The translations under genes and the position numbers were made by a program. This document shows positions 1 through 58,358 of a DNA stretch of 58,358 nucleotides, in pieces; the first letter of the stretch is position 1; the number at the start of each line of letters is the position of its first letter. This stretch comes from Anaerolineaceae bacterium (GTDB taxonomy: Bacteria > Chloroflexota > Anaerolineae > Anaerolineales > Anaerolineaceae), in NCBI GenBank assembly GCA_002702705.1, contig PABH01000022.1, positions 1-58,358 on the forward strand. Reading direction: 5' to 3'. Under the pieces are notes generated by a model. The model saw only the letters and a list, made by a program, of their open reading frames with translations, was not told where the DNA came from and made no database searches.

Positions 1-174
1 AAAAAATCCGGCCACCCTTTGACTAATTAGGTCTTTTAAAATAAATGTATTTCGTATATACTGAACATAATAGAGGTAATTCCGTAAACCAAAAATTGTG
101 GTTCAACAGTTTCTCTAATTAAAGCTGGTTAGGTAAAACCCTTTTGCCCAAGCAGCATTCTCTATAATTAACCT

Positions 175-2532
175 GTGTGCAGTTCTGTGAATCAGATGAA
201 TGGGGCATCCGGCAACGTACTTTTCGCAAAATCGAATTCCAAAGTTTTTGAATCGTCTGAGGAGACAATAAAAACTTACTCCTTGTTGAAAAATGCACTT
301 GAAACGCAGGGATTCGGTGTGGAGTTCAGTTCTTCTGGGGAGAATGAATTATCTCTAGCAGATATTGATATACTTGTAGCCGGCATTCCTGAGTATTTGA
401 AAGGCACTCTGGATCCAGCACAAGTTGAATCTTTCCTCACGGGCGGTGGCAGCGTTTTGCTGCTTACAAATGCGTTTACGATGATGAATCCCCCCCCATC
501 AATTCACCAGGTAACTGAGATTGCCGGTGTTAGGTTCAAAGAATATCTAAATGCCCCGGCTTCTACTGTTACACGCCTATTTCCGCACTGGATCACAGCT
601 AACGTAAAGAAGTTAGAACTTGAACCTGACGGAATTGCCACACTATCACTTGTTTCCGATTCTGCAACGATTTTAGCCGAGACGGATCCTCCAAGTGAGC
701 CTTTTATTGTTTGTGCATCGGTTGGTAAGGGAAGGGTCGTTTTCATTGGTAATGCAGCTTGGTTAAGAAATGACCAAATTAAGCGTGCAGATCATTTTAC
801 TCTTTTAAAAAACATTTTTTCCTGGCTGGCTAGAAAAAACAGCTTGGAGATCGAAAAATTTTATATTCCCAACCAGGTAAATATTGAACAAGCTGATAAT
901 GTCATCGTTTCCATACGAAACCAGGATCCTGAGAACAGAATCAGTTTTAAGTGTATGTTGGATTCAGATGCTGGTGCTATTATTGATCACTCAGTTCGAG
1001 AAAAACACGGGCTTCCGTATAATCAAGTTGCAGAAATAAGATGGCAACTTGTGCCTCAAAAATTAGGGGAACAACGGCTTCGATTTCTAATAGAACCAGA
1101 AAATGGGGCAACACTATATTTTGATTACTTACCTGAATTAGTTGGGGTTGCAGATGGATACCTTACGCTGGAGGTTAAAAACCATGAGGGTTCACCCCAA
1201 ACGCGGTTTCGGACTGGTGAACATTTTATTGTTGAGGGCACTTTTCATTCTACATCGCCTATTAATTTTCCACTTTTAGATTCTCTAGATTTAGAACTTG
1301 GTGCAGGTCTTATCCAGCGTGCGTTTGAGCCAGGAAGCTACAAGTCACGTTGGTATATACAAGCTGCTAAAGCTGGATGTCATGAAATCCGTTTGTCTTT
1401 AAAAGACACGAAGCAGTCTTTATGTGCACAAGTTCAAATTCAACCATCGGTCCATGAAAAAATTCAAGAGATCGTGACGGCAATCAAACTACCTTTGAAT
1501 GCCGAAATTGCCGCTCGATTACAGCAAATCGATCAATCTCTTGGAAGTGAAGTGGTTCAAAATATCCCTTTTAAAATTTTAACAACCGATGAGTTCATAA
1601 ATGCTTTATATCAAGGTGAATCCGCTGCCAGGTTAGAAGGAATGTTGCTTTCCGCTAGGCGCGAGCAGTGGTTCAACCCTAACCTGTTAAAGATAATGTT
1701 GACTTATTTTTTACCCACTTATGTACCAAATCGAGGGGTGTTTATTCCTTTTGATCCTGATTTAGCTAGCAACCTTGGAAAACTTCATCCTAGAGATAGG
1801 CGATACTTGGAAAACAATCTACTTTGTTCGAATGAAAGTAGCATTGTCTTAACTAAACAAATTACTGCAGCCTATCTTCTGCATGAACGTTATGGTCACG
1901 GCTTTTTCTATAAACAAACACGTTTGGGCAGACAGCTGGAACTTCTCTATTTCGATGATAAATATAAGGCACTCATCAAGGTTATTGATGATAGCAGCAC
2001 AATAGTGAATGAAGGGTTTGCTACCTGGTTAGAATTACACTTTTTGGACAAACTTGGTCAAGAGATACGACCTATAGTTAGTTCTCGGCGGGACTTGTTA
2101 ATAGAACGAAGCAGCGGAATGTTTGAATTAGCTCTCAATAGTAATTATTTTCAGGTTCACCCGCCCCTATATGATTCGCCTTATAGAGAAGGCTTTGAGT
2201 ACTTTGAATTCATTTCAACCACATTTCAACCCCGATGTGCTGTCCAATTAATGAAACTAGCTAATGATATCGATCTTGGCATAGTGGAAGAAAATTCAGT
2301 TATTGTGCTAAAAAAACCTGAAGAAGAAATAATTGAAAATTTACTTGATTTAGAACGGAATTCTTCTAAAAGCAATTTGAGATTACGCAAGATGGCCGAA
2401 CACTTGCGCTCTAATAAGGCAGCTATGGCTGATAAAACAAAAAAGAAATACTGTCCTTTCGATTGCATAGAAACAGGCTGTCCACTTGTTGAGGCAATTG
2501 AAGATAAGTTTCAATGGAGGTTGTTAATATGA
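175..2532 (+). CDS. Large protein with GATase-like N-terminus and C-terminal HExxGH zinc metallopeptidase
   Basis: 785 residues. Residues about 10-220 look like the glutamine-amidotransferase-like fold often found in ThuA/DUF4350-type proteins (Rossmann-like strands, a GGGSVLLL turn, GKGRVVFIG near the end). The middle looks like beta-sandwich modules. The C-terminal third carries H570-E-R-Y-G-H575 and, about 40 residues on, a VNEGFATW helix with E613, which fits a metal ligand. The spacing is HExxxH as in dipeptidyl-peptidase III (HELLGH), while NEGFA resembles the M1 ligand helix, so the family is unclear. The last 40 residues contain three cysteines (CPFDC...GC). The frame opens with GTG; an ATG seven codons later is an equally good start, and neither has a clear Shine-Dalgarno. 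It overlaps the next small gene, so the two are probably co-transcribed. Peptidase role is inferred from the motif; the substrate is unknown. Confidence 0.6.
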   Translation: MCSSVNQMNGASGNVLFAKSNSKVFESSEETIKTYSLLKNALETQGFGVEFSSSGENELSLADIDILVAGIPEYLKGTLDPAQVESFLTGGGSVLLLTNAFTMMNPPPSIHQVTEIAGVRFKEYLNAPASTVTRLFPHWITANVKKLELEPDGIATLSLVSDSATILAETDPPSEPFIVCASVGKGRVVFIGNAAWLRNDQIKRADHFTLLKNIFSWLARKNSLEIEKFYIPNQVNIEQADNVIVSIRNQDPENRISFKCMLDSDAGAIIDHSVREKHGLPYNQVAEIRWQLVPQKLGEQRLRFLIEPENGATLYFDYLPELVGVADGYLTLEVKNHEGSPQTRFRTGEHFIVEGTFHSTSPINFPLLDSLDLELGAGLIQRAFEPGSYKSRWYIQAAKAGCHEIRLSLKDTKQSLCAQVQIQPSVHEKIQEIVTAIKLPLNAEIAARLQQIDQSLGSEVVQNIPFKILTTDEFINALYQGESAARLEGMLLSARREQWFNPNLLKIMLTYFLPTYVPNRGVFIPFDPDLASNLGKLHPRDRRYLENNLLCSNESSIVLTKQITAAYLLHERYGHGFFYKQTRLGRQLELLYFDDKYKALIKVIDDSSTIVNEGFATWLELHFLDKLGQEIRPIVSSRRDLLIERSSGMFELALNSNYFQVHPPLYDSPYREGFEYFEFISTTFQPRCAVQLMKLANDIDLGIVEENSVIVLKKPEEEIIENLLDLERNSSKSNLRLRKMAEHLRSNKAAMADKTKKKYCPFDCIETGCPLVEAIEDKFQWRLLI

Positions 2533-2732
2533 CACAAGAAGATGCATGGAAAAACTTGGCCGAAATTCACAAAAAGGATGGCCCAGATAGCGAAAAATAT
2601 GCGTCAGCCTTCACCGAGTATGAAAAAGAATACGGAAAACCAGGCAGGGGGCTAGAAGCACCAGGGAAAAATACCAACGGTGGGTCGCACAAAGGTGATA
2701 GCGACCATTTCGGTGCCAATAAACGGTCATAA
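2529..2732 (+). CDS. Small hydrophilic protein of 67 residues
   Basis: Starts at the ATG that overlaps the stop of the metallopeptidase; a GGAGG eight bases upstream supports this start over the in-frame ATG five codons earlier. The sequence is charged (MTQEDAWKN..., many K, E and D). It ends in a Gly/Asn/Ser/His-rich tail (APGKNTNGGSHKGDSDHFG) that looks disordered. No membrane segment, signal peptide or known domain is visible. Tight coupling to a peptidase gene makes it a candidate partner, inhibitor or substrate, but that is only inference from position. Confidence 0.55.
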   Translation: MTQEDAWKNLAEIHKKDGPDSEKYASAFTEYEKEYGKPGRGLEAPGKNTNGGSHKGDSDHFGANKRS

Positions 2733-2829
2733 GTTCCTTAAAACTCTTAAGCTGTTCAAAAGAATATAGCTATTTTTGTTGAAGTAAGTAAAGTGTAGAT
2801 CATCGTGCGAAGGTCTGGATGATAAACTC

Positions 2830-3645
2830 ATGCCTGATTTAGAAGAAAATCTTCAATATAGTGTTGCTGGAAGTATCAAATTAAATAACCAGAAAATCGC
2901 TCTAGAGCTTTCTGGAGTCCGATCCGAAACAGAAAAAGGGGAGAAGAAGGTTCACGCAACCAATATCAATCCAATACAGTTAAATTTGGATAGAACCAAG
3001 AAAAACGGTTTCTTAATTAATTCAAATGGTGAGGCCTTGCTAAAGGATAGGCCAATGGAAAAAATTACAGGCCTGAATATGGAAGATTCTCTCGTCATGT
3101 TGATACTTCAGATTCCTGGAATTAATGAACCTGATCCTCAAGGAAGAAATAGGTTATTTGGCCTTATAAAAGATGTACCTGGGCGACGGATAACTCGCAA
3201 AACTATTTCTCGAAATTTGGATAATCCTGAGGAAGATGTGCGTAGTATAGTTGATTTTCTTATATATCTGGATCAAGCGCAGGATTTTGTGAGTCAGTTG
3301 CTTACTAACGACATGCCATCAGATTTGAAACAACGTATCAGTGATTGGCATCGTCAATATTTTTCCAGTAAACGTCCAATGGAACCTGACGATACAAGAT
3401 CTTTACTAGACGCAAATTATCGAGCATCTTTAGTCGATAGGATTGAACATGCCTTTGATGTGGATGAACTAGTGGATCTATGCTCAAGAATGGATGTGTA
3501 TATTGAGAATATGTCTGGTGGAACCAAAAAGGCAAAAATTTGGAGTTTTGTTAAATATCTTGAGCGAAGAAAACAAATCAATGAACTTGTCGCGCTTCTG
3601 GTGAAATTACGTCAAAATTTTGATTGGGAACAACCAAACGCTTAG
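2830..3645 (+). CDS. Protein with C-terminal effector-associated (death-like) domain
   Basis: 271 residues. Residues 1-175 are of a type I do not recognise: a beta-rich first 80 residues, then a helical part. Residues about 200-268 match the EAD pattern seen repeatedly in this window: a first helix ending in F-D-V-D-E-L-V-D-L-C, then a short loop YIENMSGGTKKAK, a helix ending in YLERRK, and a last helix followed by F-D-W. The same plan is at the N-termini of the STAND NTPases near 20, 28 and 34 kb. It could be an adaptor that brings the upstream metallopeptidase, or its own N-terminal module, to an EAD-bearing NTPase. About 100 bp separates it from the small upstream gene, so it may be in the same operon. 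Confidence 0.6.
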   Translation: MPDLEENLQYSVAGSIKLNNQKIALELSGVRSETEKGEKKVHATNINPIQLNLDRTKKNGFLINSNGEALLKDRPMEKITGLNMEDSLVMLILQIPGINEPDPQGRNRLFGLIKDVPGRRITRKTISRNLDNPEEDVRSIVDFLIYLDQAQDFVSQLLTNDMPSDLKQRISDWHRQYFSSKRPMEPDDTRSLLDANYRASLVDRIEHAFDVDELVDLCSRMDVYIENMSGGTKKAKIWSFVKYLERRKQINELVALLVKLRQNFDWEQPNA

Positions 3646-3844
3646 CTATGTGCGCTTATTATGATAATTCGCATTGATTAAATCTAAAATGATTGACTAG
3701 CTGGGACTTGTTGATAGAGTTGAAATAACATACGAAAAATCATGAATATACTTTCTTATGTCAAAATTGACAGCATAGAACATAAGTGCTAAAATTGTGC
3801 AGATGAAATAAGGATTTGATACTCATATAGAGGATGTATGCACA

Positions 3845-4225
3845 ATGGATAGTTCTAATGTTTTTTTAGATTCAATGTCGATATCAACTATTAATACCCC
3901 CAAAATGGTGAATTTTTACGAAACAGTATTCAAGACTCGATTGCATCCTCAGCAAATGGGAAAGTACTATTTTTTCACTGGCCCAATTGGCAATATTAAT
4001 TTAACGTTGGCTCCAAATGAGTTAAAAGGTGCCCGCGCAGGACACAATCGCTATCATTTGAGCTTTGTAGTGCCTAATCTTGAAGAACATCTCATGCTTG
4101 CTAAAAAATCCGGTGGAACTCAAACGCAAGAAATCGATTTAGAGAATAATGAAAGATATTGTGAAATCGTTGATCCAGACGGAAACCCAATTGAGTTGAT
4201 TGAATTCGTTTCGTCCTACCCCTAA
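3845..4225 (+). CDS. VOC (glyoxalase/bleomycin-resistance) superfamily protein
   Basis: 126 residues, the usual size for a single-domain VOC protein. It shows the paired beta-alpha-beta-beta-beta modules. The first module begins SMSISTINTPKMVNFYETVF; the second ends ERYCEIVDPDGNPIELIEF, the hallmark DPDGNxIEL motif with the metal-ligand glutamate. A histidine in RYHLSFVV fits the other conserved ligand position. Members include glyoxalases, dioxygenases and drug-binding resistance proteins; the substrate cannot be told from sequence. It stands alone on this strand between the EAD gene and a convergent protease gene. It is a common stress or metabolic gene and may not belong to the conflict system. 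Confidence 0.8.
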   Translation: MDSSNVFLDSMSISTINTPKMVNFYETVFKTRLHPQQMGKYYFFTGPIGNINLTLAPNELKGARAGHNRYHLSFVVPNLEEHLMLAKKSGGTQTQEIDLENNERYCEIVDPDGNPIELIEFVSSYP

Positions 4226-4478
4226 AGAAGCATCTCAATTAGCCAAAAATAAGTCGCGATTCGATTGAAGGTTGTTTGCATTCCTCTCAACAACCGGACC
4301 AATACTGTGCTGAACCCATATGCACGCAAACCCATAACATTGCAAAACTTGTTTTCACCAAGGCAAGTGAAGTGAATAGATTAATTAGCTGTACTCTTGG
4401 TGCGTACAAATTTTCTAACTTTCGATCATCTGCTACGGGTGAATCAAATCTATTCGCAGTGCAGAAGCTCAGTTGATT

Positions 4479-5555
4479 CTAAGCTATATATTTTTCCAGA
4501 CCCTTTGCAACAATCATTTCTGTAATTAAATTAATGGGAATACCACGATTCCAAGTCGGCACCCATTTCGGATCACCACTATGGTGCAATGCAACTAACT
4601 CCCAATTTTGGTTAAAGCATGGAGAACCCGACGAACCTGGCTCAGTATTTGTCTTGTAAGTAACACGCGTCTTATTGCCATTAAGTCCAATAATTGCTTC
4701 AGTGTCCAATGCTAGCTTCATTGGCTTTGCGTCAGGATGTTGAACAATAAAAAGAGGAGTCTGCGGTTCAAATTCATAGGTTTTTGTGGGCAACTTGATT
4801 CTTCCCCGCATCGGCGTTTCTTGATCAACAAAAACCCCTCCAATAGGTTCATTCCCAGGTTCCCCATCCAATAGTAACAAGGCAAAATCTAGCTTGTTTG
4901 GGCTTGGATCCCCAGCACTGCTTTTCAGATCTGCAATTTCATCGTAGGAGCTATGGGTTAATAGTTTACTTACCGGTACATTATTTCCCTGGTTAACAAC
5001 GGAACCATTGCTGCGTGTTTTGTAGTCAAAAAGACACGAATAATTGGTAATGTCCTGGTCCCCTGCAACGGCCTTTTCTATGACGTGATAGTTTGTTATG
5101 ACTGCACTGGGCCCAACGAGAAATCCTGTACCCATTCCGGTTTTATTGAGATCGATTCGGCAAACTTGACCTTCAATCTCACCAATTCGACTGCGAAATG
5201 TTTCAATGTCTAAGAGGGCATTCGTCTTACTGATGATGCTTTCTAATTGTTGGTAATTAGGAAGACCTTGAACCCCAACGCCAACAATATTTGCGTATTC
5301 TAAAAAAACCGGATAGGAAGGACGTTCTTGTTGAAGGGCGATAACAAATTGATAGACCAGACCTCGACGGTTTGCATGATCGATAACTCGGTGCACTATA
5401 TCTGTGTAATCGTTCCCCAAGGCAATGTCTTCACGACTCCAATCTAAACGAAGTCTCAGTGTTCTGTCAAACTGATTGAGATTAAAAGTAGCTCGTATAG
5501 CATCATTCAATGGGCGAAACTGTGGACCAGACAGTTCAAGATAATTTGCACACAT
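4479..5555 (-). CDS. Trypsin-like serine protease with N-terminal effector-associated domain
   Basis: 358 residues, cytoplasmic (no signal peptide). Residues 1-90 form a helical adaptor (LELSGPQFRPLNDAI..., ending in LQQERPSYPVFLEYA) of the type described as EAD1 in front of bacterial trypsins. Residues about 130-355 are a trypsin/V8-type domain with the triad H157 (ITNYHVIE), D222 (KLDFALLL) and S308 (EPGSSGSP). An AGGAG lies seven bases before the ATG. The next gene on this strand is a small membrane protein 96 bp upstream, and the two probably form one transcript. In the EAD model the protease is an effector released or recruited by a STAND sensor. Its adaptor differs from that of the second trypsin near 54-55 kb. 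Confidence 0.85.
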   Translation of the reverse strand: MCANYLELSGPQFRPLNDAIRATFNLNQFDRTLRLRLDWSREDIALGNDYTDIVHRVIDHANRRGLVYQFVIALQQERPSYPVFLEYANIVGVGVQGLPNYQQLESIISKTNALLDIETFRSRIGEIEGQVCRIDLNKTGMGTGFLVGPSAVITNYHVIEKAVAGDQDITNYSCLFDYKTRSNGSVVNQGNNVPVSKLLTHSSYDEIADLKSSAGDPSPNKLDFALLLLDGEPGNEPIGGVFVDQETPMRGRIKLPTKTYEFEPQTPLFIVQHPDAKPMKLALDTEAIIGLNGNKTRVTYKTNTEPGSSGSPCFNQNWELVALHHSGDPKWVPTWNRGIPINLITEMIVAKGLEKYIA

Positions 5556-5651
5556 AACTATCTCCTGGATGTGGGGTCTAAGAAAACTTTAGACAAGAAA
5601 ATAGAAAAAGAATTTGAGGTTTATTTTCCAATTTAAGCTACTAGAATTCTT

Positions 5652-6161
5652 CTAGTTATTTGAAGTGGAATATTTAGCCTCAAGTATCTTGTTTAACTCT
5701 ACACACATTGTGTGATGACCTGCTTTGATGGTCGGTTCCCCAATTTTTTTGATCACAATTGTGGCGAGAACTGTCGCTAATGCAGCCGCAATGCCTAATG
5801 TGGATGTAAGAAAAGCAGCAAAGGCTAATACCAAAGCTGTTCCACCCAAGCCCATGGCAGCTATTAGTTGATTGCGAATATTGTCGAAATCAGGCTCTTC
5901 ACTACAAAGGACATTGCGCGATTGTTCCAATGCAGTTTTGATCATTGCATCCACTGTTTTTTGCACCCATGTCGGTAATCTAACTGCCTCAAAAGGGGAA
6001 AGTTCTACCTCAATTGAAGGTTGCAGACTCAGGCCTATATCTGACTGAATTGCATTAATGCGTAAACCCAATAACTGGCTTAGTTCATCTTCATCCATAG
6101 CCAACATTAAGCTAGCCTCTTGCTCTAACACCGATTGTGTTGAACTATCGTGAACACTCAC
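5652..6161 (-). CDS. Small protein with two glycine-rich hydrophobic helices
   Basis: 169 residues. The start is GTG, chosen because AGGAGG sits eight bases upstream. The first 100 residues are soluble and helical, with a central SIEVELSPFEAVRLPTWV. Residues about 105-150 form two adjacent hydrophobic helices with small-residue patterning (AAMGLGGTALVLAFAAFL, then LGIAAALATVLATIVI), followed by a short basic/polar tail. This could be a membrane-inserting or pore-forming effector, or a trypsin-co-occurring protein of the type seen next to EAD proteases. I do not recognise a named family. It lies just upstream of the EAD-trypsin on the same strand, which suggests the pair acts together, perhaps with the protease processing it. 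Confidence 0.6.
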   Translation of the reverse strand: MSVHDSSTQSVLEQEASLMLAMDEDELSQLLGLRINAIQSDIGLSLQPSIEVELSPFEAVRLPTWVQKTVDAMIKTALEQSRNVLCSEEPDFDNIRNQLIAAMGLGGTALVLAFAAFLTSTLGIAAALATVLATIVIKKIGEPTIKAGHHTMCVELNKILEAKYSTSNN

Positions 6162-6247
6162 TGGACATACCTCCTGAAAAGCTTATTTTAATATTGTTTT
6201 TAAACGACGTTGGTCAAATGCGTAAAAGCAAAAGCTCATTGTCTAAT

Positions 6248-8269
6248 CTAATTAATTCCTAAGGCCTTTAGTGCTGCAGCTAGCGGTTCTGAATAAAAAA
6301 CAGGATCTACTTTTTCCAAAATATCTGGTGGTACCTCTAAGAACTGGCGCCGATTGCTGACTGGAATTAAAACACGTCTGGCGCCATTATCCATAATTAC
6401 TTGCAATGGTTCGACCAAGGATCGTAAAGGAAGGATATTGCCCTGAATTGTCATCTCACCAAGGATAACCATCCCTGCTTGTACTGGCTTGTCTCGTAAG
6501 AGTGAGTAAAGGGCAATAAAAAAGGCAACCCCTCCTTCTGCGCCATCCTTAGTTAGTGTGAGATCAACAACCTGCACATGAAAATCGTAACTGCTAATAT
6601 CCCGCTCAATACCTAGTTTTGCTTTATTGGCTTTAATATAGTCAAAAGCAGTAGTGATAGATTCTTTCATGGCTCGGTCAGGGCTGCCCGTTACCCGCAG
6701 TTTTCCAGAACCACTCATCCGGCTGATTTCAATCCGGTTAAGCGTGACTACATCGCTATTGGTGACTGAAGCTGTATAAACTGTACCTGGGGACAATGGA
6801 TCTTGACTGATCAGATGCTGGCCACCTTCTTCTGGTACTCCAACAAACTGCTCCTGACGCGTTTCGTTATCAGTGTAGGAAAACGAAGTCTGGTAATATT
6901 CAAACGCTCCCATCTTTTTTAGTTGTTCTTTAACGCGACGACGTCCTTCTAAGGCAAACTCTAGATATTCTGCTAGCTCTTCCCGCGTTGGGTCACCTGC
7001 TGGATGTAGTAACTTGACCAAACCGGAAACTGTACGCCGGACGGCTTTTGCATCTCGTGTATTTAAATGACTACCAAGACTAAAATATCGGTCAATGATA
7101 TCGGTGTAGTTTTGCCGACGAAGCTCCCGCAGCGCCTCTGCCAGATAATCTACGACAAAACCATAGTGATCTGTAAAAAACTCGTCACGCATCTTGGGAA
7201 CTTCCCAACCCGGCAAATAATAATGAATCCGATCAATAAGGGCCATATCCTGCATCTCGTCAGGCATGGGTTGGAAAAGAGTTCCCGTTCGTACCATGAC
7301 GTCAATTGGCTGATTGGTGTTTCCCGCAAAGACAATGGAGGCTTCCGCCACAATTTCTTCTCGTCCGCGGCTAAAGCTGCCGCTCTCCATGAAATCCTTG
7401 AGGATTTGAACGGCCGTTTTATCCCCAAACTGAATGCCGGCCACCTCATCAAAAGCGACCACGTCCCACATGCCCACCAACCCAACCTGACGGGTACTCA
7501 TATTGTAAAAAAGGTTGGCAACGGTTGTTTTGCCGCCTGACACTAAAATAGCATATGGGCTTAAGTCCCGATAGACGAAGGACTTACCGGTACCCCGCGG
7601 GCCAAGTTCAATAAGATTGTAATTGCGCTGCACCATGGGGACTAAACGCAGTAAGGTAAATAACTTTTGCCGGCGAGTGAAATGAACTGGCTCCAAACCC
7701 ACAGTGCGAATGAGCAAATCCAACCATTCGTCTGTGGTGAGTTCTGCTCGCTTTGTCTGATAGCTTTCCATATCAAATGCTGCAAGCTGAATTGGCTTTA
7801 ACTCAGTGATGAAAAACGGCCGTACCTTACCACCAACCTCCTCTTCACCACGAAACTCAATTTCCAGTTGAGCCCAGATACCGCCTTCAAGCAAACGTTC
7901 GTATTTGCGTACAAAATGATCTGGAATGTGAACAAACCGGTGCCCAAAATTTACAATTTCAGCCCAATACTTATTGCCATCCAGGCGCACCAGCACCTTG
8001 TCGATGAACTTTTGCTCGCCTCGTTCTTTGACACGAGACTGTGCCTTCATTGCCTCATCAGGCCGAATGATGTTGTCGGCCAGGGTGCTGTTTACCAGGC
8101 GCAAGCCTGCCTCTAAGGCTACCGGATCATCTGTCGCGCAGTATTTCCCTAACAAATATTCCAACACGTAAACGGGCACGTTTGCCCCAACTTTAACCTG
8201 GCGCACCAAATCTTTACGCACAACACGTCCGGGGAAAATTTCGTTAACTTTATGATCTAGCTGAGGCAT
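6248..8269 (-). CDS. brxL: BREX BrxL, Lon-like AAA+ protein
   Basis: About 673 residues, normal for BrxL. It has an N-terminal helical/OB-like region, then an AAA+ core with Walker A GPRGTGKS (about 222-229) and Walker B VVAFDEVAG. The C-terminal Lon-type fold includes a GEMTIQGNILPL stretch. The Lon catalytic dyad is not there: KDGAEGG (from residue 575) replaces KDGPSAG, and the lysine helix reads LPLRSLVEP. A TTG one codon upstream is possible, but ATG with AAAGG eight bases before it is the better start. BrxL is the last gene of type I-like BREX operons and acts in phage restriction. Twelve bases separate it from pglZ, so they are co-transcribed. The gene is intact although the operon is not. 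Confidence 0.9.
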   Translation of the reverse strand: MPQLDHKVNEIFPGRVVRKDLVRQVKVGANVPVYVLEYLLGKYCATDDPVALEAGLRLVNSTLADNIIRPDEAMKAQSRVKERGEQKFIDKVLVRLDGNKYWAEIVNFGHRFVHIPDHFVRKYERLLEGGIWAQLEIEFRGEEEVGGKVRPFFITELKPIQLAAFDMESYQTKRAELTTDEWLDLLIRTVGLEPVHFTRRQKLFTLLRLVPMVQRNYNLIELGPRGTGKSFVYRDLSPYAILVSGGKTTVANLFYNMSTRQVGLVGMWDVVAFDEVAGIQFGDKTAVQILKDFMESGSFSRGREEIVAEASIVFAGNTNQPIDVMVRTGTLFQPMPDEMQDMALIDRIHYYLPGWEVPKMRDEFFTDHYGFVVDYLAEALRELRRQNYTDIIDRYFSLGSHLNTRDAKAVRRTVSGLVKLLHPAGDPTREELAEYLEFALEGRRRVKEQLKKMGAFEYYQTSFSYTDNETRQEQFVGVPEEGGQHLISQDPLSPGTVYTASVTNSDVVTLNRIEISRMSGSGKLRVTGSPDRAMKESITTAFDYIKANKAKLGIERDISSYDFHVQVVDLTLTKDGAEGGVAFFIALYSLLRDKPVQAGMVILGEMTIQGNILPLRSLVEPLQVIMDNGARRVLIPVSNRRQFLEVPPDILEKVDPVFYSEPLAAALKALGIN

Positions 8270-8281
8270 CAATCAAGCCTT

Positions 8282-10885
8282 TCATATGGTGATTTCAACA
8301 GAAATTTGCTCTTGTTTATCTAGCAACCGCCCAGTCGCTGCATCTAGCAACTGTATAGTAGCCGTTCCTGTTGATATCTCTTGGGTAATTTGTAGGGTGA
8401 CTGCGTTTGGCTCAATTTTTCTCGGGTTATCGCCTTTGCGCAGCTGCACATCTTTTGTCTTTTCCTGGAAACCATAAGCAGCAGCCACCGGCATTGAAAT
8501 AGATTGATCATCTACTTTAACTTCAACCCGAACCGTTGGCAGGTTCGTTAGCAGCAGTTCATCGGTTTCACCTTGAACGGTTACAGAGACAAACCGCGTG
8601 GTAATCTTTTTGCTGCCGAGAGCCAGCGACCATTTTATCGACGAGCCTGACAGAGATGACAATTGCTTGGGTGATTTTATTGTCAATACGGGGATGGCTA
8701 TCTCCTGCAAGGACAGGCCCCCATGAAAATAGGAACGCCCTCCCGGAGCCTTGAAGCAGGCCAGGTTATACGGTGTTACCAATTCCAGGTCGGTATTAAT
8801 ACCAAAAGCAGAGAGGGGTCGGCGCAAAGTTCCAGGGATTTGAGCGCCCCCTTTCCCAACCCAAAACCGGCGTTTTAAGAGTGTGGTTTGCCCACCAGGT
8901 GGGTCAATACTTTCCCCCGAAGACATTTCCTCGCCAAAGAGGTAGCCATGATCTGCCGAAACCACAATGGTGGTTACGCCTTGATCAAATAAGGTTCTAA
9001 TGCCACGCCGCAGTTGATCGAAGACATAATCCAGCATCCGGCGCGCCAGCGCTGGATTGGTCTCGCAAAGTCCGTCGATCTCTTCTGTTGCTGTAACGAG
9101 GATGACATCTGCCTCAAGCAACTGCTTTGCCAGATTTTTCCTCGACAGCGGTGCCAATTGATCGAGCTTGGCATCCACTACCTCTTTATTCGCAAATGCC
9201 GCTTTAAAAAGCTGAATGCGGTTAGTTCGATTCTTCAGTTGGCTGCCATCAATTACCGGGACAAGGTCATTGCCACTTTCCACAAAAGAAATCCCTTTCT
9301 CGGCACCAGGCATTAAAGCCGCCATGCCAATATCGGTAATGGTGGGCGGTGTTGCCAAACCTACATCTAGCTGAGGCTGCCACTCTTTGTCCAACGTCGA
9401 CAATAATTCTTGGGCCATTTCAAAACGTAAAGCATCGACAAGGATATAAGCTACCTTACCGCTTTGCCCAGTTTGGTTGACGAATTGGGCAAAAATATCA
9501 GCTTGCAACGTTACCTGAGGTAGTTCAAACTGCTGTTGCTCATAAGCATGGATGAAGGTGGCGGCCAGCTGCCCGACGACATCAGCATATTGATGACGGG
9601 CCATGGTGACCAATTTGACTAACGAATCATGCTGCCGATGATCCAGATCAAACCAGTGGAAATCTCGTTCAAGGTGCCGTTGGGCAGAATCTAGCAAAGA
9701 CCAGGCATCTTCTCCCTTCTCCCCAAAGGCATATTGCCCTATCAACGCTTCGGCCGTCCATTTGTTGTTTTTCAGGGCCGCAGCAATTCGTTCGGCTTCT
9801 TGCAGCAGGCGACCAGCATCCCAAATGATCTCCCAACGGGTTTTGATCATCGGATTCTGGGAAGACCAAAATCCTTTGATACGTCTTGCAGCTACATCAA
9901 CCAACGACTTGGTTGCTCTTTTCATCAGCTGATTTTCAATACTGGACTGGAGAGCCACTTCAAGTGCAGAAAATGTTTTCGTACGAGTCAATACACGCAG
10001 GGGAAGCTCCAGGCTATCTAAGGCAAAATCTTCCTGCACGTGGTTGGCCCACTGAACGTAGCTGGGTTGAAAATCAATGTGCTTGCGCCAGGTTTGTGCC
10101 AGGGAAACGGCCGTTTCCCGAGCCACAGATTGTTCAGCCAAATGAATCGTTTTTAGCGCCTCCGGCGTGTCTGAACCTAAATCCGAAATGAGTTCTGTGG
10201 CGAGAATCAGTCGCGCCAGATGTAAACGCAACACGCCAGGATCACGAACATCGGCGAATGAAACGCCAAGCGCATCCGACATTAGCGCAGCCAGGCTTGG
10301 CAATGCCTCTCGCGAAGCTATCTCTTTGTCTAATTCCGGGTCCGACAAAAAGCGCAGCGCGACTTCATTGGCATTCCCCGTATCAAAAATTGCGTTGATG
10401 ACGCCGGCCTGACCTTCCACTCCTTTTTCTGTCAATCTGTCCAGTTCACTCAATGTTAGCTGGCCGGCTTCTACTTGACTCACTGTTTCTTCTACCGCAG
10501 CAGGCGGGAAAAGCTGCGATAACGCCTGGCGAGCGATATAAGCCAACGAGCTGTTCTGTTCTGGCGGCTGCCTTGCTGGTTCCAAGATGGCACCGGCTAC
10601 CTCAAACTCGACCAGGGCCTGCTGGCTATCTTGATGGCTAAGGGGTACGTAGATCAACAATTTAGGCGGCTTCTTGCCCTGCCAGTGCGGTTCCAGTTCA
10701 TGGCGCAGCCAGATGAAGCCCTTTTCTGGCCTGTACCGAAAAACGGCCGCTCCCGCCACAGCTTCAGGTTGGATTTTTTCGGCCAGAGAGAGGTAGTCTT
10801 CCTCCGGATCGTACCAGACAACCGTACCGTGTTTATTGATATTTTCGCTTAAGGTTTTCAGCAGGGTTTGCGTCACTAAAGTCAT
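8282..10885 (-). CDS. pglZ: BREX PglZ, alkaline-phosphatase-superfamily protein
   Basis: 867 residues, the usual PglZ length. The N-terminal Rossmann-like part starts with a WYDPEEDY motif. The phosphatase-like core is at about 475-720, with YILVDALRFEM and VVSADHGYLFGE supplying the metal-binding aspartates and histidine typical of PglZ. A beta-rich C-terminus follows. PglZ is one of the two signature BREX proteins (with PglX) and is needed for both methylation and phage exclusion. It is intact and lies immediately upstream of brxL. Its own upstream region is now the end of an insertion sequence about 40 bp away, so any expression must come from a promoter in or read through that element. 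It has no strong Shine-Dalgarno. Confidence 0.9.
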   Translation of the reverse strand: MTLVTQTLLKTLSENINKHGTVVWYDPEEDYLSLAEKIQPEAVAGAAVFRYRPEKGFIWLRHELEPHWQGKKPPKLLIYVPLSHQDSQQALVEFEVAGAILEPARQPPEQNSSLAYIARQALSQLFPPAAVEETVSQVEAGQLTLSELDRLTEKGVEGQAGVINAIFDTGNANEVALRFLSDPELDKEIASREALPSLAALMSDALGVSFADVRDPGVLRLHLARLILATELISDLGSDTPEALKTIHLAEQSVARETAVSLAQTWRKHIDFQPSYVQWANHVQEDFALDSLELPLRVLTRTKTFSALEVALQSSIENQLMKRATKSLVDVAARRIKGFWSSQNPMIKTRWEIIWDAGRLLQEAERIAAALKNNKWTAEALIGQYAFGEKGEDAWSLLDSAQRHLERDFHWFDLDHRQHDSLVKLVTMARHQYADVVGQLAATFIHAYEQQQFELPQVTLQADIFAQFVNQTGQSGKVAYILVDALRFEMAQELLSTLDKEWQPQLDVGLATPPTITDIGMAALMPGAEKGISFVESGNDLVPVIDGSQLKNRTNRIQLFKAAFANKEVVDAKLDQLAPLSRKNLAKQLLEADVILVTATEEIDGLCETNPALARRMLDYVFDQLRRGIRTLFDQGVTTIVVSADHGYLFGEEMSSGESIDPPGGQTTLLKRRFWVGKGGAQIPGTLRRPLSAFGINTDLELVTPYNLACFKAPGGRSYFHGGLSLQEIAIPVLTIKSPKQLSSLSGSSIKWSLALGSKKITTRFVSVTVQGETDELLLTNLPTVRVEVKVDDQSISMPVAAAYGFQEKTKDVQLRKGDNPRKIEPNAVTLQITQEISTGTATIQLLDAATGRLLDKQEQISVEITI
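10102..10119. repeat. 18-bp perfect palindrome GGGAAACGGCCGTTTCCC inside pglZ
   Basis: The longest perfect version of an ACGGCCGT-centred palindrome that occurs repeatedly in the window (see findings). It lies inside coding sequence, so it is not a dedicated operator here. It may reflect a genome-wide iterated palindrome. Confidence 0.5.
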
Positions 10886-10925
10886 AAGTTTAGGGATTGG
10901 TTACCTCAAATTTGATAGAAATGAT

Positions 10926-10979
10926 ATTTTGGGCATGGTTCATTTTAGAACCAAAGTACGTTAACAATTGAATGAACAA
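10926..10979. repeat. Left terminal inverted repeat of the IS upstream of pglZ
   Basis: Imperfect inverted match to 12746-12799. The outer 17 bases and the inner 16 bases are identical to the reverse complement of the right end; the middle is diverged. Confidence 0.7.
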
Positions 10980-11037
10980 GGAAGGTTCCATAAGATTGAG
11001 TAAACAACCAATTCACTAATCTTAAGGAGACCTTCCG

Positions 11038-12669
11038 ATGACATTATATCTGCAAAAACAGCAAACATCTGCAATCTGGCCGGAACCCCTTGAATCAACC
11101 TGGCAAATGCTTGGTGGCGGTTATGGGTGTGAATTAGCACCCAAGTTGCCGCATTTAGGACTGACAGACATTCTGTTCATGACCACCATTATGAGTTTGC
11201 CGCGCCAGCAACGCCCTTGGGGTGTGGTTACCTGGATGTCTGACGTATTTCTGTTATCCCGTCCGGCTCTTTATGCGTTATCGGATCGGGTCAAGCAGCA
11301 GTTACTGCCAACAGCCGAACCAACAGCTTTGACGGACATGGAACCGACAGGAGCAAGAATCAGCATTACAGCGACCCGCATGGCGCGCACGGTCCTCACG
11401 ACCAGCTTGCCGGGCAAGACAGCCATTCGCCCGTTGCGGCACATCCTCACAGAAGCTTTCGACCAAACGCGAAGCATCGGTTGGATTAGCGAACTGCTGA
11501 CGGAGGCTGGTCAGAATGCTGGTCATCGCTTACGTGGCATTGATACCAGTCCGCTGGGAACGGTCATCGCAGCTCGGGATGAGACCTTTTTCGGCGGACA
11601 GCCGCTATTATTGGTCATTGACCCGGTCACGACCACGATTCTATTGGCTGAAGTTTGCCCTGACCGCCAGGCTGACACCTGGGCGGCGGCACTGCTAGTG
11701 GCGCAAGAACAAGGCGTCACCATTGGCGGACTGGTCGAAGACATGGCCCGCATGTATAGCAAATCGCAAAAAGAGGCCGAGCTTGACGTGCTGGTTCAGA
11801 AAGATATCTGGCACGTTCAACGGGATGGTTCACAGGTGTTGCGCGACCTGGAACGGGCTGCATTTCGGGCCACCAGTCTGGTCATCAAACTGGAAAAGCA
11901 ACTGCTCAAAGAATGGGATGAGTCCTTGTTTGACGAACAATATGTGTCGGCTATTGCCAAAGAAGAACGTTGTTATGACCAGCACGCCGCTTTTGCCGAA
12001 TGGTTATCTCATTTGGTCGATGCGCTGGAACTGGTCGATTGGCGTAGCGGCGAAATTCGTGACCTGGCTATTAATCAGTGGCTGCTGGAAGAAACGCTCT
12101 CCGCGATGAGCGTTATTGACCAGCCTCGCGTCCAGAAATGGGTCAAAACCCTGCGCCGTCACCAAAAGCACCTGCTGACCAGTCTCGATTGGTTGGCCGC
12201 TTCGCTGAAGCCCTATCGTCAACAACTGGCCCAAGTAGTTGCCCCCGACCAACAAGAGTCATTCAGGCGCACCGTTGCCCGTCATTGGCGTTTGCAGCAG
12301 GCTCTCATCAATGGCCATTCTTCTTTTGGCCAACAAGCCCAGGCTGCGGAAACCGCCCTGCAAGAGAGGGTTGCCAACGATGCCCAATGCCGGCAGTTGG
12401 CCGAAAATTTGATAACCCTGCTCGACGCGGCTTGTCGTACCAGCAGTATGATAGAAGGCGTCAATGGATTGTTGAAGCAGTTCCTGCATAATCATCAAGC
12501 TTTTCACTCGCCGGAAACGCTGCAACTTTATTTGAACCTATTTGTTCTCTGGCACAATATGCGTGTATTTGAACGAGGCAAGCGACAGGGGAAAAGCCCT
12601 TACCAGTTAGCTGGCATTGACCCGGGAACCGATGATTGGTTGACGCTACTTGGCTATCCTGCTGAGTAG
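11038..12669 (+). CDS. DDE-type transposase of unclassified IS
   Basis: 543 residues with AAGGAGA eight bases before the ATG. The N-terminal about 120 residues look like an HTH region. The catalytic-core candidates are D in LLLVIDPVTT, D in GGLVEDMARMY, and E in SSMIEGVNGLLKQF; the last is followed by the LKQF.H pattern common in DDE transposases. The C-terminus ends SPYQLAGIDPGTDDWLTLLGY. Residue assignment is by eye and I do not recognise the IS family with certainty. The reading frame is uninterrupted, so the element may still be active. Confidence 0.75.
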   Translation: MTLYLQKQQTSAIWPEPLESTWQMLGGGYGCELAPKLPHLGLTDILFMTTIMSLPRQQRPWGVVTWMSDVFLLSRPALYALSDRVKQQLLPTAEPTALTDMEPTGARISITATRMARTVLTTSLPGKTAIRPLRHILTEAFDQTRSIGWISELLTEAGQNAGHRLRGIDTSPLGTVIAARDETFFGGQPLLLVIDPVTTTILLAEVCPDRQADTWAAALLVAQEQGVTIGGLVEDMARMYSKSQKEAELDVLVQKDIWHVQRDGSQVLRDLERAAFRATSLVIKLEKQLLKEWDESLFDEQYVSAIAKEERCYDQHAAFAEWLSHLVDALELVDWRSGEIRDLAINQWLLEETLSAMSVIDQPRVQKWVKTLRRHQKHLLTSLDWLAASLKPYRQQLAQVVAPDQQESFRRTVARHWRLQQALINGHSSFGQQAQAAETALQERVANDAQCRQLAENLITLLDAACRTSSMIEGVNGLLKQFLHNHQAFHSPETLQLYLNLFVLWHNMRVFERGKRQGKSPYQLAGIDPGTDDWLTLLGYPAE

Positions 12670-12745
12670 CTATTCGTCAGACAATTTGCCTTTTTGCCAA
12701 TTCGGCTTTTCAGCTGAAGCGTTTCGCCTGTTTAAGATTGCTCTT

Positions 12746-12799
12746 TTGTTCATTCAATTGTAAAGGTACTATGGCTTGGTTTTGAACCATGCCCAAAAT
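12746..12799. repeat. Right terminal inverted repeat of the IS, read into by pglX
   Basis: Reverse complement partner of 10926-10979. On the minus strand it encodes the last residues of the truncated PglX frame (FWAWFKTKP then TAG), so the pglX stop codon is supplied by the IS end. Confidence 0.7.
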
Positions 12800-14220
12800 T
12801 CCTCTTCGGCCGCTTCCCCTTCAAACTCCCCCGGCACCCCGGCAAAAAGCGGCAGCTCCTGGTAGCGGGCGCGCTCTGCTTTAATCAGCTCGCCCAGCTC
12901 TTTTTCCAACCGCAGCAGCGAACCCAACTGGTTCACATCTTGCAGCCGCTGCCACAGCGCCCGGATCAACCGCTCGTACACCGGCCGTGTAAAACGCATC
13001 TCCTTGATAAAGCTGCCCAGCCGGGCTCCGTTCAATGGCAGCACATCGGCGCAGGCCAGGTTGCTATCTGTAATTCGCGCCTGTTTGTTTAGCCCCTTGG
13101 CTTTCAGGTACAGTGTTAGCGCGCTCAACTGCACCGCCCGCAAATCAATGTCAATCCCGTACAAATTGTGGGCGATAATCGCCGCCGGAATCGCCGCCTC
13201 ATCACTCACCGAAGGCGTCTCCGGCCAGCCCGGTTCCCCGGCCCGCACCAGCTCTTCCTGATACATGGCGGCAAACAGGTCAAAGGCTACCAGCCCAAAG
13301 TGCATTGCGCCGCAGGCCGGATCCAGCAGCGTAATCTCGCTTACAGGTCGCAGTTCTTCTACTGGCGTTTCCCCTTGCAACGGGGCCAGGTAATTCAGTA
13401 AATCGCGGCCAACAAGCTGCGTATCGGGGTGCATCTGCACCCACAGCCTCCCCAGTGTATTTTGCACCAGGTAACGCACAATCCAATCTGGGGTAAATAA
13501 CTGCGTTGCTGAGGGAATATCCTTGGCTTCAAACTTCTCTTTGCCAACGCGCACCTTTTCAAACGCTGCTTGTAGCTCCGGTTCATTGAAATACTGGTAC
13601 ACCCAACCGATTGTTTCGTCCGCCTGCCAAATTTCGGCGAGTTCCAGCGCATTCAGCAGCGCCAGCAGCCCGTTCAGGGACCGCGGCCGGGGAAAAATAC
13701 GGCCGGGCAGCGCCTGGGGATCAAACAGCACCTTCACTTCCTGGGCCACCTGCCCACACTGCCACAGCAAAAAGTGGCGGTAGGCATCATCCACTTTGCC
13801 CTGCTGGTACAAGGCAAATTCTTTGGGGTGGTCAGCCAGGTAAAACTTAAAACCGTTGGACTCCACCCCCTTGTCCACTGTGCCGCGAATCAGCTTGCGC
13901 GCCTCCATCATCTTAAAGGCCACCAGTCGGTTCAGGTGGGTAAAGGCAATCTCCTTCACCAGCTTGGCCACCGCCTCGTCACGCGGCAAGCCTGCCTGCA
14001 CTTCATCATCCAAAAACCGCTTCAGACGCTGATGAAGGTTGGCGGTTTCCGCGTCAGCCTGTACCTGGGGCAGCTTCTGCGGTGGCTCCATTTTGCCATC
14101 CGGGTAAAGGCCGTAGACGCCCTCCAGTAGCTCCCGCGTCTCACGGGTCAGCAGCTCACGGGCATCCAGGGCAAAATCATGTATTTGTTTCCTTTGGGAA
14201 TCGGTCAATGTCTGGCTCAT
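12769..14220 (-). pseudogene. pglX: BREX PglX adenine methyltransferase, N-terminal fragment truncated by IS
   Basis: 483 residues against roughly 1200 in intact PglX. The N-terminal part is typical (TREL.EGVYGLYPDG, then LFTPDWIVRYLVQNTLG). The AdoMet-binding motif I, DPACGAMHFG, lies near residue 297, with YGIDIDLRAVQLSALTLYLKA after it. The catalytic NPPY motif and the target-recognition and C-terminal helical regions are missing; the frame runs out in the terminal repeat of the adjacent IS. It is therefore very unlikely to methylate DNA. In intact BREX, PglX marks host DNA and is also needed for phage exclusion. The gene before it in the usual order, brxC, is replaced by an IS5-type element. 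Confidence 0.88.
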
Positions 14221-14362
14221 TGTGTATCCTAATGTGTTGGAACTAAGCAGAACATCGGGCCATCATTGGCACAATGGAGGGGGCAGAGGATTTGGCCGGA
14301 TTTATGTTCTTTCAGGTTCAGTAACTTTTATCAACAACTCGGACAGAACTTAGGTGACACTA

Positions 14363-15224
14363 GGGTGTGTTTGAAAACTCATAACCAGAGCAAAATCGAA
14401 CCAATATGCAGCATTGCCAAGTAATTCTCAGCTAACTTTTCATACCGTGTCGCAATGCGGCGAAACTGCTTGAGCCGATTAATCAACCGCTCAACGCGGT
14501 TGCGCATCTTGTAATAAGCCTTGTTAAATGGACCGCGCCGCTGCTGGTCAGACCGTCGTGGAATCGTGTGGCGAATGCCTCGACGGCGCAAATATGCTCG
14601 GATTTCCTTGGCGTTGTAGCCACGGTCACCCACAACTCTATCCGGTCGTTGCTTGGGTCGACCTGGTCCAGCCCGATTGACGTCACCTTGTTCCATCAAC
14701 GGCACAAAACCTATCGTGTCGTGTCGTTGCCCTGGCGTCAGCACAAAAGTCATCGGTTTGCCATCTTGTTCGCAGCGCACATGAACCTTGGTCGAGAAGC
14801 CACCTCTGGAGTAACCTAATGCCTGATGACCCCTTTTTTTGCCCCAGCCGCAGCCTGATGGGCCCGAACGATAGTGCTGTCCACAAAGTGGATTTCCCAC
14901 TGGATATTTCCTTGTTGATCGGCTTTGACTTGCAGGCATTTGAACAGCTTCTGCCACAGCCCTTCTTTGCGCCATTTGTTAAAGCGACTGTAGACCGTTT
15001 CCCACGGCCCATATCTATCGGGCAGGTCGCGCCACGGGGCGCCTGTGTTCAAAATCCAGAGAATGCCGTTAATAATTTTTCGATGGCTTTTTCTCGGTCG
15101 TCCTGTTTCCGGCTGTTGCGGTGGCAGGAGCGGTTTTAGCTTTTTCCATTGCTCATCCGTTAACTCGTGTCTTCGTTTCATATTTCGATCTTAACGGACG
15201 AAAATTTACTTTTCAAACACGCCC
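14363..15224 (-). mobile_element. IS5-family element (IS427-like) at the expected brxC position
   Basis: Ends read GGGTGTGTTTGAAAA on the left and the inverted GGGCGTGTTTGAAAA on the right, flanked by TA on both sides, a normal 2-bp target duplication for this group. Length is about 862 bp. It lies between pglX and brxB. The 140 bp between the IS and pglX and the 28 bp between the IS and brxB show no BrxC coding sequence that I can recognise. Confidence 0.85.
14379..15181 (-). CDS. IS5-family transposase made by -1 frameshift
   Basis: Two overlapping frames. The first starts ATG-AAACGTCG at the 3' end of the element and gives MKRRHELTDEQWKKLKPLLPP..., with the first aspartate in FVDSTIVRAHQ; it stops soon after a 7-A run (14834-14840 on the opposite strand). 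A -1 slip on A-AAA-AAA-G continues as GHQALGYSRGGFSTKVH.... This second part has the second aspartate in VVGDRGYNA and the glutamate region in KMRNRVERLINRLKQFRR, typical of DDE_Tnp_1 IS5 elements. The slippery heptamer makes programmed frameshifting, rather than decay, the likely reason for the two frames. Confidence 0.85.
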
Positions 15225-15254
15225 TACCGTAACTGGCTATCGTTTCAACATACC

Positions 15255-15833
15255 TTACTCTGCGTAAACTTTTGTATGGTAGCTGCCCCGTCCCTCGTTT
15301 TCGGCAATGCCCATAAAGCGCAGCGAATTACCCTCGCTGGCCGCAGGCATAAACAGCACGCAAGGAACACGCGTCTTGCCCTTCATTTCGTCTAGTAGCT
15401 TGGATACACGGTACAGGTTGGGCGCCAGTGAGCCTGCGCGGGTAATGAACACCAGGTGACGTTCAGGATCTAAGACATTCAGCCGCTCGGCCAATAATCG
15501 GGGCAGCGGCATCCAGTCCGGGTCGGAAAGATAATCCTGCACCTGGCGCTGGGCAGCATCAAAGCCGCTGCTGGCCTCCAGCGCCGCCACTTCCTCAATG
15601 CCTTCACTGCCTTCCACAGCCTGCCACAGAAGTTCAGCTAACGATACAAATATCACCTGGCGGTTTGTGTCATTTTCCAGCCGGGTTTTCAGAAGATCTA
15701 CCTCATGACGCAGTTGCCATTCTTCCTCTGGCTTGTAGCAAAAGATGGCAAAGGGCAGGTCATGGTAAACATGATGCCGCATAGGGTTGGCTTTGAGATC
15801 AGATTCGAGTATGGTGATACGTTCTTTCAACAT
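15255..15833 (-). CDS. brxB: BREX BrxB (DUF1788)
   Basis: 192 residues, full length for BrxB. The pattern fits the family: an N-terminal NPMRHHVYHDLPFAIFCY, a P-loop-like but non-canonical middle, LVFITRAGSLAPNLYRVSKLLDEM, and the C-terminal VPCVLFMPA...LRFMGI. BrxB is a small accessory protein required in type I BREX. It follows brxA by 27 bp on the same strand. Its downstream neighbour should be brxC, but an IS5-type element is there instead. Confidence 0.85.
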   Translation of the reverse strand: MLKERITILESDLKANPMRHHVYHDLPFAIFCYKPEEEWQLRHEVDLLKTRLENDTNRQVIFVSLAELLWQAVEGSEGIEEVAALEASSGFDAAQRQVQDYLSDPDWMPLPRLLAERLNVLDPERHLVFITRAGSLAPNLYRVSKLLDEMKGKTRVPCVLFMPAASEGNSLRFMGIAENEGRGSYHTKVYAE

Positions 15834-15860
15834 GAGATGAACTCTTTACGTGAGAAATGA

Positions 15861-16670
15861 TTAAGATTGATAGCGCTCTAAAAGAAATTGGGCGTAGTCA
15901 GGCAGTGTTTCCTGGGAGAATTCCAGGCGAATGACCGAACCGGCAGCATAATAGCTGAGCAAATGTTCCTGGTGGGCTTCAATGAAAAAGCGCTCTACCC
16001 CATCCACCGGCAGAAAGAAAAGCTGCCAATCTTCACTGTGCAGTACCATATTCCCTGAATGCAGTTTCCCTTGCAGCCAGTGGGCAATTAAGGCAAACGC
16101 TGGCGTAGGCAAATAAATCGGCGCAATGTATTTATTCGCTTTACCCTGGAGCACGCCAAAGTCTCGAAGCGTAGCCTGTGCATTTCGCGCAACTCGGGTA
16201 ACAGTAGCCTCACTCCAGTCAGTGGTTGTTTTACCTTCAGATATCCACTGACGAATTGTCCGCTTAAGGAAATCAGTTTGTAGATCCCTGTAACCTGACA
16301 ATTGTCGTGGATAGATTGCTTCAATCACTAAATCGCGCAGGGTGCGATCATTTTGTGCAGAGAAAAAATACAAGAGTGGATCAAGCCATTGGCTAGGTGC
16401 ATTTTCTTGGAAAAGCTTCACCAACGTTTGCCCAATCTCCGGATCATCAAAATAACGCTGCCGAAAGATACGCAATTTGTCTTCTACACGCCTGCGTGAT
16501 GCCTTGCCAAAAATATTTTGTCTTTGTACGCGTGCCAGATTCTCTTCAACTGGTTTCTCTAAATTCCACTCACTAAGCAGCAAGCGCGTGTCGGCAATCA
16601 AGGCGCTGGCTTTAATGATCCGGCTTGTGTAAATGGGTTCATCTATTTCGGCTACGATCGTGTCAGTCAC
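15861..16670 (-). CDS. brxA: BREX BrxA (DUF1819)
   Basis: 269 residues, full length. The start is GTG, four bases after the brxE stop, with GGAG inside the end of brxE, so the two are translationally coupled. Family features: SRIIKASALIADTRLLL near the N-terminus, QNIFGKASRRRVEDKLRIFRQRY, and a winged-helix-like C-terminal half including YRDLQTDFLKRTIRQW. BrxA is a small DNA-binding protein near the 5' end of BREX operons. Confidence 0.85.
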   Translation of the reverse strand: MTDTIVAEIDEPIYTSRIIKASALIADTRLLLSEWNLEKPVEENLARVQRQNIFGKASRRRVEDKLRIFRQRYFDDPEIGQTLVKLFQENAPSQWLDPLLYFFSAQNDRTLRDLVIEAIYPRQLSGYRDLQTDFLKRTIRQWISEGKTTTDWSEATVTRVARNAQATLRDFGVLQGKANKYIAPIYLPTPAFALIAHWLQGKLHSGNMVLHSEDWQLFFLPVDGVERFFIEAHQEHLLSYYAAGSVIRLEFSQETLPDYAQFLLERYQS

Positions 16671-16674
16671 AAAT

Positions 16675-17241
16675 TTACTCCAGGCTGTAAGGGATTACCG
16701 GCTGGCCAGGTTGGCCTTCTAAAAAGGCCCAGGCGAACGCTACCGCCCGGTGGTGCAAGGGGTTTACGTCCTTTGGTGGCTCCGGCAATCGTATTTGTAA
16801 ACCACCATTCGCCCCGGTTCTCACGACCTCGTAGGGCATTGGCCCAGCGGTCAGGTGAAGCAGATGTTGGCGTAACGCTTCCATCGTTTTAATCGGTTCA
16901 ACAGGAACTACGATTTCGGTCAACTGCCAAAATTCCAGCACCAGTCTATCCAGGTTATCAAAATCCAGGTGATAAAGGTGCAGTGCATCTGGCGGACATG
17001 CATCCAAATGCCGGGCCACAGCAGCGCGTAAAGCCAGGTTGCGGGCAGCCAAAGTGGGTACTCCAGGAAACGTGCGGTTGAATATAAACTGCGCCGGTTC
17101 GGAAAAGGCATTGTCTTCCCACCAATGCAGGCTGTCGACGTTGGCTGCGCGCGCAATTAAGAGACGCAGGCCAAGGATGGCCACTGCATCATCACGCGGA
17201 AGTAAAGTTTGTGGGTCAACTAGGCCGGTGGGTTCCTGCAT
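16675..17241 (-). CDS. brxE: BrxE-like protein, first gene of the BREX operon
   Basis: About 188 residues from the ATG; a TTG two codons upstream is also possible. The protein is helical and contains DDAVAILGLRLLIARAAN, DSLHWWEDNAF and LYHLDFDNLDRLVLEFWQL. It has no known catalytic motif. In position and size it matches BrxE, the small protein that heads some BREX operons (type 6 in the Goldfarb classification). The name rests on context as much as sequence. It is coupled to brxA. Confidence 0.6.
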   Translation of the reverse strand: MQEPTGLVDPQTLLPRDDAVAILGLRLLIARAANVDSLHWWEDNAFSEPAQFIFNRTFPGVPTLAARNLALRAAVARHLDACPPDALHLYHLDFDNLDRLVLEFWQLTEIVVPVEPIKTMEALRQHLLHLTAGPMPYEVVRTGANGGLQIRLPEPPKDVNPLHHRAVAFAWAFLEGQPGQPVIPYSLE

Positions 17242-17249
17242 TTGCAATC

Positions 17250-17278
17250 AATTTATCCTATCAATTATGTTTTTTCAA
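17250..17278 (-). promoter_or_regulatory. Candidate sigma70-type promoter of the BREX operon
   Basis: On the minus strand TTGAAA and TAAATT are separated by 17 bases. Initiation about seven bases beyond the -10 box would be at or next to the ATG of brxE, giving a leaderless or nearly leaderless transcript. No operator-like repeat is seen. Inference from consensus only. Confidence 0.3.
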
Positions 17279-17421
17279 GCTGCCAAAGTGTGTTCCCAAT
17301 AGTAACAGAATTTCGCACCTTGCTAAAGGGATGGTAGATTATACCAAAGGGAGAAACAAGTAGCCTGCCCGATAGAATCCCGGTATACTGAAAACACTTT
17401 CCAGCGAATTATCGTGGAGAA

Positions 17422-19362
17422 TTGTCCTTGGTCACACTCAATATTCCCTTGCGGGACATCATCATCGACCCCAAAAATAACCCGGATTTACTTTCCCTGC
17501 CTGAGGCTGAAGCCATTGCATTGTTAAAGGAGGTGTTTGCCTTTCTGGATGCGCCTTTCTCCGTTTCCATTGAGGGGGAAACGGCCGTTATCGAAGCAAA
17601 CATCGATAGCGCCGACCCGACAGATAAAAATATCGTCCGGCTCCGAGAAAAAGCAGCCCGAGAGGCGAGTCGCGGCCGATATTCCCGTGCAGTGAAGCTG
17701 TACGACCAGATTCTTGCCCAGGCTCCACTACTGGTAGAAATTCGGCGGGACAAGGGAATGTCTCTCCTGGAGATGGGACAGCCAGCCGAGGCAAAGGAAA
17801 TCATCCGGCAGGCGCTGGCGCTCAACCCGACAGAACCGTACAGCCTGCTCCTGATGGGCAACATTTACTTTCAAACCAGTCAGGAAACGGCCGAACAGTT
17901 CTTCACCCGTGCGGCCCGCTTTGCTCCGGAGGACCCATACATCCTCTCCAACCTGGCCAGTCTGTTGGGCAAGCAAGAGAAATATGACGAAGCCATTACC
18001 CTCTTTAAACAGGCCCTGGCCGCTGACCCCGGCTATCCAAATGCCGGCTTTGGCCTGGCCCTGGTTTATATGCACCAGGAACAGTATGAGAAAGCAATTG
18101 GAGTATTGGATGCTTTGTTTGCCCAACCTTCTTCCGTGGATATTCGCAGCGAAGGCGTGTATCAGGAAGCGTGGCGTCTGTATCGTCAGGCCAATCAGGA
18201 ACTTGTGAAAGCCAATCCCGAGAAATATATGGCATATGTCCGTCAGCTGCGGGACACAGTTGACGCCGACGGCGGTGTGGAAATTGAGCTGGTGCCGGAC
18301 AACAGTATTGGCACGATGGCTGTAGCTGAAATTGCCTGGCACCATAACCGCTCGCGCCACGTGGTGCGCTACAAGGACAGTGCGCCAACCATAGTGCCGC
18401 ATCTCCTTGCCCACGAACTGGAGCATATCAACCTGGAAACGGCCGCACGCCAGGCGGATAACAATCGCTTCTTCATCACCAACCCGGAAACCCGTGAAGC
18501 GGCCGAAACCGCTATCCTGCCGGAGATCAGCAAGCTGAAGCGCTCTGGCGCGCTGGGGGACATGCTGGACACTTTCATCAACCGGATAATCTCCGGCCTG
18601 ACCAATCAGCTGTTCAACCTGCCGCTAGACATGATGATCGAACACGCCCTGTATCACAATCACCCGGAACTGCGGCCAGTGCAGCTTATATCCCTGACCC
18701 AGACCATGGCTGACAACCTTCAGGTGCTCAATGACAGTCAGATCAAGCGACTGACGCCCCGGCTCATCTACAACGCCAACCTGACCATGAATGCAGCGTA
18801 TGCCGTTTTCACGGACCATCTGTATAACGGCCGTACCAACTTCACCGACCCGTATGAATCCACCCGCTATCTGCGTCCCGGCCGGGCGCTGTTCAGCTTG
18901 TGGCTGGAAACGATGGAAGATTACCAGCCAGGCGATGAATACGACCTCGTCGATAAAATGGCTGACCAGCTCAAGCTGGAGGATTGGTACGCTTGGCGTA
19001 AAGATGAGAAACGGCCGGCGGAAGAAGTAGGTGGGACCACCAATGAGGCCCTGCTGAAGGAAAAGGAACCGGCAGCCGTCATGTACTGCCTGAGCGCGCT
19101 GCAACGCTTTGAGAACCTCAACCGGGACCAGATATTTCCCATCGTTTCCGAAATTGCCCTGCTGGGCCAGCGTGGTCTGGATTATGCTGACCCGGACCAG
19201 AAATACACCCTGAACAACATACCCGGCGAACAGTTCTCCGGTTTGCAGTTAATGTGTTTCATGTACGTTGGCTTCAAGGATATTGAACCAACTCTCGACG
19301 TGGGATTTGATTTATCTTCATCTTACCAACTGGCTTTGCAGCTTTACCAAGAAGACCGTTAA
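17422..19362 (+). CDS. TPR-repeat metallopeptidase with HELEH motif
   Basis: 646 residues. The start is TTG, supported by GTGGAGA eight bases upstream. After about 80 residues come TPR repeats (about 85-280, including SRGRYSRAVKLYDQIL, GKQEKYDEAITLFKQAL and HQEQYEKAIGVLDAL). A zincin domain follows, with H331-E-L-E-H335 in a hydrophobic helix (VPHLLAHELEHINLE) and a long helical C-terminus. There is no signal peptide, so it is probably cytoplasmic. It diverges from the BREX operon across a 180-bp spacer. It is GC-richer and rich in ACGGCCG motifs, unlike the AT-rich STAND genes after it. It could be a peptidase effector linked to BREX or a resident gene; partner unknown. Confidence 0.7.
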   Translation: MSLVTLNIPLRDIIIDPKNNPDLLSLPEAEAIALLKEVFAFLDAPFSVSIEGETAVIEANIDSADPTDKNIVRLREKAAREASRGRYSRAVKLYDQILAQAPLLVEIRRDKGMSLLEMGQPAEAKEIIRQALALNPTEPYSLLLMGNIYFQTSQETAEQFFTRAARFAPEDPYILSNLASLLGKQEKYDEAITLFKQALAADPGYPNAGFGLALVYMHQEQYEKAIGVLDALFAQPSSVDIRSEGVYQEAWRLYRQANQELVKANPEKYMAYVRQLRDTVDADGGVEIELVPDNSIGTMAVAEIAWHHNRSRHVVRYKDSAPTIVPHLLAHELEHINLETAARQADNNRFFITNPETREAAETAILPEISKLKRSGALGDMLDTFINRIISGLTNQLFNLPLDMMIEHALYHNHPELRPVQLISLTQTMADNLQVLNDSQIKRLTPRLIYNANLTMNAAYAVFTDHLYNGRTNFTDPYESTRYLRPGRALFSLWLETMEDYQPGDEYDLVDKMADQLKLEDWYAWRKDEKRPAEEVGGTTNEALLKEKEPAAVMYCLSALQRFENLNRDQIFPIVSEIALLGQRGLDYADPDQKYTLNNIPGEQFSGLQLMCFMYVGFKDIEPTLDVGFDLSSSYQLALQLYQEDR

Positions 19363-19753
19363 AAGCAAAATCAAATTTGCGATAGTAGGCGGTAAATATG
19401 CTTGTTATCGCGTTTGTTGTTCTTATAGTGAACACATTCCGCGTGCTGGTTTGAAAAATGTAGGGAAACCGAAATCGTCCGAAAGTTGAATATCGAGATT
19501 TTACACTGTTTAACTTTTTAAATTGAGGAGTGCAAAACTAAATTCCCATAAGGGACCTTTTTTCTAAGACCAATTTGAAGGTCTAAATTCGCGAAATCTG
19601 TTGATGATCGGAAGCACATTTCTGTTATTTAAAATGTTCGTATGCTCTGTCACTGTCTATCATTGATGGATATGTGTCTAATCCTATTCGCATCCCTCAT
19701 TTAATTAATGAGGCCAACGCTATTTCTTGATACATAGTTTGTCTCGGTGAAGT
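19363..19753. other. Non-coding gap before the STAND block
   Basis: No convincing ORF, RNA gene or repeat is visible. Base composition shifts here from the GC-richer gene on the left to the AT-rich block on the right, which marks a likely junction between DNA of different origin. Confidence 0.4.
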
Positions 19754-22700
19754 ATGTCCGATGAAAATTCCCCATTAAAACAAGCCTTTTCAGAATTGAC
19801 TGATGTTGTCTCTCAGACATTCAGTTTGCCTGAGCTTAAGCAGTTAGCCTCTTATCTAGAAGTTAAGCTTCAAGATTTGCCCACCAATAGCAGAATCGAA
19901 TTTGTTTTCGAATTAGTCCAGTATTTTCGGAGACGAAACATGCTAGATGAGTTCTCCCAGTGCTGTCAAAGAGAACGCCCAAACATTTCTTGGTCAGAAT
20001 ATTTTGCTAATATCCGTCCAATTTCGGCAAATACTCTCCAAGAAGCTTTAATATTGTATTTTAGTAAAGTTGAGTTTGAATCTCTCTGCCAAGATTTGGA
20101 GATTTACCATGAAAACATACGAGGAAATACCCAGCACGAAAAAAGTTATGATTTGTTGAAGCTTGTCAGTACAAGAGGTCAAACAAAGCAACTAAAAAAT
20201 ATTTGTGAGAAAAATAGGCCCAAAGTTGACTGGAACATCCTGTTTCAATCGGCTAATAAGAATCTAGCACCAGAATTACATATTCCGTTTCAAGCACAAA
20301 AACTACCAGCTAGATATGTGCCCAGAGAATCCTTAATTCAGGAAACAATTATCCAACTTGAACCCAATCAACCAGATCAAGCTCCTTTTGTTGGGCTGCT
20401 TGGACAAGGGGGAATGGGAAAATCTACGCTAGCTATCGCCATAGCTCATGATGAAACAAAAATAGCCGACTATTATCCAGATGGGATTTTATGGGCAACA
20501 CTCGGACAAACGCCGAACTTATTGGAAATATTGAACAGTTGGATGCAGGAGCTCGGGGAAACAGAAGTTGTTTCAGGAAATGAAGAAATAGTAGCCGGGC
20601 GTCTGCGTTCGTTATTAAGAAGAAAGCGAATTCTGATAATCATTGATGATGCCTGGAGAGAAGATCATGTGCGTCCTTTGCTAGTAGGAGGTAACGCTTG
20701 TGGAGTACTCCTAACTACTAGACAGAAATCCTTGGTTGAAGGGCTAAAGGCTCATCCTATCGAGATCGAGAAGATGACCCCGGAGGAAGCTCTAAAGTTA
20801 TTGTCCCGTGGCCAAAGTGAATTAAGTGAAACTGACAAATCACTCATACAACAGCTTGCTGAAGAGCTTGAACATTATCCGCTTGCACTTGATCTTGTTG
20901 GTGCACAAGCACAGAAGATGAGGAGCTGGCCTGTTTTCATAGAGCACTGGAATCGGCAAATTTTATTTGATTCTGCGGTGATCCACCGTTCATTGGAAAT
21001 TAGCTTAAATAATCTGAACGATGTGCAAAAAACTCTATATCAAAATTTGTGCATTGTCAGAAAAGGGGCTCGTTTTCCTGTGGAGATGGCCAAAAATTTA
21101 ATCGACCGATCCTACCGTGATCAGACAGAATTCATACTCCATGACTTGGCAGATCAAGCTTTGCTGGTAGTCCACCATGACGGTGACAAAGCCTTGTTTT
21201 CATTTCATTCTATTTTGCAAGATCTCATTAAAACTCGTTTGGGTGAGGAGCAGCTTGGGACAATACATGAAAAGCTTTTAGAATTGTATCAATCGAAACT
21301 AGAAGATGGACTTTGGCATACTGTGCCTGATGATGGTTACGTTCATAATCATCTATTCTGGCATTTTGAACAGCTGGGGTGGTTTCAAGAAGTACACAAC
21401 TTACTTCAAGAAGAGACTAATTCTGGACTGAATGGCTGGCATCAAGCGCGGGAAAAGCTAGGACAATTGACAGGCTATCTCGAAGACATAGAGAGGGCTT
21501 GGCAAATAGCTAGAGAAAACTTTAGACGCAGTCAGCAGGCAGTTGACCTTGGACATCAAATTCGGTATGCACTTATTATTGCAAGTCTCAACAGCTTAGC
21601 TGGAAATTTACCTCCAGAACTATTGTTTGGGCTGGTAAACGCCAGAATTTGGACAGCGGACCAGGCGTTTGCTTATGCATTTCAAAATCCAGTTCCACAA
21701 GAGCGGTCTCTTGCTTTAAAAATGCTTCTTCCGATGTTAATTGAGACAAAGGATCAAAATGACATCCTAGTGGTTTTGAAAGAGATTGAAGGGACTGAGC
21801 TAAGAAAAGAGGCGGTATGTAGTATCGCCAATTTTCTAGCTAAAAACCTATCGTTCAAACAAGTCTTGAATATACTTGGAAACTCCGATCCCGAGCGAAA
21901 ACAGGATATTTATTTTGAATTCGCCCCCATGTTTCCTGAAGCGCTTCAAGAAGCAAAGAGAATAATCGAATCTGCAACAAGTGATCAGCAAGGCGGCCTC
22001 AACATAAAGCTAATTGACTGTTTCGTAAAGAACGAATTGTACAAAGAAGCATATGATATTGTGAAGGCCGCTGGCGATGATTTGGCAATGAAGGTACAAG
22101 GCCTATTGTCTGTGTACAAATTTTTTGACGAAGACACTCAAAAGGGTATGCTTTTAGATGCTCTCTGGTCCTATGAAAAAATGATTTTCTCCCAGGAAAA
22201 TTCCTTTCTAATAGTTGAATTAGCTAAGCAAACCAAGCAGTATGAAACAATTCAGCGAGGGGTTTTTGAAATAGTCAAAAGGATGAAACACGGAAAAATT
22301 CAGGCTAGTCTATTAGCTGATATTGCTCCTTTTCTTTCAAGTAGCCTCGTTAATGAAGCTTGGGAAATTTGGAGCGATTTCGTATTTGATGCCGTTGCCA
22401 ATCAAGAAATTACCACTTCAGAAACAGAAAGATGGCTGAGAAAGTTTGCTCTATCGAACGATGTATCCGTGGCAATTGATGCATCGGAAAAAATTCGTAA
22501 CAAAGTTGAACGTGCTAATGCTTTGATTCGTTTAGCTTCATCCAGCTCGAATCCACAAGCAACTCGAGAAGAGGCGTTAAAAACAGTCCTGCAAATCTCC
22601 CAAGAAACTAAAAAAATAAATACTCTCATAGGTCTCCTCAAGGATTGGCCTCTTAAAGAACAAGAGTCAATCGTAAATATTGTAAAAGAGATTGCTATAA

Positions 22701-24358
22701 GTATCCAAGACAATTTTACTCGAGCTGAAGCATATTTTCTTTTAGCACCATTAATAAGTGATGAGGAAGAAAGGGAACTTTATATTGTTGAAGCTTTTGC
22801 CATAGTTCAAAGGGAAAGTATAGACCTTCCGACTAAAGCAGATCGATTGATTTCTTCATTGCCACGTTTTAACAGTATAGTCTCAAAACGCATAGTTCAG
22901 GAACTAGTCCTGTTAACTAAGCAAGACGTGCATCATAACACACGTAAACAGATACTTGGTCATCTTGTAAAGAAATTAGTCGAAATAGGTTGGAATAATG
23001 AAGCACTTGTGATCGCCCGCCTTATAGAAGATGACCAGGAGCAAAAAGAAACGTATTGGGCATTGGGCAGTAGGTTGGCAACACGAGGATTAGTCGGAGA
23101 GGCCATTAACATAATCTCAAAACAAGAAGTTAATGATTTATGGAAACAAGATCTAGAAAGCTATATTGATTTATTAAACACCGTAAAAAAAATTCCGGAC
23201 CAAAATCAGTCTGATTATGGTCCATTAACGAAAGTCGCCATAGTTGATCACAATGGAAGCGGTTCTGTGCAAATTGAGCTAGCCTGCTTACTTGCACACG
23301 CCGCCGGACAGAAAGCGATTGAAGGGAACGAAGATAGACTATCTATATTGAAACCATTGGCCTTTTTACTGGCTCAAGCCTCGGCTAATTCCCCTTTATA
23401 TCTTAGAGAAAAGAACAAAAATACAGCTTTGGTTATTGGTGAAAAAATCCTTCATCCACTAACAAAAGCCCTTCTGTGGGTTGACTTTGCCTATTATTTT
23501 GGAGAACATGAAAGATGTCTAAATAATGCAGTTGCAATCATCAACCAAATTTACGTGCGCAATGATCCTGAAACGCAGCAAGGCTATGCTGAAGCCTTAT
23601 CCGAGCTAGCATTAGCGATGGCTGAGCGTGGCTTCGAGTTGCAGGCGGTAGATGTAGTAAAGAGCATACCGTTTGAGTGGCAAAACTCGATACAGCTTCC
23701 AACTTTAACCAAACTTGTTATGTACTTTGATAGTGCGGAAAAAAGAAAAGAAATGATTCAGTTGATTATTGAATCGTTAAAAGGCGAAAAAATTTGGATT
23801 GAGTCGAAACAAATCGGGAAAATCCTTGTTGATTTGTCAACATATCCAGAAATCACAGCGCATATAAACGATGCTATTCAGATTGGTTTAACCATTATCA
23901 GTCCAATTCAAAAAGCTGAAGCTCTAATTGCACTAACAAGGCACGTGTCTAAAACATACCGAACGAAGGTAATCGAAGATCTTTTTTCAGAAATGTTAAC
24001 GTTACGCTCGAGCATGGAACAAGTAGAACTGCTCATACTTTTGGTTGCTGAGTTGCCGGACTCAAGAGTCCAGGATGCCATAAGGAAAGTAACGAGGATT
24101 GATGATCGGTTACCGAGAAGAAAAGCATTGACAGCTTTAGTTAACACGTTAGAAAGTTTTCCTAAGTCTAGTTTGACGAGTCTCTGGTTGAACAGCCAGC
24201 CAGAGCTTAATTTTTTGGTTTCCTCAGCCAAGAGGAACCGTCGACAAATGTTATCTGATTTAATTGGTCTTGAGCTATTGATTGCTACAATCGGAGGCAT
24301 CGAGGCAATTAAAGAAACTGCTGAAGCTATTCGCCTTGTGTGCCGTTGGTGGCCATAA
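19754..24358 (+). CDS. EAD-EAD-NB-ARC STAND NTPase with long helical sensor region
   Basis: 1534 residues, no membrane segment. There are two N-terminal EAD copies: about 7-80 (FSLPELKQLASYLEVKLQDLP... RERPNISW) and about 95-170 (FSKVEFESLCQDLEIYHENI... KNRPKVDW). An NB-ARC-type STAND ATPase follows, with Walker A GQGGMGKS (217-224), Walker B ILIIIDDAW (D298-D299), sensor GVLLTTR and the HYPLALDLVG (GLPL-like) motif. After a winged-helix region, about 1000 residues of helical-repeat superstructure (HEAT/TPR-like, irregular) presumably sense the trigger. The plan is that of NLR-like immune switches: ligand binding, oligomerisation, then effector recruitment by EAD contacts. It has no effector domain of its own, so it must act through another EAD protein. 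Transcribed alone, convergent with the WD40 STAND gene. Confidence 0.85.
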   Translation: MSDENSPLKQAFSELTDVVSQTFSLPELKQLASYLEVKLQDLPTNSRIEFVFELVQYFRRRNMLDEFSQCCQRERPNISWSEYFANIRPISANTLQEALILYFSKVEFESLCQDLEIYHENIRGNTQHEKSYDLLKLVSTRGQTKQLKNICEKNRPKVDWNILFQSANKNLAPELHIPFQAQKLPARYVPRESLIQETIIQLEPNQPDQAPFVGLLGQGGMGKSTLAIAIAHDETKIADYYPDGILWATLGQTPNLLEILNSWMQELGETEVVSGNEEIVAGRLRSLLRRKRILIIIDDAWREDHVRPLLVGGNACGVLLTTRQKSLVEGLKAHPIEIEKMTPEEALKLLSRGQSELSETDKSLIQQLAEELEHYPLALDLVGAQAQKMRSWPVFIEHWNRQILFDSAVIHRSLEISLNNLNDVQKTLYQNLCIVRKGARFPVEMAKNLIDRSYRDQTEFILHDLADQALLVVHHDGDKALFSFHSILQDLIKTRLGEEQLGTIHEKLLELYQSKLEDGLWHTVPDDGYVHNHLFWHFEQLGWFQEVHNLLQEETNSGLNGWHQAREKLGQLTGYLEDIERAWQIARENFRRSQQAVDLGHQIRYALIIASLNSLAGNLPPELLFGLVNARIWTADQAFAYAFQNPVPQERSLALKMLLPMLIETKDQNDILVVLKEIEGTELRKEAVCSIANFLAKNLSFKQVLNILGNSDPERKQDIYFEFAPMFPEALQEAKRIIESATSDQQGGLNIKLIDCFVKNELYKEAYDIVKAAGDDLAMKVQGLLSVYKFFDEDTQKGMLLDALWSYEKMIFSQENSFLIVELAKQTKQYETIQRGVFEIVKRMKHGKIQASLLADIAPFLSSSLVNEAWEIWSDFVFDAVANQEITTSETERWLRKFALSNDVSVAIDASEKIRNKVERANALIRLASSSSNPQATREEALKTVLQISQETKKINTLIGLLKDWPLKEQESIVNIVKEIAISIQDNFTRAEAYFLLAPLISDEEERELYIVEAFAIVQRESIDLPTKADRLISSLPRFNSIVSKRIVQELVLLTKQDVHHNTRKQILGHLVKKLVEIGWNNEALVIARLIEDDQEQKETYWALGSRLATRGLVGEAINIISKQEVNDLWKQDLESYIDLLNTVKKIPDQNQSDYGPLTKVAIVDHNGSGSVQIELACLLAHAAGQKAIEGNEDRLSILKPLAFLLAQASANSPLYLREKNKNTALVIGEKILHPLTKALLWVDFAYYFGEHERCLNNAVAIINQIYVRNDPETQQGYAEALSELALAMAERGFELQAVDVVKSIPFEWQNSIQLPTLTKLVMYFDSAEKRKEMIQLIIESLKGEKIWIESKQIGKILVDLSTYPEITAHINDAIQIGLTIISPIQKAEALIALTRHVSKTYRTKVIEDLFSEMLTLRSSMEQVELLILLVAELPDSRVQDAIRKVTRIDDRLPRRKALTALVNTLESFPKSSLTSLWLNSQPELNFLVSSAKRNRRQMLSDLIGLELLIATIGGIEAIKETAEAIRLVCRWWP

Positions 24359-24418
24359 CAGCTTAATTGTGTAATGCGCTCGCTTACATTCACTTTTTTT
24401 CTCTTCAATACCCAAAAT

Positions 24419-27400
24419 TTATGGCTGTTGATCTTCAGGTATCGAGGGATGAACAGGTAGATAGTTGCATGTCTGGCGATATGGTTCGCTGGGAAGGTAA
24501 AATTGCCATTCGTCCCAGGAAAGGTTGCGAGTCGCGCGTTTGCACGCTTCAATCAGCCGATCTTCCTGATCAATGAAATATCGGATAATGGAACCACCTG
24601 CCGTTGTAACCATTATTTGAGATCCATCAAGATTCCATTTCGCTGTAACAACACGAGTTCCATCCCCTTCTGGTTCTGCCAGCATTATACTAGGGTCAGA
24701 ATCCCATATGCGGACTCCACCATCTAATTCAATTACTACTGCACGGGACTCGTACTGGCTCCACTGGTTGGATTGACCGGAATGCTGCCAAGGATAAGAT
24801 ATCCCCAAATTATATTCTGAGGCTCGTACAGTAACTGCGCCTTCGCCACTTATTACAAGAGGGAATGGTTCATCAGGCCCCAGGCCCCATTGTACGTACT
24901 CTGCCCAATCTTCGTAGTTTAGAGTGTGCAAAAATTCACCTGTCCGAGCATCCCATACACGAGCAGGCCCTCTGGTATCATAGGTAACAACTAATGACTC
25001 ATCTTGATTCCATTGGGCATCCCAAACTTCACTCTCGTGTGCCACTGTGAACAGCAGCACACCAGTTTTGGCATCCCACACTTTTGTGGTTCCGTCTCTA
25101 CTAGCTGTCATTATATGGGACTCATCGTTGTTCCACTTAGCAATCCAGGCCCAATTGTCATGGGTGAGTTGAAATATCATTTCTCCCGTTTGGGCACTCC
25201 AAACCTTAACAGTTCCATCTTTACTCATTGTCATTATTTGGGACTCATCCCGATTCCATTTTGCGCTCCAGACAACATCGTTATGCGCTAACATGAACAA
25301 CTGCTCCCCAGTTCGAGAATCCCAAATCCTTGCTGTGCCATCATCACTATAGCTTAAAATCTGGGATTCATTCCGATTCCAATTTGCATCACCAACCCAA
25401 TCCTCGTGAGTAAGGGTTGGTATTAAATCGTGGGGTAATGCATTCCAGATCTGGATTTTCCCATTGTGATGATAGGTAAGAATACTGGTTTCATCTTTAT
25501 TCCACGTTGCGCCTTTAATAGCACTGGGCCCTTGATTTTCATCCTCATCAGATAAGGCTAATATCAGAGTACCTGATTGGGCATCCCAAACCCGGGCATT
25601 ACCATCGCTACCATAACCGAGAATACTTGTTTCATCTTCATTCCACTGAACCCCCCAAACCCGATAGTCCAGTGTTAAAAGCAACTCGCCGGTCTCAGCA
25701 TCCCATATTCGAATAGCATCACTATTGGTGAGAATACGCGATTCATCTTTGTTCCATTCCGCGCTGGTAACAGAACCACTATGAGTAAATGATTGTAGTA
25801 CATCCCCAGTTTGGGCGTTCCATACTTTTACTATCTGATCTCTACTGCTAGTTAGTATGCGCGATTCATCTTTATTCCATATGGCATTTGTAACGGCATC
25901 ATCGTGAGAAAGGGTAAATAATAACTCTCCGGTTTGAGCATCCCAAACTTTGGCGGCACCATCAACACTAATAGTAAGAATTCGAGATTCGTCCTCATTC
26001 CAGATGGCACTTGTAACGCTTTCATCATGTGAAAGGATAAGAATTAATTCCCCAGATTCAGCATCCCAAACTTTCGCGGTGCTATCAACACTATTAGTGA
26101 GAATTTGAGATTCATCTCCATTCCATGTGGCATTTTGAACGCTATTGTCATGTGAAAGGATAAGAATTAATTCCCCAGATTCAGCATCCCAAACTTTCGC
26201 GGTGCCATCAACACTATTGGTAAGAATTCGAGATTCGTTCTCGTTCCACATAGCATTTGTAACGGTACTCATGTGAGAAAGGGTAAGAAATAATTCTCCA
26301 GTATGAGCATTCCATACTTTCGCGGTTCCATCAACACTATTGGTAAGAATTCGAGATTGGTCCTCGTTCCATTTGGCATCATAAACCTGAGCTTCGTGAG
26401 GCAATTCCAGCACCAAGTTTCCAGTCTGGGAATCCCATATTCGGGCTGTTCCGTCCAAACCAGCAGATAGAATAAGTGTTTCCTCCTGATTCCACTTTGC
26501 AACGTTTATAAACCCTTCAACCCTGAGAGCAAGATGAGGACGGTTAACTAACCTTGAACTGTCATAGATTGCTTGAAATGCTTGTGGGCTTACACTGCGT
26601 CGATCAGCTTCGATCGAGAGCAAATGTGCCAGCATGGTATCTTCATGCAAAATAGCATCTGAAAAGGCAGCCAAGCTCAGGGAAAGGGATTCCTGAGTTT
26701 CACGAGCTAAGCGCTGGTTAGTGTTATCTAAAATATAGACAGCAACGCCTAATCCGATGGCTAGCAATCCCAAAATAATAACGCCTGCCATTAAGCGCTT
26801 AGCCGCTCGCTGATTTTCCATAGCTCGTTGCGCTTCAATCGCTTGGCGAGCTTCAGCTTCTTCAGTCAGCTTTTGAGCGACTGCCAGTTCTTGTTTGAGT
26901 CGCGCATCTGCTTTTTCCTGTTCTACTCTTTGCTGTTCAAGACTAGTTTGAATATAGGCCTTTTCTGGCTGACTTAAATCATAAGCGGAATCAGTAAGCC
27001 ATTGTTCGGATTCAGCAAGGGCTGCGCCGCGTAGCAAAGCATTAGGATCCTGATCTGTCTTTTCCCACTGGGTGCGGTATACGCGTAATCGTTCTTGCCA
27101 GAGGCGAAATGCACGATCGGCCTGCATCCATGTCTGAAGTTGTTCCCATCGTCTTGTTAACGCTTCATGCGCTAGCTCAACCGTTTCGCGCCCAGCTTCA
27201 TCGCGCCCAGTCACTACAAGTCTTTTATCGGCCAAAATTAGTATGGTTTCCCAGACATTTTTCTGTAAATCATCTCGGTTAGCGATGCGCCTTGTGTCTT
27301 CTGTTCCGATGCCTGGCTGCACCAACTGGGTAAAGATATACCGTGCCTGTTTTTTTTGCACATCGTTTAGTTTTTGGTAAATCTCATCTGCATATTGAGC

Positions 27401-28576
27401 CAATGCGCCATCAGCTTTACCAATTATTTCGTAGGCTTCATGAGTGAGTTGGGCCACCTCTTGTCTTTGCCAAAGCTGTGTGAGAGCAAACTGAATAAGG
27501 GGCAAGTTGCCAGGCTCATGACCAACATCATCAAGAATTCGATCAACTAACCCTGTTTCAAAGTAGATGCCAACTTGTGCAGCGGGTTGAGTAATGGCCT
27601 GGTACAGTTCATTTCGGTCCATTGGCCCCAAGATAATTAAGCTTCCTTGAAGTGTGTCAGCAAAAGGTCGGTAGGCTAACGCTTGTCCCAGAAAATCAGC
27701 TCGCAGGGCGAGAAGAACACGCCAGGGAGGAGAATAAGGCAATGACTCTTCAGTAATTATGGTTGTCAATAATAAGTCGAGGAAAAGCTGTTGTGTGTTG
27801 CCGCTAGAACTTAATGTGAATATTTCCTCAAATTGATCAATAAATAACAACGGTAGCGCATCATGTTTTTCTTGAATTCGGGAAAGAACATTTCTTAATG
27901 AGACAGTTCCTTCTTTTAGAGCTTGTGTTAAGCGCTCGATTTCTATCAGACGCGCTGTTTCACTTAGATCAGTTTCTAGGTGAAGAATTAGAGAGGCTGC
28001 CAGAGCTCTAAAGGGATATTTGCCGGGCCTAAAGGATACTACGTACCATTTGGCTTGTTTTCGCAATTCTGGAACGAGTCCAGCACATACAATAGAGGAT
28101 TTTCCACCACCTGAGGAACTTACTAAAACAGTGAAAACCTGCTCTTCTATAGCGGCAAGAAGTTTTACTGTGTAAGCAGTACGGCCGTAAAAAAAGCTAG
28201 CGTCTTCTTCTCGGAAAGGGGACAAGCCTCGATACGGCTGAGGTATGTCTGTTGGAATTTTGGGTTGCCAGGAAACGTGGGGGCGCTCGGTTTGAAGTTG
28301 GTGTAAGAGGTGTGAATAAAGGCCTTGTTTTTCGGCATATTCAATGAGAGAGGCGATTTTGTTAAGTTTGTTTTTCCCATCCAGGTGCTCATAGTTGATC
28401 TGTAAGTCAAAGCACAGCATCTGGAGTTCGCTCTCTTTGAAATAGCGATCAATATTTTGTCTAAGCTCATGTCGGTGCGGAATCATTCTTATATCTATAC
28501 TGGATTCATCACGATTCATTTTGATAGAAAAATTAGTATCTATGATCTGATGACGTAGAAGACTTTTTGAAAACAA
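24419..28576 (-). CDS. EAD-nSTAND1-transmembrane-WD40 NTPase
   Basis: 1385 residues. An EAD is at about 33-108 (FKESELQMLCFDLQINYEHL... ERPHVSW). An nSTAND1 ATPase begins PYRGLSPFREEDASFFYGR, with P-loop SSSGGGKSS near 155 and Walker B LPLLFIDQFEEIF. A coiled stretch rich in Q, A and E is followed by a transmembrane helix (AGVIILGLLAIGLGVAVYIL, about 600). The C-terminus holds about sixteen WD40-like repeats forming one or two propellers. The WD repeats would be outside the membrane or tethered to it and sense the trigger, with the ATPase and EAD inside. Several repeats are nearly identical, a sign of recent amplification. Several upstream in-frame ATGs exist; the exact start is uncertain by up to about 30 codons. 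Confidence 0.88.
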   Translation of the reverse strand: MFSKSLLRHQIIDTNFSIKMNRDESSIDIRMIPHRHELRQNIDRYFKESELQMLCFDLQINYEHLDGKNKLNKIASLIEYAEKQGLYSHLLHQLQTERPHVSWQPKIPTDIPQPYRGLSPFREEDASFFYGRTAYTVKLLAAIEEQVFTVLVSSSGGGKSSIVCAGLVPELRKQAKWYVVSFRPGKYPFRALAASLILHLETDLSETARLIEIERLTQALKEGTVSLRNVLSRIQEKHDALPLLFIDQFEEIFTLSSSGNTQQLFLDLLLTTIITEESLPYSPPWRVLLALRADFLGQALAYRPFADTLQGSLIILGPMDRNELYQAITQPAAQVGIYFETGLVDRILDDVGHEPGNLPLIQFALTQLWQRQEVAQLTHEAYEIIGKADGALAQYADEIYQKLNDVQKKQARYIFTQLVQPGIGTEDTRRIANRDDLQKNVWETILILADKRLVVTGRDEAGRETVELAHEALTRRWEQLQTWMQADRAFRLWQERLRVYRTQWEKTDQDPNALLRGAALAESEQWLTDSAYDLSQPEKAYIQTSLEQQRVEQEKADARLKQELAVAQKLTEEAEARQAIEAQRAMENQRAAKRLMAGVIILGLLAIGLGVAVYILDNTNQRLARETQESLSLSLAAFSDAILHEDTMLAHLLSIEADRRSVSPQAFQAIYDSSRLVNRPHLALRVEGFINVAKWNQEETLILSAGLDGTARIWDSQTGNLVLELPHEAQVYDAKWNEDQSRILTNSVDGTAKVWNAHTGELFLTLSHMSTVTNAMWNENESRILTNSVDGTAKVWDAESGELILILSHDNSVQNATWNGDESQILTNSVDSTAKVWDAESGELILILSHDESVTSAIWNEDESRILTISVDGAAKVWDAQTGELLFTLSHDDAVTNAIWNKDESRILTSSRDQIVKVWNAQTGDVLQSFTHSGSVTSAEWNKDESRILTNSDAIRIWDAETGELLLTLDYRVWGVQWNEDETSILGYGSDGNARVWDAQSGTLILALSDEDENQGPSAIKGATWNKDETSILTYHHNGKIQIWNALPHDLIPTLTHEDWVGDANWNRNESQILSYSDDGTARIWDSRTGEQLFMLAHNDVVWSAKWNRDESQIMTMSKDGTVKVWSAQTGEMIFQLTHDNWAWIAKWNNDESHIMTASRDGTTKVWDAKTGVLLFTVAHESEVWDAQWNQDESLVVTYDTRGPARVWDARTGEFLHTLNYEDWAEYVQWGLGPDEPFPLVISGEGAVTVRASEYNLGISYPWQHSGQSNQWSQYESRAVVIELDGGVRIWDSDPSIMLAEPEGDGTRVVTAKWNLDGSQIMVTTAGGSIIRYFIDQEDRLIEACKRATRNLSWDEWQFYLPSEPYRQTCNYLPVHPSIPEDQQP
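24600..26510 (-). repeat. Array of about sixteen WD40 repeats, several near-identical
   Basis: Repeat unit is 42-43 codons with the core AxWNxDESxILTxSxDGTAKVWDAxTGELLxTLSHDxxV. Units between about 25885 and 26385 are the most alike; two neighbours share KVWDAESGELILILSHD exactly. Units towards the C-terminus are more diverged. This is within the coding sequence. Confidence 0.8.
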
Positions 28577-28837
28577 GGCCCTTGGTAATACGCGAAATGG
28601 TCGCTCCGCACATTATAAAGATACCGAACTACCTAAACAACCCTTTAGGGGTCACCTTCTCATCCATGCTCATTTTTAGGCATTTATCTAAGTTGAAGGC
28701 TATCAATTGAACCTCAAGAATGACGATTTAAGTACCAAATTGAGGTATGAGACGTTAAAACGAGGTCAGTCGTAAGATGGTAAAGTGACGTTATTTCAAA
28801 TCTTGTCTCACAAGACTAAGGCCGCGGCAGATTATAA

Positions 28838-31800
28838 CTACCTCACCAAATCAGGTAAGTCAAGGCTGACTTGCCAAACCACAGTATCTCCGAATCCACC
28901 ATCGTATCGAACGAAAAGACGGCCACCAACGAAAGGCGTACAATCTTCCATCGCGGGATTTTCAAAATTGCAGTTGTCCAGATCGCCTGGAACGGTGATG
29001 TTATAAGCGGGAGAGACCCATTGAGTTGGACAGCTACCAGGTAAACAGCGAACGCCCGAAGCGATACCATCTGGATCATCCTGGCCTCTGACGCCAAAAG
29101 CCATAGCCCAATCTGTTTCATCGGGATTATAACCAAGTGGATCACTATCATCGGGGGTAAAGGTCACGGAGTCAAAGTAGAAAATAATAGGGGGTTCAGC
29201 ACCGGAATCGGAATCAAAAAGGCTTACACTAATAGTTTGTCCTATCATTTCTGGTCCAACATCGATCAATGGAATATCTACTGGTCTATCAATATTCGAG
29301 TTCATCGCTATAGTACCCAGGCCATAGACAGTTACGCCTTCAGAAGAATGAGAGCCAGGATTGTTGAGAACATGCAAATTTCGGGAATTGACTTCACTTG
29401 GCACTGAGTTGATATGGGTAGGGGGTCCCGCCCAAATTCCAAATCCATTTTCCGAAGCACCGCTCATGGACTGCACTTCAAGGTAGATATATCGTTCACC
29501 GGTAACTTGATCCACCATTATATTAGGAAGATCGGTCGCTAGGTTAACTTCAAAACTATCTATGGTTTGGGCAATGGCTGGTACAGGAACACCGGGATCA
29601 TCCATCGTGGAGAAGGGAACGGTAGCACCAGGGGAGACCCAGCGCAAATCAGTAAGATGATTGCCGGGGGCTCCGCCGTCACGCAGATCGCCAGTTTGTC
29701 CAAAATAAGTAACTAAAGGAACTTTAATGATGGTGCCATCAGAATTTTGGGCGAAGTAAGAGAGACTGTAACGGGTTCGTGTATTTAATTCTTCCGTATA
29801 GGAATCCGGTACCTCACAGGTACCTCCTGAAGCAGTAGGTGGAAGTCGATTTTCGTCAATGCGAACAAACCAATATGGATTGATTTTATCCAGACTAATA
29901 TTAGAGGTTGGCGTGTCAGTTAAAGCCAGTTCGTCGGTGCTTAATAAACAGGGCTGAGTGCGGTTTGAGCTTTCGCTATTAACACCACAGGTTTTTGAGG
30001 TAGTAGAGGCAATACCATTACTAACGGCAATGTTAGAGCGGGCAATTGAGACTGTGTTGATATCGGCATTGATAGAATCCGGGTCGAAAAGCTCGACACG
30101 AACTACATCGTGTCGATAGTTGGCTGGAATATAGATACGGTAGGTGTAAGTATAAGGACCGGTAGCCCAATCGCTGACCAAGGAGGAAAATGAGTCACCT
30201 GAAAGAGTGCAACTGTTCGGGCCTGAAATGCTCAAGTTTGTAGTACCAATAATGCCTTTTTCCGCATTATAACCAGTATATATGCCACCAGTCGTGGGAC
30301 GATTTTGAGGGGCTTGATCGAAATAATAATTTGTTAAAAGTTCAACCAATCCACTATCAAATAAATTTGGAAAAGTTTCTTCATTATTGCTTTTATTAAT
30401 CAATACATTTGTTAACATCAATTCACTTTGCAAAAAAGTCCGGACCAAATTAAGCCATTGGCTGCGGCTAGTGAATTGTGGTGATATTGGCTGCAAAACC
30501 GGAGAAACTGTTTGAATCGGTGGGGATATTGGAGTAATAGTTGGAGTTGGTGTTCGAGTGAGTTGAGATGTTGATGTCACTAATTGCGTGTTTGTGACTT
30601 TGATCCCGGGTGTTGGCGTATCTATCCCAGAAGTCGAAAGGGGAGATTGAGAATCATCAATTTCAAGATTTTCTAATTCAGAAGTACCTATAGCTGTTGG
30701 AGCTGTTGGAACCAAGGTCTCTGTGCTGGTGATTTCTACACCTTCTTCCAATTCTACACCCAGCAAAACAAAAGACATCACTCGATCCAAATCAGTCAAG
30801 GCGTCTGTATAATTCGATGAATCTTCTAAGGTTGAAGTATTACCAATTTCAGTGAAAACACGCGCGCGTTCGAAAAGCGTAGCTGGATTGTTAGGATTAA
30901 TTGATATCGCATTGTTATATGCTGTCAAGGCATTGTCGTAATCTCCTTCCTGAACCAACCGGCGACCATTAAGCCATTGCTCAATTTCCTGCTTAACTAT
31001 CAATGCATCTTGATCTTTAAAAAACTCCAACTCGTTTGCCATATGGGTCAGCAGAGGAGTTGTGCTACTGGTATAGTTTGCATCCACCAAAGAAATATAG
31101 ATGATCTGAATTAGACGGAGCATATTTCCAGGGTTTTCAACAAAATGGTGATGATCATAAATGGCCTTTTGCTGCTCCCAGTTTTCGAGACCAAAAAACA
31201 GTTCTCGAACACTTTGTTCGGACGGGGAAGTATTTCCCAGTAAGGGTAAAGGTTGAATTGATGCCAATTCAGCTAATGCCTGTGCCCTCTCTAGGTTATT
31301 AGTCGCTTGTAAAAAGTTAAGTTCATAATTCCTTTGTTGAGTCGGCAAGAGAACAGAATTATAGAGTAAGGCAAGGATTGCTAATAGAGCAACTAGCCCT
31401 CCTGCAACGCCAATCACAACCCCCCAGTTTGTTTCAGTCTCTTGCTGAATCCACTTTAGGTCAAATACATTTCGATAGATTTGATTCCTGACTTGCAAAT
31501 TACCATCTTGAACAGTAACTAAACCCGACAACAACAATTGGTTCTGTTCTACCGAGGATTTATTTTCTTTTACATTTATCCCCTTATACACATTCTTATA
31601 CAGTCGTAACAATCGTCGTTTATTCGAACTTTTGCTAATACCATTTTGGATAAAACGAATATTGCCTTCGTTTCTTGACTCTTCTGATAAGAATGTCTGA
31701 TATACAAGATCATCAATTGCCTCATCATGCCAATCTTTCTCTGGCTCTTCGCTAATCAGTAGGCAAAGCCTTTGTGTAAGATAGGGATGTCCCGAAGTCC

Positions 31801-32518
31801 AATAAAAGACCCGTTCCAATATGACCGTGGCGTGTTCAGGATGATCTATTTCTAGCCCTTTTAACAATGGTGCAGCATCGCTAGCTTCAAATTCGCTAAG
31901 ATTTATCTTGCTACCGATATTAAATGGTGTTCGAACTGGATCATTTATTAACTCTGACGGGGATGCCACCCCCAATAAAACAAAAGTAAGACGCGTTAGC
32001 GCCTCCTCCTGTGAACGAGCGTTATAAAGAGCCCGAATAGTAGCAAAAAAATTATCGCGAAACGGCATCGTTAACATCGTATCGATTTCGTCAAAGAAAA
32101 TAACAATACGACCTTCTACTTGTGCCAAAAGATAATCTAATATAAAGCGACGAAATCGTAATGAGAAACTTAAATTCTTTGTTCTCTCTAACCAGCGCTC
32201 CATATCGACATCAACGCGAAAAGCCCTTTGGAGTTCATCAAGTAAAGTGAAATAGAAGGTTTTTTCATCTATTTCTCCACTACCTTGAAGATCTATTGAA
32301 AGCGCTTCAATGTCTGCATTTTTCAGGCGAACTAGAGTGCGAGCAACAAGGCTGGATTTGCCCATTTGTCGCGGTGTAAGAACATAGCATAATTCTCCCG
32401 CGGTAATACGCGTATATAACTCATCATCTGTGGGACGTTTCACATAAGAAGGTGCATTCGGACTTAACGTACCACCTGCAACAAAGTATTTGGGCCTTTC
32501 ATGAGTATGATTCGTCAT
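28838..32518 (-). CDS. Membrane AAA_35 NTPase with TPR and large surface beta domain
   Basis: 1226 residues. AAA-like (AAA_35) ATPase at about 1-350, with P-loop TPRQMGKSS (48-56) and Walker B RIVIFFDEID. A transmembrane helix (VVIGVAGGLVALLAILALLY, about 370) follows. Then come a helical/TPR segment (EGDYDNALTAYNNAISINPNN), a Ser/Thr/Pro-rich linker, and about 540 residues of beta-rich sequence. That last part includes YTYTYRIYIPANYRHDVVRVELFDPDSIN and ends RLFVRYDGGFGDTVVWQV. It resembles extracellular TadG-like pilus-associated domains of Chloroflexota. The expected topology is ATPase inside, beta domain outside: a surface sensor joined to a cytoplasmic switch. Its start overlaps the stop of the EAD-TIR gene by 4 bp (ATGA), so the two are translationally coupled and likely one system. 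Confidence 0.75.
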   Translation of the reverse strand: MTNHTHERPKYFVAGGTLSPNAPSYVKRPTDDELYTRITAGELCYVLTPRQMGKSSLVARTLVRLKNADIEALSIDLQGSGEIDEKTFYFTLLDELQRAFRVDVDMERWLERTKNLSFSLRFRRFILDYLLAQVEGRIVIFFDEIDTMLTMPFRDNFFATIRALYNARSQEEALTRLTFVLLGVASPSELINDPVRTPFNIGSKINLSEFEASDAAPLLKGLEIDHPEHATVILERVFYWTSGHPYLTQRLCLLISEEPEKDWHDEAIDDLVYQTFLSEESRNEGNIRFIQNGISKSSNKRRLLRLYKNVYKGINVKENKSSVEQNQLLLSGLVTVQDGNLQVRNQIYRNVFDLKWIQQETETNWGVVIGVAGGLVALLAILALLYNSVLLPTQQRNYELNFLQATNNLERAQALAELASIQPLPLLGNTSPSEQSVRELFFGLENWEQQKAIYDHHHFVENPGNMLRLIQIIYISLVDANYTSSTTPLLTHMANELEFFKDQDALIVKQEIEQWLNGRRLVQEGDYDNALTAYNNAISINPNNPATLFERARVFTEIGNTSTLEDSSNYTDALTDLDRVMSFVLLGVELEEGVEITSTETLVPTAPTAIGTSELENLEIDDSQSPLSTSGIDTPTPGIKVTNTQLVTSTSQLTRTPTPTITPISPPIQTVSPVLQPISPQFTSRSQWLNLVRTFLQSELMLTNVLINKSNNEETFPNLFDSGLVELLTNYYFDQAPQNRPTTGGIYTGYNAEKGIIGTTNLSISGPNSCTLSGDSFSSLVSDWATGPYTYTYRIYIPANYRHDVVRVELFDPDSINADINTVSIARSNIAVSNGIASTTSKTCGVNSESSNRTQPCLLSTDELALTDTPTSNISLDKINPYWFVRIDENRLPPTASGGTCEVPDSYTEELNTRTRYSLSYFAQNSDGTIIKVPLVTYFGQTGDLRDGGAPGNHLTDLRWVSPGATVPFSTMDDPGVPVPAIAQTIDSFEVNLATDLPNIMVDQVTGERYIYLEVQSMSGASENGFGIWAGPPTHINSVPSEVNSRNLHVLNNPGSHSSEGVTVYGLGTIAMNSNIDRPVDIPLIDVGPEMIGQTISVSLFDSDSGAEPPIIFYFDSVTFTPDDSDPLGYNPDETDWAMAFGVRGQDDPDGIASGVRCLPGSCPTQWVSPAYNITVPGDLDNCNFENPAMEDCTPFVGGRLFVRYDGGFGDTVVWQVSLDLPDLVR

Positions 32519-34299
32519 CCTAATTTATGTCCAAAATACTGCGCATACAAACCACATCGGCAGGTAACAATATCACCATTTTGAATGACCAACCCAGCTT
32601 TTTGTAGGCGAAAAATAGCATCTTCGTTACTGCATCTTCCTGTTGAAATTATTTGGAGAAGAGCTTTTTGTAGTATTGATTGGGTGCGTATTCCCCAGTT
32701 AAGACGGCGTAGATGGTCGCCAAAGGGTCCGTTATCCGATGTAGCCTTCTTTTCAATTTCTTGCCAGCTTAATTGATTCCTTGCCAATAAATAGAGGAGT
32801 TTTCTGGTTAGATAGGGCTGCCCATTGAGCAAATCGAAAGCCTGAGAGCTCTCAGCTTCATTTAACGGTGATCCATGCTGATAGTTGAGAAGTTCAAAAT
32901 CTGCCTGACTAAAATCAGTTAAATTTAGTTTTAGTCCAACGTTAAAAGGGGAATTGATATTATCGATCAAAATGTATGGCTCAGTTGAAATAACTAAGAC
33001 AATATTTAATTTTTCCCATTCACTTAACATGGCTCGTCGATTATGCCATGAACGCAATAAACCAAAAAAATGCTGGTAAAAGCGCGTTTCAAGCAGTGCA
33101 TCCGCTTCATCAAATGCCAAAATTATAGGTTCCTCAAAACGCGATAAAATATGATCTTCAATTAAGTTTGTCAGGTTCTTTTGGGCAACTAAACGATCAT
33201 TCCAGCTCTTTTCTATCTGTAAGCCATCAATTCTCAATTCATCAACAAGCAGTTCAGCAAGACTGCGTAAGAAAGTGTCCATCTCTGATTTTTCATCTAG
33301 TCCCAAACTCTGTCCATCTAAAAAGATCACCTGTGCACCTTTTTCCCGAGCATAATGAAGTCCACGCATTAACAAAGATGTTTTTCCAGTTTGCCGAGGA
33401 GCACGAATAGTAATCGTTGTTCCTCTTCGTACTATTTCTTGTCTGAGTTTGTTATCTTCCTCACGCTCGACATAAAATTTATCACTTAGACTGAGTGCCC
33501 CCCCAGGGATAGAGAGATGTTTTATCAGACGGGGATCAAATTCTGGAGATGGTGGACTAATAAGCTCGTTTTTAGAAAGAAGCCTACCATCTACAGATAA
33601 AATAGTGGCAGTATTCGGTATTTGTGAAAAGGGATCAGATTTTTCGGGCAGTTTTTCGTTGATGGCGAGTAGAATTGAATTCACAATCTTCTGGTTATCA
33701 TTCGCAGAATGCCAGTAAATGTATTGCTTTGGGTTTAAGAATGCGGAAATTCCATAAGGTAACATCCCATTAAAGGCGACACGAATAGGGAGAATCTGTG
33801 GTTTTCCTTGGACAGTATGATATTCTTTTGCTCGGTAGATTTCCGAGCGAACCATCTCTGAATCGATAGATTCTGTAGATAACAACACAACCAAAAAATC
33901 GGCTGCTTTAATTTCAGCATCGATACGATCCAGCCATTCTTCTCCTGCACGCAACCCCTGATCATAAAAGACATCATGTCCTTTGTCATTTAGAGAGTCA
34001 TATAATATTTTTGCTAGGTTTGCATCGTTAAGGGTGTTTTGTTTATATGCAATAAATAGTTTGACTTGGTAAGTCCAAACAACTTTGGGTCGAAATTTTT
34101 GACAAATTTGTGTTAGCTGAGAAATTCGGTCATCAGAATTCATACGATTTACTAGTGAAACAATTTTGTCAATTTTTGCCCTGCCAGGAATGTTGTCAAA
34201 ATCTACGCCCAAATCAAAAACTAGGTGCCTGAATTCTTCATAATCAAAGTGATCATTGATCTTTTCCTTTAACTGAATCAAATAATTTGTTTTTGTCAT
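32515..34299 (-). CDS. EAD-TIR-AAA_35 protein
   Basis: 594 residues. EAD at about 5-75 (FDYEEFRHLVFDLGVDFDNI... KFRPKVVW). TIR domain at about 78-215 starts VKLFIAYKQND-like, with DVFYDQGLRAGEEW and E153 in SIDSEMVRSEI at the position of the NADase glutamate. The AAA_35 ATPase spans about 265-594, with P-loop APRQTGKTS near 300 and Walker B IILAFDEADALL. TIR domains of this kind degrade NAD+ when oligomerised, so the protein is a plausible self-contained abortive-infection switch. It is translationally coupled to the membrane AAA_35 protein, which may be its sensor or partner; both ATPases are of the same family, so a mixed oligomer is possible. Confidence 0.85.
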   Translation of the reverse strand: MTKTNYLIQLKEKINDHFDYEEFRHLVFDLGVDFDNIPGRAKIDKIVSLVNRMNSDDRISQLTQICQKFRPKVVWTYQVKLFIAYKQNTLNDANLAKILYDSLNDKGHDVFYDQGLRAGEEWLDRIDAEIKAADFLVVLLSTESIDSEMVRSEIYRAKEYHTVQGKPQILPIRVAFNGMLPYGISAFLNPKQYIYWHSANDNQKIVNSILLAINEKLPEKSDPFSQIPNTATILSVDGRLLSKNELISPPSPEFDPRLIKHLSIPGGALSLSDKFYVEREEDNKLRQEIVRRGTTITIRAPRQTGKTSLLMRGLHYAREKGAQVIFLDGQSLGLDEKSEMDTFLRSLAELLVDELRIDGLQIEKSWNDRLVAQKNLTNLIEDHILSRFEEPIILAFDEADALLETRFYQHFFGLLRSWHNRRAMLSEWEKLNIVLVISTEPYILIDNINSPFNVGLKLNLTDFSQADFELLNYQHGSPLNEAESSQAFDLLNGQPYLTRKLLYLLARNQLSWQEIEKKATSDNGPFGDHLRRLNWGIRTQSILQKALLQIISTGRCSNEDAIFRLQKAGLVIQNGDIVTCRCGLYAQYFGHKLG

Positions 34300-34483
34300 T
34301 TTTGCTTGATAGTTAAGTGAAATTATTTCCCAGAAACTTTCGATTATACAGATGTAACGATAGCCTCATGTACCTAAAAATCTAATTTGTTAAACAAACG
34401 CGTCAAACTCAATGTAATGGACAATGAACGACACCCATAAGACAATCTTTCCCTCTCGTAAGGATTCCCAACTTATAGAGTAC

Positions 34484-35242
34484 TCAAACTAAAGAGAGTA
34501 TAGCGTCAAGAAGATTCTCACTAGTAATTTCTTTGATGTGCTTGTCCGGGTTCGGCTTTTCAAATTCGCTTGGAAAAGCATTATCCTTCTTTCGATCAAT
34601 CCATACCGTTTTCATGCCTACCCTTTGTGCTCCAAAAATATCGTCAAACAAATTATCTCCCACGTATATTGTATCTTGAGGCTCAATTTTCATAGCGTTT
34701 AACAATGTTTCAAATATCTTAGAACTGGGTTTTGATACTCTAACATCGGATGAAAAAAGTATGCAATCAAAATATTTCTCAATATCAAATTTTCTTAACT
34801 CGGGAAGTGTAAATAGTCTTTGAGTATTTGATAATATTGCTAGGCGTATCTTCCGGTTATATAGGGCCTGTAAAACGGGTACAGTCTCCCGGTAAATGGT
34901 GAGCGATTTTGTGGTTAAAATTCTAAATAGCAGACCCATCTCTTCTGCGTCTTTTTGAATGTCATTAGCCTTTTCCACATTGCAAAGAGTTATAAGAATT
35001 TTGTTGAATACATCAACAATATCAATATCTGGATATGTTTCGTTATTTGCCAGGATTTCTTGCTTCGCTATCTGCCTGTACTTTCTTCGTAAATCTTCTG
35101 GTTCGATGTGAAGGCCTTTATAGGATAACCAAGAAGAAATGAATTCATAAGTCTCTATGTTTTGTTCATCAGATTCGATATCGATTAAGGTTTTGTAAAC
35201 ATCAAACACAACTGCTTTGGAATTTGACATAATTGAATCCAC
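34484..35242 (-). CDS. HAD-superfamily hydrolase
   Basis: 252 residues from a GTG; an ATG four codons in is also possible. The four HAD motifs are clear: FDVYKTL (nucleophile D14), LSNT, K of KPSSKIF, and VGDNLFDDIFGAQ. The DVYxT form and helical cap place it with subfamily IA dehalogenase/phosphatase-like enzymes. The substrate is unknown. It lies 40 bp downstream of the AAA_16-TPR gene on the same strand and is probably co-transcribed. A HAD phosphatase could act on a nucleotide or sugar-phosphate signal, but this is conjecture. Confidence 0.85.
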   Translation of the reverse strand: MDSIMSNSKAVVFDVYKTLIDIESDEQNIETYEFISSWLSYKGLHIEPEDLRRKYRQIAKQEILANNETYPDIDIVDVFNKILITLCNVEKANDIQKDAEEMGLLFRILTTKSLTIYRETVPVLQALYNRKIRLAILSNTQRLFTLPELRKFDIEKYFDCILFSSDVRVSKPSSKIFETLLNAMKIEPQDTIYVGDNLFDDIFGAQRVGMKTVWIDRKKDNAFPSEFEKPNPDKHIKEITSENLLDAILSLV

Positions 35243-35281
35243 ATTTTGCTTATCAAACTATTTTTAAAATTTTTAAGGGGA

Positions 35282-38200
35282 TCATGATGAACTAGCAGAA
35301 TCTCTTTGATTGCTGAGAATTTCATTGGTCGAACTTATCTTTTGCCGGATCCACTCAATATCTTGCATATTGCCTGTTATTTCTTCAAAGTATTTTAAAA
35401 GGATTTCTGTAGCTCTATAGTTCTTCAACATAATAGCTATGGAAATACCTGTAGATAACACCATAGCTTTTAGCTCGAAATTATCTGTTTGTTGGGCAAC
35501 AGCCCAGCTTCTCTTAAAGGTCTTTTGGGCTTCTGTGATTTGTTCAGCTTGAAGTTGAGTCTCTGCAATCATGTTGAGTAGTCCGGCCATTCCGGATAAG
35601 TTGTTTTCTGCTTTTTTTCTCTCAAATACTTGCTCGTATTTCTTGATAGCTTTTTCCCATTCTCCCCGATTTTGATGGATGCGGCCGATTTTTTCAATCC
35701 AATCAGTTTCAACATATTTAGGAACAAAGGTTTGTAAAACAGCCTTTGCAAATTGAAGGGCTTTATCCAAATCATCATTATTTAAGTACCAGTTTGCAAG
35801 CCGTGAATTAAACTGAAAAATTAAGTAGAAATCTTTATCTTCTTTAGCCTGATTCAATCCACTAAGAAGAATTTTCTCGTTTATAGTGTCAGGTTCTTTA
35901 AACCTGTTTAAGAAGTCTTCTCCTTGACGTCTCTTCTCCCAGACCCATTCGACATTCCATTCATGAGATACTTCCCTGAATAGTTGCAATCGTGCCTGCA
36001 AGTCAGAGATATTCTCTTCTGCAATAGCGATTGTTATGCCTGTAGATAACACCATTGCTTTTAGCTCAAAATTATCGGTTTGTTGAGCAATGGTCCAGCT
36101 GCGTTCAAAACTCAATTGAGCTTCCTTGAAAAGTTCGGCCTCAAGTTGAGTTTCCGCGATCAAGTTGAGTAGCCCAGCCATTCCGGGTAAGTTGTTTTCG
36201 GCCTCTTTTCTTTCAGCCACTTGCTCATATTTCTTGATAGCTTTTTCCCATTCTCCCCGACTTTGATGGATGCGACCAATATATTCTGCGCAGTCATCCA
36301 GTAAAGTATTTGTGTCAAAATAAAGCGTATAAAAAGGAAAATTATTTAGAATATGACGTTCATTTCTGTCAGCATCGTTAACAGAACTGATAGCACGATT
36401 AAAAAATGACAGTGCTTCATCATACTCGTTTTCCAAAAAAGCAACGAATGCTCTGGTCGTAAGCACCCTCGAAAGTACGAAGAACAATCTTTGATTTTGA
36501 AAAACCCTCATCGCTTCATCTAATAGTTGTTTCAGTTGTTTACGGAGAACCCGATGCATGCCGCGCACAAGATTTTCATGTTGAAAGAAACCAATTACAG
36601 GAATCAAATTTTCGGGTTTCGTAGATAAAGCTTCCTTCCAGGCTCTGGAACAATAAAGCCTAATTCCACGCACATTGCCTCGTAATACTGCTACTTGTAG
36701 TTTCCTCAAGTTACCTTCAATATTTGCCATAGAATTATTCTGCGTTATGGCTAAGTCAAGCAATTGATTTGCGATATCTTCAACTTCCTGCAACTTCATG
36801 AAACGCCTATATGCGTCTGCTAAACCAGATAAGAAGATGATTTCCTCTCTTTCTTTTGGGGAAGCCAGTCGTTTTATGGCTGCAATACCTTTGTTGCAGT
36901 GAAAGACCTGTTCGGAAAATCCTCTTGCCCTATGAACTCTCAATGCTGCGGACAAACGAAAATTGATGGCATCTTCAAAACGCTGTGCCATTTCACAGTG
37001 AAAGGCTAACTCGCTAGCCAGCTCATTTCGTGATTCGGGGAAATTTTTTACCAAAAAATCGGCTGCTAAGCTATGAATTTCAGAGCGTTCTTCAACTGCA
37101 AGTGAGTCATATAGAGCTTGATGAACATATGCATGATTAAATTCCCAGTTTGACTGTAAACTATTATGAGAAAATCCGCTTTTCTGTCGGACCAAACTAT
37201 GGTCAACTTCCAGAATCCTAAGAACTCGTAAGATATGGATGTGAGGTTCTTCTAGGATTTCTGAGAGAATTTTGGATCTGAACTGTTCTCCCAGCACTGA
37301 GGCATAGCCTAGTATGAGACGATGTTTTCTTTCCAAATTATTAATACGTGCTTGAACAATTGCTAACACACCTCGTGGAATTGGCAAACTATCAAAGGGT
37401 CTCATCGTCCAACGTCCATCGGTATCAAGAAATATTTGCCCAGTGTCTTTTAACAATCGCAATAATTGTTCAAGAAAGAATGGATTACCATTGGTTTCAT
37501 TATGAAGTTTTAATGGCAACGAATCTGAGAAGTTATTTTGGGGGAAATGTTTGACAAGAAATCTTTCAACTTCATCAACTGAAAACGCATTAAGTTCGAT
37601 TTCCGTATATAGATTGTAGCGTTTCATCTCAGATAATATTTTAGAGAGTGGGTGGGTTGATTGGCCTGGCTTCTCTGCAATATCATGCGGTCGATATGTA
37701 CCGATTAACAAAATAGGAAACTCAGATATACGTCGTGCCAACGCAAAAATTAGATTAATCGATGGCTCATCAGCCCAGTGCAAATCGTCAATAAATATAA
37801 TGAGTGGTGATATTTTACTTGCTCGGTCCAAGAGTCTTAAAAACTGATAAATTTGACCAGCAGCTACATTTACACCAATCTGATTACTCTCATGATCTTT
37901 CGCTAGTTGCTTTTCTAATATTCCAGCTAAGAACGGGCCTAAGTATGGCACAATCCCTTCCAGCAACTTTGGCCCTAAATCTTTGGCCCAAGCCCCCATC
38001 GTTTTTTTTAATCCTTCTGTTTCAACTATCTGAAAACCATCGAATAAATCAGCAAAAGGTGCGTAAGGATTCCCTGAGGCTACAAGATCGCTGCACTTAG
38101 CTTGGAGAACGTAAGGCTGATAATTATTAGTTTCTTTTATCTTTTTGTTAGATGTCAAAGAACGCAAAAAGTAATTAACCAGGGTCGTTTTCCCGATTCC

Positions 38201-38329
38201 TGCTTCTCCAGCAATAAATATTATGTTCCCACAATTTGTCTCCTTAAGTTGGTGTATTTCATTTTCAAGACTCTGGATAAATTCATATCGCCCAACGAAG
38301 ACATCTGATTCTGGATAGCGGTTGACCAT
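35282..38329 (-). CDS. AAA_16 (MalT/AfsR-like) ATPase with TPR sensor
   Basis: 1015 residues. N-terminal AAA_16-type STAND ATPase starting FVGRYEFIQSLENEI, Walker A GEAGIGKT (41-48), Walker B IIFIDDLHWADEPS (about 185-198), and RxHDI.. sensor region. Beyond about 430 it is helical TPR-like to the end. No EAD, DNA-binding LuxR domain or enzymatic effector is present, so it may be a regulator acting on a partner. Two TPR segments near the C-terminus are nearly the same over about 95 residues (GRIHQxRGEWEKAIKKYEQV and NFELKAMVLSTGI occur twice), a recent internal duplication. A GGGAAAAGAA lies before the ATG. Confidence 0.82.
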   Translation of the reverse strand: MVNRYPESDVFVGRYEFIQSLENEIHQLKETNCGNIIFIAGEAGIGKTTLVNYFLRSLTSNKKIKETNNYQPYVLQAKCSDLVASGNPYAPFADLFDGFQIVETEGLKKTMGAWAKDLGPKLLEGIVPYLGPFLAGILEKQLAKDHESNQIGVNVAAGQIYQFLRLLDRASKISPLIIFIDDLHWADEPSINLIFALARRISEFPILLIGTYRPHDIAEKPGQSTHPLSKILSEMKRYNLYTEIELNAFSVDEVERFLVKHFPQNNFSDSLPLKLHNETNGNPFFLEQLLRLLKDTGQIFLDTDGRWTMRPFDSLPIPRGVLAIVQARINNLERKHRLILGYASVLGEQFRSKILSEILEEPHIHILRVLRILEVDHSLVRQKSGFSHNSLQSNWEFNHAYVHQALYDSLAVEERSEIHSLAADFLVKNFPESRNELASELAFHCEMAQRFEDAINFRLSAALRVHRARGFSEQVFHCNKGIAAIKRLASPKEREEIIFLSGLADAYRRFMKLQEVEDIANQLLDLAITQNNSMANIEGNLRKLQVAVLRGNVRGIRLYCSRAWKEALSTKPENLIPVIGFFQHENLVRGMHRVLRKQLKQLLDEAMRVFQNQRLFFVLSRVLTTRAFVAFLENEYDEALSFFNRAISSVNDADRNERHILNNFPFYTLYFDTNTLLDDCAEYIGRIHQSRGEWEKAIKKYEQVAERKEAENNLPGMAGLLNLIAETQLEAELFKEAQLSFERSWTIAQQTDNFELKAMVLSTGITIAIAEENISDLQARLQLFREVSHEWNVEWVWEKRRQGEDFLNRFKEPDTINEKILLSGLNQAKEDKDFYLIFQFNSRLANWYLNNDDLDKALQFAKAVLQTFVPKYVETDWIEKIGRIHQNRGEWEKAIKKYEQVFERKKAENNLSGMAGLLNMIAETQLQAEQITEAQKTFKRSWAVAQQTDNFELKAMVLSTGISIAIMLKNYRATEILLKYFEEITGNMQDIEWIRQKISSTNEILSNQRDSASSS
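35411..36302 (-). repeat. Internal duplication of about 290 bp in the AAA_16-TPR gene
   Basis: About 35411-35700 and about 36013-36302 are highly similar at the nucleotide level, with long exact runs, for example around TTTCTTGATAGCTTTTTCCC. The two copies are about 600 bp apart within one reading frame. Confidence 0.75.
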
Positions 38330-38683
38330 ATCATTCTTTTCCCTTCTGATATGGGAGTCTCAATAACAAGGTATGAATTGTTCTATTGCCTAGACGCCCC
38401 TTCAAATATTTGTAAAAAGTAGACTTCGAGATCGTCAGGATTTCAAATATCTCACTAACCAGACGATCTTAAATTCACGTTCATGTATGCGTTTGAGGCA
38501 ATTCGTATGCTTACTTGGGACAATCAGGTGAGATAAAATATGGTGACGTTCTTCGAGTTCTTTGTTCCCAATCTTATATTGTCTGCTGGTCAACTGGTGG
38601 GCTGGAGTAAACGACATTCATTTTTGAAAATGACGAGTAACACAAGGCCCCATAGCATTGATACTTTCAACAGCAGGCGTTTT

Positions 38684-38937
38684 TTATCCATTTACGAAAT
38701 TGCTTTTCCCATATGTTGTTGTAGCATTTGCAACAGAGTTATAAGCTTCTGCTTCTACGACCGCGCGCCTTCTGGCTTCTTCCGGTTGTGCAACCTTCAG
38801 ACCTTGCTTGTCGCATTTGGTCAAGAACGGCCGTTACTCTTGGAATGTAGTCCATATCTTGCAAGCTCTCAGCAGACTTGATTATATTCTCTTTTGGTGG
38901 CTTCAAATCATTCTCTGCTATGAGTTCATAAGCACCT
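38684..38937 (-). pseudogene. Frameshifted remnant of an unknown protein
   Basis: In a 640-bp gap without an intact gene, the minus strand has an open stretch reading AYELIAENDLKPPKENIIK...PRVTAVLDQMRQARSEG. It then continues in another frame as VAQPEEARRRAVVEAEAYN...TYGKSNFVNG before a stop. Both parts have a protein-like composition and join at about one indel. No start codon is in frame. I do not recognise the family. The rest of the gap (38330-38683) shows nothing I can support. Confidence 0.35.
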
Positions 38938-38968
38938 CACCGCTGGATTTTACATCCCAACGTGCGCT

Positions 38969-41900
38969 TTAATGGCGAATAATTGATGGCAAATAGATTT
39001 CAGACAGATTTCCAAATTGCAAATAGCTGTAAGCCTGGGTTGTATAAACATTGTCGGCCGCTTCGACAAGAACCGTAACTTGCGATTCATCTAACAATAC
39101 AACATTGCGAAGTGTGTAGGGGCCATCCTGTTGGGCCTGGCGAATATCATCGCCATCAAAGTAAAGAAAAACGGTTTGCTTGCCGGTATCAAGATGGACT
39201 TCTATCGTAGCATGTGAAATGAATATGCTGTCCGCGTATAATTCGGCTGAAAGCACGTATATACTCGCGGCGTTGACTTCTATCTGGGAAGAAACTTCAA
39301 GGACTTCGTATAAGCCTAAGCTGTTGTTGCTAATACCTCTGTCACTATACACACCGCCTAAATTTGCATTTGCCGGAGCAACGCTAAAGTATGTTGCCGC
39401 CGTTCGCTCAAACGCTTCACCATTATAATTACCCGTTGCCGTAAACAAAATGCTGTAGATCCCGCCATCGCTAGTTTGATCGTATACACTCCCAAACACA
39501 CCATCATTGGCCTTGCCGTCCTGGTGATTACCATCATCTAACAATGGTATTTCCTCAACACTGTTGCCTGGCTGCCGGATACGGGCAACAACACTACCAC
39601 CAATCACGGGTGTTGTCGCCGAGTAAGATACAGTCGCCGTAATAACAACGGAATTACCGTTTGGAATCCATGCCGGAACCGAACTGCTAACAGCTATGGG
39701 TGTTGGCGGTATGGCTAACAGACGATAACCAGCCATTTCAGTGAGACTATCGGCCGTAATAGTATATGTCCACGTCCCTGAAAGCGTATTGGTGATATGG
39801 TAGGATGCCGTTAAACCAAGTCCAGCGTCGAAATAGATGTAATCTATGTTCGGATCATTCGTGACAGTTTCGTTGGTAATAGAATTTCCGATGGGATCTA
39901 TTAAAGTCAAATCTACGCCTCCATTGGACCAGGCCAGCATGATTTGAGAGGAGCCGGAGCCAGCCAAATAAAACTGACCGGTGACAACATCGCTATTGGA
40001 AAGCGCACCGCTCTTTATATCCATCACAGAGGCAGGTGGCATTGGCTGTGGCTGGCTTTGCTCTGTCAGCATTTCCAAGACTGAATTATGGTCTTCAGCG
40101 TTTTGAGCTAATCCATTGGCATTATTGGACAAAAAGAACTGGCAACCTGCTAAATTCATGTAGGGGCAAATGCTTTCCTCAAAAGTTGCGCTTGGGTTGA
40201 CGAAAGAGCGTAAAAAACCAAAAGGATCAAGCCAGGAAGGTACTTGGCCATGTAAATCGGGCGTATTAAGTGTTATTATATTCGGGTAGTTGCCTGGCAG
40301 AGTTGCTAGCGCATGCGCACTGGTTTCATGAACGGCAAAATCGTTTGCGTTCTCTCGAACAGTATCAAATGGCCATCCATAATAAGCCAACAAGAGAGGG
40401 GTCAAACTAGCCTCTACTTGATCACGAGCATCACCAGCCATTAAGAAGTAATTTACGTTTTGGGGCTGTGAGTGACCTATATTTTGCCATTCGCGGACAA
40501 AGGGAAGCATTTCCCATATGGCTGGTATTTCTGGATCGAAGCCAGAGTCATCGCCCTTAACAGCTTCGTAGCCAATAATCCAGTCAAAAGGCAATAAGCC
40601 CCACTCACCCCCATGGGGCGTTCCCATTGTGAACAGGTTCTTGACATATACGCGACCTGTATCCTGACAATCTGTTCCCAGGGCATTATCCTCTACATCC
40701 CTTTCGTATAGATCCTTGCGTTCTAAAAAAGCTCTCGCGCGTAACCCACCGTAACTATGGGCAATAATATCAAAATAACCTGACCATCCTGGTATTTTTT
40801 GCTCGGCAATAGCCGCGTACTCGCACAGATTGTCTCGTATGATCGTGGCATTACTCCGCCCGTCAGGGCTAAAAATGTCGTCATACAAGTAATGGTAGGG
40901 AGAAACATCTTTAGCATAGAATAAATTGCAGCCCTCTACGTACCCGTGATTTGCCAAATGATTAATAAAATACTTGAGTTGGCCATCTTGACTCAAGCTC
41001 GTTAAGCCTTCGCTGCCACTCCAGCCGGTGACCATCAGAATGGGCCGTGTTGCCGTTGCCCCCACGCAGGGAGCAAACGATTGGCTAATCCAGCTTGGAG
41101 TCAAATTGGCGGCTGAATTTTTGGTGAGATTGAACGATGTGCCGTCAGCCCAGGTACCAATATAAACCTCGTAGTTACCATCACCGGTGGCGTTAAAGAC
41201 TAGATGTTCCGCGTCAGGCGAATACACTGCGTGCAGCTCGTCCCCTGACCAATCTGTTACTTGTGTTTCTATGCTACTATCGAGATCGACAATGTAAAGA
41301 TTGGAACTGATGAGATTGCGGCAACTGGCATAGATAATTCGGCCGTCTGGTGTCCAGTTCGGATAAATATCCCCACCTAATTGGGTCGTCACTCGGACCT
41401 GATTACCTCCATTGGTATTCATTACCCAGATGTCCCAATTCCAATCACAAGCAGGGATAGCGATGCTGGCCCGCATAAAGGCAATACGACTGCCATCTGG
41501 CGAGAAGCGCGGATAGAGGACATTGTTAGCTACCGCCCCTACTTGTTGTACATCGTTCCCGGACTGGTTCATTGTGTATGCCTGATAGTAGCCGCCGCCC
41601 CGATTAGAGGTAAAGAGTATGCGGCTGCCATCAGGTGACCACGAAGGGTGAATATCTTCGACGCTGTTATTGGTAAGCTTTTGTTCGGTACCATTTGACT
41701 GGCGTAGATAAATTTCAAAGTCGCCGTCCCGGTCACTGGCAAAAACCAGTCGTTCGCCATCTGGGGACCAAACTGGTGTGGAATCGTTACCGGTGCTGCT
41801 CACCAGAAGATCGGCCGTACCAATATTGTCCGCGTTTTGGGCAAATAGATTAAACGGCCCAGTACGATCACTAGCAAAGACAATTTCCCCGGTTAAGTCC

Positions 41901-42151
41901 AAATGGGTGTCCAGCGAATCTGGCAGATTGATGAGAGTATCTGAGTTTCCCGATGCTGGCGGCAAGTTATCCGATCGATTCCCCGGATCTACCGGGACCA
42001 ACCGTCCATTTGCCAGCGCTTGTAGCGATTCCGTTTCAGAAACGGCCGTATCCTGTTGGGCTGCTACCGTATTCAAAGCCCCGTGTAGGGTTATTACAAC
42101 GAACGAGATCAACGTAAGTACGAGTACGATAGGCATGAAACGCGACTTCAT
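38969..42151 (-). CDS. Secreted TolB/PD40 propeller fused to alpha/beta-hydrolase and Ig-like domains
   Basis: 1060 residues. Signal peptide (MKSRFMPIVLVLTLISFVVITL, then VAAQQ). About 85-365 holds seven or so PD40/TolB propeller blades (repeats of WSPDGxRLVFASDRDGDFEIY). An alpha/beta-hydrolase follows, starting RPILMVTGWSGSEG with nucleophile elbow IIAHSYGGLRAR (serine near 466), like secreted lipases or PGAP1-like enzymes. Pre-peptidase-like and immunoglobulin-like domains are at about 720-1060. GAGGAGG six bases before the ATG is a strong ribosome site. It probably acts outside the cell on lipids or esters. It has no visible link to the conflict genes and has higher GC than them. The C-terminus ends SEIYLPSIIRH. 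Confidence 0.8.
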   Translation of the reverse strand: MKSRFMPIVLVLTLISFVVITLHGALNTVAAQQDTAVSETESLQALANGRLVPVDPGNRSDNLPPASGNSDTLINLPDSLDTHLDLTGEIVFASDRTGPFNLFAQNADNIGTADLLVSSTGNDSTPVWSPDGERLVFASDRDGDFEIYLRQSNGTEQKLTNNSVEDIHPSWSPDGSRILFTSNRGGGYYQAYTMNQSGNDVQQVGAVANNVLYPRFSPDGSRIAFMRASIAIPACDWNWDIWVMNTNGGNQVRVTTQLGGDIYPNWTPDGRIIYASCRNLISSNLYIVDLDSSIETQVTDWSGDELHAVYSPDAEHLVFNATGDGNYEVYIGTWADGTSFNLTKNSAANLTPSWISQSFAPCVGATATRPILMVTGWSGSEGLTSLSQDGQLKYFINHLANHGYVEGCNLFYAKDVSPYHYLYDDIFSPDGRSNATIIRDNLCEYAAIAEQKIPGWSGYFDIIAHSYGGLRARAFLERKDLYERDVEDNALGTDCQDTGRVYVKNLFTMGTPHGGEWGLLPFDWIIGYEAVKGDDSGFDPEIPAIWEMLPFVREWQNIGHSQPQNVNYFLMAGDARDQVEASLTPLLLAYYGWPFDTVRENANDFAVHETSAHALATLPGNYPNIITLNTPDLHGQVPSWLDPFGFLRSFVNPSATFEESICPYMNLAGCQFFLSNNANGLAQNAEDHNSVLEMLTEQSQPQPMPPASVMDIKSGALSNSDVVTGQFYLAGSGSSQIMLAWSNGGVDLTLIDPIGNSITNETVTNDPNIDYIYFDAGLGLTASYHITNTLSGTWTYTITADSLTEMAGYRLLAIPPTPIAVSSSVPAWIPNGNSVVITATVSYSATTPVIGGSVVARIRQPGNSVEEIPLLDDGNHQDGKANDGVFGSVYDQTSDGGIYSILFTATGNYNGEAFERTAATYFSVAPANANLGGVYSDRGISNNSLGLYEVLEVSSQIEVNAASIYVLSAELYADSIFISHATIEVHLDTGKQTVFLYFDGDDIRQAQQDGPYTLRNVVLLDESQVTVLVEAADNVYTTQAYSYLQFGNLSEIYLPSIIRH

Positions 42152-42587
42152 TATTCCCTCCTCGCATAATTAGGTGTTCAATCGTTACAGTGATATTTTC
42201 GACATTTTTCTTTCCATTCTGGAAGTGGTTCAGAATGTGACTGACACTTTGTTTGCTAACCGCCAGTCCCTGAAACTCTGGGCTAGGCAACAACACACTG
42301 TAGTATAACACATGCCCGCACTGTTTCTTGTCTATCCGGCTCTGTCTACTAATGTACGCTCTGGCGTGACTAAATCCAGGTGGATGGCGTGATGATTAAC
42401 GCATCAACAACAGTCGCTTCAGCGGACCCGGAACGGCCGAAGAAAACGCAGCACTGTTAGTATGACAATGGAAATTGCCTTATCTGGGTCCTCCGAATCG
42501 CACAATACGAAGAGGTACCCCAATAAACTAACACGTTTTCCACATGAATGTTATCATGTTCTTGATCCCATGTTCTGTTCCCTTTAG

Positions 42588-42719
42588 AATAATTCCATAC
42601 CAGGTATTAGCGGGTCAAACAGCCATTACAAACTCCCGGCCCCCAAGGGCGAGACCACCGTGGCTGTCAAGATTATTGATATGCTGTGTGAGGAAGTGCT
42701 GGATACAAGAAACGTCTAA
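42588..42719 (+). pseudogene. Possible C-terminal gene remnant upstream of the methyltransferase
   Basis: In the 624-bp gap before the methyltransferase, 43 codons without a start codon read ...GSNSHYKLPAPKGETTVAVKIIDMLCEEVLD...V and end in TAA. The AVKIIDMLxEEVL pattern looks like genuine protein and could be the tail of a lost gene of a restriction-modification system. The rest of the gap (42152-42587) shows no supported feature apart from the strong ribosome site of the gene on the other strand. Confidence 0.25.
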
Positions 42720-42775
42720 TTATTAACAACCGTGCTGCTCAAAACCAGTCGTCAGCCACGTTAGGATAAAAAAAC

Positions 42776-44338
42776 ATGCCTATTACCCCCAATGCGCTAT
42801 TTAAAGCAGACCGCTTAGAATTCTTGGAGCGTCTGGAGCCAAATAGTGTTCAGTTTGTGTATGTAGACCCTCCCTGGTTCACTTCATCGGAAGCCGCAGA
42901 TTTTGATCCTATCGAAAAGGCTCCGGAAGAGACACAAAAATATTTCACATTCATCTCCAAGACATTACAGCAATGCTACCGTGTCCTGGATAAAGAGGGG
43001 GCGTTGCTCATACAGTACGAACAACGCTTCGGTAGCAACCTTCGTCTCATACTGGATCAAATTTTTGGCAGAGATTGTTTTTTAGAGCAATACATTTGGC
43101 CTTGGCGAAGCGTTTCCCCTCTGGGCAGCCATAAGAAGTACGATATCCTGCTGCTTTATAGCAAGGCAAACAGTTACAAAATTCCACTACGTTCCTTGAC
43201 AAAAGAAGAAATCAAACGACGGTATCCGCAAAAAGATAACCGTGGCAGATACCATTTGATGCATTTATTTATCCCCAACAAAAACGATAGAGGCCGACCA
43301 TCTTTTAATTACGAGTGGAATGGATTCAGACCGCCAGAGAAAAGTCATTGGCGATTCTCCCAAGAAAGACTTGAACAGCTTGCCGAAGAAGGGCGGATAA
43401 CTCTCGAAAATAACAAACAACCAAGAATGAAAGTGTACTACAAGGAAGACTTTCGAGTTCCCATCGACTTGATATGGGATCACATTCCTAACTTCCATCC
43501 GACAACAGAGTGGAAATATGGCGAAAAATTTTATGCTTCGCAAAGACCGCTCGCTCTATTAGAGCAAATTCTCACGCTTGGCCCTCAGCCGGGAGATATT
43601 ATTCTCGACCCGTTTTGCGGTTCCGGTACCTCGCTACATGCAGCAGAAAAATTGGGGTTGCGTTGGCTAGGATGCGATCTGGATCACAGTGCAGTTAACA
43701 CTACGATTAGCAGACTACAAGAGAACTTTGGCCTCCAATCAAACGAAGATTATGTAGTAGGAGACAGTAAATATCTCAAGGGACATTCCGTCCTTCATAA
43801 TGAATACAGGGAACTGCTCACGGGACTGGAGGATGATCTATCATACATGATTGCTAAAGGTGAATCACAGTATGTTGAGTTCAAAGAAACTGCCAAATGG
43901 AATCGAAAATATAAGCGTGTAGACAAGGGAATAATAGAAAAGATTTTAAAAGATGCAGTCGCATTTATGAATTCCAGAAAAGGGGGAGACATCCTGATTG
44001 GTGTCATGGATGATGGAACTGTGGTTGGACTGACAGAAGATTACCAAGCTGTAAACAAACAAAAGAACAATAAAGATGGGTATAGCCTATTTCTTACCGA
44101 AAAGTTGCGGAACGCGTTAGGTGAAAGTGCAGTGTCTTTGTGCGAAATTACCTTTCCAACATATTTGGGAACTGAACTATGTCGAATTAAAGTTTCGCCG
44201 GCAGACAGACCAGTCTTCTATAACAAAGAATTCTATTTGCGTGATGGGAGTTCTTCGCCTCCCCTTAACACTCAAGAGGCTGTTGAGTATGCTCAGCGTC
44301 ATTGGACTCAACGTATTGAATGCGCACTCAGGCGCTAA
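42776..44338 (+). CDS. DNA methyltransferase (beta class) fused to AlbA_2/Schlafen-type domain
   Basis: 520 residues. Residues 1-335 are a beta-class amino-methyltransferase: catalytic motif DPPW (31-34) precedes AdoMet motif I ILDPFCGSGTSLHAAE (about 275-290), with a target-recognition region between. About 361-480 is an AlbA_2 (Schlafen-family) module: GESQYVEFKETAKWN, then EKILKDAVAFMNSRKGGDILIGV and DDGTVVGLTEDY. This module usually sits on predicted nucleic-acid-binding or cleaving proteins. The fusion in one frame, without a separate restriction enzyme nearby, suggests an orphan methyltransferase or a self-contained modification-restriction protein. The exact specificity is unknown. RBS TTAGGAT is weak. 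Confidence 0.85.
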   Translation: MPITPNALFKADRLEFLERLEPNSVQFVYVDPPWFTSSEAADFDPIEKAPEETQKYFTFISKTLQQCYRVLDKEGALLIQYEQRFGSNLRLILDQIFGRDCFLEQYIWPWRSVSPLGSHKKYDILLLYSKANSYKIPLRSLTKEEIKRRYPQKDNRGRYHLMHLFIPNKNDRGRPSFNYEWNGFRPPEKSHWRFSQERLEQLAEEGRITLENNKQPRMKVYYKEDFRVPIDLIWDHIPNFHPTTEWKYGEKFYASQRPLALLEQILTLGPQPGDIILDPFCGSGTSLHAAEKLGLRWLGCDLDHSAVNTTISRLQENFGLQSNEDYVVGDSKYLKGHSVLHNEYRELLTGLEDDLSYMIAKGESQYVEFKETAKWNRKYKRVDKGIIEKILKDAVAFMNSRKGGDILIGVMDDGTVVGLTEDYQAVNKQKNNKDGYSLFLTEKLRNALGESAVSLCEITFPTYLGTELCRIKVSPADRPVFYNKEFYLRDGSSSPPLNTQEAVEYAQRHWTQRIECALRR

Positions 44339-44431
44339 TCCGTATTAAAAGTCGAAATTTTACAACTTTTCAATAACGCCGCTTTTTTCCACAATGAGTC
44401 TAAGCAAAGACTGAAGGAGGAGAAAAGCGGC

Positions 44432-45016
44432 ATGACCTTAACAACTGCAAATGAAACCGGCCCTGTCTATCAAAGCACCCAACATGCAATGCTCGTTGCC
44501 TGGGGGCGTTTCGCCCGACATCTGGAGGTGAGCCAGCGGGTGCGTGACGCCGTGCAGATAGCGCGGCAAGCCAATGCTATTCCCGGCGGCGATCTCATTC
44601 TCCAGTTCGCGCTGGCTTCATTGGCCGGATACGAGTATCTGCAAGACCTGAATAAAGGCACCCATCCGCTGGTTCATGATCAGGCGGTGGCCGATGCCTG
44701 GGATGTGCGTTTTGCTCATTACACCAATGTCAGCCGCTTTCTGTACCAGGTGGATGCGGCCACAGTGGAGACTGTAGAAGCAGAACTGGCAGCGATGTTA
44801 CAGCCCTTTTTGCAGCGCGCTGTGCATGAGGCAGTGAGCCAGCAGGGGTATCTGACCCTTTGCGGCGACCTGACTGGTCGCCCGGTGAGCGCCTACAGCC
44901 GCACCTATCCCCCGGACACTGTCTTTGGCTATATGGCCAACCAGCTGTCAAATAACACCCGAAAATGGAACTCCCGCAATTTGTGTGAAAAACTCTTAGC
45001 GCCAATGGTGCTTTGA
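44432..45016 (+). pseudogene. Truncated transposase, N-terminal fragment
   Basis: 194 residues with GGAGGAG before the ATG. The sequence up to about residue 173 looks like the start of a DDE transposase, with the first aspartate in YLTLCGDLTGRPVSAYSRTYPP. After YMANQL the frame runs into unrelated sequence and stops. The catalytic remainder is missing, so the element is dead. The 90 bp before it (GTATTAAAAGTCG...) may hold the left IS end. The 180 bp after it, before the FGE gene, contains nothing I recognise. Confidence 0.65.
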
Positions 45017-45197
45017 ATCGCCTCCAGAGAGAATGGGATTTAGATTACCTGGATTGCGCTTTGTTAGGCAATTCGATCACATACAGTACAGGAGACCCAT
45101 TTTTATCTTGTCAAAAACAGGAACCAGACCATTCAAAAGCGTACACCAATTTAGGGATTTTGATGATTCTACCGGAACCTGTCATTAGCGCACAATT

Positions 45198-48100
45198 TCA
45201 CTTTGTACTCGAGGAAATATCATTTGGATGGAATTTTTGCACACTACGCACTCCACACCGGAACCCATAGTTGCCGTCATTGTGGTCAGGTTCGTAGAAG
45301 TGGCGATACCCGCCGCGAGCGGAGGATTGGTTATTAATATACGAGCCTCCTCGTAGTACACGGTTGCTGTTACCGGCTGGATCTTCACGACCGTCGGCCG
45401 CATCATAAGGATAATTTCGGAAAAGAGTACTGGTCCATTCCCACACATTGCCGACCATGTCGGCTACGCCGAAGGGGCTATCTCCTTGAGATGAATAATC
45501 CCTTACCGACGTTGTGTCAATAGGGCCAGATTCTTCTGTATTGCACCGGTTTGCATCAAACGTATCGCCCCAAGGATAACGCAGCTTTCTGCCCTGGGGC
45601 TTGGTTCTTTTCGGAACCATCTCTCCGCTGTTGCCTTGCAGCCCAAGGGCATTGTTTCCATCCACCTTCCAAGTAGCTGCTTTCTCCCACTCCGCCTCGG
45701 TTAACAGCCGCATCCCCGCCCACACAGCATAGTCACGCGCATCATACCAGCGCATATTCACTACCGGATGCTGTTCCCTGCCCTGAGGAAATTGCCACGC
45801 CCGGCCGATGTCATCCATATATCGTTGGTATGCCATATTGGTAACCGGATATTTGCCAATGTAGAAAGCCGCTACGTCCACTTCATGCACCGGCTTTTCA
45901 TTGTCGCTACCAGTATCATCCCCCATGACAAATGGCCCAGCGGGCACGTAGCATTCATGTACCAGATGTTGGTGCCAACCTAAATCGGGCCACATCTGTT
46001 CCAAAGCATGGATAGCCGCTACCCGCACCTGGGGATACTCATCAACCAACAAGGGAATCAAATCATAGGCAAATGGCTCTCCCAATTGGATCATGACGGC
46101 CACCGCCGCCACACGGTTACGGTAGTTGCGATGGATTAGCCCCTTGCGGGCAATGGCGGTCACATCTACACCCAGCGCCTGTGCTCGGCTGAACCAAAGG
46201 GCAGCAGACCCTTCCACCGCCAAGGCGCTACGAAAGAGAAGTACCACTTCTTCCTCTGTCAGCCGCTTCAAAGCCGTATGCCGCTCCTGAATAAGCGCCA
46301 AAATCTCTGGTTGGATCAGCAGCTCTGCCTGATGCCAATTATCCAGCGCTCGTTGCAAGAGCTCCCGTGCCAATCGCGTCTTTTTCTCAGCCTCATCTAA
46401 CCAACTGCCAATCTCCGTGGCTAGATAATCGTGTGCCAGTTCATAATACGCGATACCATCTCGCTCAAAGCTGCGCACTAGTCGCACTTGCTCCAACCCT
46501 TGCCGGGTACACGTCAACTGAAGATGATCCGCTTCATCCGCCAGTTGGATTACTCCATCAGCCTCTAACCAGGCCGCCATATCAGCCTGGGTCAACGCTG
46601 CTTTAGTCGCCTGGCTGGTAACCATCACCTTCAACAGTTCACGAGCCAGCACTGGGTTGGCTCTGAGCAGGGTACCGTCCGCCTGCTGTAATTGGGGCAA
46701 CAGGGCGATTGCCTGAGACACGTACTCAGCCAAAATCGCCTCGGTGCCCCGTAACAGTATCTCTCGGCCATCTTCGACACGCCGGTATTGAATGGCTCTA
46801 TAAGCATCCAGAGTCAAGGTCACCCCCGGCGGTGGCGGCCCATCGGCTGGTGAGCCTTGCGGCAAGGCATCCTGATAAAGACGATGTAGCACAATTTGCA
46901 GCACCGCAGGCGGCACTTGCCCCTTTTCCTCTACCAAGTCGCCACCAACGCCACCGTCACGCCCTTCTGTTCCCACCAGGGCATCAACCAATGCGATTGC
47001 CACTGTCACGCTGGCGCGGGCCGCCGGCTCGGTAATGGCCACGCGGGCGTCTCCCCGATCCAGAGGATGTAGCCGGTAGCTGTGCCCCAGAATATCGGGC
47101 AGGACGGAACGCGCCTCATCCAGGTGTGGCAGATAATCCTCGCGCAAGCTCAGTAGAAAGCGCACCTCGCGTGTTGGCGTCTCAATCACAGCGGCCACTT
47201 CTGCAAAAAACTGCTGTCGCACACGGCTGCCCACACGTAAGAAAAGCTCTTCAAACTGATCCATAATAATCAATAGCCGATCCGATTCGTCCAACATCAC
47301 CTGCAAAAAAGCCGACAAGTCATTCCCCACCTGCCAATCCGTCTTGCCTGCACGTGCGGCGACCGCTTTACGCAGGGCTGGCAATGGGTCATCGAGGGCG
47401 CGCACATAAACGTGCTGGTACGCTTCAGCCTGCAAATTGGGTACAACACCAGCCAGGAGCAATGAAGTTTTGCCCGCGCCAGAAGGGCCAAACAGGGTCA
47501 GCAAGCGTGGTGGCGTCAGTGCCAGCCGCGTAACAATCTGCCGTTCTGTCTCCCGGCCACAGAAGATGTCGGCATCCTGCGTATCATAGTAGTCGAGAAA
47601 TTTATAGGGGGCACGGGTGACGCGGTAGCGAGTAGGCGCCCGCCCAGACGTGGCCGTGGAAAGTTGTGTGGCCAAAGATTGCAGGAAGGTGGTGGCTTCA
47701 GACTGATGAAACTGCACATTTTTTTGCTGCCAATACGCCCGTAATTCAGTCAGGTCATCAGGCCAGATTGCATAGGTACGGCGCATCAAATCCTCCATGT
47801 TGGCCGAAGCGTTAACGTAGAGGCGGCGGGGCATCTCTTGAAGGAGGTCAAAGCCAACAAACAGGGGGGGGCGGATAGTCCAGAAGTAGTTGACCAACTC
47901 AAGCTTGCGGTTGAGCTGACCCATCAGATCATCTTCATCCCAAGTGCTGCATTTGAGCGAGTCGGGATCACGCAGACTGCCATACAGTTTGACCACAATC
48001 ACTTCCCGCTCTCCTTGGGTGGCAAACGGAATTTGGCGGTCACGCACTACCTGATTGACGCGATAACCGGCTTTTTGCAAAGTCTCTTCCAGCACGTCAT

Positions 48101-48434
48101 CATACCAAGCGGAGACGATGGCACGGAAACCGGCAGCGGCAATGGCTTGATGGATAGGCCCAGGTTTGACTTGTGGGCCGCTGTTGTGGGCGCGGAGAAA
48201 GGAAAGCAGACCGTGTCGGTCAGTGGGGTTTTGGTTCAGATAGTTTTGTGCCGTTTCGGCCCAGTTTTTACCAAGCGGTAGACCATATTTTCGGGCTAAA
48301 TTTTGTGCCAGTTGGGGGTGGCTAAGGGGAGCATCACTGTATGGCAACGGTTTGTCAGCACCGAAGAAGAGAATGCTGTCCCCTTTCTGGATGTTTTGCA
48401 ATAAATCATCTGGGATGAGTCCAGTTTTGGTCAT
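45198..48434 (-). CDS. SIR2-like-nSTAND-HEAT-FGE/C-lectin protein (intact paralogue)
   Basis: 1078 residues. SIR2-like domain at about 1-260, but the catalytic asparagine/histidine positions read SAWYD (108-112) and KLYG (149-152) instead of TTNYD and KLHG. nSTAND ATPase at about 278-600 with YKFLDYYDTQDADIFCGR, Walker A GPSGAGKT (316-323) and Walker B IIMDQFEELF. Helical HEAT-like segment DEYPQVRVAAIHALEQMW. The C-terminal 240 residues are a formylglycine-generating-enzyme/C-lectin fold ([31 protein letters not shown], then GNVWEWTS and RVLRGGSY...GFRC). This fold is used as a ligand-binding tail in conflict proteins and as a DGR target. GGAG sits before the ATG, directly at the end of the broken upstream copy. 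Confidence 0.85.
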   Translation of the reverse strand: MTKTGLIPDDLLQNIQKGDSILFFGADKPLPYSDAPLSHPQLAQNLARKYGLPLGKNWAETAQNYLNQNPTDRHGLLSFLRAHNSGPQVKPGPIHQAIAAAGFRAIVSAWYDDVLEETLQKAGYRVNQVVRDRQIPFATQGEREVIVVKLYGSLRDPDSLKCSTWDEDDLMGQLNRKLELVNYFWTIRPPLFVGFDLLQEMPRRLYVNASANMEDLMRRTYAIWPDDLTELRAYWQQKNVQFHQSEATTFLQSLATQLSTATSGRAPTRYRVTRAPYKFLDYYDTQDADIFCGRETERQIVTRLALTPPRLLTLFGPSGAGKTSLLLAGVVPNLQAEAYQHVYVRALDDPLPALRKAVAARAGKTDWQVGNDLSAFLQVMLDESDRLLIIMDQFEELFLRVGSRVRQQFFAEVAAVIETPTREVRFLLSLREDYLPHLDEARSVLPDILGHSYRLHPLDRGDARVAITEPAARASVTVAIALVDALVGTEGRDGGVGGDLVEEKGQVPPAVLQIVLHRLYQDALPQGSPADGPPPPGVTLTLDAYRAIQYRRVEDGREILLRGTEAILAEYVSQAIALLPQLQQADGTLLRANPVLARELLKVMVTSQATKAALTQADMAAWLEADGVIQLADEADHLQLTCTRQGLEQVRLVRSFERDGIAYYELAHDYLATEIGSWLDEAEKKTRLARELLQRALDNWHQAELLIQPEILALIQERHTALKRLTEEEVVLLFRSALAVEGSAALWFSRAQALGVDVTAIARKGLIHRNYRNRVAAVAVMIQLGEPFAYDLIPLLVDEYPQVRVAAIHALEQMWPDLGWHQHLVHECYVPAGPFVMGDDTGSDNEKPVHEVDVAAFYIGKYPVTNMAYQRYMDDIGRAWQFPQGREQHPVVNMRWYDARDYAVWAGMRLLTEAEWEKAATWKVDGNNALGLQGNSGEMVPKRTKPQGRKLRYPWGDTFDANRCNTEESGPIDTTSVRDYSSQGDSPFGVADMVGNVWEWTSTLFRNYPYDAADGREDPAGNSNRVLRGGSYINNQSSARGGYRHFYEPDHNDGNYGFRCGVRSVQKFHPNDISSSTK

Positions 48435-48956
48435 TTATATCTCCATAAGAGTCGCCAGTCGGCGATCAAGCCAAGAATGTTGCTGTGCAAGGCCACTACA
48501 GCCGACAGCAGCCAGCAAACAGCAGTTAGCTTTTAGCAATCGGGGGAGAAAACGGCCGGGACACCACCCCAAACGGAACCCGGCATCATGGTAGACGCCG
48601 TCAGGAACTTCGTTGTTGCGATACGTGCCGCGAGCAGTGAATTTGTTATTATAGTACGAGCCGCCTCGTACTACACCGTGGTTGGTGGTGACTAACTCTT
48701 CACGACCGTCGGCCACATCATAAGGATATTCCCGGTAAATCGTACTGGTCCATTCATACACGTTGCCACTCATATCTGCTACACTGTAGAGACTATCTCC
48801 ATAGGGTGAATAAAGCCCCACTGGCGTAGGGTCACCTCGGCCGGATTCATTAGTATTGCACAATCTTGCATTAAACTTATCTCCCCAGGGATAGCTTCGC
48901 TTCTTCCCCTGTGGTTTGACCCCTTTCTGAACTATCTCTCTGATGTTGCCTTGCAA
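48435..48956 (-). pseudogene. FGE/C-lectin 3' part of the broken SIR2-nSTAND-FGE copy
   Basis: Reads GLQGNIREI...YPWGDKF, GNVYEWTS and VVRGGSYYNN...GFR, matching the C-terminal half of the intact paralogue's FGE domain. It is out of frame with the preceding piece because of a 7-G run (48976-48982). After GFRLG the usual stop is lost, and about 45 extra residues run on to a TAA that abuts the ATG of the next gene. Confidence 0.75.
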
Positions 48957-48972
48957 ACCCTCGGCATTGTTT

Positions 48973-49242
48973 CTACCCCCCCTCCCAGGTAGCCGCCTTC
49001 TCCCACTCCGCCTCGGTTAACAGCCGCATCCCTGCCCACTCAGGATAGTCACGCGCATCATACCAGCGCATATTCACTACCGGATGTTGTTCCTTGCCCT
49101 GAGGAAATTGCCACTGCCGGCCGATGTCATCCATATATCGAATGTAGAAAGCCGCTACGTCCACTTCATGCTCCGGTTGTTCTGTTTCACTGTGCCTGTG
49201 CCAACCACTATCAAACTCCATGACAAATGGTCCGGCAGGCAC
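48973..49242 (-). pseudogene. FGE/C-lectin 5' part of the broken copy
   Basis: Corresponds to PAGPFVM...[13 protein letters not shown] of the paralogue, but lacks the 11 residues GKYPVTNMAYQ and ends in TAG right after the 7-G run. It is in frame with the preceding piece but separated from it by a TAG at 49252-49254. Confidence 0.75.
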
Positions 49243-49251
49243 GTAGCATTC

Positions 49252-50007
49252 CTACCTTAGGTGTTCGGGCCACATCTGTTCCAAAGCATGGATAGCCGCT
49301 ACTCGCACCTGGGGATATTCATCAGCCAACAAGGGAATCAAATCATGGGCAAATTGCTCCCCCAATTGGATCGTGTTGGTCACCGCCGCCACCCGACTGC
49401 GGTAGTTGGCATGGTTCAGCCCCTCGCGGGCAATGACGGTCACATCCACACCCAGCGCCTGGGCTCTGCTGGACCAGGCAGCAGTATTTTGCCCAGTGCC
49501 CAACGCAGAGCGAAACACCATTTCCAGTTCTGCATGATCCAGTGTCAATATGGTTAAATGATTTGTCAATAAGGCCAGCTTTTCGGTTGTCAGCAAATGG
49601 CCGAACTTCTGGTAGTTACTCATTTCTCGCCGCAGCATGTTGCGCACATCCAGCAAACGCAATTCAGCCTCGCTGACCCAGGCCCACACCTTGTTAACCA
49701 TGACGGCATGGGCCAGTTCATACCGCTCTTCATCGCCACACTTGCGCACCACACGTCGGTCGCGCAGGTAAGCCAGCAATCGATCCAGTTCTGGCTCGGT
49801 CAGATTGGCTGTTTGCACGAGCTCGCTGCGTCCAATTTCCTGCCCATTGACAGCGGCTTTGGTTCGCTCGGCAGTGAACATACTCTTCAAAATCATCTGT
49901 GCCGCCGCCTGCTTAGTCTCGGTAGGCAGTTCGGCCAAAACCCGATCCAGATAACCGGCCAATATTTGCTGGGTACCGCCCAACTGCTCATACCGGGCCA
50001 AAGTCAA
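49252..50007 (-). pseudogene. nSTAND C-terminal and HEAT-like part of the broken copy
   Basis: 251 codons beginning at a TTG that overlaps the stop of the preceding piece. The match to the paralogue runs from TLxxYxxL through FRSALG...SRAQALGVDVTVIAREGL to DEYPQVRVAAIHALEQMWP, then a TAG. Identity to the paralogue is high here, much higher than in the SIR2 part. Confidence 0.75.
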
Positions 50008-51653
50008 CCCCTCCCCTGCCGACTTGTCTCAGTCCATAAGCCCTGTGCTAACGCGTCCTCATGCAGGCGAAACAGGACAACCTGTAAATTAGCCGGTTCC
50101 AGGCCATGGTCATCCAGATCCGCCATCAGTCGCACACATAGGGCTTCGGCTACAGGCAAGCCAAAAGCTTCGGCCGGTTTCAGGATGGCCAGCAACCCCT
50201 TTTCCGATGTCAGGTTTTGCAAGCGGTAGCGATGGGCAAACACATCCTGCTGCTGGGGCAGGTATGGAGACAATTCATCCAGTGCACCCAGATAATCGTC
50301 GCGCAAGCTGAGCACAAAGCGAATGTCTGAGCGTCGTGTGGTGGAGACATCGGTGACGCCAGATGATGTTATCTCCGGCCAAAGGCAGTTGGCCATCTCC
50401 TGCACAAAGGCGCGGCGCACTTCCGTCCCCTGGCGCAGGAAAAACTCTTCAAACTGGTCTAGAACAATAACCAGTCGGCCCCCAAGTGGCCGAGAGTCTC
50501 TTAACATGACTAATAGTGACTGCTCCCGGTCGGCAGGAGCAAGTTGGTCTAACCGTTTCAGCCGGCGGGCGGCGGCTTTTACCTCACTGATTGGTTCCGA
50601 CAACATACGGGCATAAGCCACCTCATACCCCGCCTCACACAAAGCAGGCAACACTCGCGCCAACAGAAGTGACGTTTTAACCGTACCGCTGGCACCGTAA
50701 AAAATAGCCAGTCGATAAGACAAAATGGTGCTTAACAGCAAATCCGCTTCCAGAGTACGGCCAAAAAAAATGACCTTATCCTCCTCGGTATAGTAGTCGA
50801 GGAATTTGTAGGGGTGGCGCGGCAAAGCGGCCTGTTTTTTCTGCACATTATAGCGGTGTAGTGAGGTAGTCAGCTGGGTTAGAAAGGGGATCGGCTCGGT
50901 CGTGATCAGCTTAATCTTCTGATGCCAACGGTCGGTCAGCAGGGGGTTTGCTTGCCATTGCAATGCGTAGGCCAGCCGTTGATAGCGAGCAATGGGGCCA
51001 GTCACCTGTCGATACAACAGGTGAAAATGAGGGTCTTCGAGTCCATAGTCAATAAACAACAAGGTTTTGCTGGCGAAATGTCCTTGCAGAATCTTAGTTA
51101 CGGTGGGCAGACGCGCAAATAAATCGTAGGCATCAACCTGAGTGAGCACCAGGCTGTCTGGTTGACTGACACTCCCTTGCAGACGTATAACTTGTACCTG
51201 GTTGGGATCATAAAAAAGAATATCAGGATCCCGCACTACTGGCAGATAAGGACGATTCGCTTGCTGAAGAGCACGTTCCAGGCGATCATCATAGGCAGTA
51301 GTAATCATGACCCTTACCGGCAACACGGCCAATGCGCAGTGCACCGGCGTATGTGGTGTTTGATTATCGATATAACCTAAGACAAAATCAACCAGCGTCT
51401 GCCGATTGTGGTTACTCTCATACAATTGAGCGGCCTTGGTTAAGGGCACTTCGCACGAATTGGGCAAGGCATACTGGCCTGTCGCCTGACAATGGCGACA
51501 GTAAGGACCACAAGCATTGACCAAGGCGGCCGACAGCTGAGCACTGATGGATTGCGAGCTTTCCAGGGCATCCCCCACAAACAGAACGCAATCTCCTTTG
51601 TTAAGGTGCGCTATCAGCTCTGGTGGAATGGAAAGTGGGTGAGTATCGCTCAT
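50004..51653 (-). CDS. SIR2-like-nSTAND 5' part of the broken copy
   Basis: 549 residues. SIR2-like domain with TTAYD (118-122) and RLQG at the catalytic positions, and an extra cysteine cluster near the N-terminus (C48, C52, C55, C67). The nSTAND begins YKFLDYYTEEDKVIFFGR; its P-loop reads GASGTVKTS, a glycine to valine change that should harm ATP binding. Walker B IVLDQFEEFF is kept. The frame ends at TGA in a G-rich stretch (CAGGGGAGGGG) where the paralogue continues, so a one-base shift separates it from the next piece. It may still be made as a truncated SIR2-ATPase. It follows the double-EAD SIR2 gene by 34 bp. Confidence 0.7.
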   Translation of the reverse strand: MSDTHPLSIPPELIAHLNKGDCVLFVGDALESSQSISAQLSAALVNACGPYCRHCQATGQYALPNSCEVPLTKAAQLYESNHNRQTLVDFVLGYIDNQTPHTPVHCALAVLPVRVMITTAYDDRLERALQQANRPYLPVVRDPDILFYDPNQVQVIRLQGSVSQPDSLVLTQVDAYDLFARLPTVTKILQGHFASKTLLFIDYGLEDPHFHLLYRQVTGPIARYQRLAYALQWQANPLLTDRWHQKIKLITTEPIPFLTQLTTSLHRYNVQKKQAALPRHPYKFLDYYTEEDKVIFFGRTLEADLLLSTILSYRLAIFYGASGTVKTSLLLARVLPALCEAGYEVAYARMLSEPISEVKAAARRLKRLDQLAPADREQSLLVMLRDSRPLGGRLVIVLDQFEEFFLRQGTEVRRAFVQEMANCLWPEITSSGVTDVSTTRRSDIRFVLSLRDDYLGALDELSPYLPQQQDVFAHRYRLQNLTSEKGLLAILKPAEAFGLPVAEALCVRLMADLDDHGLEPANLQVVLFRLHEDALAQGLWTETSRQGRG

Positions 51654-51687
51654 AAAACAATCTCTCTAACAGATATAGCAGAAACCC

Positions 51688-53151
51688 TCACAGGAGTGCT
51701 TCCAGCCAGCCAAGCAGTTGGTCATGAGGGGTGTGCCCCTCATCCAAAGCCAGATTGATGACCTGAATATGACGTTGGCGCAATCTTTGTTGCCGTTGCA
51801 GGGAGGCGTTCATCATGACTGTATAACCAAGTCGAGTTGCCCGACCTACCTGTTGTCCGATCTGATCCTGCACCAGGTTAAATCCAGGGTCGGTCATATC
51901 ATAGCCAACAAACAAGAAGGTGGTATTCACCAGTCGCGTCCGCAGTTCATTGACCAACAATGGGTGGTTCTGAGCATAGGTGTGTACATCTTGCCGGGTC
52001 AAAATGAGTGTGTCTGGTTGAGATACATCGCCGCGTAGCCGGGCAATATAGGCTTTATCCCGGCTGGCATAGGGCAGGTTGCTGTTACGAATAATGGGTG
52101 TGCAAGGGCGATTTTGTGCCAGAAAAGCCAGTTCTAGTAAATTGTCATAGTTGGTGGTGAAATAGGCTTGCACAGGCAGTTGAGCCAGCAAGCGGTGGGC
52201 CAGCGTGGGCTGTACACCTACAGTCTGATACGCATCGATAAAACGGCGCACCAGGGCGTTGCGACCGGCATCAACTTCATAGGTTTCCGCCGCTTCCAGA
52301 AGATGATCGCTGGTCAGATATTGGTCTGGCGGCAAAGGGGTGTCGGATGAGCTGACCAGCGGTCGTAGAACATCGGCTATGGCTGGCAGGCCAGCCATCT
52401 GGGAAAGCTGAGAACCAACAAAAACCGCTAGATCCCCACGAGACAGCGCCTCACGCAAGTTTATAATCGCGGCATCGACTACAGGAGATTCCCCTTGAGT
52501 AGGCGACGGTGATCCGGCAATCCGTGGCTGATTGGATGGGTGAGCAAATATTGGATTAGTCGTTACGGCAGTAATAGAAGGCCATTTCACATGCCCTCGT
52601 TCGAAACCGCAGAGAACCAGAAATTGTTCTAAGCGATTGTCGCGCTCCAGAAATGCCACCAAACTCTCAATAAACTTGCCTTTCCCCTGATTCTGAGGGA
52701 ACTGTTCATAATCAATGCCTAAATCAAAACAAAGCCCCTGTAATTCACTTATTGTGAAGTAAGTGTTGAGATCCTGGCGAAACTGGCGGCGCTGTGGTGC
52801 TGGCATATTGCTAGAAGCAGGCGTTTCGGCGATAGCCAATTTATTGGCGGGGCGGGTAGTGAGCGTTAGCAACGCAGTAAAGCGTTCTTTGTAGACTGTG
52901 TCTTGTTCCGCAGCCACTTCAACCAATGTGCGGAGTTTTCTTTGCAATGCCATTTCTTCAATAAGTTCCCTACTCATTTTAAATATAGCATCATTCTCTG
53001 GGAAAGTGCCATTCGCTATTCCGGCCAACTGTGCCAGGTGCAAAAGGCGATCAGGCTTATTATTGGCATAGCCAATCAAATATTCGTTCAGTCGTTGAAT
53101 TTCTTCTGGATTTGTCCAGTCAGGGGGATGGTTGTCTAGAAAATTCTTCAT
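51688..53151 (-). CDS. Double-EAD SIR2-like effector/adaptor
   Basis: 487 residues. Residues 1-95 (FLDNHPPDWTNPEEI...GTFPEND...MALQRKLRTLVEVA) match the N-terminal domain of the EAD-trypsin downstream. About 121-192 (FTISELQGLCFDLGIDYEQF...ERGHVKW) match the EAD of the central STAND block. The SIR2-like domain is at about 227-480, with LAVFVGSQLS and the NAD-site YFTTNYDN (N334) kept, but R373 replaces the histidine of the KLHG motif (RLRGDVSQPD). Two adaptor types on one protein make it a candidate bridge between sensors of different EAD class. It probably heads a transcript with the SIR2-nSTAND genes. Confidence 0.82.
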   Translation of the reverse strand: MKNFLDNHPPDWTNPEEIQRLNEYLIGYANNKPDRLLHLAQLAGIANGTFPENDAIFKMSRELIEEMALQRKLRTLVEVAAEQDTVYKERFTALLTLTTRPANKLAIAETPASSNMPAPQRRQFRQDLNTYFTISELQGLCFDLGIDYEQFPQNQGKGKFIESLVAFLERDNRLEQFLVLCGFERGHVKWPSITAVTTNPIFAHPSNQPRIAGSPSPTQGESPVVDAAIINLREALSRGDLAVFVGSQLSQMAGLPAIADVLRPLVSSSDTPLPPDQYLTSDHLLEAAETYEVDAGRNALVRRFIDAYQTVGVQPTLAHRLLAQLPVQAYFTTNYDNLLELAFLAQNRPCTPIIRNSNLPYASRDKAYIARLRGDVSQPDTLILTRQDVHTYAQNHPLLVNELRTRLVNTTFLFVGYDMTDPGFNLVQDQIGQQVGRATRLGYTVMMNASLQRQQRLRQRHIQVINLALDEGHTPHDQLLGWLEALL

Positions 53152-53434
53152 TTATAAATACCTACAGGTTTAGATGGTCTGCCTCTACAGTGTTGCTGAG
53201 TGATTTTTGCGCTTTTTGCTCCAAAATCACAAAGCGTTACCAGAGAGAATTGCGTTTCATCTTGAGTGTGTTAGAGCAAAAAAAGCCTAGCAACACTCAA
53301 CAGGGAGACTACCCGGGTTTAGATTTCCTCAAAATGAATAGGGCAAAGCCGAGTATAACAGTTTGCTGCCTAGGCAAATACAGCCGTTCATCCCTTTGTA
53401 ACTGTTCAATAACAAGTTCCTAGTGCAGTGTTAA

Positions 53435-54181
53435 TTACCAACGCAAACTTTCTTCTTTCGGATACATCTTCGCTATAAAGATTTTATCCTTTTCAGAAAG
53501 CTCGGTGTTCCAACCAATTTCAAAATCGCCAATCGTCAGAGCTTTGTTCACCGGATATTGCATAATCGAGTCTTCATCATGGTCTTCAGTATGGAACACC
53601 TCATGCTTCTTATAGCGTTTAAGGACATTATCATCGACTTTCGCCTTGTCCCATCCATACCGTGCATAATAAGCATAAACCTTTTCCACATCCCAAGGAA
53701 TGTCGATGGAGGGGCTTGATTGCTCATGAACACAACCTATGGCGTGGCCAAACTCATGGATGACAACTCTTCTCAATTCTGTGGCATTTGTGTTCACAGT
53801 GAACCCGCCCAGCGTCATAGTTGGAAATGGGGATGGACGTTTTAAAGCATCAGTTCCTACTAGGGAACGATACCCGCTCCCATTAAATGTAATTCGAATC
53901 TCGGCGTCTGGAAAGTTGCCAAATTCAAACTCTAAATTGGCGTACTTCAACCATTGGCTGGCTTGTTCCTCTACTCTCCAATGCAAGGCTTGCTCACCAT
54001 CCAAGAAGCGGATGCGTAGACGTTGACCAGGTTGCCACATTTTGTACCTCGCCAGCGCAAGTTCTTCACGGCTCGTAGTAAGCGGATCTACACGATTTGG
54101 CAATTCGTCTAAATCGAACCCTGCACTCCCGATATAATCATCAATACAAACATCTAACTCAGACCAATTGACTCCTTTCAT
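53435..54181 (-). CDS. Metzincin-type zinc protease (astacin/matrixin-like)
   Basis: 248 residues, no signal peptide, so probably cytoplasmic, unlike most metzincins. Full zinc motif H142-E-F-G-H146-A-I-G-C-V-H152-E, and a Met-turn SIMQYP near residue 208. The N-terminal 100 residues have the beta-strands of the metzincin fold (RLRIRFLDGE, AEIRITFN). Its start follows the stop of the EAD-trypsin gene by 15 bp with AAAGGAGT upstream; the two are one transcript. It has no EAD, so it may be a second-stage effector or a target of the trypsin. A C-terminal fragment of a second, related protease lies at 57.8-58.0 kb. Confidence 0.85.
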   Translation of the reverse strand: MKGVNWSELDVCIDDYIGSAGFDLDELPNRVDPLTTSREELALARYKMWQPGQRLRIRFLDGEQALHWRVEEQASQWLKYANLEFEFGNFPDAEIRITFNGSGYRSLVGTDALKRPSPFPTMTLGGFTVNTNATELRRVVIHEFGHAIGCVHEQSSPSIDIPWDVEKVYAYYARYGWDKAKVDDNVLKRYKKHEVFHTEDHDEDSIMQYPVNKALTIGDFEIGWNTELSEKDKIFIAKMYPKEESLRW

Positions 54182-54196
54182 GATTTACTCCTTTAA

Positions 54197-55258
54197 TTAC
54201 TTGTTCCTTTTAAATTCGATTCCATTGGCTTGTAAGCCTTCCATGACCTTGTCCATCAGAATTCCTTCGTTACGATACACGATCTCTTCACGGCCGTTTA
54301 TCTCAATTTTTTCCTCGGCTTCAGCATGATGCAATGCAATAGGGTGTAGTTCTACATTAAAGACGGGCGATCCGGAGGAGCCGTCCTGCGTGTCGGCTAG
54401 ATATTGGATAATTATCTTATCTTCCTCATCGACGTACTGAATTGACAACGGGTCTATTGAAAATTGCTTAAATGCCCCAAGCGGATGCTGGATAATAATG
54501 ACGGTATCATCCTTGCTTACAGTGTAAGGTGTTCCCAAAGCCAAAGGATCTCGGTCAACCTTATCTACTAGTTCAACCACCGCCCAATCATGTTCGGCAT
54601 TTTTTACAATGTTGTCAACTTTACCTTGTCGCACAATGGGACTACCCAGAAACCGTTGCACATAATCGAATTCGGCCGTTACTGCTTTGATATCCCCATA
54701 TCTTTCATGGAAAACGTTGTGGTAGTTGGTCAGAATGAGATTAGGTTGAATGAGAAAGCCCGTACCATATGCTTTTTCTCCCTCAAAGTGCAGAACGAGT
54801 TTTGCTACGCTTTGAGCGGCTAGCGTCACTTTATAGGCCAGATTAATGTCGAAGATCTGGCTACGCTTTTCCAGTAGACGCTCAAGGTGCAACTTACGGG
54901 TACTATTCACATCTTGATCCGGCCCCTTCCACCAATCCCCTGATTTCGGTATTTGCCTAGGCACAGACGGGTGTTCCTCAAGCATTTCTGCGAATCGCTG
55001 TTGATAGGCGGTCGTAGGATCGTTAGAGGCCACTTCGACCATCTTACGAAGTTTACCTTGTAGGGCCATCACATTCATAAGCTCAGTCCATGTAGTTCGC
55101 ATGTTATCATGATATGGAAATGTACCCGGTACGATGCCTGCCAAATCCGCAATTCCCTCAGCATTAATTTCCCGTTTGTAGGCTCTTACAAACAGATCGC
55201 GCAATTGTGGTACTTCAGGACGAGGCCAATCGAGCGGGTGTTCATCAATAAAGCTCAT
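54197..55258 (-). CDS. EAD-trypsin-like serine protease
   Basis: 353 residues, no signal peptide. Residues 1-95 (FIDEHPLDWPRPEVPQL...AGIVPGTFPYHD...MALQGKLRKMVEVAS) are the same adaptor type as the first domain of the double-EAD SIR2. The protease domain covers about 135-350, with triad candidates H in ILTNYHNVF, D in EHDWAVVEL and S in QDGSSGSPVF. AGGAG lies seven bases before the ATG. Together with the metzincin it forms a two-protease operon. The other trypsin near 5 kb has a different adaptor, so the two should answer to different partners. Confidence 0.87.
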   Translation of the reverse strand: MSFIDEHPLDWPRPEVPQLRDLFVRAYKREINAEGIADLAGIVPGTFPYHDNMRTTWTELMNVMALQGKLRKMVEVASNDPTTAYQQRFAEMLEEHPSVPRQIPKSGDWWKGPDQDVNSTRKLHLERLLEKRSQIFDINLAYKVTLAAQSVAKLVLHFEGEKAYGTGFLIQPNLILTNYHNVFHERYGDIKAVTAEFDYVQRFLGSPIVRQGKVDNIVKNAEHDWAVVELVDKVDRDPLALGTPYTVSKDDTVIIIQHPLGAFKQFSIDPLSIQYVDEEDKIIIQYLADTQDGSSGSPVFNVELHPIALHHAEAEEKIEINGREEIVYRNEGILMDKVMEGLQANGIEFKRNK

Positions 55259-55278
55259 GTTCTATCTCCTCATATAAT

Positions 55279-56151
55279 AGACCTCTTGCAAAAGTCACTT
55301 TAACCCAAGTGACAAATTGTAAATTGAGGCAATCAAGTTAAATCGCAAACCAAACCGTTTGCGCCGATTGCGATATCGCTCTTTCAAAATCCGAAATATC
55401 TTGAGCTTACCAATGACATGCTCTCCATAGATTCTGGCTTTCGCCAACGCCCGATTCTTTGCTTTTTCCTCTTTGGTTAGAGGATGATGTTTGGATTTCT
55501 TTTTGGGTGTCTGGCTGATTTTGTGAATCTTGGCGATGCCTTGATACCCTGAATCCGCTAAGCAGGTAATGGTTTGTATCATCCCTGGACAACTCTGGGT
55601 GAATAACTTGAAATCATGTTTCTTGCCTTCACAAAAGGCCGATGCCACAATTTCTAGTGTTGTTAAGTTGACCATCACCTGCGCTTTTTGCGTGTGGCAC
55701 TTTTTCTTGCCACTATAGTGCCGCTTCTGTTTTTTTGGGTCGTTCTATCGGTTGCTCTGTGGCATCAACGATAACGACCTCAATGAGCGTATCGCTTGTT
55801 TGCAGCTTTTTCTTGCCAGGTAATGTGAATTGGCCTGACGCAACCAGCGCATTTTCAACTTGCTGGATTGTCCGGCACACGGCTGACTCGCTAATCCCGT
55901 AGGCTTGGCCAATATGAAACTGGGTACGGTATTCTCGCCAATACATCAGCGTCAGCAAGAGCTGGTCTGCCCGGGACAATTTAGGTGGTCTGCCAAAGGT
56001 GGGCATTTTTTTTCTAAAATTGCCACCATTTGCTTAAAGATTGGGTGGGGAACACCCGTTAAACGTTTGAATTTCGCATCGGATAGGTTTTTAATTTCAG
56101 CATATTTCATAACAGCAATTATGCTTGAATTTCTACTTATGCAAGAGGTCT
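55279..56151 (-). mobile_element. IS5-like element of 873 bp
   Basis: Terminal inverted repeats AGACCTCTTGCAAAAGT and AGACCTCTTGCATAAGT (17 bp, one mismatch), flanked by the direct repeat AAT (55276-55278 and 56152-56154). The left end is 20 bp upstream of the EAD-trypsin start, so it may disturb that gene's promoter. Confidence 0.85.
55295..56006 (-). CDS. IS5-like transposase in two frames
   Basis: The N-terminal frame (MPTFGRPPKLSRADQLLLTL..., an HTH region, then IVDATEQPIERPKK with the first aspartate) stops just after a 7-A run (55730-55736 on the opposite strand). The second frame continues ...HYSGKKKCHTQKAQVMVNL and has the later DDE residues in ADSGYQG and the RIYGEHVIGKLKIFR region. 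Reading through needs removal of one A, so slippage on the A-run could make the full enzyme; a real indel is the alternative. Confidence 0.75.
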
Positions 56152-56453
56152 AATATGAATATCAAAGGGGCCAGCCCCTTGACCTAAAAACAATCTCTGG
56201 CAAGCTGTACAAAACACATCAGTACAAAAGGGCATCTCGCTTTCTCCTTGCCGCTTGACGGCTACCAAAGCGTATGACCCTCGTCCCGTTGGGTGCTTCT
56301 GACGCGCATCTTGTTCCAACCTTTTTCGGCTGCGAGCAGCAGACCGCAGACTGCAACCCTGATTCAGATCGTGTTCTGATCTCGCGCGAGGTTGTTGGTC
56401 TCAACGGGAGCCAGGGTTTCCCCTCTTGTCATAGTTCCGACAATGGAGGTACC
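56152..56453 (+). other. Likely left end of IS110 element, possible guide-RNA region
   Basis: About 300 bp with no supported gene between the IS5-like element and the IS110 transposase start. In IS110-group elements the left end before the transposase encodes a structured bridge RNA. GC-rich inverted segments such as GGGGCCAGCCCC near 56166 fit structured RNA, but I cannot fold it here. Confidence 0.3.
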
Positions 56454-57682
56454 ATGTTTTCAGATACAGCTTTAATCGTCGGTGTCGATGTGCATCAACG
56501 CCGCAACGTGACGCTAGTGATGGATGGTGGCGGCGATGTGGTCGATAAACATCGGCTCTTTGCCAACAATCGGCTGGGGTCAGACCAGTTAGCCGGTTAC
56601 CTGGCGGAGATGGCGCAACGGGGTTCATTCACGACGATCCACATCGCTGCTGAGGCGACCAACAATTACTGGTTGCCTTTCTTCTCCCACCTGGAAAAAG
56701 CGCCAGCCTTAGCCGCCTGGCCAGCCACGCTCTATCCCTTCAATCCCCGTCTAGTGACCAATTTCAAGAAGGCTCTGTGTGAGGAAGAAAAGACCGATTT
56801 GCGCGATGCCGGTGTGGTGACTGAGGGTTTGCGTTTTGGCAAGAAGCTGCCCCGACCTTTTGCTATGGATGAGCTCTACTTACCTTTGCGAACGCTGACG
56901 CGGTACCGTTACCCTTTGGTTCGGGAATTGGTGCGCGTCAAGAGTTATTGCCTTTCCCTCATCTATCTCAAGGCTACCGACTACACCGACAAAGAGAGAA
57001 ATCCTTTTTCTAACCCCTTTGGGGCTACCTCGCAGGTGGTGTTGCGTCAATTCCCACCCTGGATGAGTTGGTCGAATGGTTGGATGTCAAAGGCAAGCGT
57101 CGCTTTCCCAATCCCGAGGAAAACGCCCGCAAGCTGCAACAGGTGGCTCAGGCAGCTTATCAACTCTCAGATGAGTGGACAGCCGTTATTCATGACCTCA
57201 TCAGCCTCAATCTGCGTCACATCGCTTGCCTGGAAAATCTCATTGACCGTGTCGAAACGGCCATTACCCAGCAAATGGATCCCCATACCTTGGAGACGAT
57301 TCCTGGCATTGGTCCTGTTTTCGCCGTCGGCATCATCGCCGAAATCGGTGACCTAGCTCACTTTGAGTACCAAGAAGCTAGAGTGGCCGGTTACGCCGGA
57401 CTCCGCTGGCCGCGCTCCCAATCCGATGCCTTTGAAGCCGATGACCGACGGATGTCTCGCTTTGGTAACCACTTCTTGCGTTACTATTTCTGTGAAGCCG
57501 CTCAGTTGGTGCGATTGCAGGCCCCTGACTACCGTGATTATTACAACCGTAAATACAAAGAAGTGCGCAAACATCAGCATAAACGTGCTATTGTTTTGAC
57601 CGCTCGCAAGTTGGTTCGGCTCGTTGTGTGTCTGCTGACAACCAATGAACCGTATCGGCTAAGGCAGGTGCCTAAAGCATAA
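56454..57682 (+). pseudogene. IS110-family transposase with single frameshift
   Basis: Start ATG with AATGGAGG upstream. The N-terminal RuvC-like DEDD domain has VGVDVHQRRNVTLVMDGGG, AAEATNNYW and EEKTDLRDAGV. The frame is lost at TTCCCACC (about 57053): adding one C restores RQFPTLDELVEWLDVKG. The second frame then holds the Transposase_20 domain (TIPGIGPVFAVGIIAEIGD, YAGLRWPRSQS, FGNHFLRYYFCEAA). A one-base change in a C-run may be decay or a sequencing error. IS110 elements have no terminal inverted repeats, so its limits are not defined. Confidence 0.8.
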
Positions 57683-57817
57683 CAACTGCAACTTCATCCC
57701 CGGCCTTTGTGACCGGCTATCCATCACTTGCTATGTGCTTGTTAAGGTGCGTCGAGCAGGTGCGCTTTAGCTTGCCTGCTTTATGATGAAATTTACTTAT
57801 TTTTGCCTCTTGACATT

Positions 57818-58012
57818 TCACCGCATCGCTTTGCGCGGATAAAGCGAGGCAATGAATTGCTTTACAACCGGTGACAGTTCTCGATTCCATCCAATAGCCT
57901 CTCCTCCTTTTAACAACTCAACAGGAATAGGCAACATTTGAATCGAATCCGGGTCGAAGACATTGTATAAAGGATAGTACCCTGGTGGCCAAATTGAGAA
58001 GATATTAGACAT
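57818..58012 (-). pseudogene. C-terminal fragment of a second metzincin protease
   Basis: 64 codons that align with the C-terminus of the metzincin near 54 kb: DPDSIQMLPIP against DEDSIMQYPV (the Met-turn), then GEAIGWNRELSPVVKQFIASLYP against GDFEIGWNTELSEKDKIFIAKMYP. The zinc-binding half is gone. It begins exactly where the adjacent IS5-type transposase ends (TAATG overlap), so the rest was probably displaced by that element. Confidence 0.6.
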
Positions 58013-58358
58013 TATCGGAAATAAAAATCGACCAGATTAACCGTTTGCAAGGGCGAGCGGTGCTCCACCCGAAAGTTGTGCAAGCCACATGCCAAATTGA
58101 TAACTAAATCGGCAAATTCTTCTTTCCGATTACGAAATACATCTTTAACAATCCGGCACCGTTTGACTCCGGCAATGACATTTTCGACCACAATACGAGC
58201 GCTGGCAATGACTTTGTTGATGAACTTCTCGCCTGACGTGAGGTCTTTGCCTTTGGGTTTTTTCTTGGGCTGCAAGATGATGACCCTCTCCGGCAAAAAG
58301 CCCTGGTAACCGGTATCTTGTTCCAAGAGACAATTCAGAGGAAAGCTCAGGTTTGCTT
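58012..58358 (-). CDS. IS5-like transposase, C-terminal part, cut by the window edge
   Basis: The frame is open through the right edge (...LSFPLNCLLEQDTGYQGFLPE). It holds the second-aspartate region DTGYQG and the NVIAGVKRCRIVKDVFRNRKEEFADLVINLACGLHNFR stretch typical of the DDE_Tnp_4 IS5-type family. The 5' part lies outside. Different from the other two IS5-type elements in this window. Confidence 0.75.
   Translation of the reverse strand, partial: ANLSFPLNCLLEQDTGYQGFLPERVIILQPKKKPKGKDLTSGEKFINKVIASARIVVENVIAGVKRCRIVKDVFRNRKEEFADLVINLACGLHNFRVEHRSPLQTVNLVDFYFR

What the first reader, a model, noticed from the sequence alone, without database searches (positions are those of the whole stretch)
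28838..34299. EAD-TIR-AAA_35 coupled to a membrane AAA_35 with surface TadG-like domain
The 4-bp overlap forces near-equal synthesis. One protein has the NAD-degrading TIR candidate; the other crosses the membrane and carries a large extracellular beta domain. Together they look like a transmembrane immune receptor: outside sensing, shared AAA_35 oligomerisation, inside TIR output. I do not know a described bacterial system with this split.
Basis: inference. Interest (0 to 1): 0.68.

Follow-up and report, generated by a model that had tools for sequence, protein, structure and literature searches.

The report
Split membrane TIR receptor gene pair
Two overlapping genes appear to encode one bacterial receptor split into an outward-facing membrane sensor and an inside executor that can carry a TIR domain like those of plant and animal immunity, and the same split pair turns up across very different bacteria.

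Summary
In detail: 32515-34299(-) encodes EAD7-TIR-AAA_35 (A), 28838-32518(-) encodes AAA_35-TM-stalk-ectodomain (B), overlapping by ATGA. 'TadG-like' fails: the distal ectodomain matched nothing searched and could not be modelled.

The pair recurs. A and B are reciprocally monophyletic AAA_35 subfamilies. In 80 named-genome loci fetched with B alone, 70 of 82 B genes have an A directly beside them, over about 12 phylum-level groups (read from record titles). A carries swappable outputs (TIR, CHAT, kinase, HTH); B carries swappable tips (WD40, PD40, solute-binding protein, cohesin, CHASE2, amidase) and in 76 of 94 cases a predicted TM helix near the ATPase end. The A model resembles TIR-NLR, CED-4 and archaeal STAND ATPase structures.

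Best reading: a 'split NLR', membrane sensor B and executor A joined through two STAND ATPases. Complex formation, NAD loss and phage defence are inferred. This copy lies in a defence island holding all six EAD7 matches of its genome, but pairs elsewhere showed no excess of PADLOC neighbours. Conceptual precedents exist (nSTAND2 gene pair; MNS/Npun2340-2341 STAND family); my searches found no description of this pair.

The parts
32515..34299 (-). Gene A, 594 aa: EAD7-TIR-AAA_35, predicted executor subunit
34087..34266 (-). EAD7 adaptor domain (aa 12-71)
33697..34056 (-). TIR domain (aa 82-201); conserved Glu E153 at 33841-33843
32530..33507 (-). A-type AAA_35 STAND-like ATPase plus winged helix (aa 265-590); Walker A RAPRQTGKTS from aa 299, Walker B ILAFDEAD from aa 393
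32515..32518 (-). ATGA stop/start overlap between A and B
28838..32518 (-). Gene B, 1226 aa: AAA_35-TM-stalk-ectodomain, predicted sensor subunit
31463..32473 (-). B-type AAA_35 ATPase (aa 16-352); Walker A LTPRQMGKSS from aa 47, Walker B IFFDEID from aa 140
31355..31423 (-). Single predicted transmembrane helix (about aa 366-388)
30758..31354 (-). Helical/TPR stalk (about aa 389-587), similar in B proteins of other Anaerolineae; modelled at block pLDDT 66-96
30485..30754 (-). P/T-rich linker, unstructured in the model (about aa 589-678)
28841..30313 (-). Distal orphan ectodomain (about aa 736-1226), few Lys, 8 Cys, fold unknown

Best explanation
A and B form one split STAND (NLR-like) receptor. 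B is anchored by one TM helix: its ATPase and winged helix face the cytoplasm; a helical stalk, linker and variable tip face outside. A is soluble: an output domain (here TIR, with an EAD7 adaptor) on the partner ATPase. Ligand or damage sensed by the B tip would change the nucleotide state of B, nucleate an A-B (possibly B-B-A) oligomer, and cluster the A TIR domains so that they cleave NAD+ or make a nucleotide signal. In the window copy EAD7 probably adds homotypic coupling to the EAD7-STAND and EAD7-SIR2 proteins of the same island. Shown by sequence: domains, overlap, conservation, separate subfamilies, intact Walker motifs, TIR Glu, exchangeable ends. Inferred: complex formation, direction of signalling, NAD loss, defence role.
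For: 70 of 82 B genes in 80 loci have an adjacent same-strand A (69 A-then-B, 1 B-then-A). From the A side in plasmids: 29 records match, 25 listed; of the 25, 9 show A directly before B (two of them near-identical Tolypothrix plasmids), 3 B before A (one judged by spacing only), 2 divergent neighbours, 1 holds both 43 kb apart, 10 not resolved from the listings; one of those 10, H26, proved to be an A-B pair. A (74) and B (94) domains are reciprocally monophyletic, split support 1.0. Their trees match, Mantel r 0.887 over 73 pairs against a permutation maximum of 0.227; 12 comparisons of paralogous pairs within single genomes give r 0.90. 54 of 78 A-then-B pairs overlap, -4 in 28, -8 in 21. 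Walker A/B intact in A (71 of 73, 74 of 75) and B (93 of 94 each); TIR Glu in 48 of 50. Predicted TM near the AAA_35 end in 76 of 94 B, K+R 3.01 before v 2.07 after it, p 2e-5. Tips: SBP_bac_3, cohesin, annotated amidase and CHASE2. A model pLDDT 83; best folds TIR-NLR RPP1 (Foldseek; domains match but their arrangement differs, rmsd about 20), archaeal 2qen/2fna (Z about 21), CED-4, TIR-NLR WRR4A. One B gene holds two B-type AAA_35 in tandem.
Against: No physical evidence of an A-B complex. By hydropathy 18 of 94 B lack a TM near the ATPase, one of them with a CHAT tip, so a membrane receptor is not universal. 12 of 82 B genes have no adjacent A; seven of these have 1.8 kb or more upstream. 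WD40 and FGE tips are also known from cytosolic STAND proteins (recalled). Flanking charges of the window TM are neutral. TIR is common in the set picked by similarity to the window B (47 of 59) but present in only 2 of the 11 A genes from the whole-genome surveys (window and L091); other outputs are CHAT, HTH, kinase or unrecognised. The pair is patchy: of 150 relatives only two genomes hold strong B matches. Flanking ORFs of 21 Chloroflexota pair loci (110 of 140) matched 48 PADLOC families against 57 for 110 of 202 control ORFs at 1e-15: no enrichment. Co-inheritance also follows species relatedness.
Confidence: 0.62

Rival explanations
1. The pair is a general transmembrane signalling device (environment, cell wall, nutrients) of which TIR is one output among many; it is not chiefly anti-phage.
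For: Outputs include HTH_26, Pkinase with GerE, and BTAD/Trans_reg_C, with TIR in only 2 of 11 A genes of the whole-genome surveys; tips include SBP_bac_3, annotated CHASE2 and amidase; no PADLOC enrichment near 21 Chloroflexota pairs.
Against: TIR is the commonest output in the set fetched by similarity to the window B, 47 of 59; the window copy sits between BREX, SIR2-STAND and EAD genes.
Confidence: 0.4
2. B is a guard or antitoxin-like inhibitor: it holds the A TIR off at the membrane, and loss or damage of B releases it.
For: Frequent pairing with overlapping genes and A usually first; the B-type ATPase is intact.
Against: Large diverse ligand-binding-type tips are not needed by a plain antitoxin; 12 of 82 B genes occur without an adjacent A.
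Confidence: 0.2
3. In this window A is driven mainly by EAD7 partners (NB-ARC and nSTAND1 proteins) and B is a secondary membrane anchor.
For: All six EAD7 matches of the 5.9-Mb genome lie in this 58-kb contig, in proteins that also carry NB-ARC, nSTAND1 or SIR2, or no other recognised domain.
Against: EAD7 appears in only 1 of 59 other A proteins scanned, each of which came from a locus with an adjacent B; EAD7 copies here are only 23-33 percent identical to that of A.
Confidence: 0.2
4. Artefact: adjacency by shared ancestry only, with no joint function.
For: A and B are paralogues, and co-inheritance partly follows species descent.
Against: Pairing spans about 12 phylum-level groups with overlapping genes and within-genome paralogous pairs co-diverge.
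Confidence: 0.04

Closest known systems
nSTAND2 two-gene system (Kaur et al. 2021, PMC8195603, section 15 read)
   Same: A two-gene operon whose two products each have a STAND NTPase core; hetero-multimer proposed there
   Different: There one partner is inactive and carries mostly GT4 or HEPN effectors, and the NTPases are nearest CR-ATPases/Dap3; here both Walker sets are intact, outputs are TIR, CHAT, kinase or HTH, and B usually has a predicted TM and ectodomain. Relatedness to nSTAND2 was not tested by profile.
MNS-clade STAND NTPases, Npun2340/2341 family (Leipe et al. 2004, recalled; named in PMC8195603 section 7, read)
   Same: The A model is nearest archaeal 2qen and SSO1545 (2fna); AAA_35 may well be this family, whose name itself suggests two neighbouring Nostoc genes (inference)
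   Different: The one mention read places it in EAD/effector-STAND-FGS proteins; no membrane/executor pair is described in the passages read
TIR-NLR resistosomes (RPP1, WRR4A) and paired plant NLRs
   Same: TIR plus STAND ATPase plus winged helix in A; a sensor/executor division of labour (plant pairs recalled and seen in listing)
   Different: Here sensor and executor are separate chains without a recognised LRR, and the sensor is predicted to span the membrane
Toll-like receptors (recalled)
   Same: Outside ectodomain, one TM, TIR inside
   Different: TIR is on another chain and two ATPases lie between
Bacterial single-chain STAND defence (Avs, bNACHT; recalled)
   Same: Effector, STAND and sensor logic; Avs4 is among the Foldseek matches
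   Different: Effector and sensor split over two genes, sensor predicted in the membrane; no PADLOC hit for B

Membership tests
AAA_35 (PF14516) | Score above gathering cut-off 27 | tested here: met
   A 285 bits, B 107 bits
STAND NTPases | P-loop ATPase plus winged helix fold, Walker A and B | tested here: met
   Fold for A only: Z 20.9 (2qen), 20.6 (2fna), 16.4-16.8 (CED-4, WRR4A); Walker motifs in A and B. B was not modelled over its ATPase.
STAND NTPases | Nucleotide-driven oligomerisation | not testable with these tools
   needs protein
TIR NADases | TIR fold with catalytic Glu | tested here: met
   E153 (catalytic role recalled from other TIRs); SARM1 and SPARTA TIR matches
TIR NADases | NAD+ cleavage | not testable with these tools
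   needs assay
EAD-coupled conflict systems | EAD copies on several neighbouring effector or STAND genes | tested here: met
   six EAD7, all in this contig
nSTAND2 two-gene system | One NTPase of the pair has eroded motifs | tested here: not met
   both intact in nearly all A and B
nSTAND2 two-gene system | NTPase belongs to the nSTAND2 family | not tested
   no model at hand
Toll-like receptor | Ectodomain, TM and TIR in one chain | tested here: not met
Single-chain Avs/bNACHT | Effector, STAND and sensor in one chain | tested here: not met
   split over two genes
Thoeris | ThsB TIR with ThsA partner | tested here: inconclusive
   weak ThsB matches for A; neighbouring SIR2 genes are SIR2-nSTAND1 and EAD7-SIR2, not compared with ThsA
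TadG-like pilus protein | Recognisable TadG sequence or fold | tested here: inconclusive
   no Pfam, PDB or genome match, no usable model

The most novel reading that the evidence does not exclude
A widespread, ancient class of bacterial 'split NLR' membrane receptors: an outward-looking STAND sensor (B) and an inside STAND executor (A), with freely exchanged ectodomains and outputs, that assemble into one hetero-oligomeric wheel at the membrane and do in bacteria, when the output is TIR, what Toll-like receptors do in animals.
Probability: 0.35. Interest if true: 0.86.

Novelty: new variant of a known kind. Interest (0 to 1): 0.69.

Why it matters
It would add a cell-surface, two-subunit form to the known bacterial STAND/TIR repertoire, which as described (recalled) is mostly intracellular and single-chain. 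It gives a modular system whose sensor and output ends can be compared across many phyla, and makes the question of how TIR and STAND signalling came to be linked to the cell surface directly testable. It also gives a testable role to AAA_35, whose accession PF14516 was found in no paper of the library.

Tried and rejected
TadG-like ectodomain: no support. Structure of stalk plus ectodomain: stalk fine, tip not modelled, so no fold search of the tip. Viral reservoir: one pair in IMG/VR (L183), no phage-record match for A. PADLOC names for the pair: only weak matches for A, none for B. Defence-neighbour enrichment: none; one control set from genomes of the same phylum, ORFs of 150-900 aa only, random 110 of 140 and 110 of 202, and only the first 25 families of each tally are shown. 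BFVD fold search: the named matches are mostly AAA-type ATPases and clamp loaders. My CHAT and kinase counts were over-inclusive and are not used; Pfam counts are. The gap statistic picks the start nearest zero and so leans to overlap; its 78 pairs include L121, the same contig as L060. The genome surveys scored at most 13 or 5 candidates a genome. TM calls rest on a Kyte-Doolittle window (scale recalled), not on a trained predictor. Rows dropped: L121 and L063 as duplicates (TM counts); L024 and L029 also; truncated domains; A N-termini under 40 aa and L180. A reciprocal Arg/Gln difference between A and B was noted but not interpreted. Papers: search listings only (one search matched 225 papers, the 20 listed being on unrelated subjects, so AAA_35 by name is not excluded; one search lists one cyanobacterial genome paper, not read); PMC8195603 passages plus sections 7 and 15; PMC7159879 and PMC10907252 passages only; Leipe 2004 not held, recalled.
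Full report
What is there. On the minus strand, gene A (32515-34299, 594 aa) and gene B (28838-32518, 1226 aa) overlap by ATGA. Pfam gives A as EAD7 12-71, TIR_2 82-201 and AAA_35 265-590 (285 bits), and B as AAA_35 16-352 (107 bits) plus TPR matches. B has one hydrophobic helix at about 366-388, then a helical stalk, a P/T-rich linker and a distal region; residues 690-1226 have 5 lysines and 8 cysteines in 537, against 2 cysteines in the first 365 residues. E153 of A is the Glu of SEMVRSE. These are the only two AAA_35 matches over the cut-off in the 5.9-Mb genome.

What is not there. Residues 691-1226 of B have no Pfam match at E up to 10, no PDB sequence match at E up to 10 and nothing better than E 0.15 in 60 other genomes; AlphaFold gave the part from about 736 on pLDDT of about 25-42. 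The TadG label is unsupported and the tip is an orphan in what was searched.

Conservation of the pair. A PF14516 search of 151 genomes (own plus 150 relatives; at most 13 candidates scored a genome) and of 400 genomes of the phylum (at most 5) gave 11 distinct A-type matches above 250 bits, the window's included. Ten have a B-type ORF directly beside them; the eleventh (G095:C286) has one about 10 kb away. The pair is thus patchy: besides the own genome, strong A matches occur in 2 of 150 relatives and 4 more genomes of the phylum draw. That the phylum is Chloroflexota is inferred from named records that agree with these contigs (G109:C278 and L121; G427 and Candidatus Chlorohelix allophototropha). 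A scan of named genomes with an alignment of 11 B domains kept the best 80 of 549 relatives. Those 80 loci hold 82 B genes: 69 have A upstream, 1 has A downstream and 12 have none adjacent, of which four start within 1 kb of a contig end and a fifth follows another B. By my reading of the record titles the 69 loci with a neighbouring A are 18 Chloroflexota, 21 cyanobacteria, 14 Acidobacteriota, 4 gammaproteobacteria, 3 Aminicenantes, 2 Myxococcota, one each of Nitrospira, KSB1, Verrucomicrobia, Calditrichia, Planctomycetota and Chthonomonas, and one unplaced. Plasmids add further pairs. Of 29 records with an A match 25 are listed: 9 have A directly before B (two are near-identical Tolypothrix plasmids), 3 B before A (one judged by spacing only), 2 are divergent neighbours, 1 holds both 43 kb apart, and 10 could not be resolved from the listings. 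One of those ten, an Abditibacteriota plasmid, proved on inspection to hold an A-B pair.

Two subfamilies that travel together. On a joint tree 74 A and 94 B domains separate cleanly (support 1.0). Distances on the A tree and the B tree correlate at 0.887 over 73 pairs (2000 permutations, maximum 0.227). Species descent contributes to this, but 12 comparisons between paralogous pairs inside single genomes also give 0.90. 54 of 78 A-then-B pairs overlap, by 4 bases in 28 and 8 in 21, with the start nearest zero taken. Walker A is intact in 71 of 73 A and 93 of 94 B, Walker B in 74 of 75 A and 93 of 94 B.

Exchangeable ends. Of 59 A N-termini scanned, 47 match TIR_2, 14 CHAT, 8 Pkinase, 2 BTAD, and single ones HTH_26, EAD2, EAD7 and others. 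This set was picked by similarity to the window B. The ten A proteins of the whole-genome surveys other than the window's show CHAT-TIR, CHAT, EAD11-CHAT, HTH_26 (two), Pkinase with a GerE C-terminus (two), and three without a recognised N-terminal domain, so TIR is in 2 of those 11. In the TIR domains that my own profile found, the Glu is kept in 48 of 50. Of 82 B C-termini, 46 match WD40 and 42 PD40, overlapping sets. Others carry SBP_bac_3 (L103), cohesin (L131) and FGE-sulfatase (L105, L169, L115), an annotated amidase and an annotated CHASE2. In the CHASE2 case one predicted TM follows AAA_35 and three more lie near the C-terminus; the amidase-annotated B also has one TM after AAA_35, and the Abditibacteriota B has none there.

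Topology. By hydropathy 76 of 94 B have a TM within -15 to +130 residues of the AAA_35 end, with K+R 3.01 before and 2.07 after (44 more before, 14 equal, 18 more after; p 2e-5). The window B has 1 and 1, so its own charges say nothing. The claim that its tip is outside rests on the single TM, the need of the ATPase for the cytosol, and relatives with typically extracytoplasmic tips. 18 of 94 lack such a TM, so a soluble form probably exists too; L091 with a CHAT tip is one.

Fold and likely mechanism. The A model (pLDDT 83) has plant TIR-NLR RPP1 as best Foldseek match (E 6e-11, rmsd about 21, which I read as a different domain arrangement). By VIA-align it is nearest archaeal 2qen (Z 20.9, rmsd 4.1, 302 aligned) and 2fna (Z 20.6), then CED-4 (16.4-16.8) and TIR-NLR WRR4A (16.8), with its TIR matching SPARTA and SARM1 TIRs at about 14-17. 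So A looks like an NLR that has its output and ATPase but no sensor, and B like one that has ATPase and sensor but no output. One B gene (L106) holds two B-type ATPases in tandem (508 and 511 bits), which hints at B-B contacts. The best reading is a split STAND receptor in which the outside tip controls assembly of an A-B oligomer and thus TIR clustering. Assembly, nucleotide control and NAD loss are inferred.

Context. All six EAD7 matches of the genome (97 percent complete) lie in this 58-kb contig; if placed at random, five further copies falling there would have a probability near 1e-10. They sit on A, on an nSTAND1-WD40 protein (24419-28576), twice on an NB-ARC protein (19754-24358), on a SIR2 protein (51688-53151) and on a 271-aa protein (2830-3645). 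BREX genes (BrxL, PglZ, BrxA), two EAD1-trypsin proteins and SIR2-nSTAND1 proteins complete what looks like a defence island. Against a general defence reading, flanks of 21 Chloroflexota pair loci show no more PADLOC families than control stretches (48 v 57 at 1e-15; 110 of 140 and 110 of 202 ORFs).

Known or new. PF14516 is named in no paper of the library. The main texts of two conflict-system papers do not mention AAA_35. PMC8195603 does describe an nSTAND2 two-gene operon with one inactive NTPase (section 15) and names an MNS-clade Npun2340/2341 family in STAND-FGS proteins (section 7). AAA_35 may be that family, which I could not check because Leipe 2004 is not held. Searches for TIR with transmembrane, WD40, STAND and paired or split NLR terms showed no description of this pair in their listings. 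The parts are of known kind; the membrane-sensor plus executor split, and its breadth, appear undescribed in what could be searched. Hence 'new variant of a known kind'.

Noticed in passing
window 3430-3612, 19799-20221, 28280-28465, 34087-34266, 52597-52779: All six EAD7 matches of the 5.9-Mb genome lie in this one contig, on STAND, TIR, SIR2 and a short protein: an EAD7-linked conflict network.
   Followed up: partly
window 6248-16670: BREX genes: BrxL 6248-8272, PglZ 8282-10885, an MmeI-type methyltransferase match below its cut-off at 12769-14220, BrxA 15861-16670.
   Followed up: no
window 42776-44338: DNA methylase fused to a Schlafen AlbA_2 domain in one ORF.
   Followed up: no
window 45198-53151: SIR2-nSTAND1-FGE gene, a second SIR2-nSTAND1 split over two ORFs with a further FGE fragment, and EAD7-SIR2.
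   Followed up: no
window 4479-5555 and 54197-55258: Two EAD1-trypsin genes near the two ends of the island.
   Followed up: no
L106 6825-10823: A B gene with two complete B-type AAA_35 domains in tandem, 508 and 511 bits.
   Followed up: partly
   Followed up: partly
A and B ATPase alignment: A mostly has Gln before SPFNVG (65 of 74) where B mostly has Arg (76 of 94), and A has a conserved Arg after PYLT (92 percent) where B has it in 0 percent; the B consensus there is Gln.
   Followed up: no
L211: Nostoc plasmid pair next to a recombinase and a CU044_2847 family gene, B annotated as amidase.
   Followed up: no
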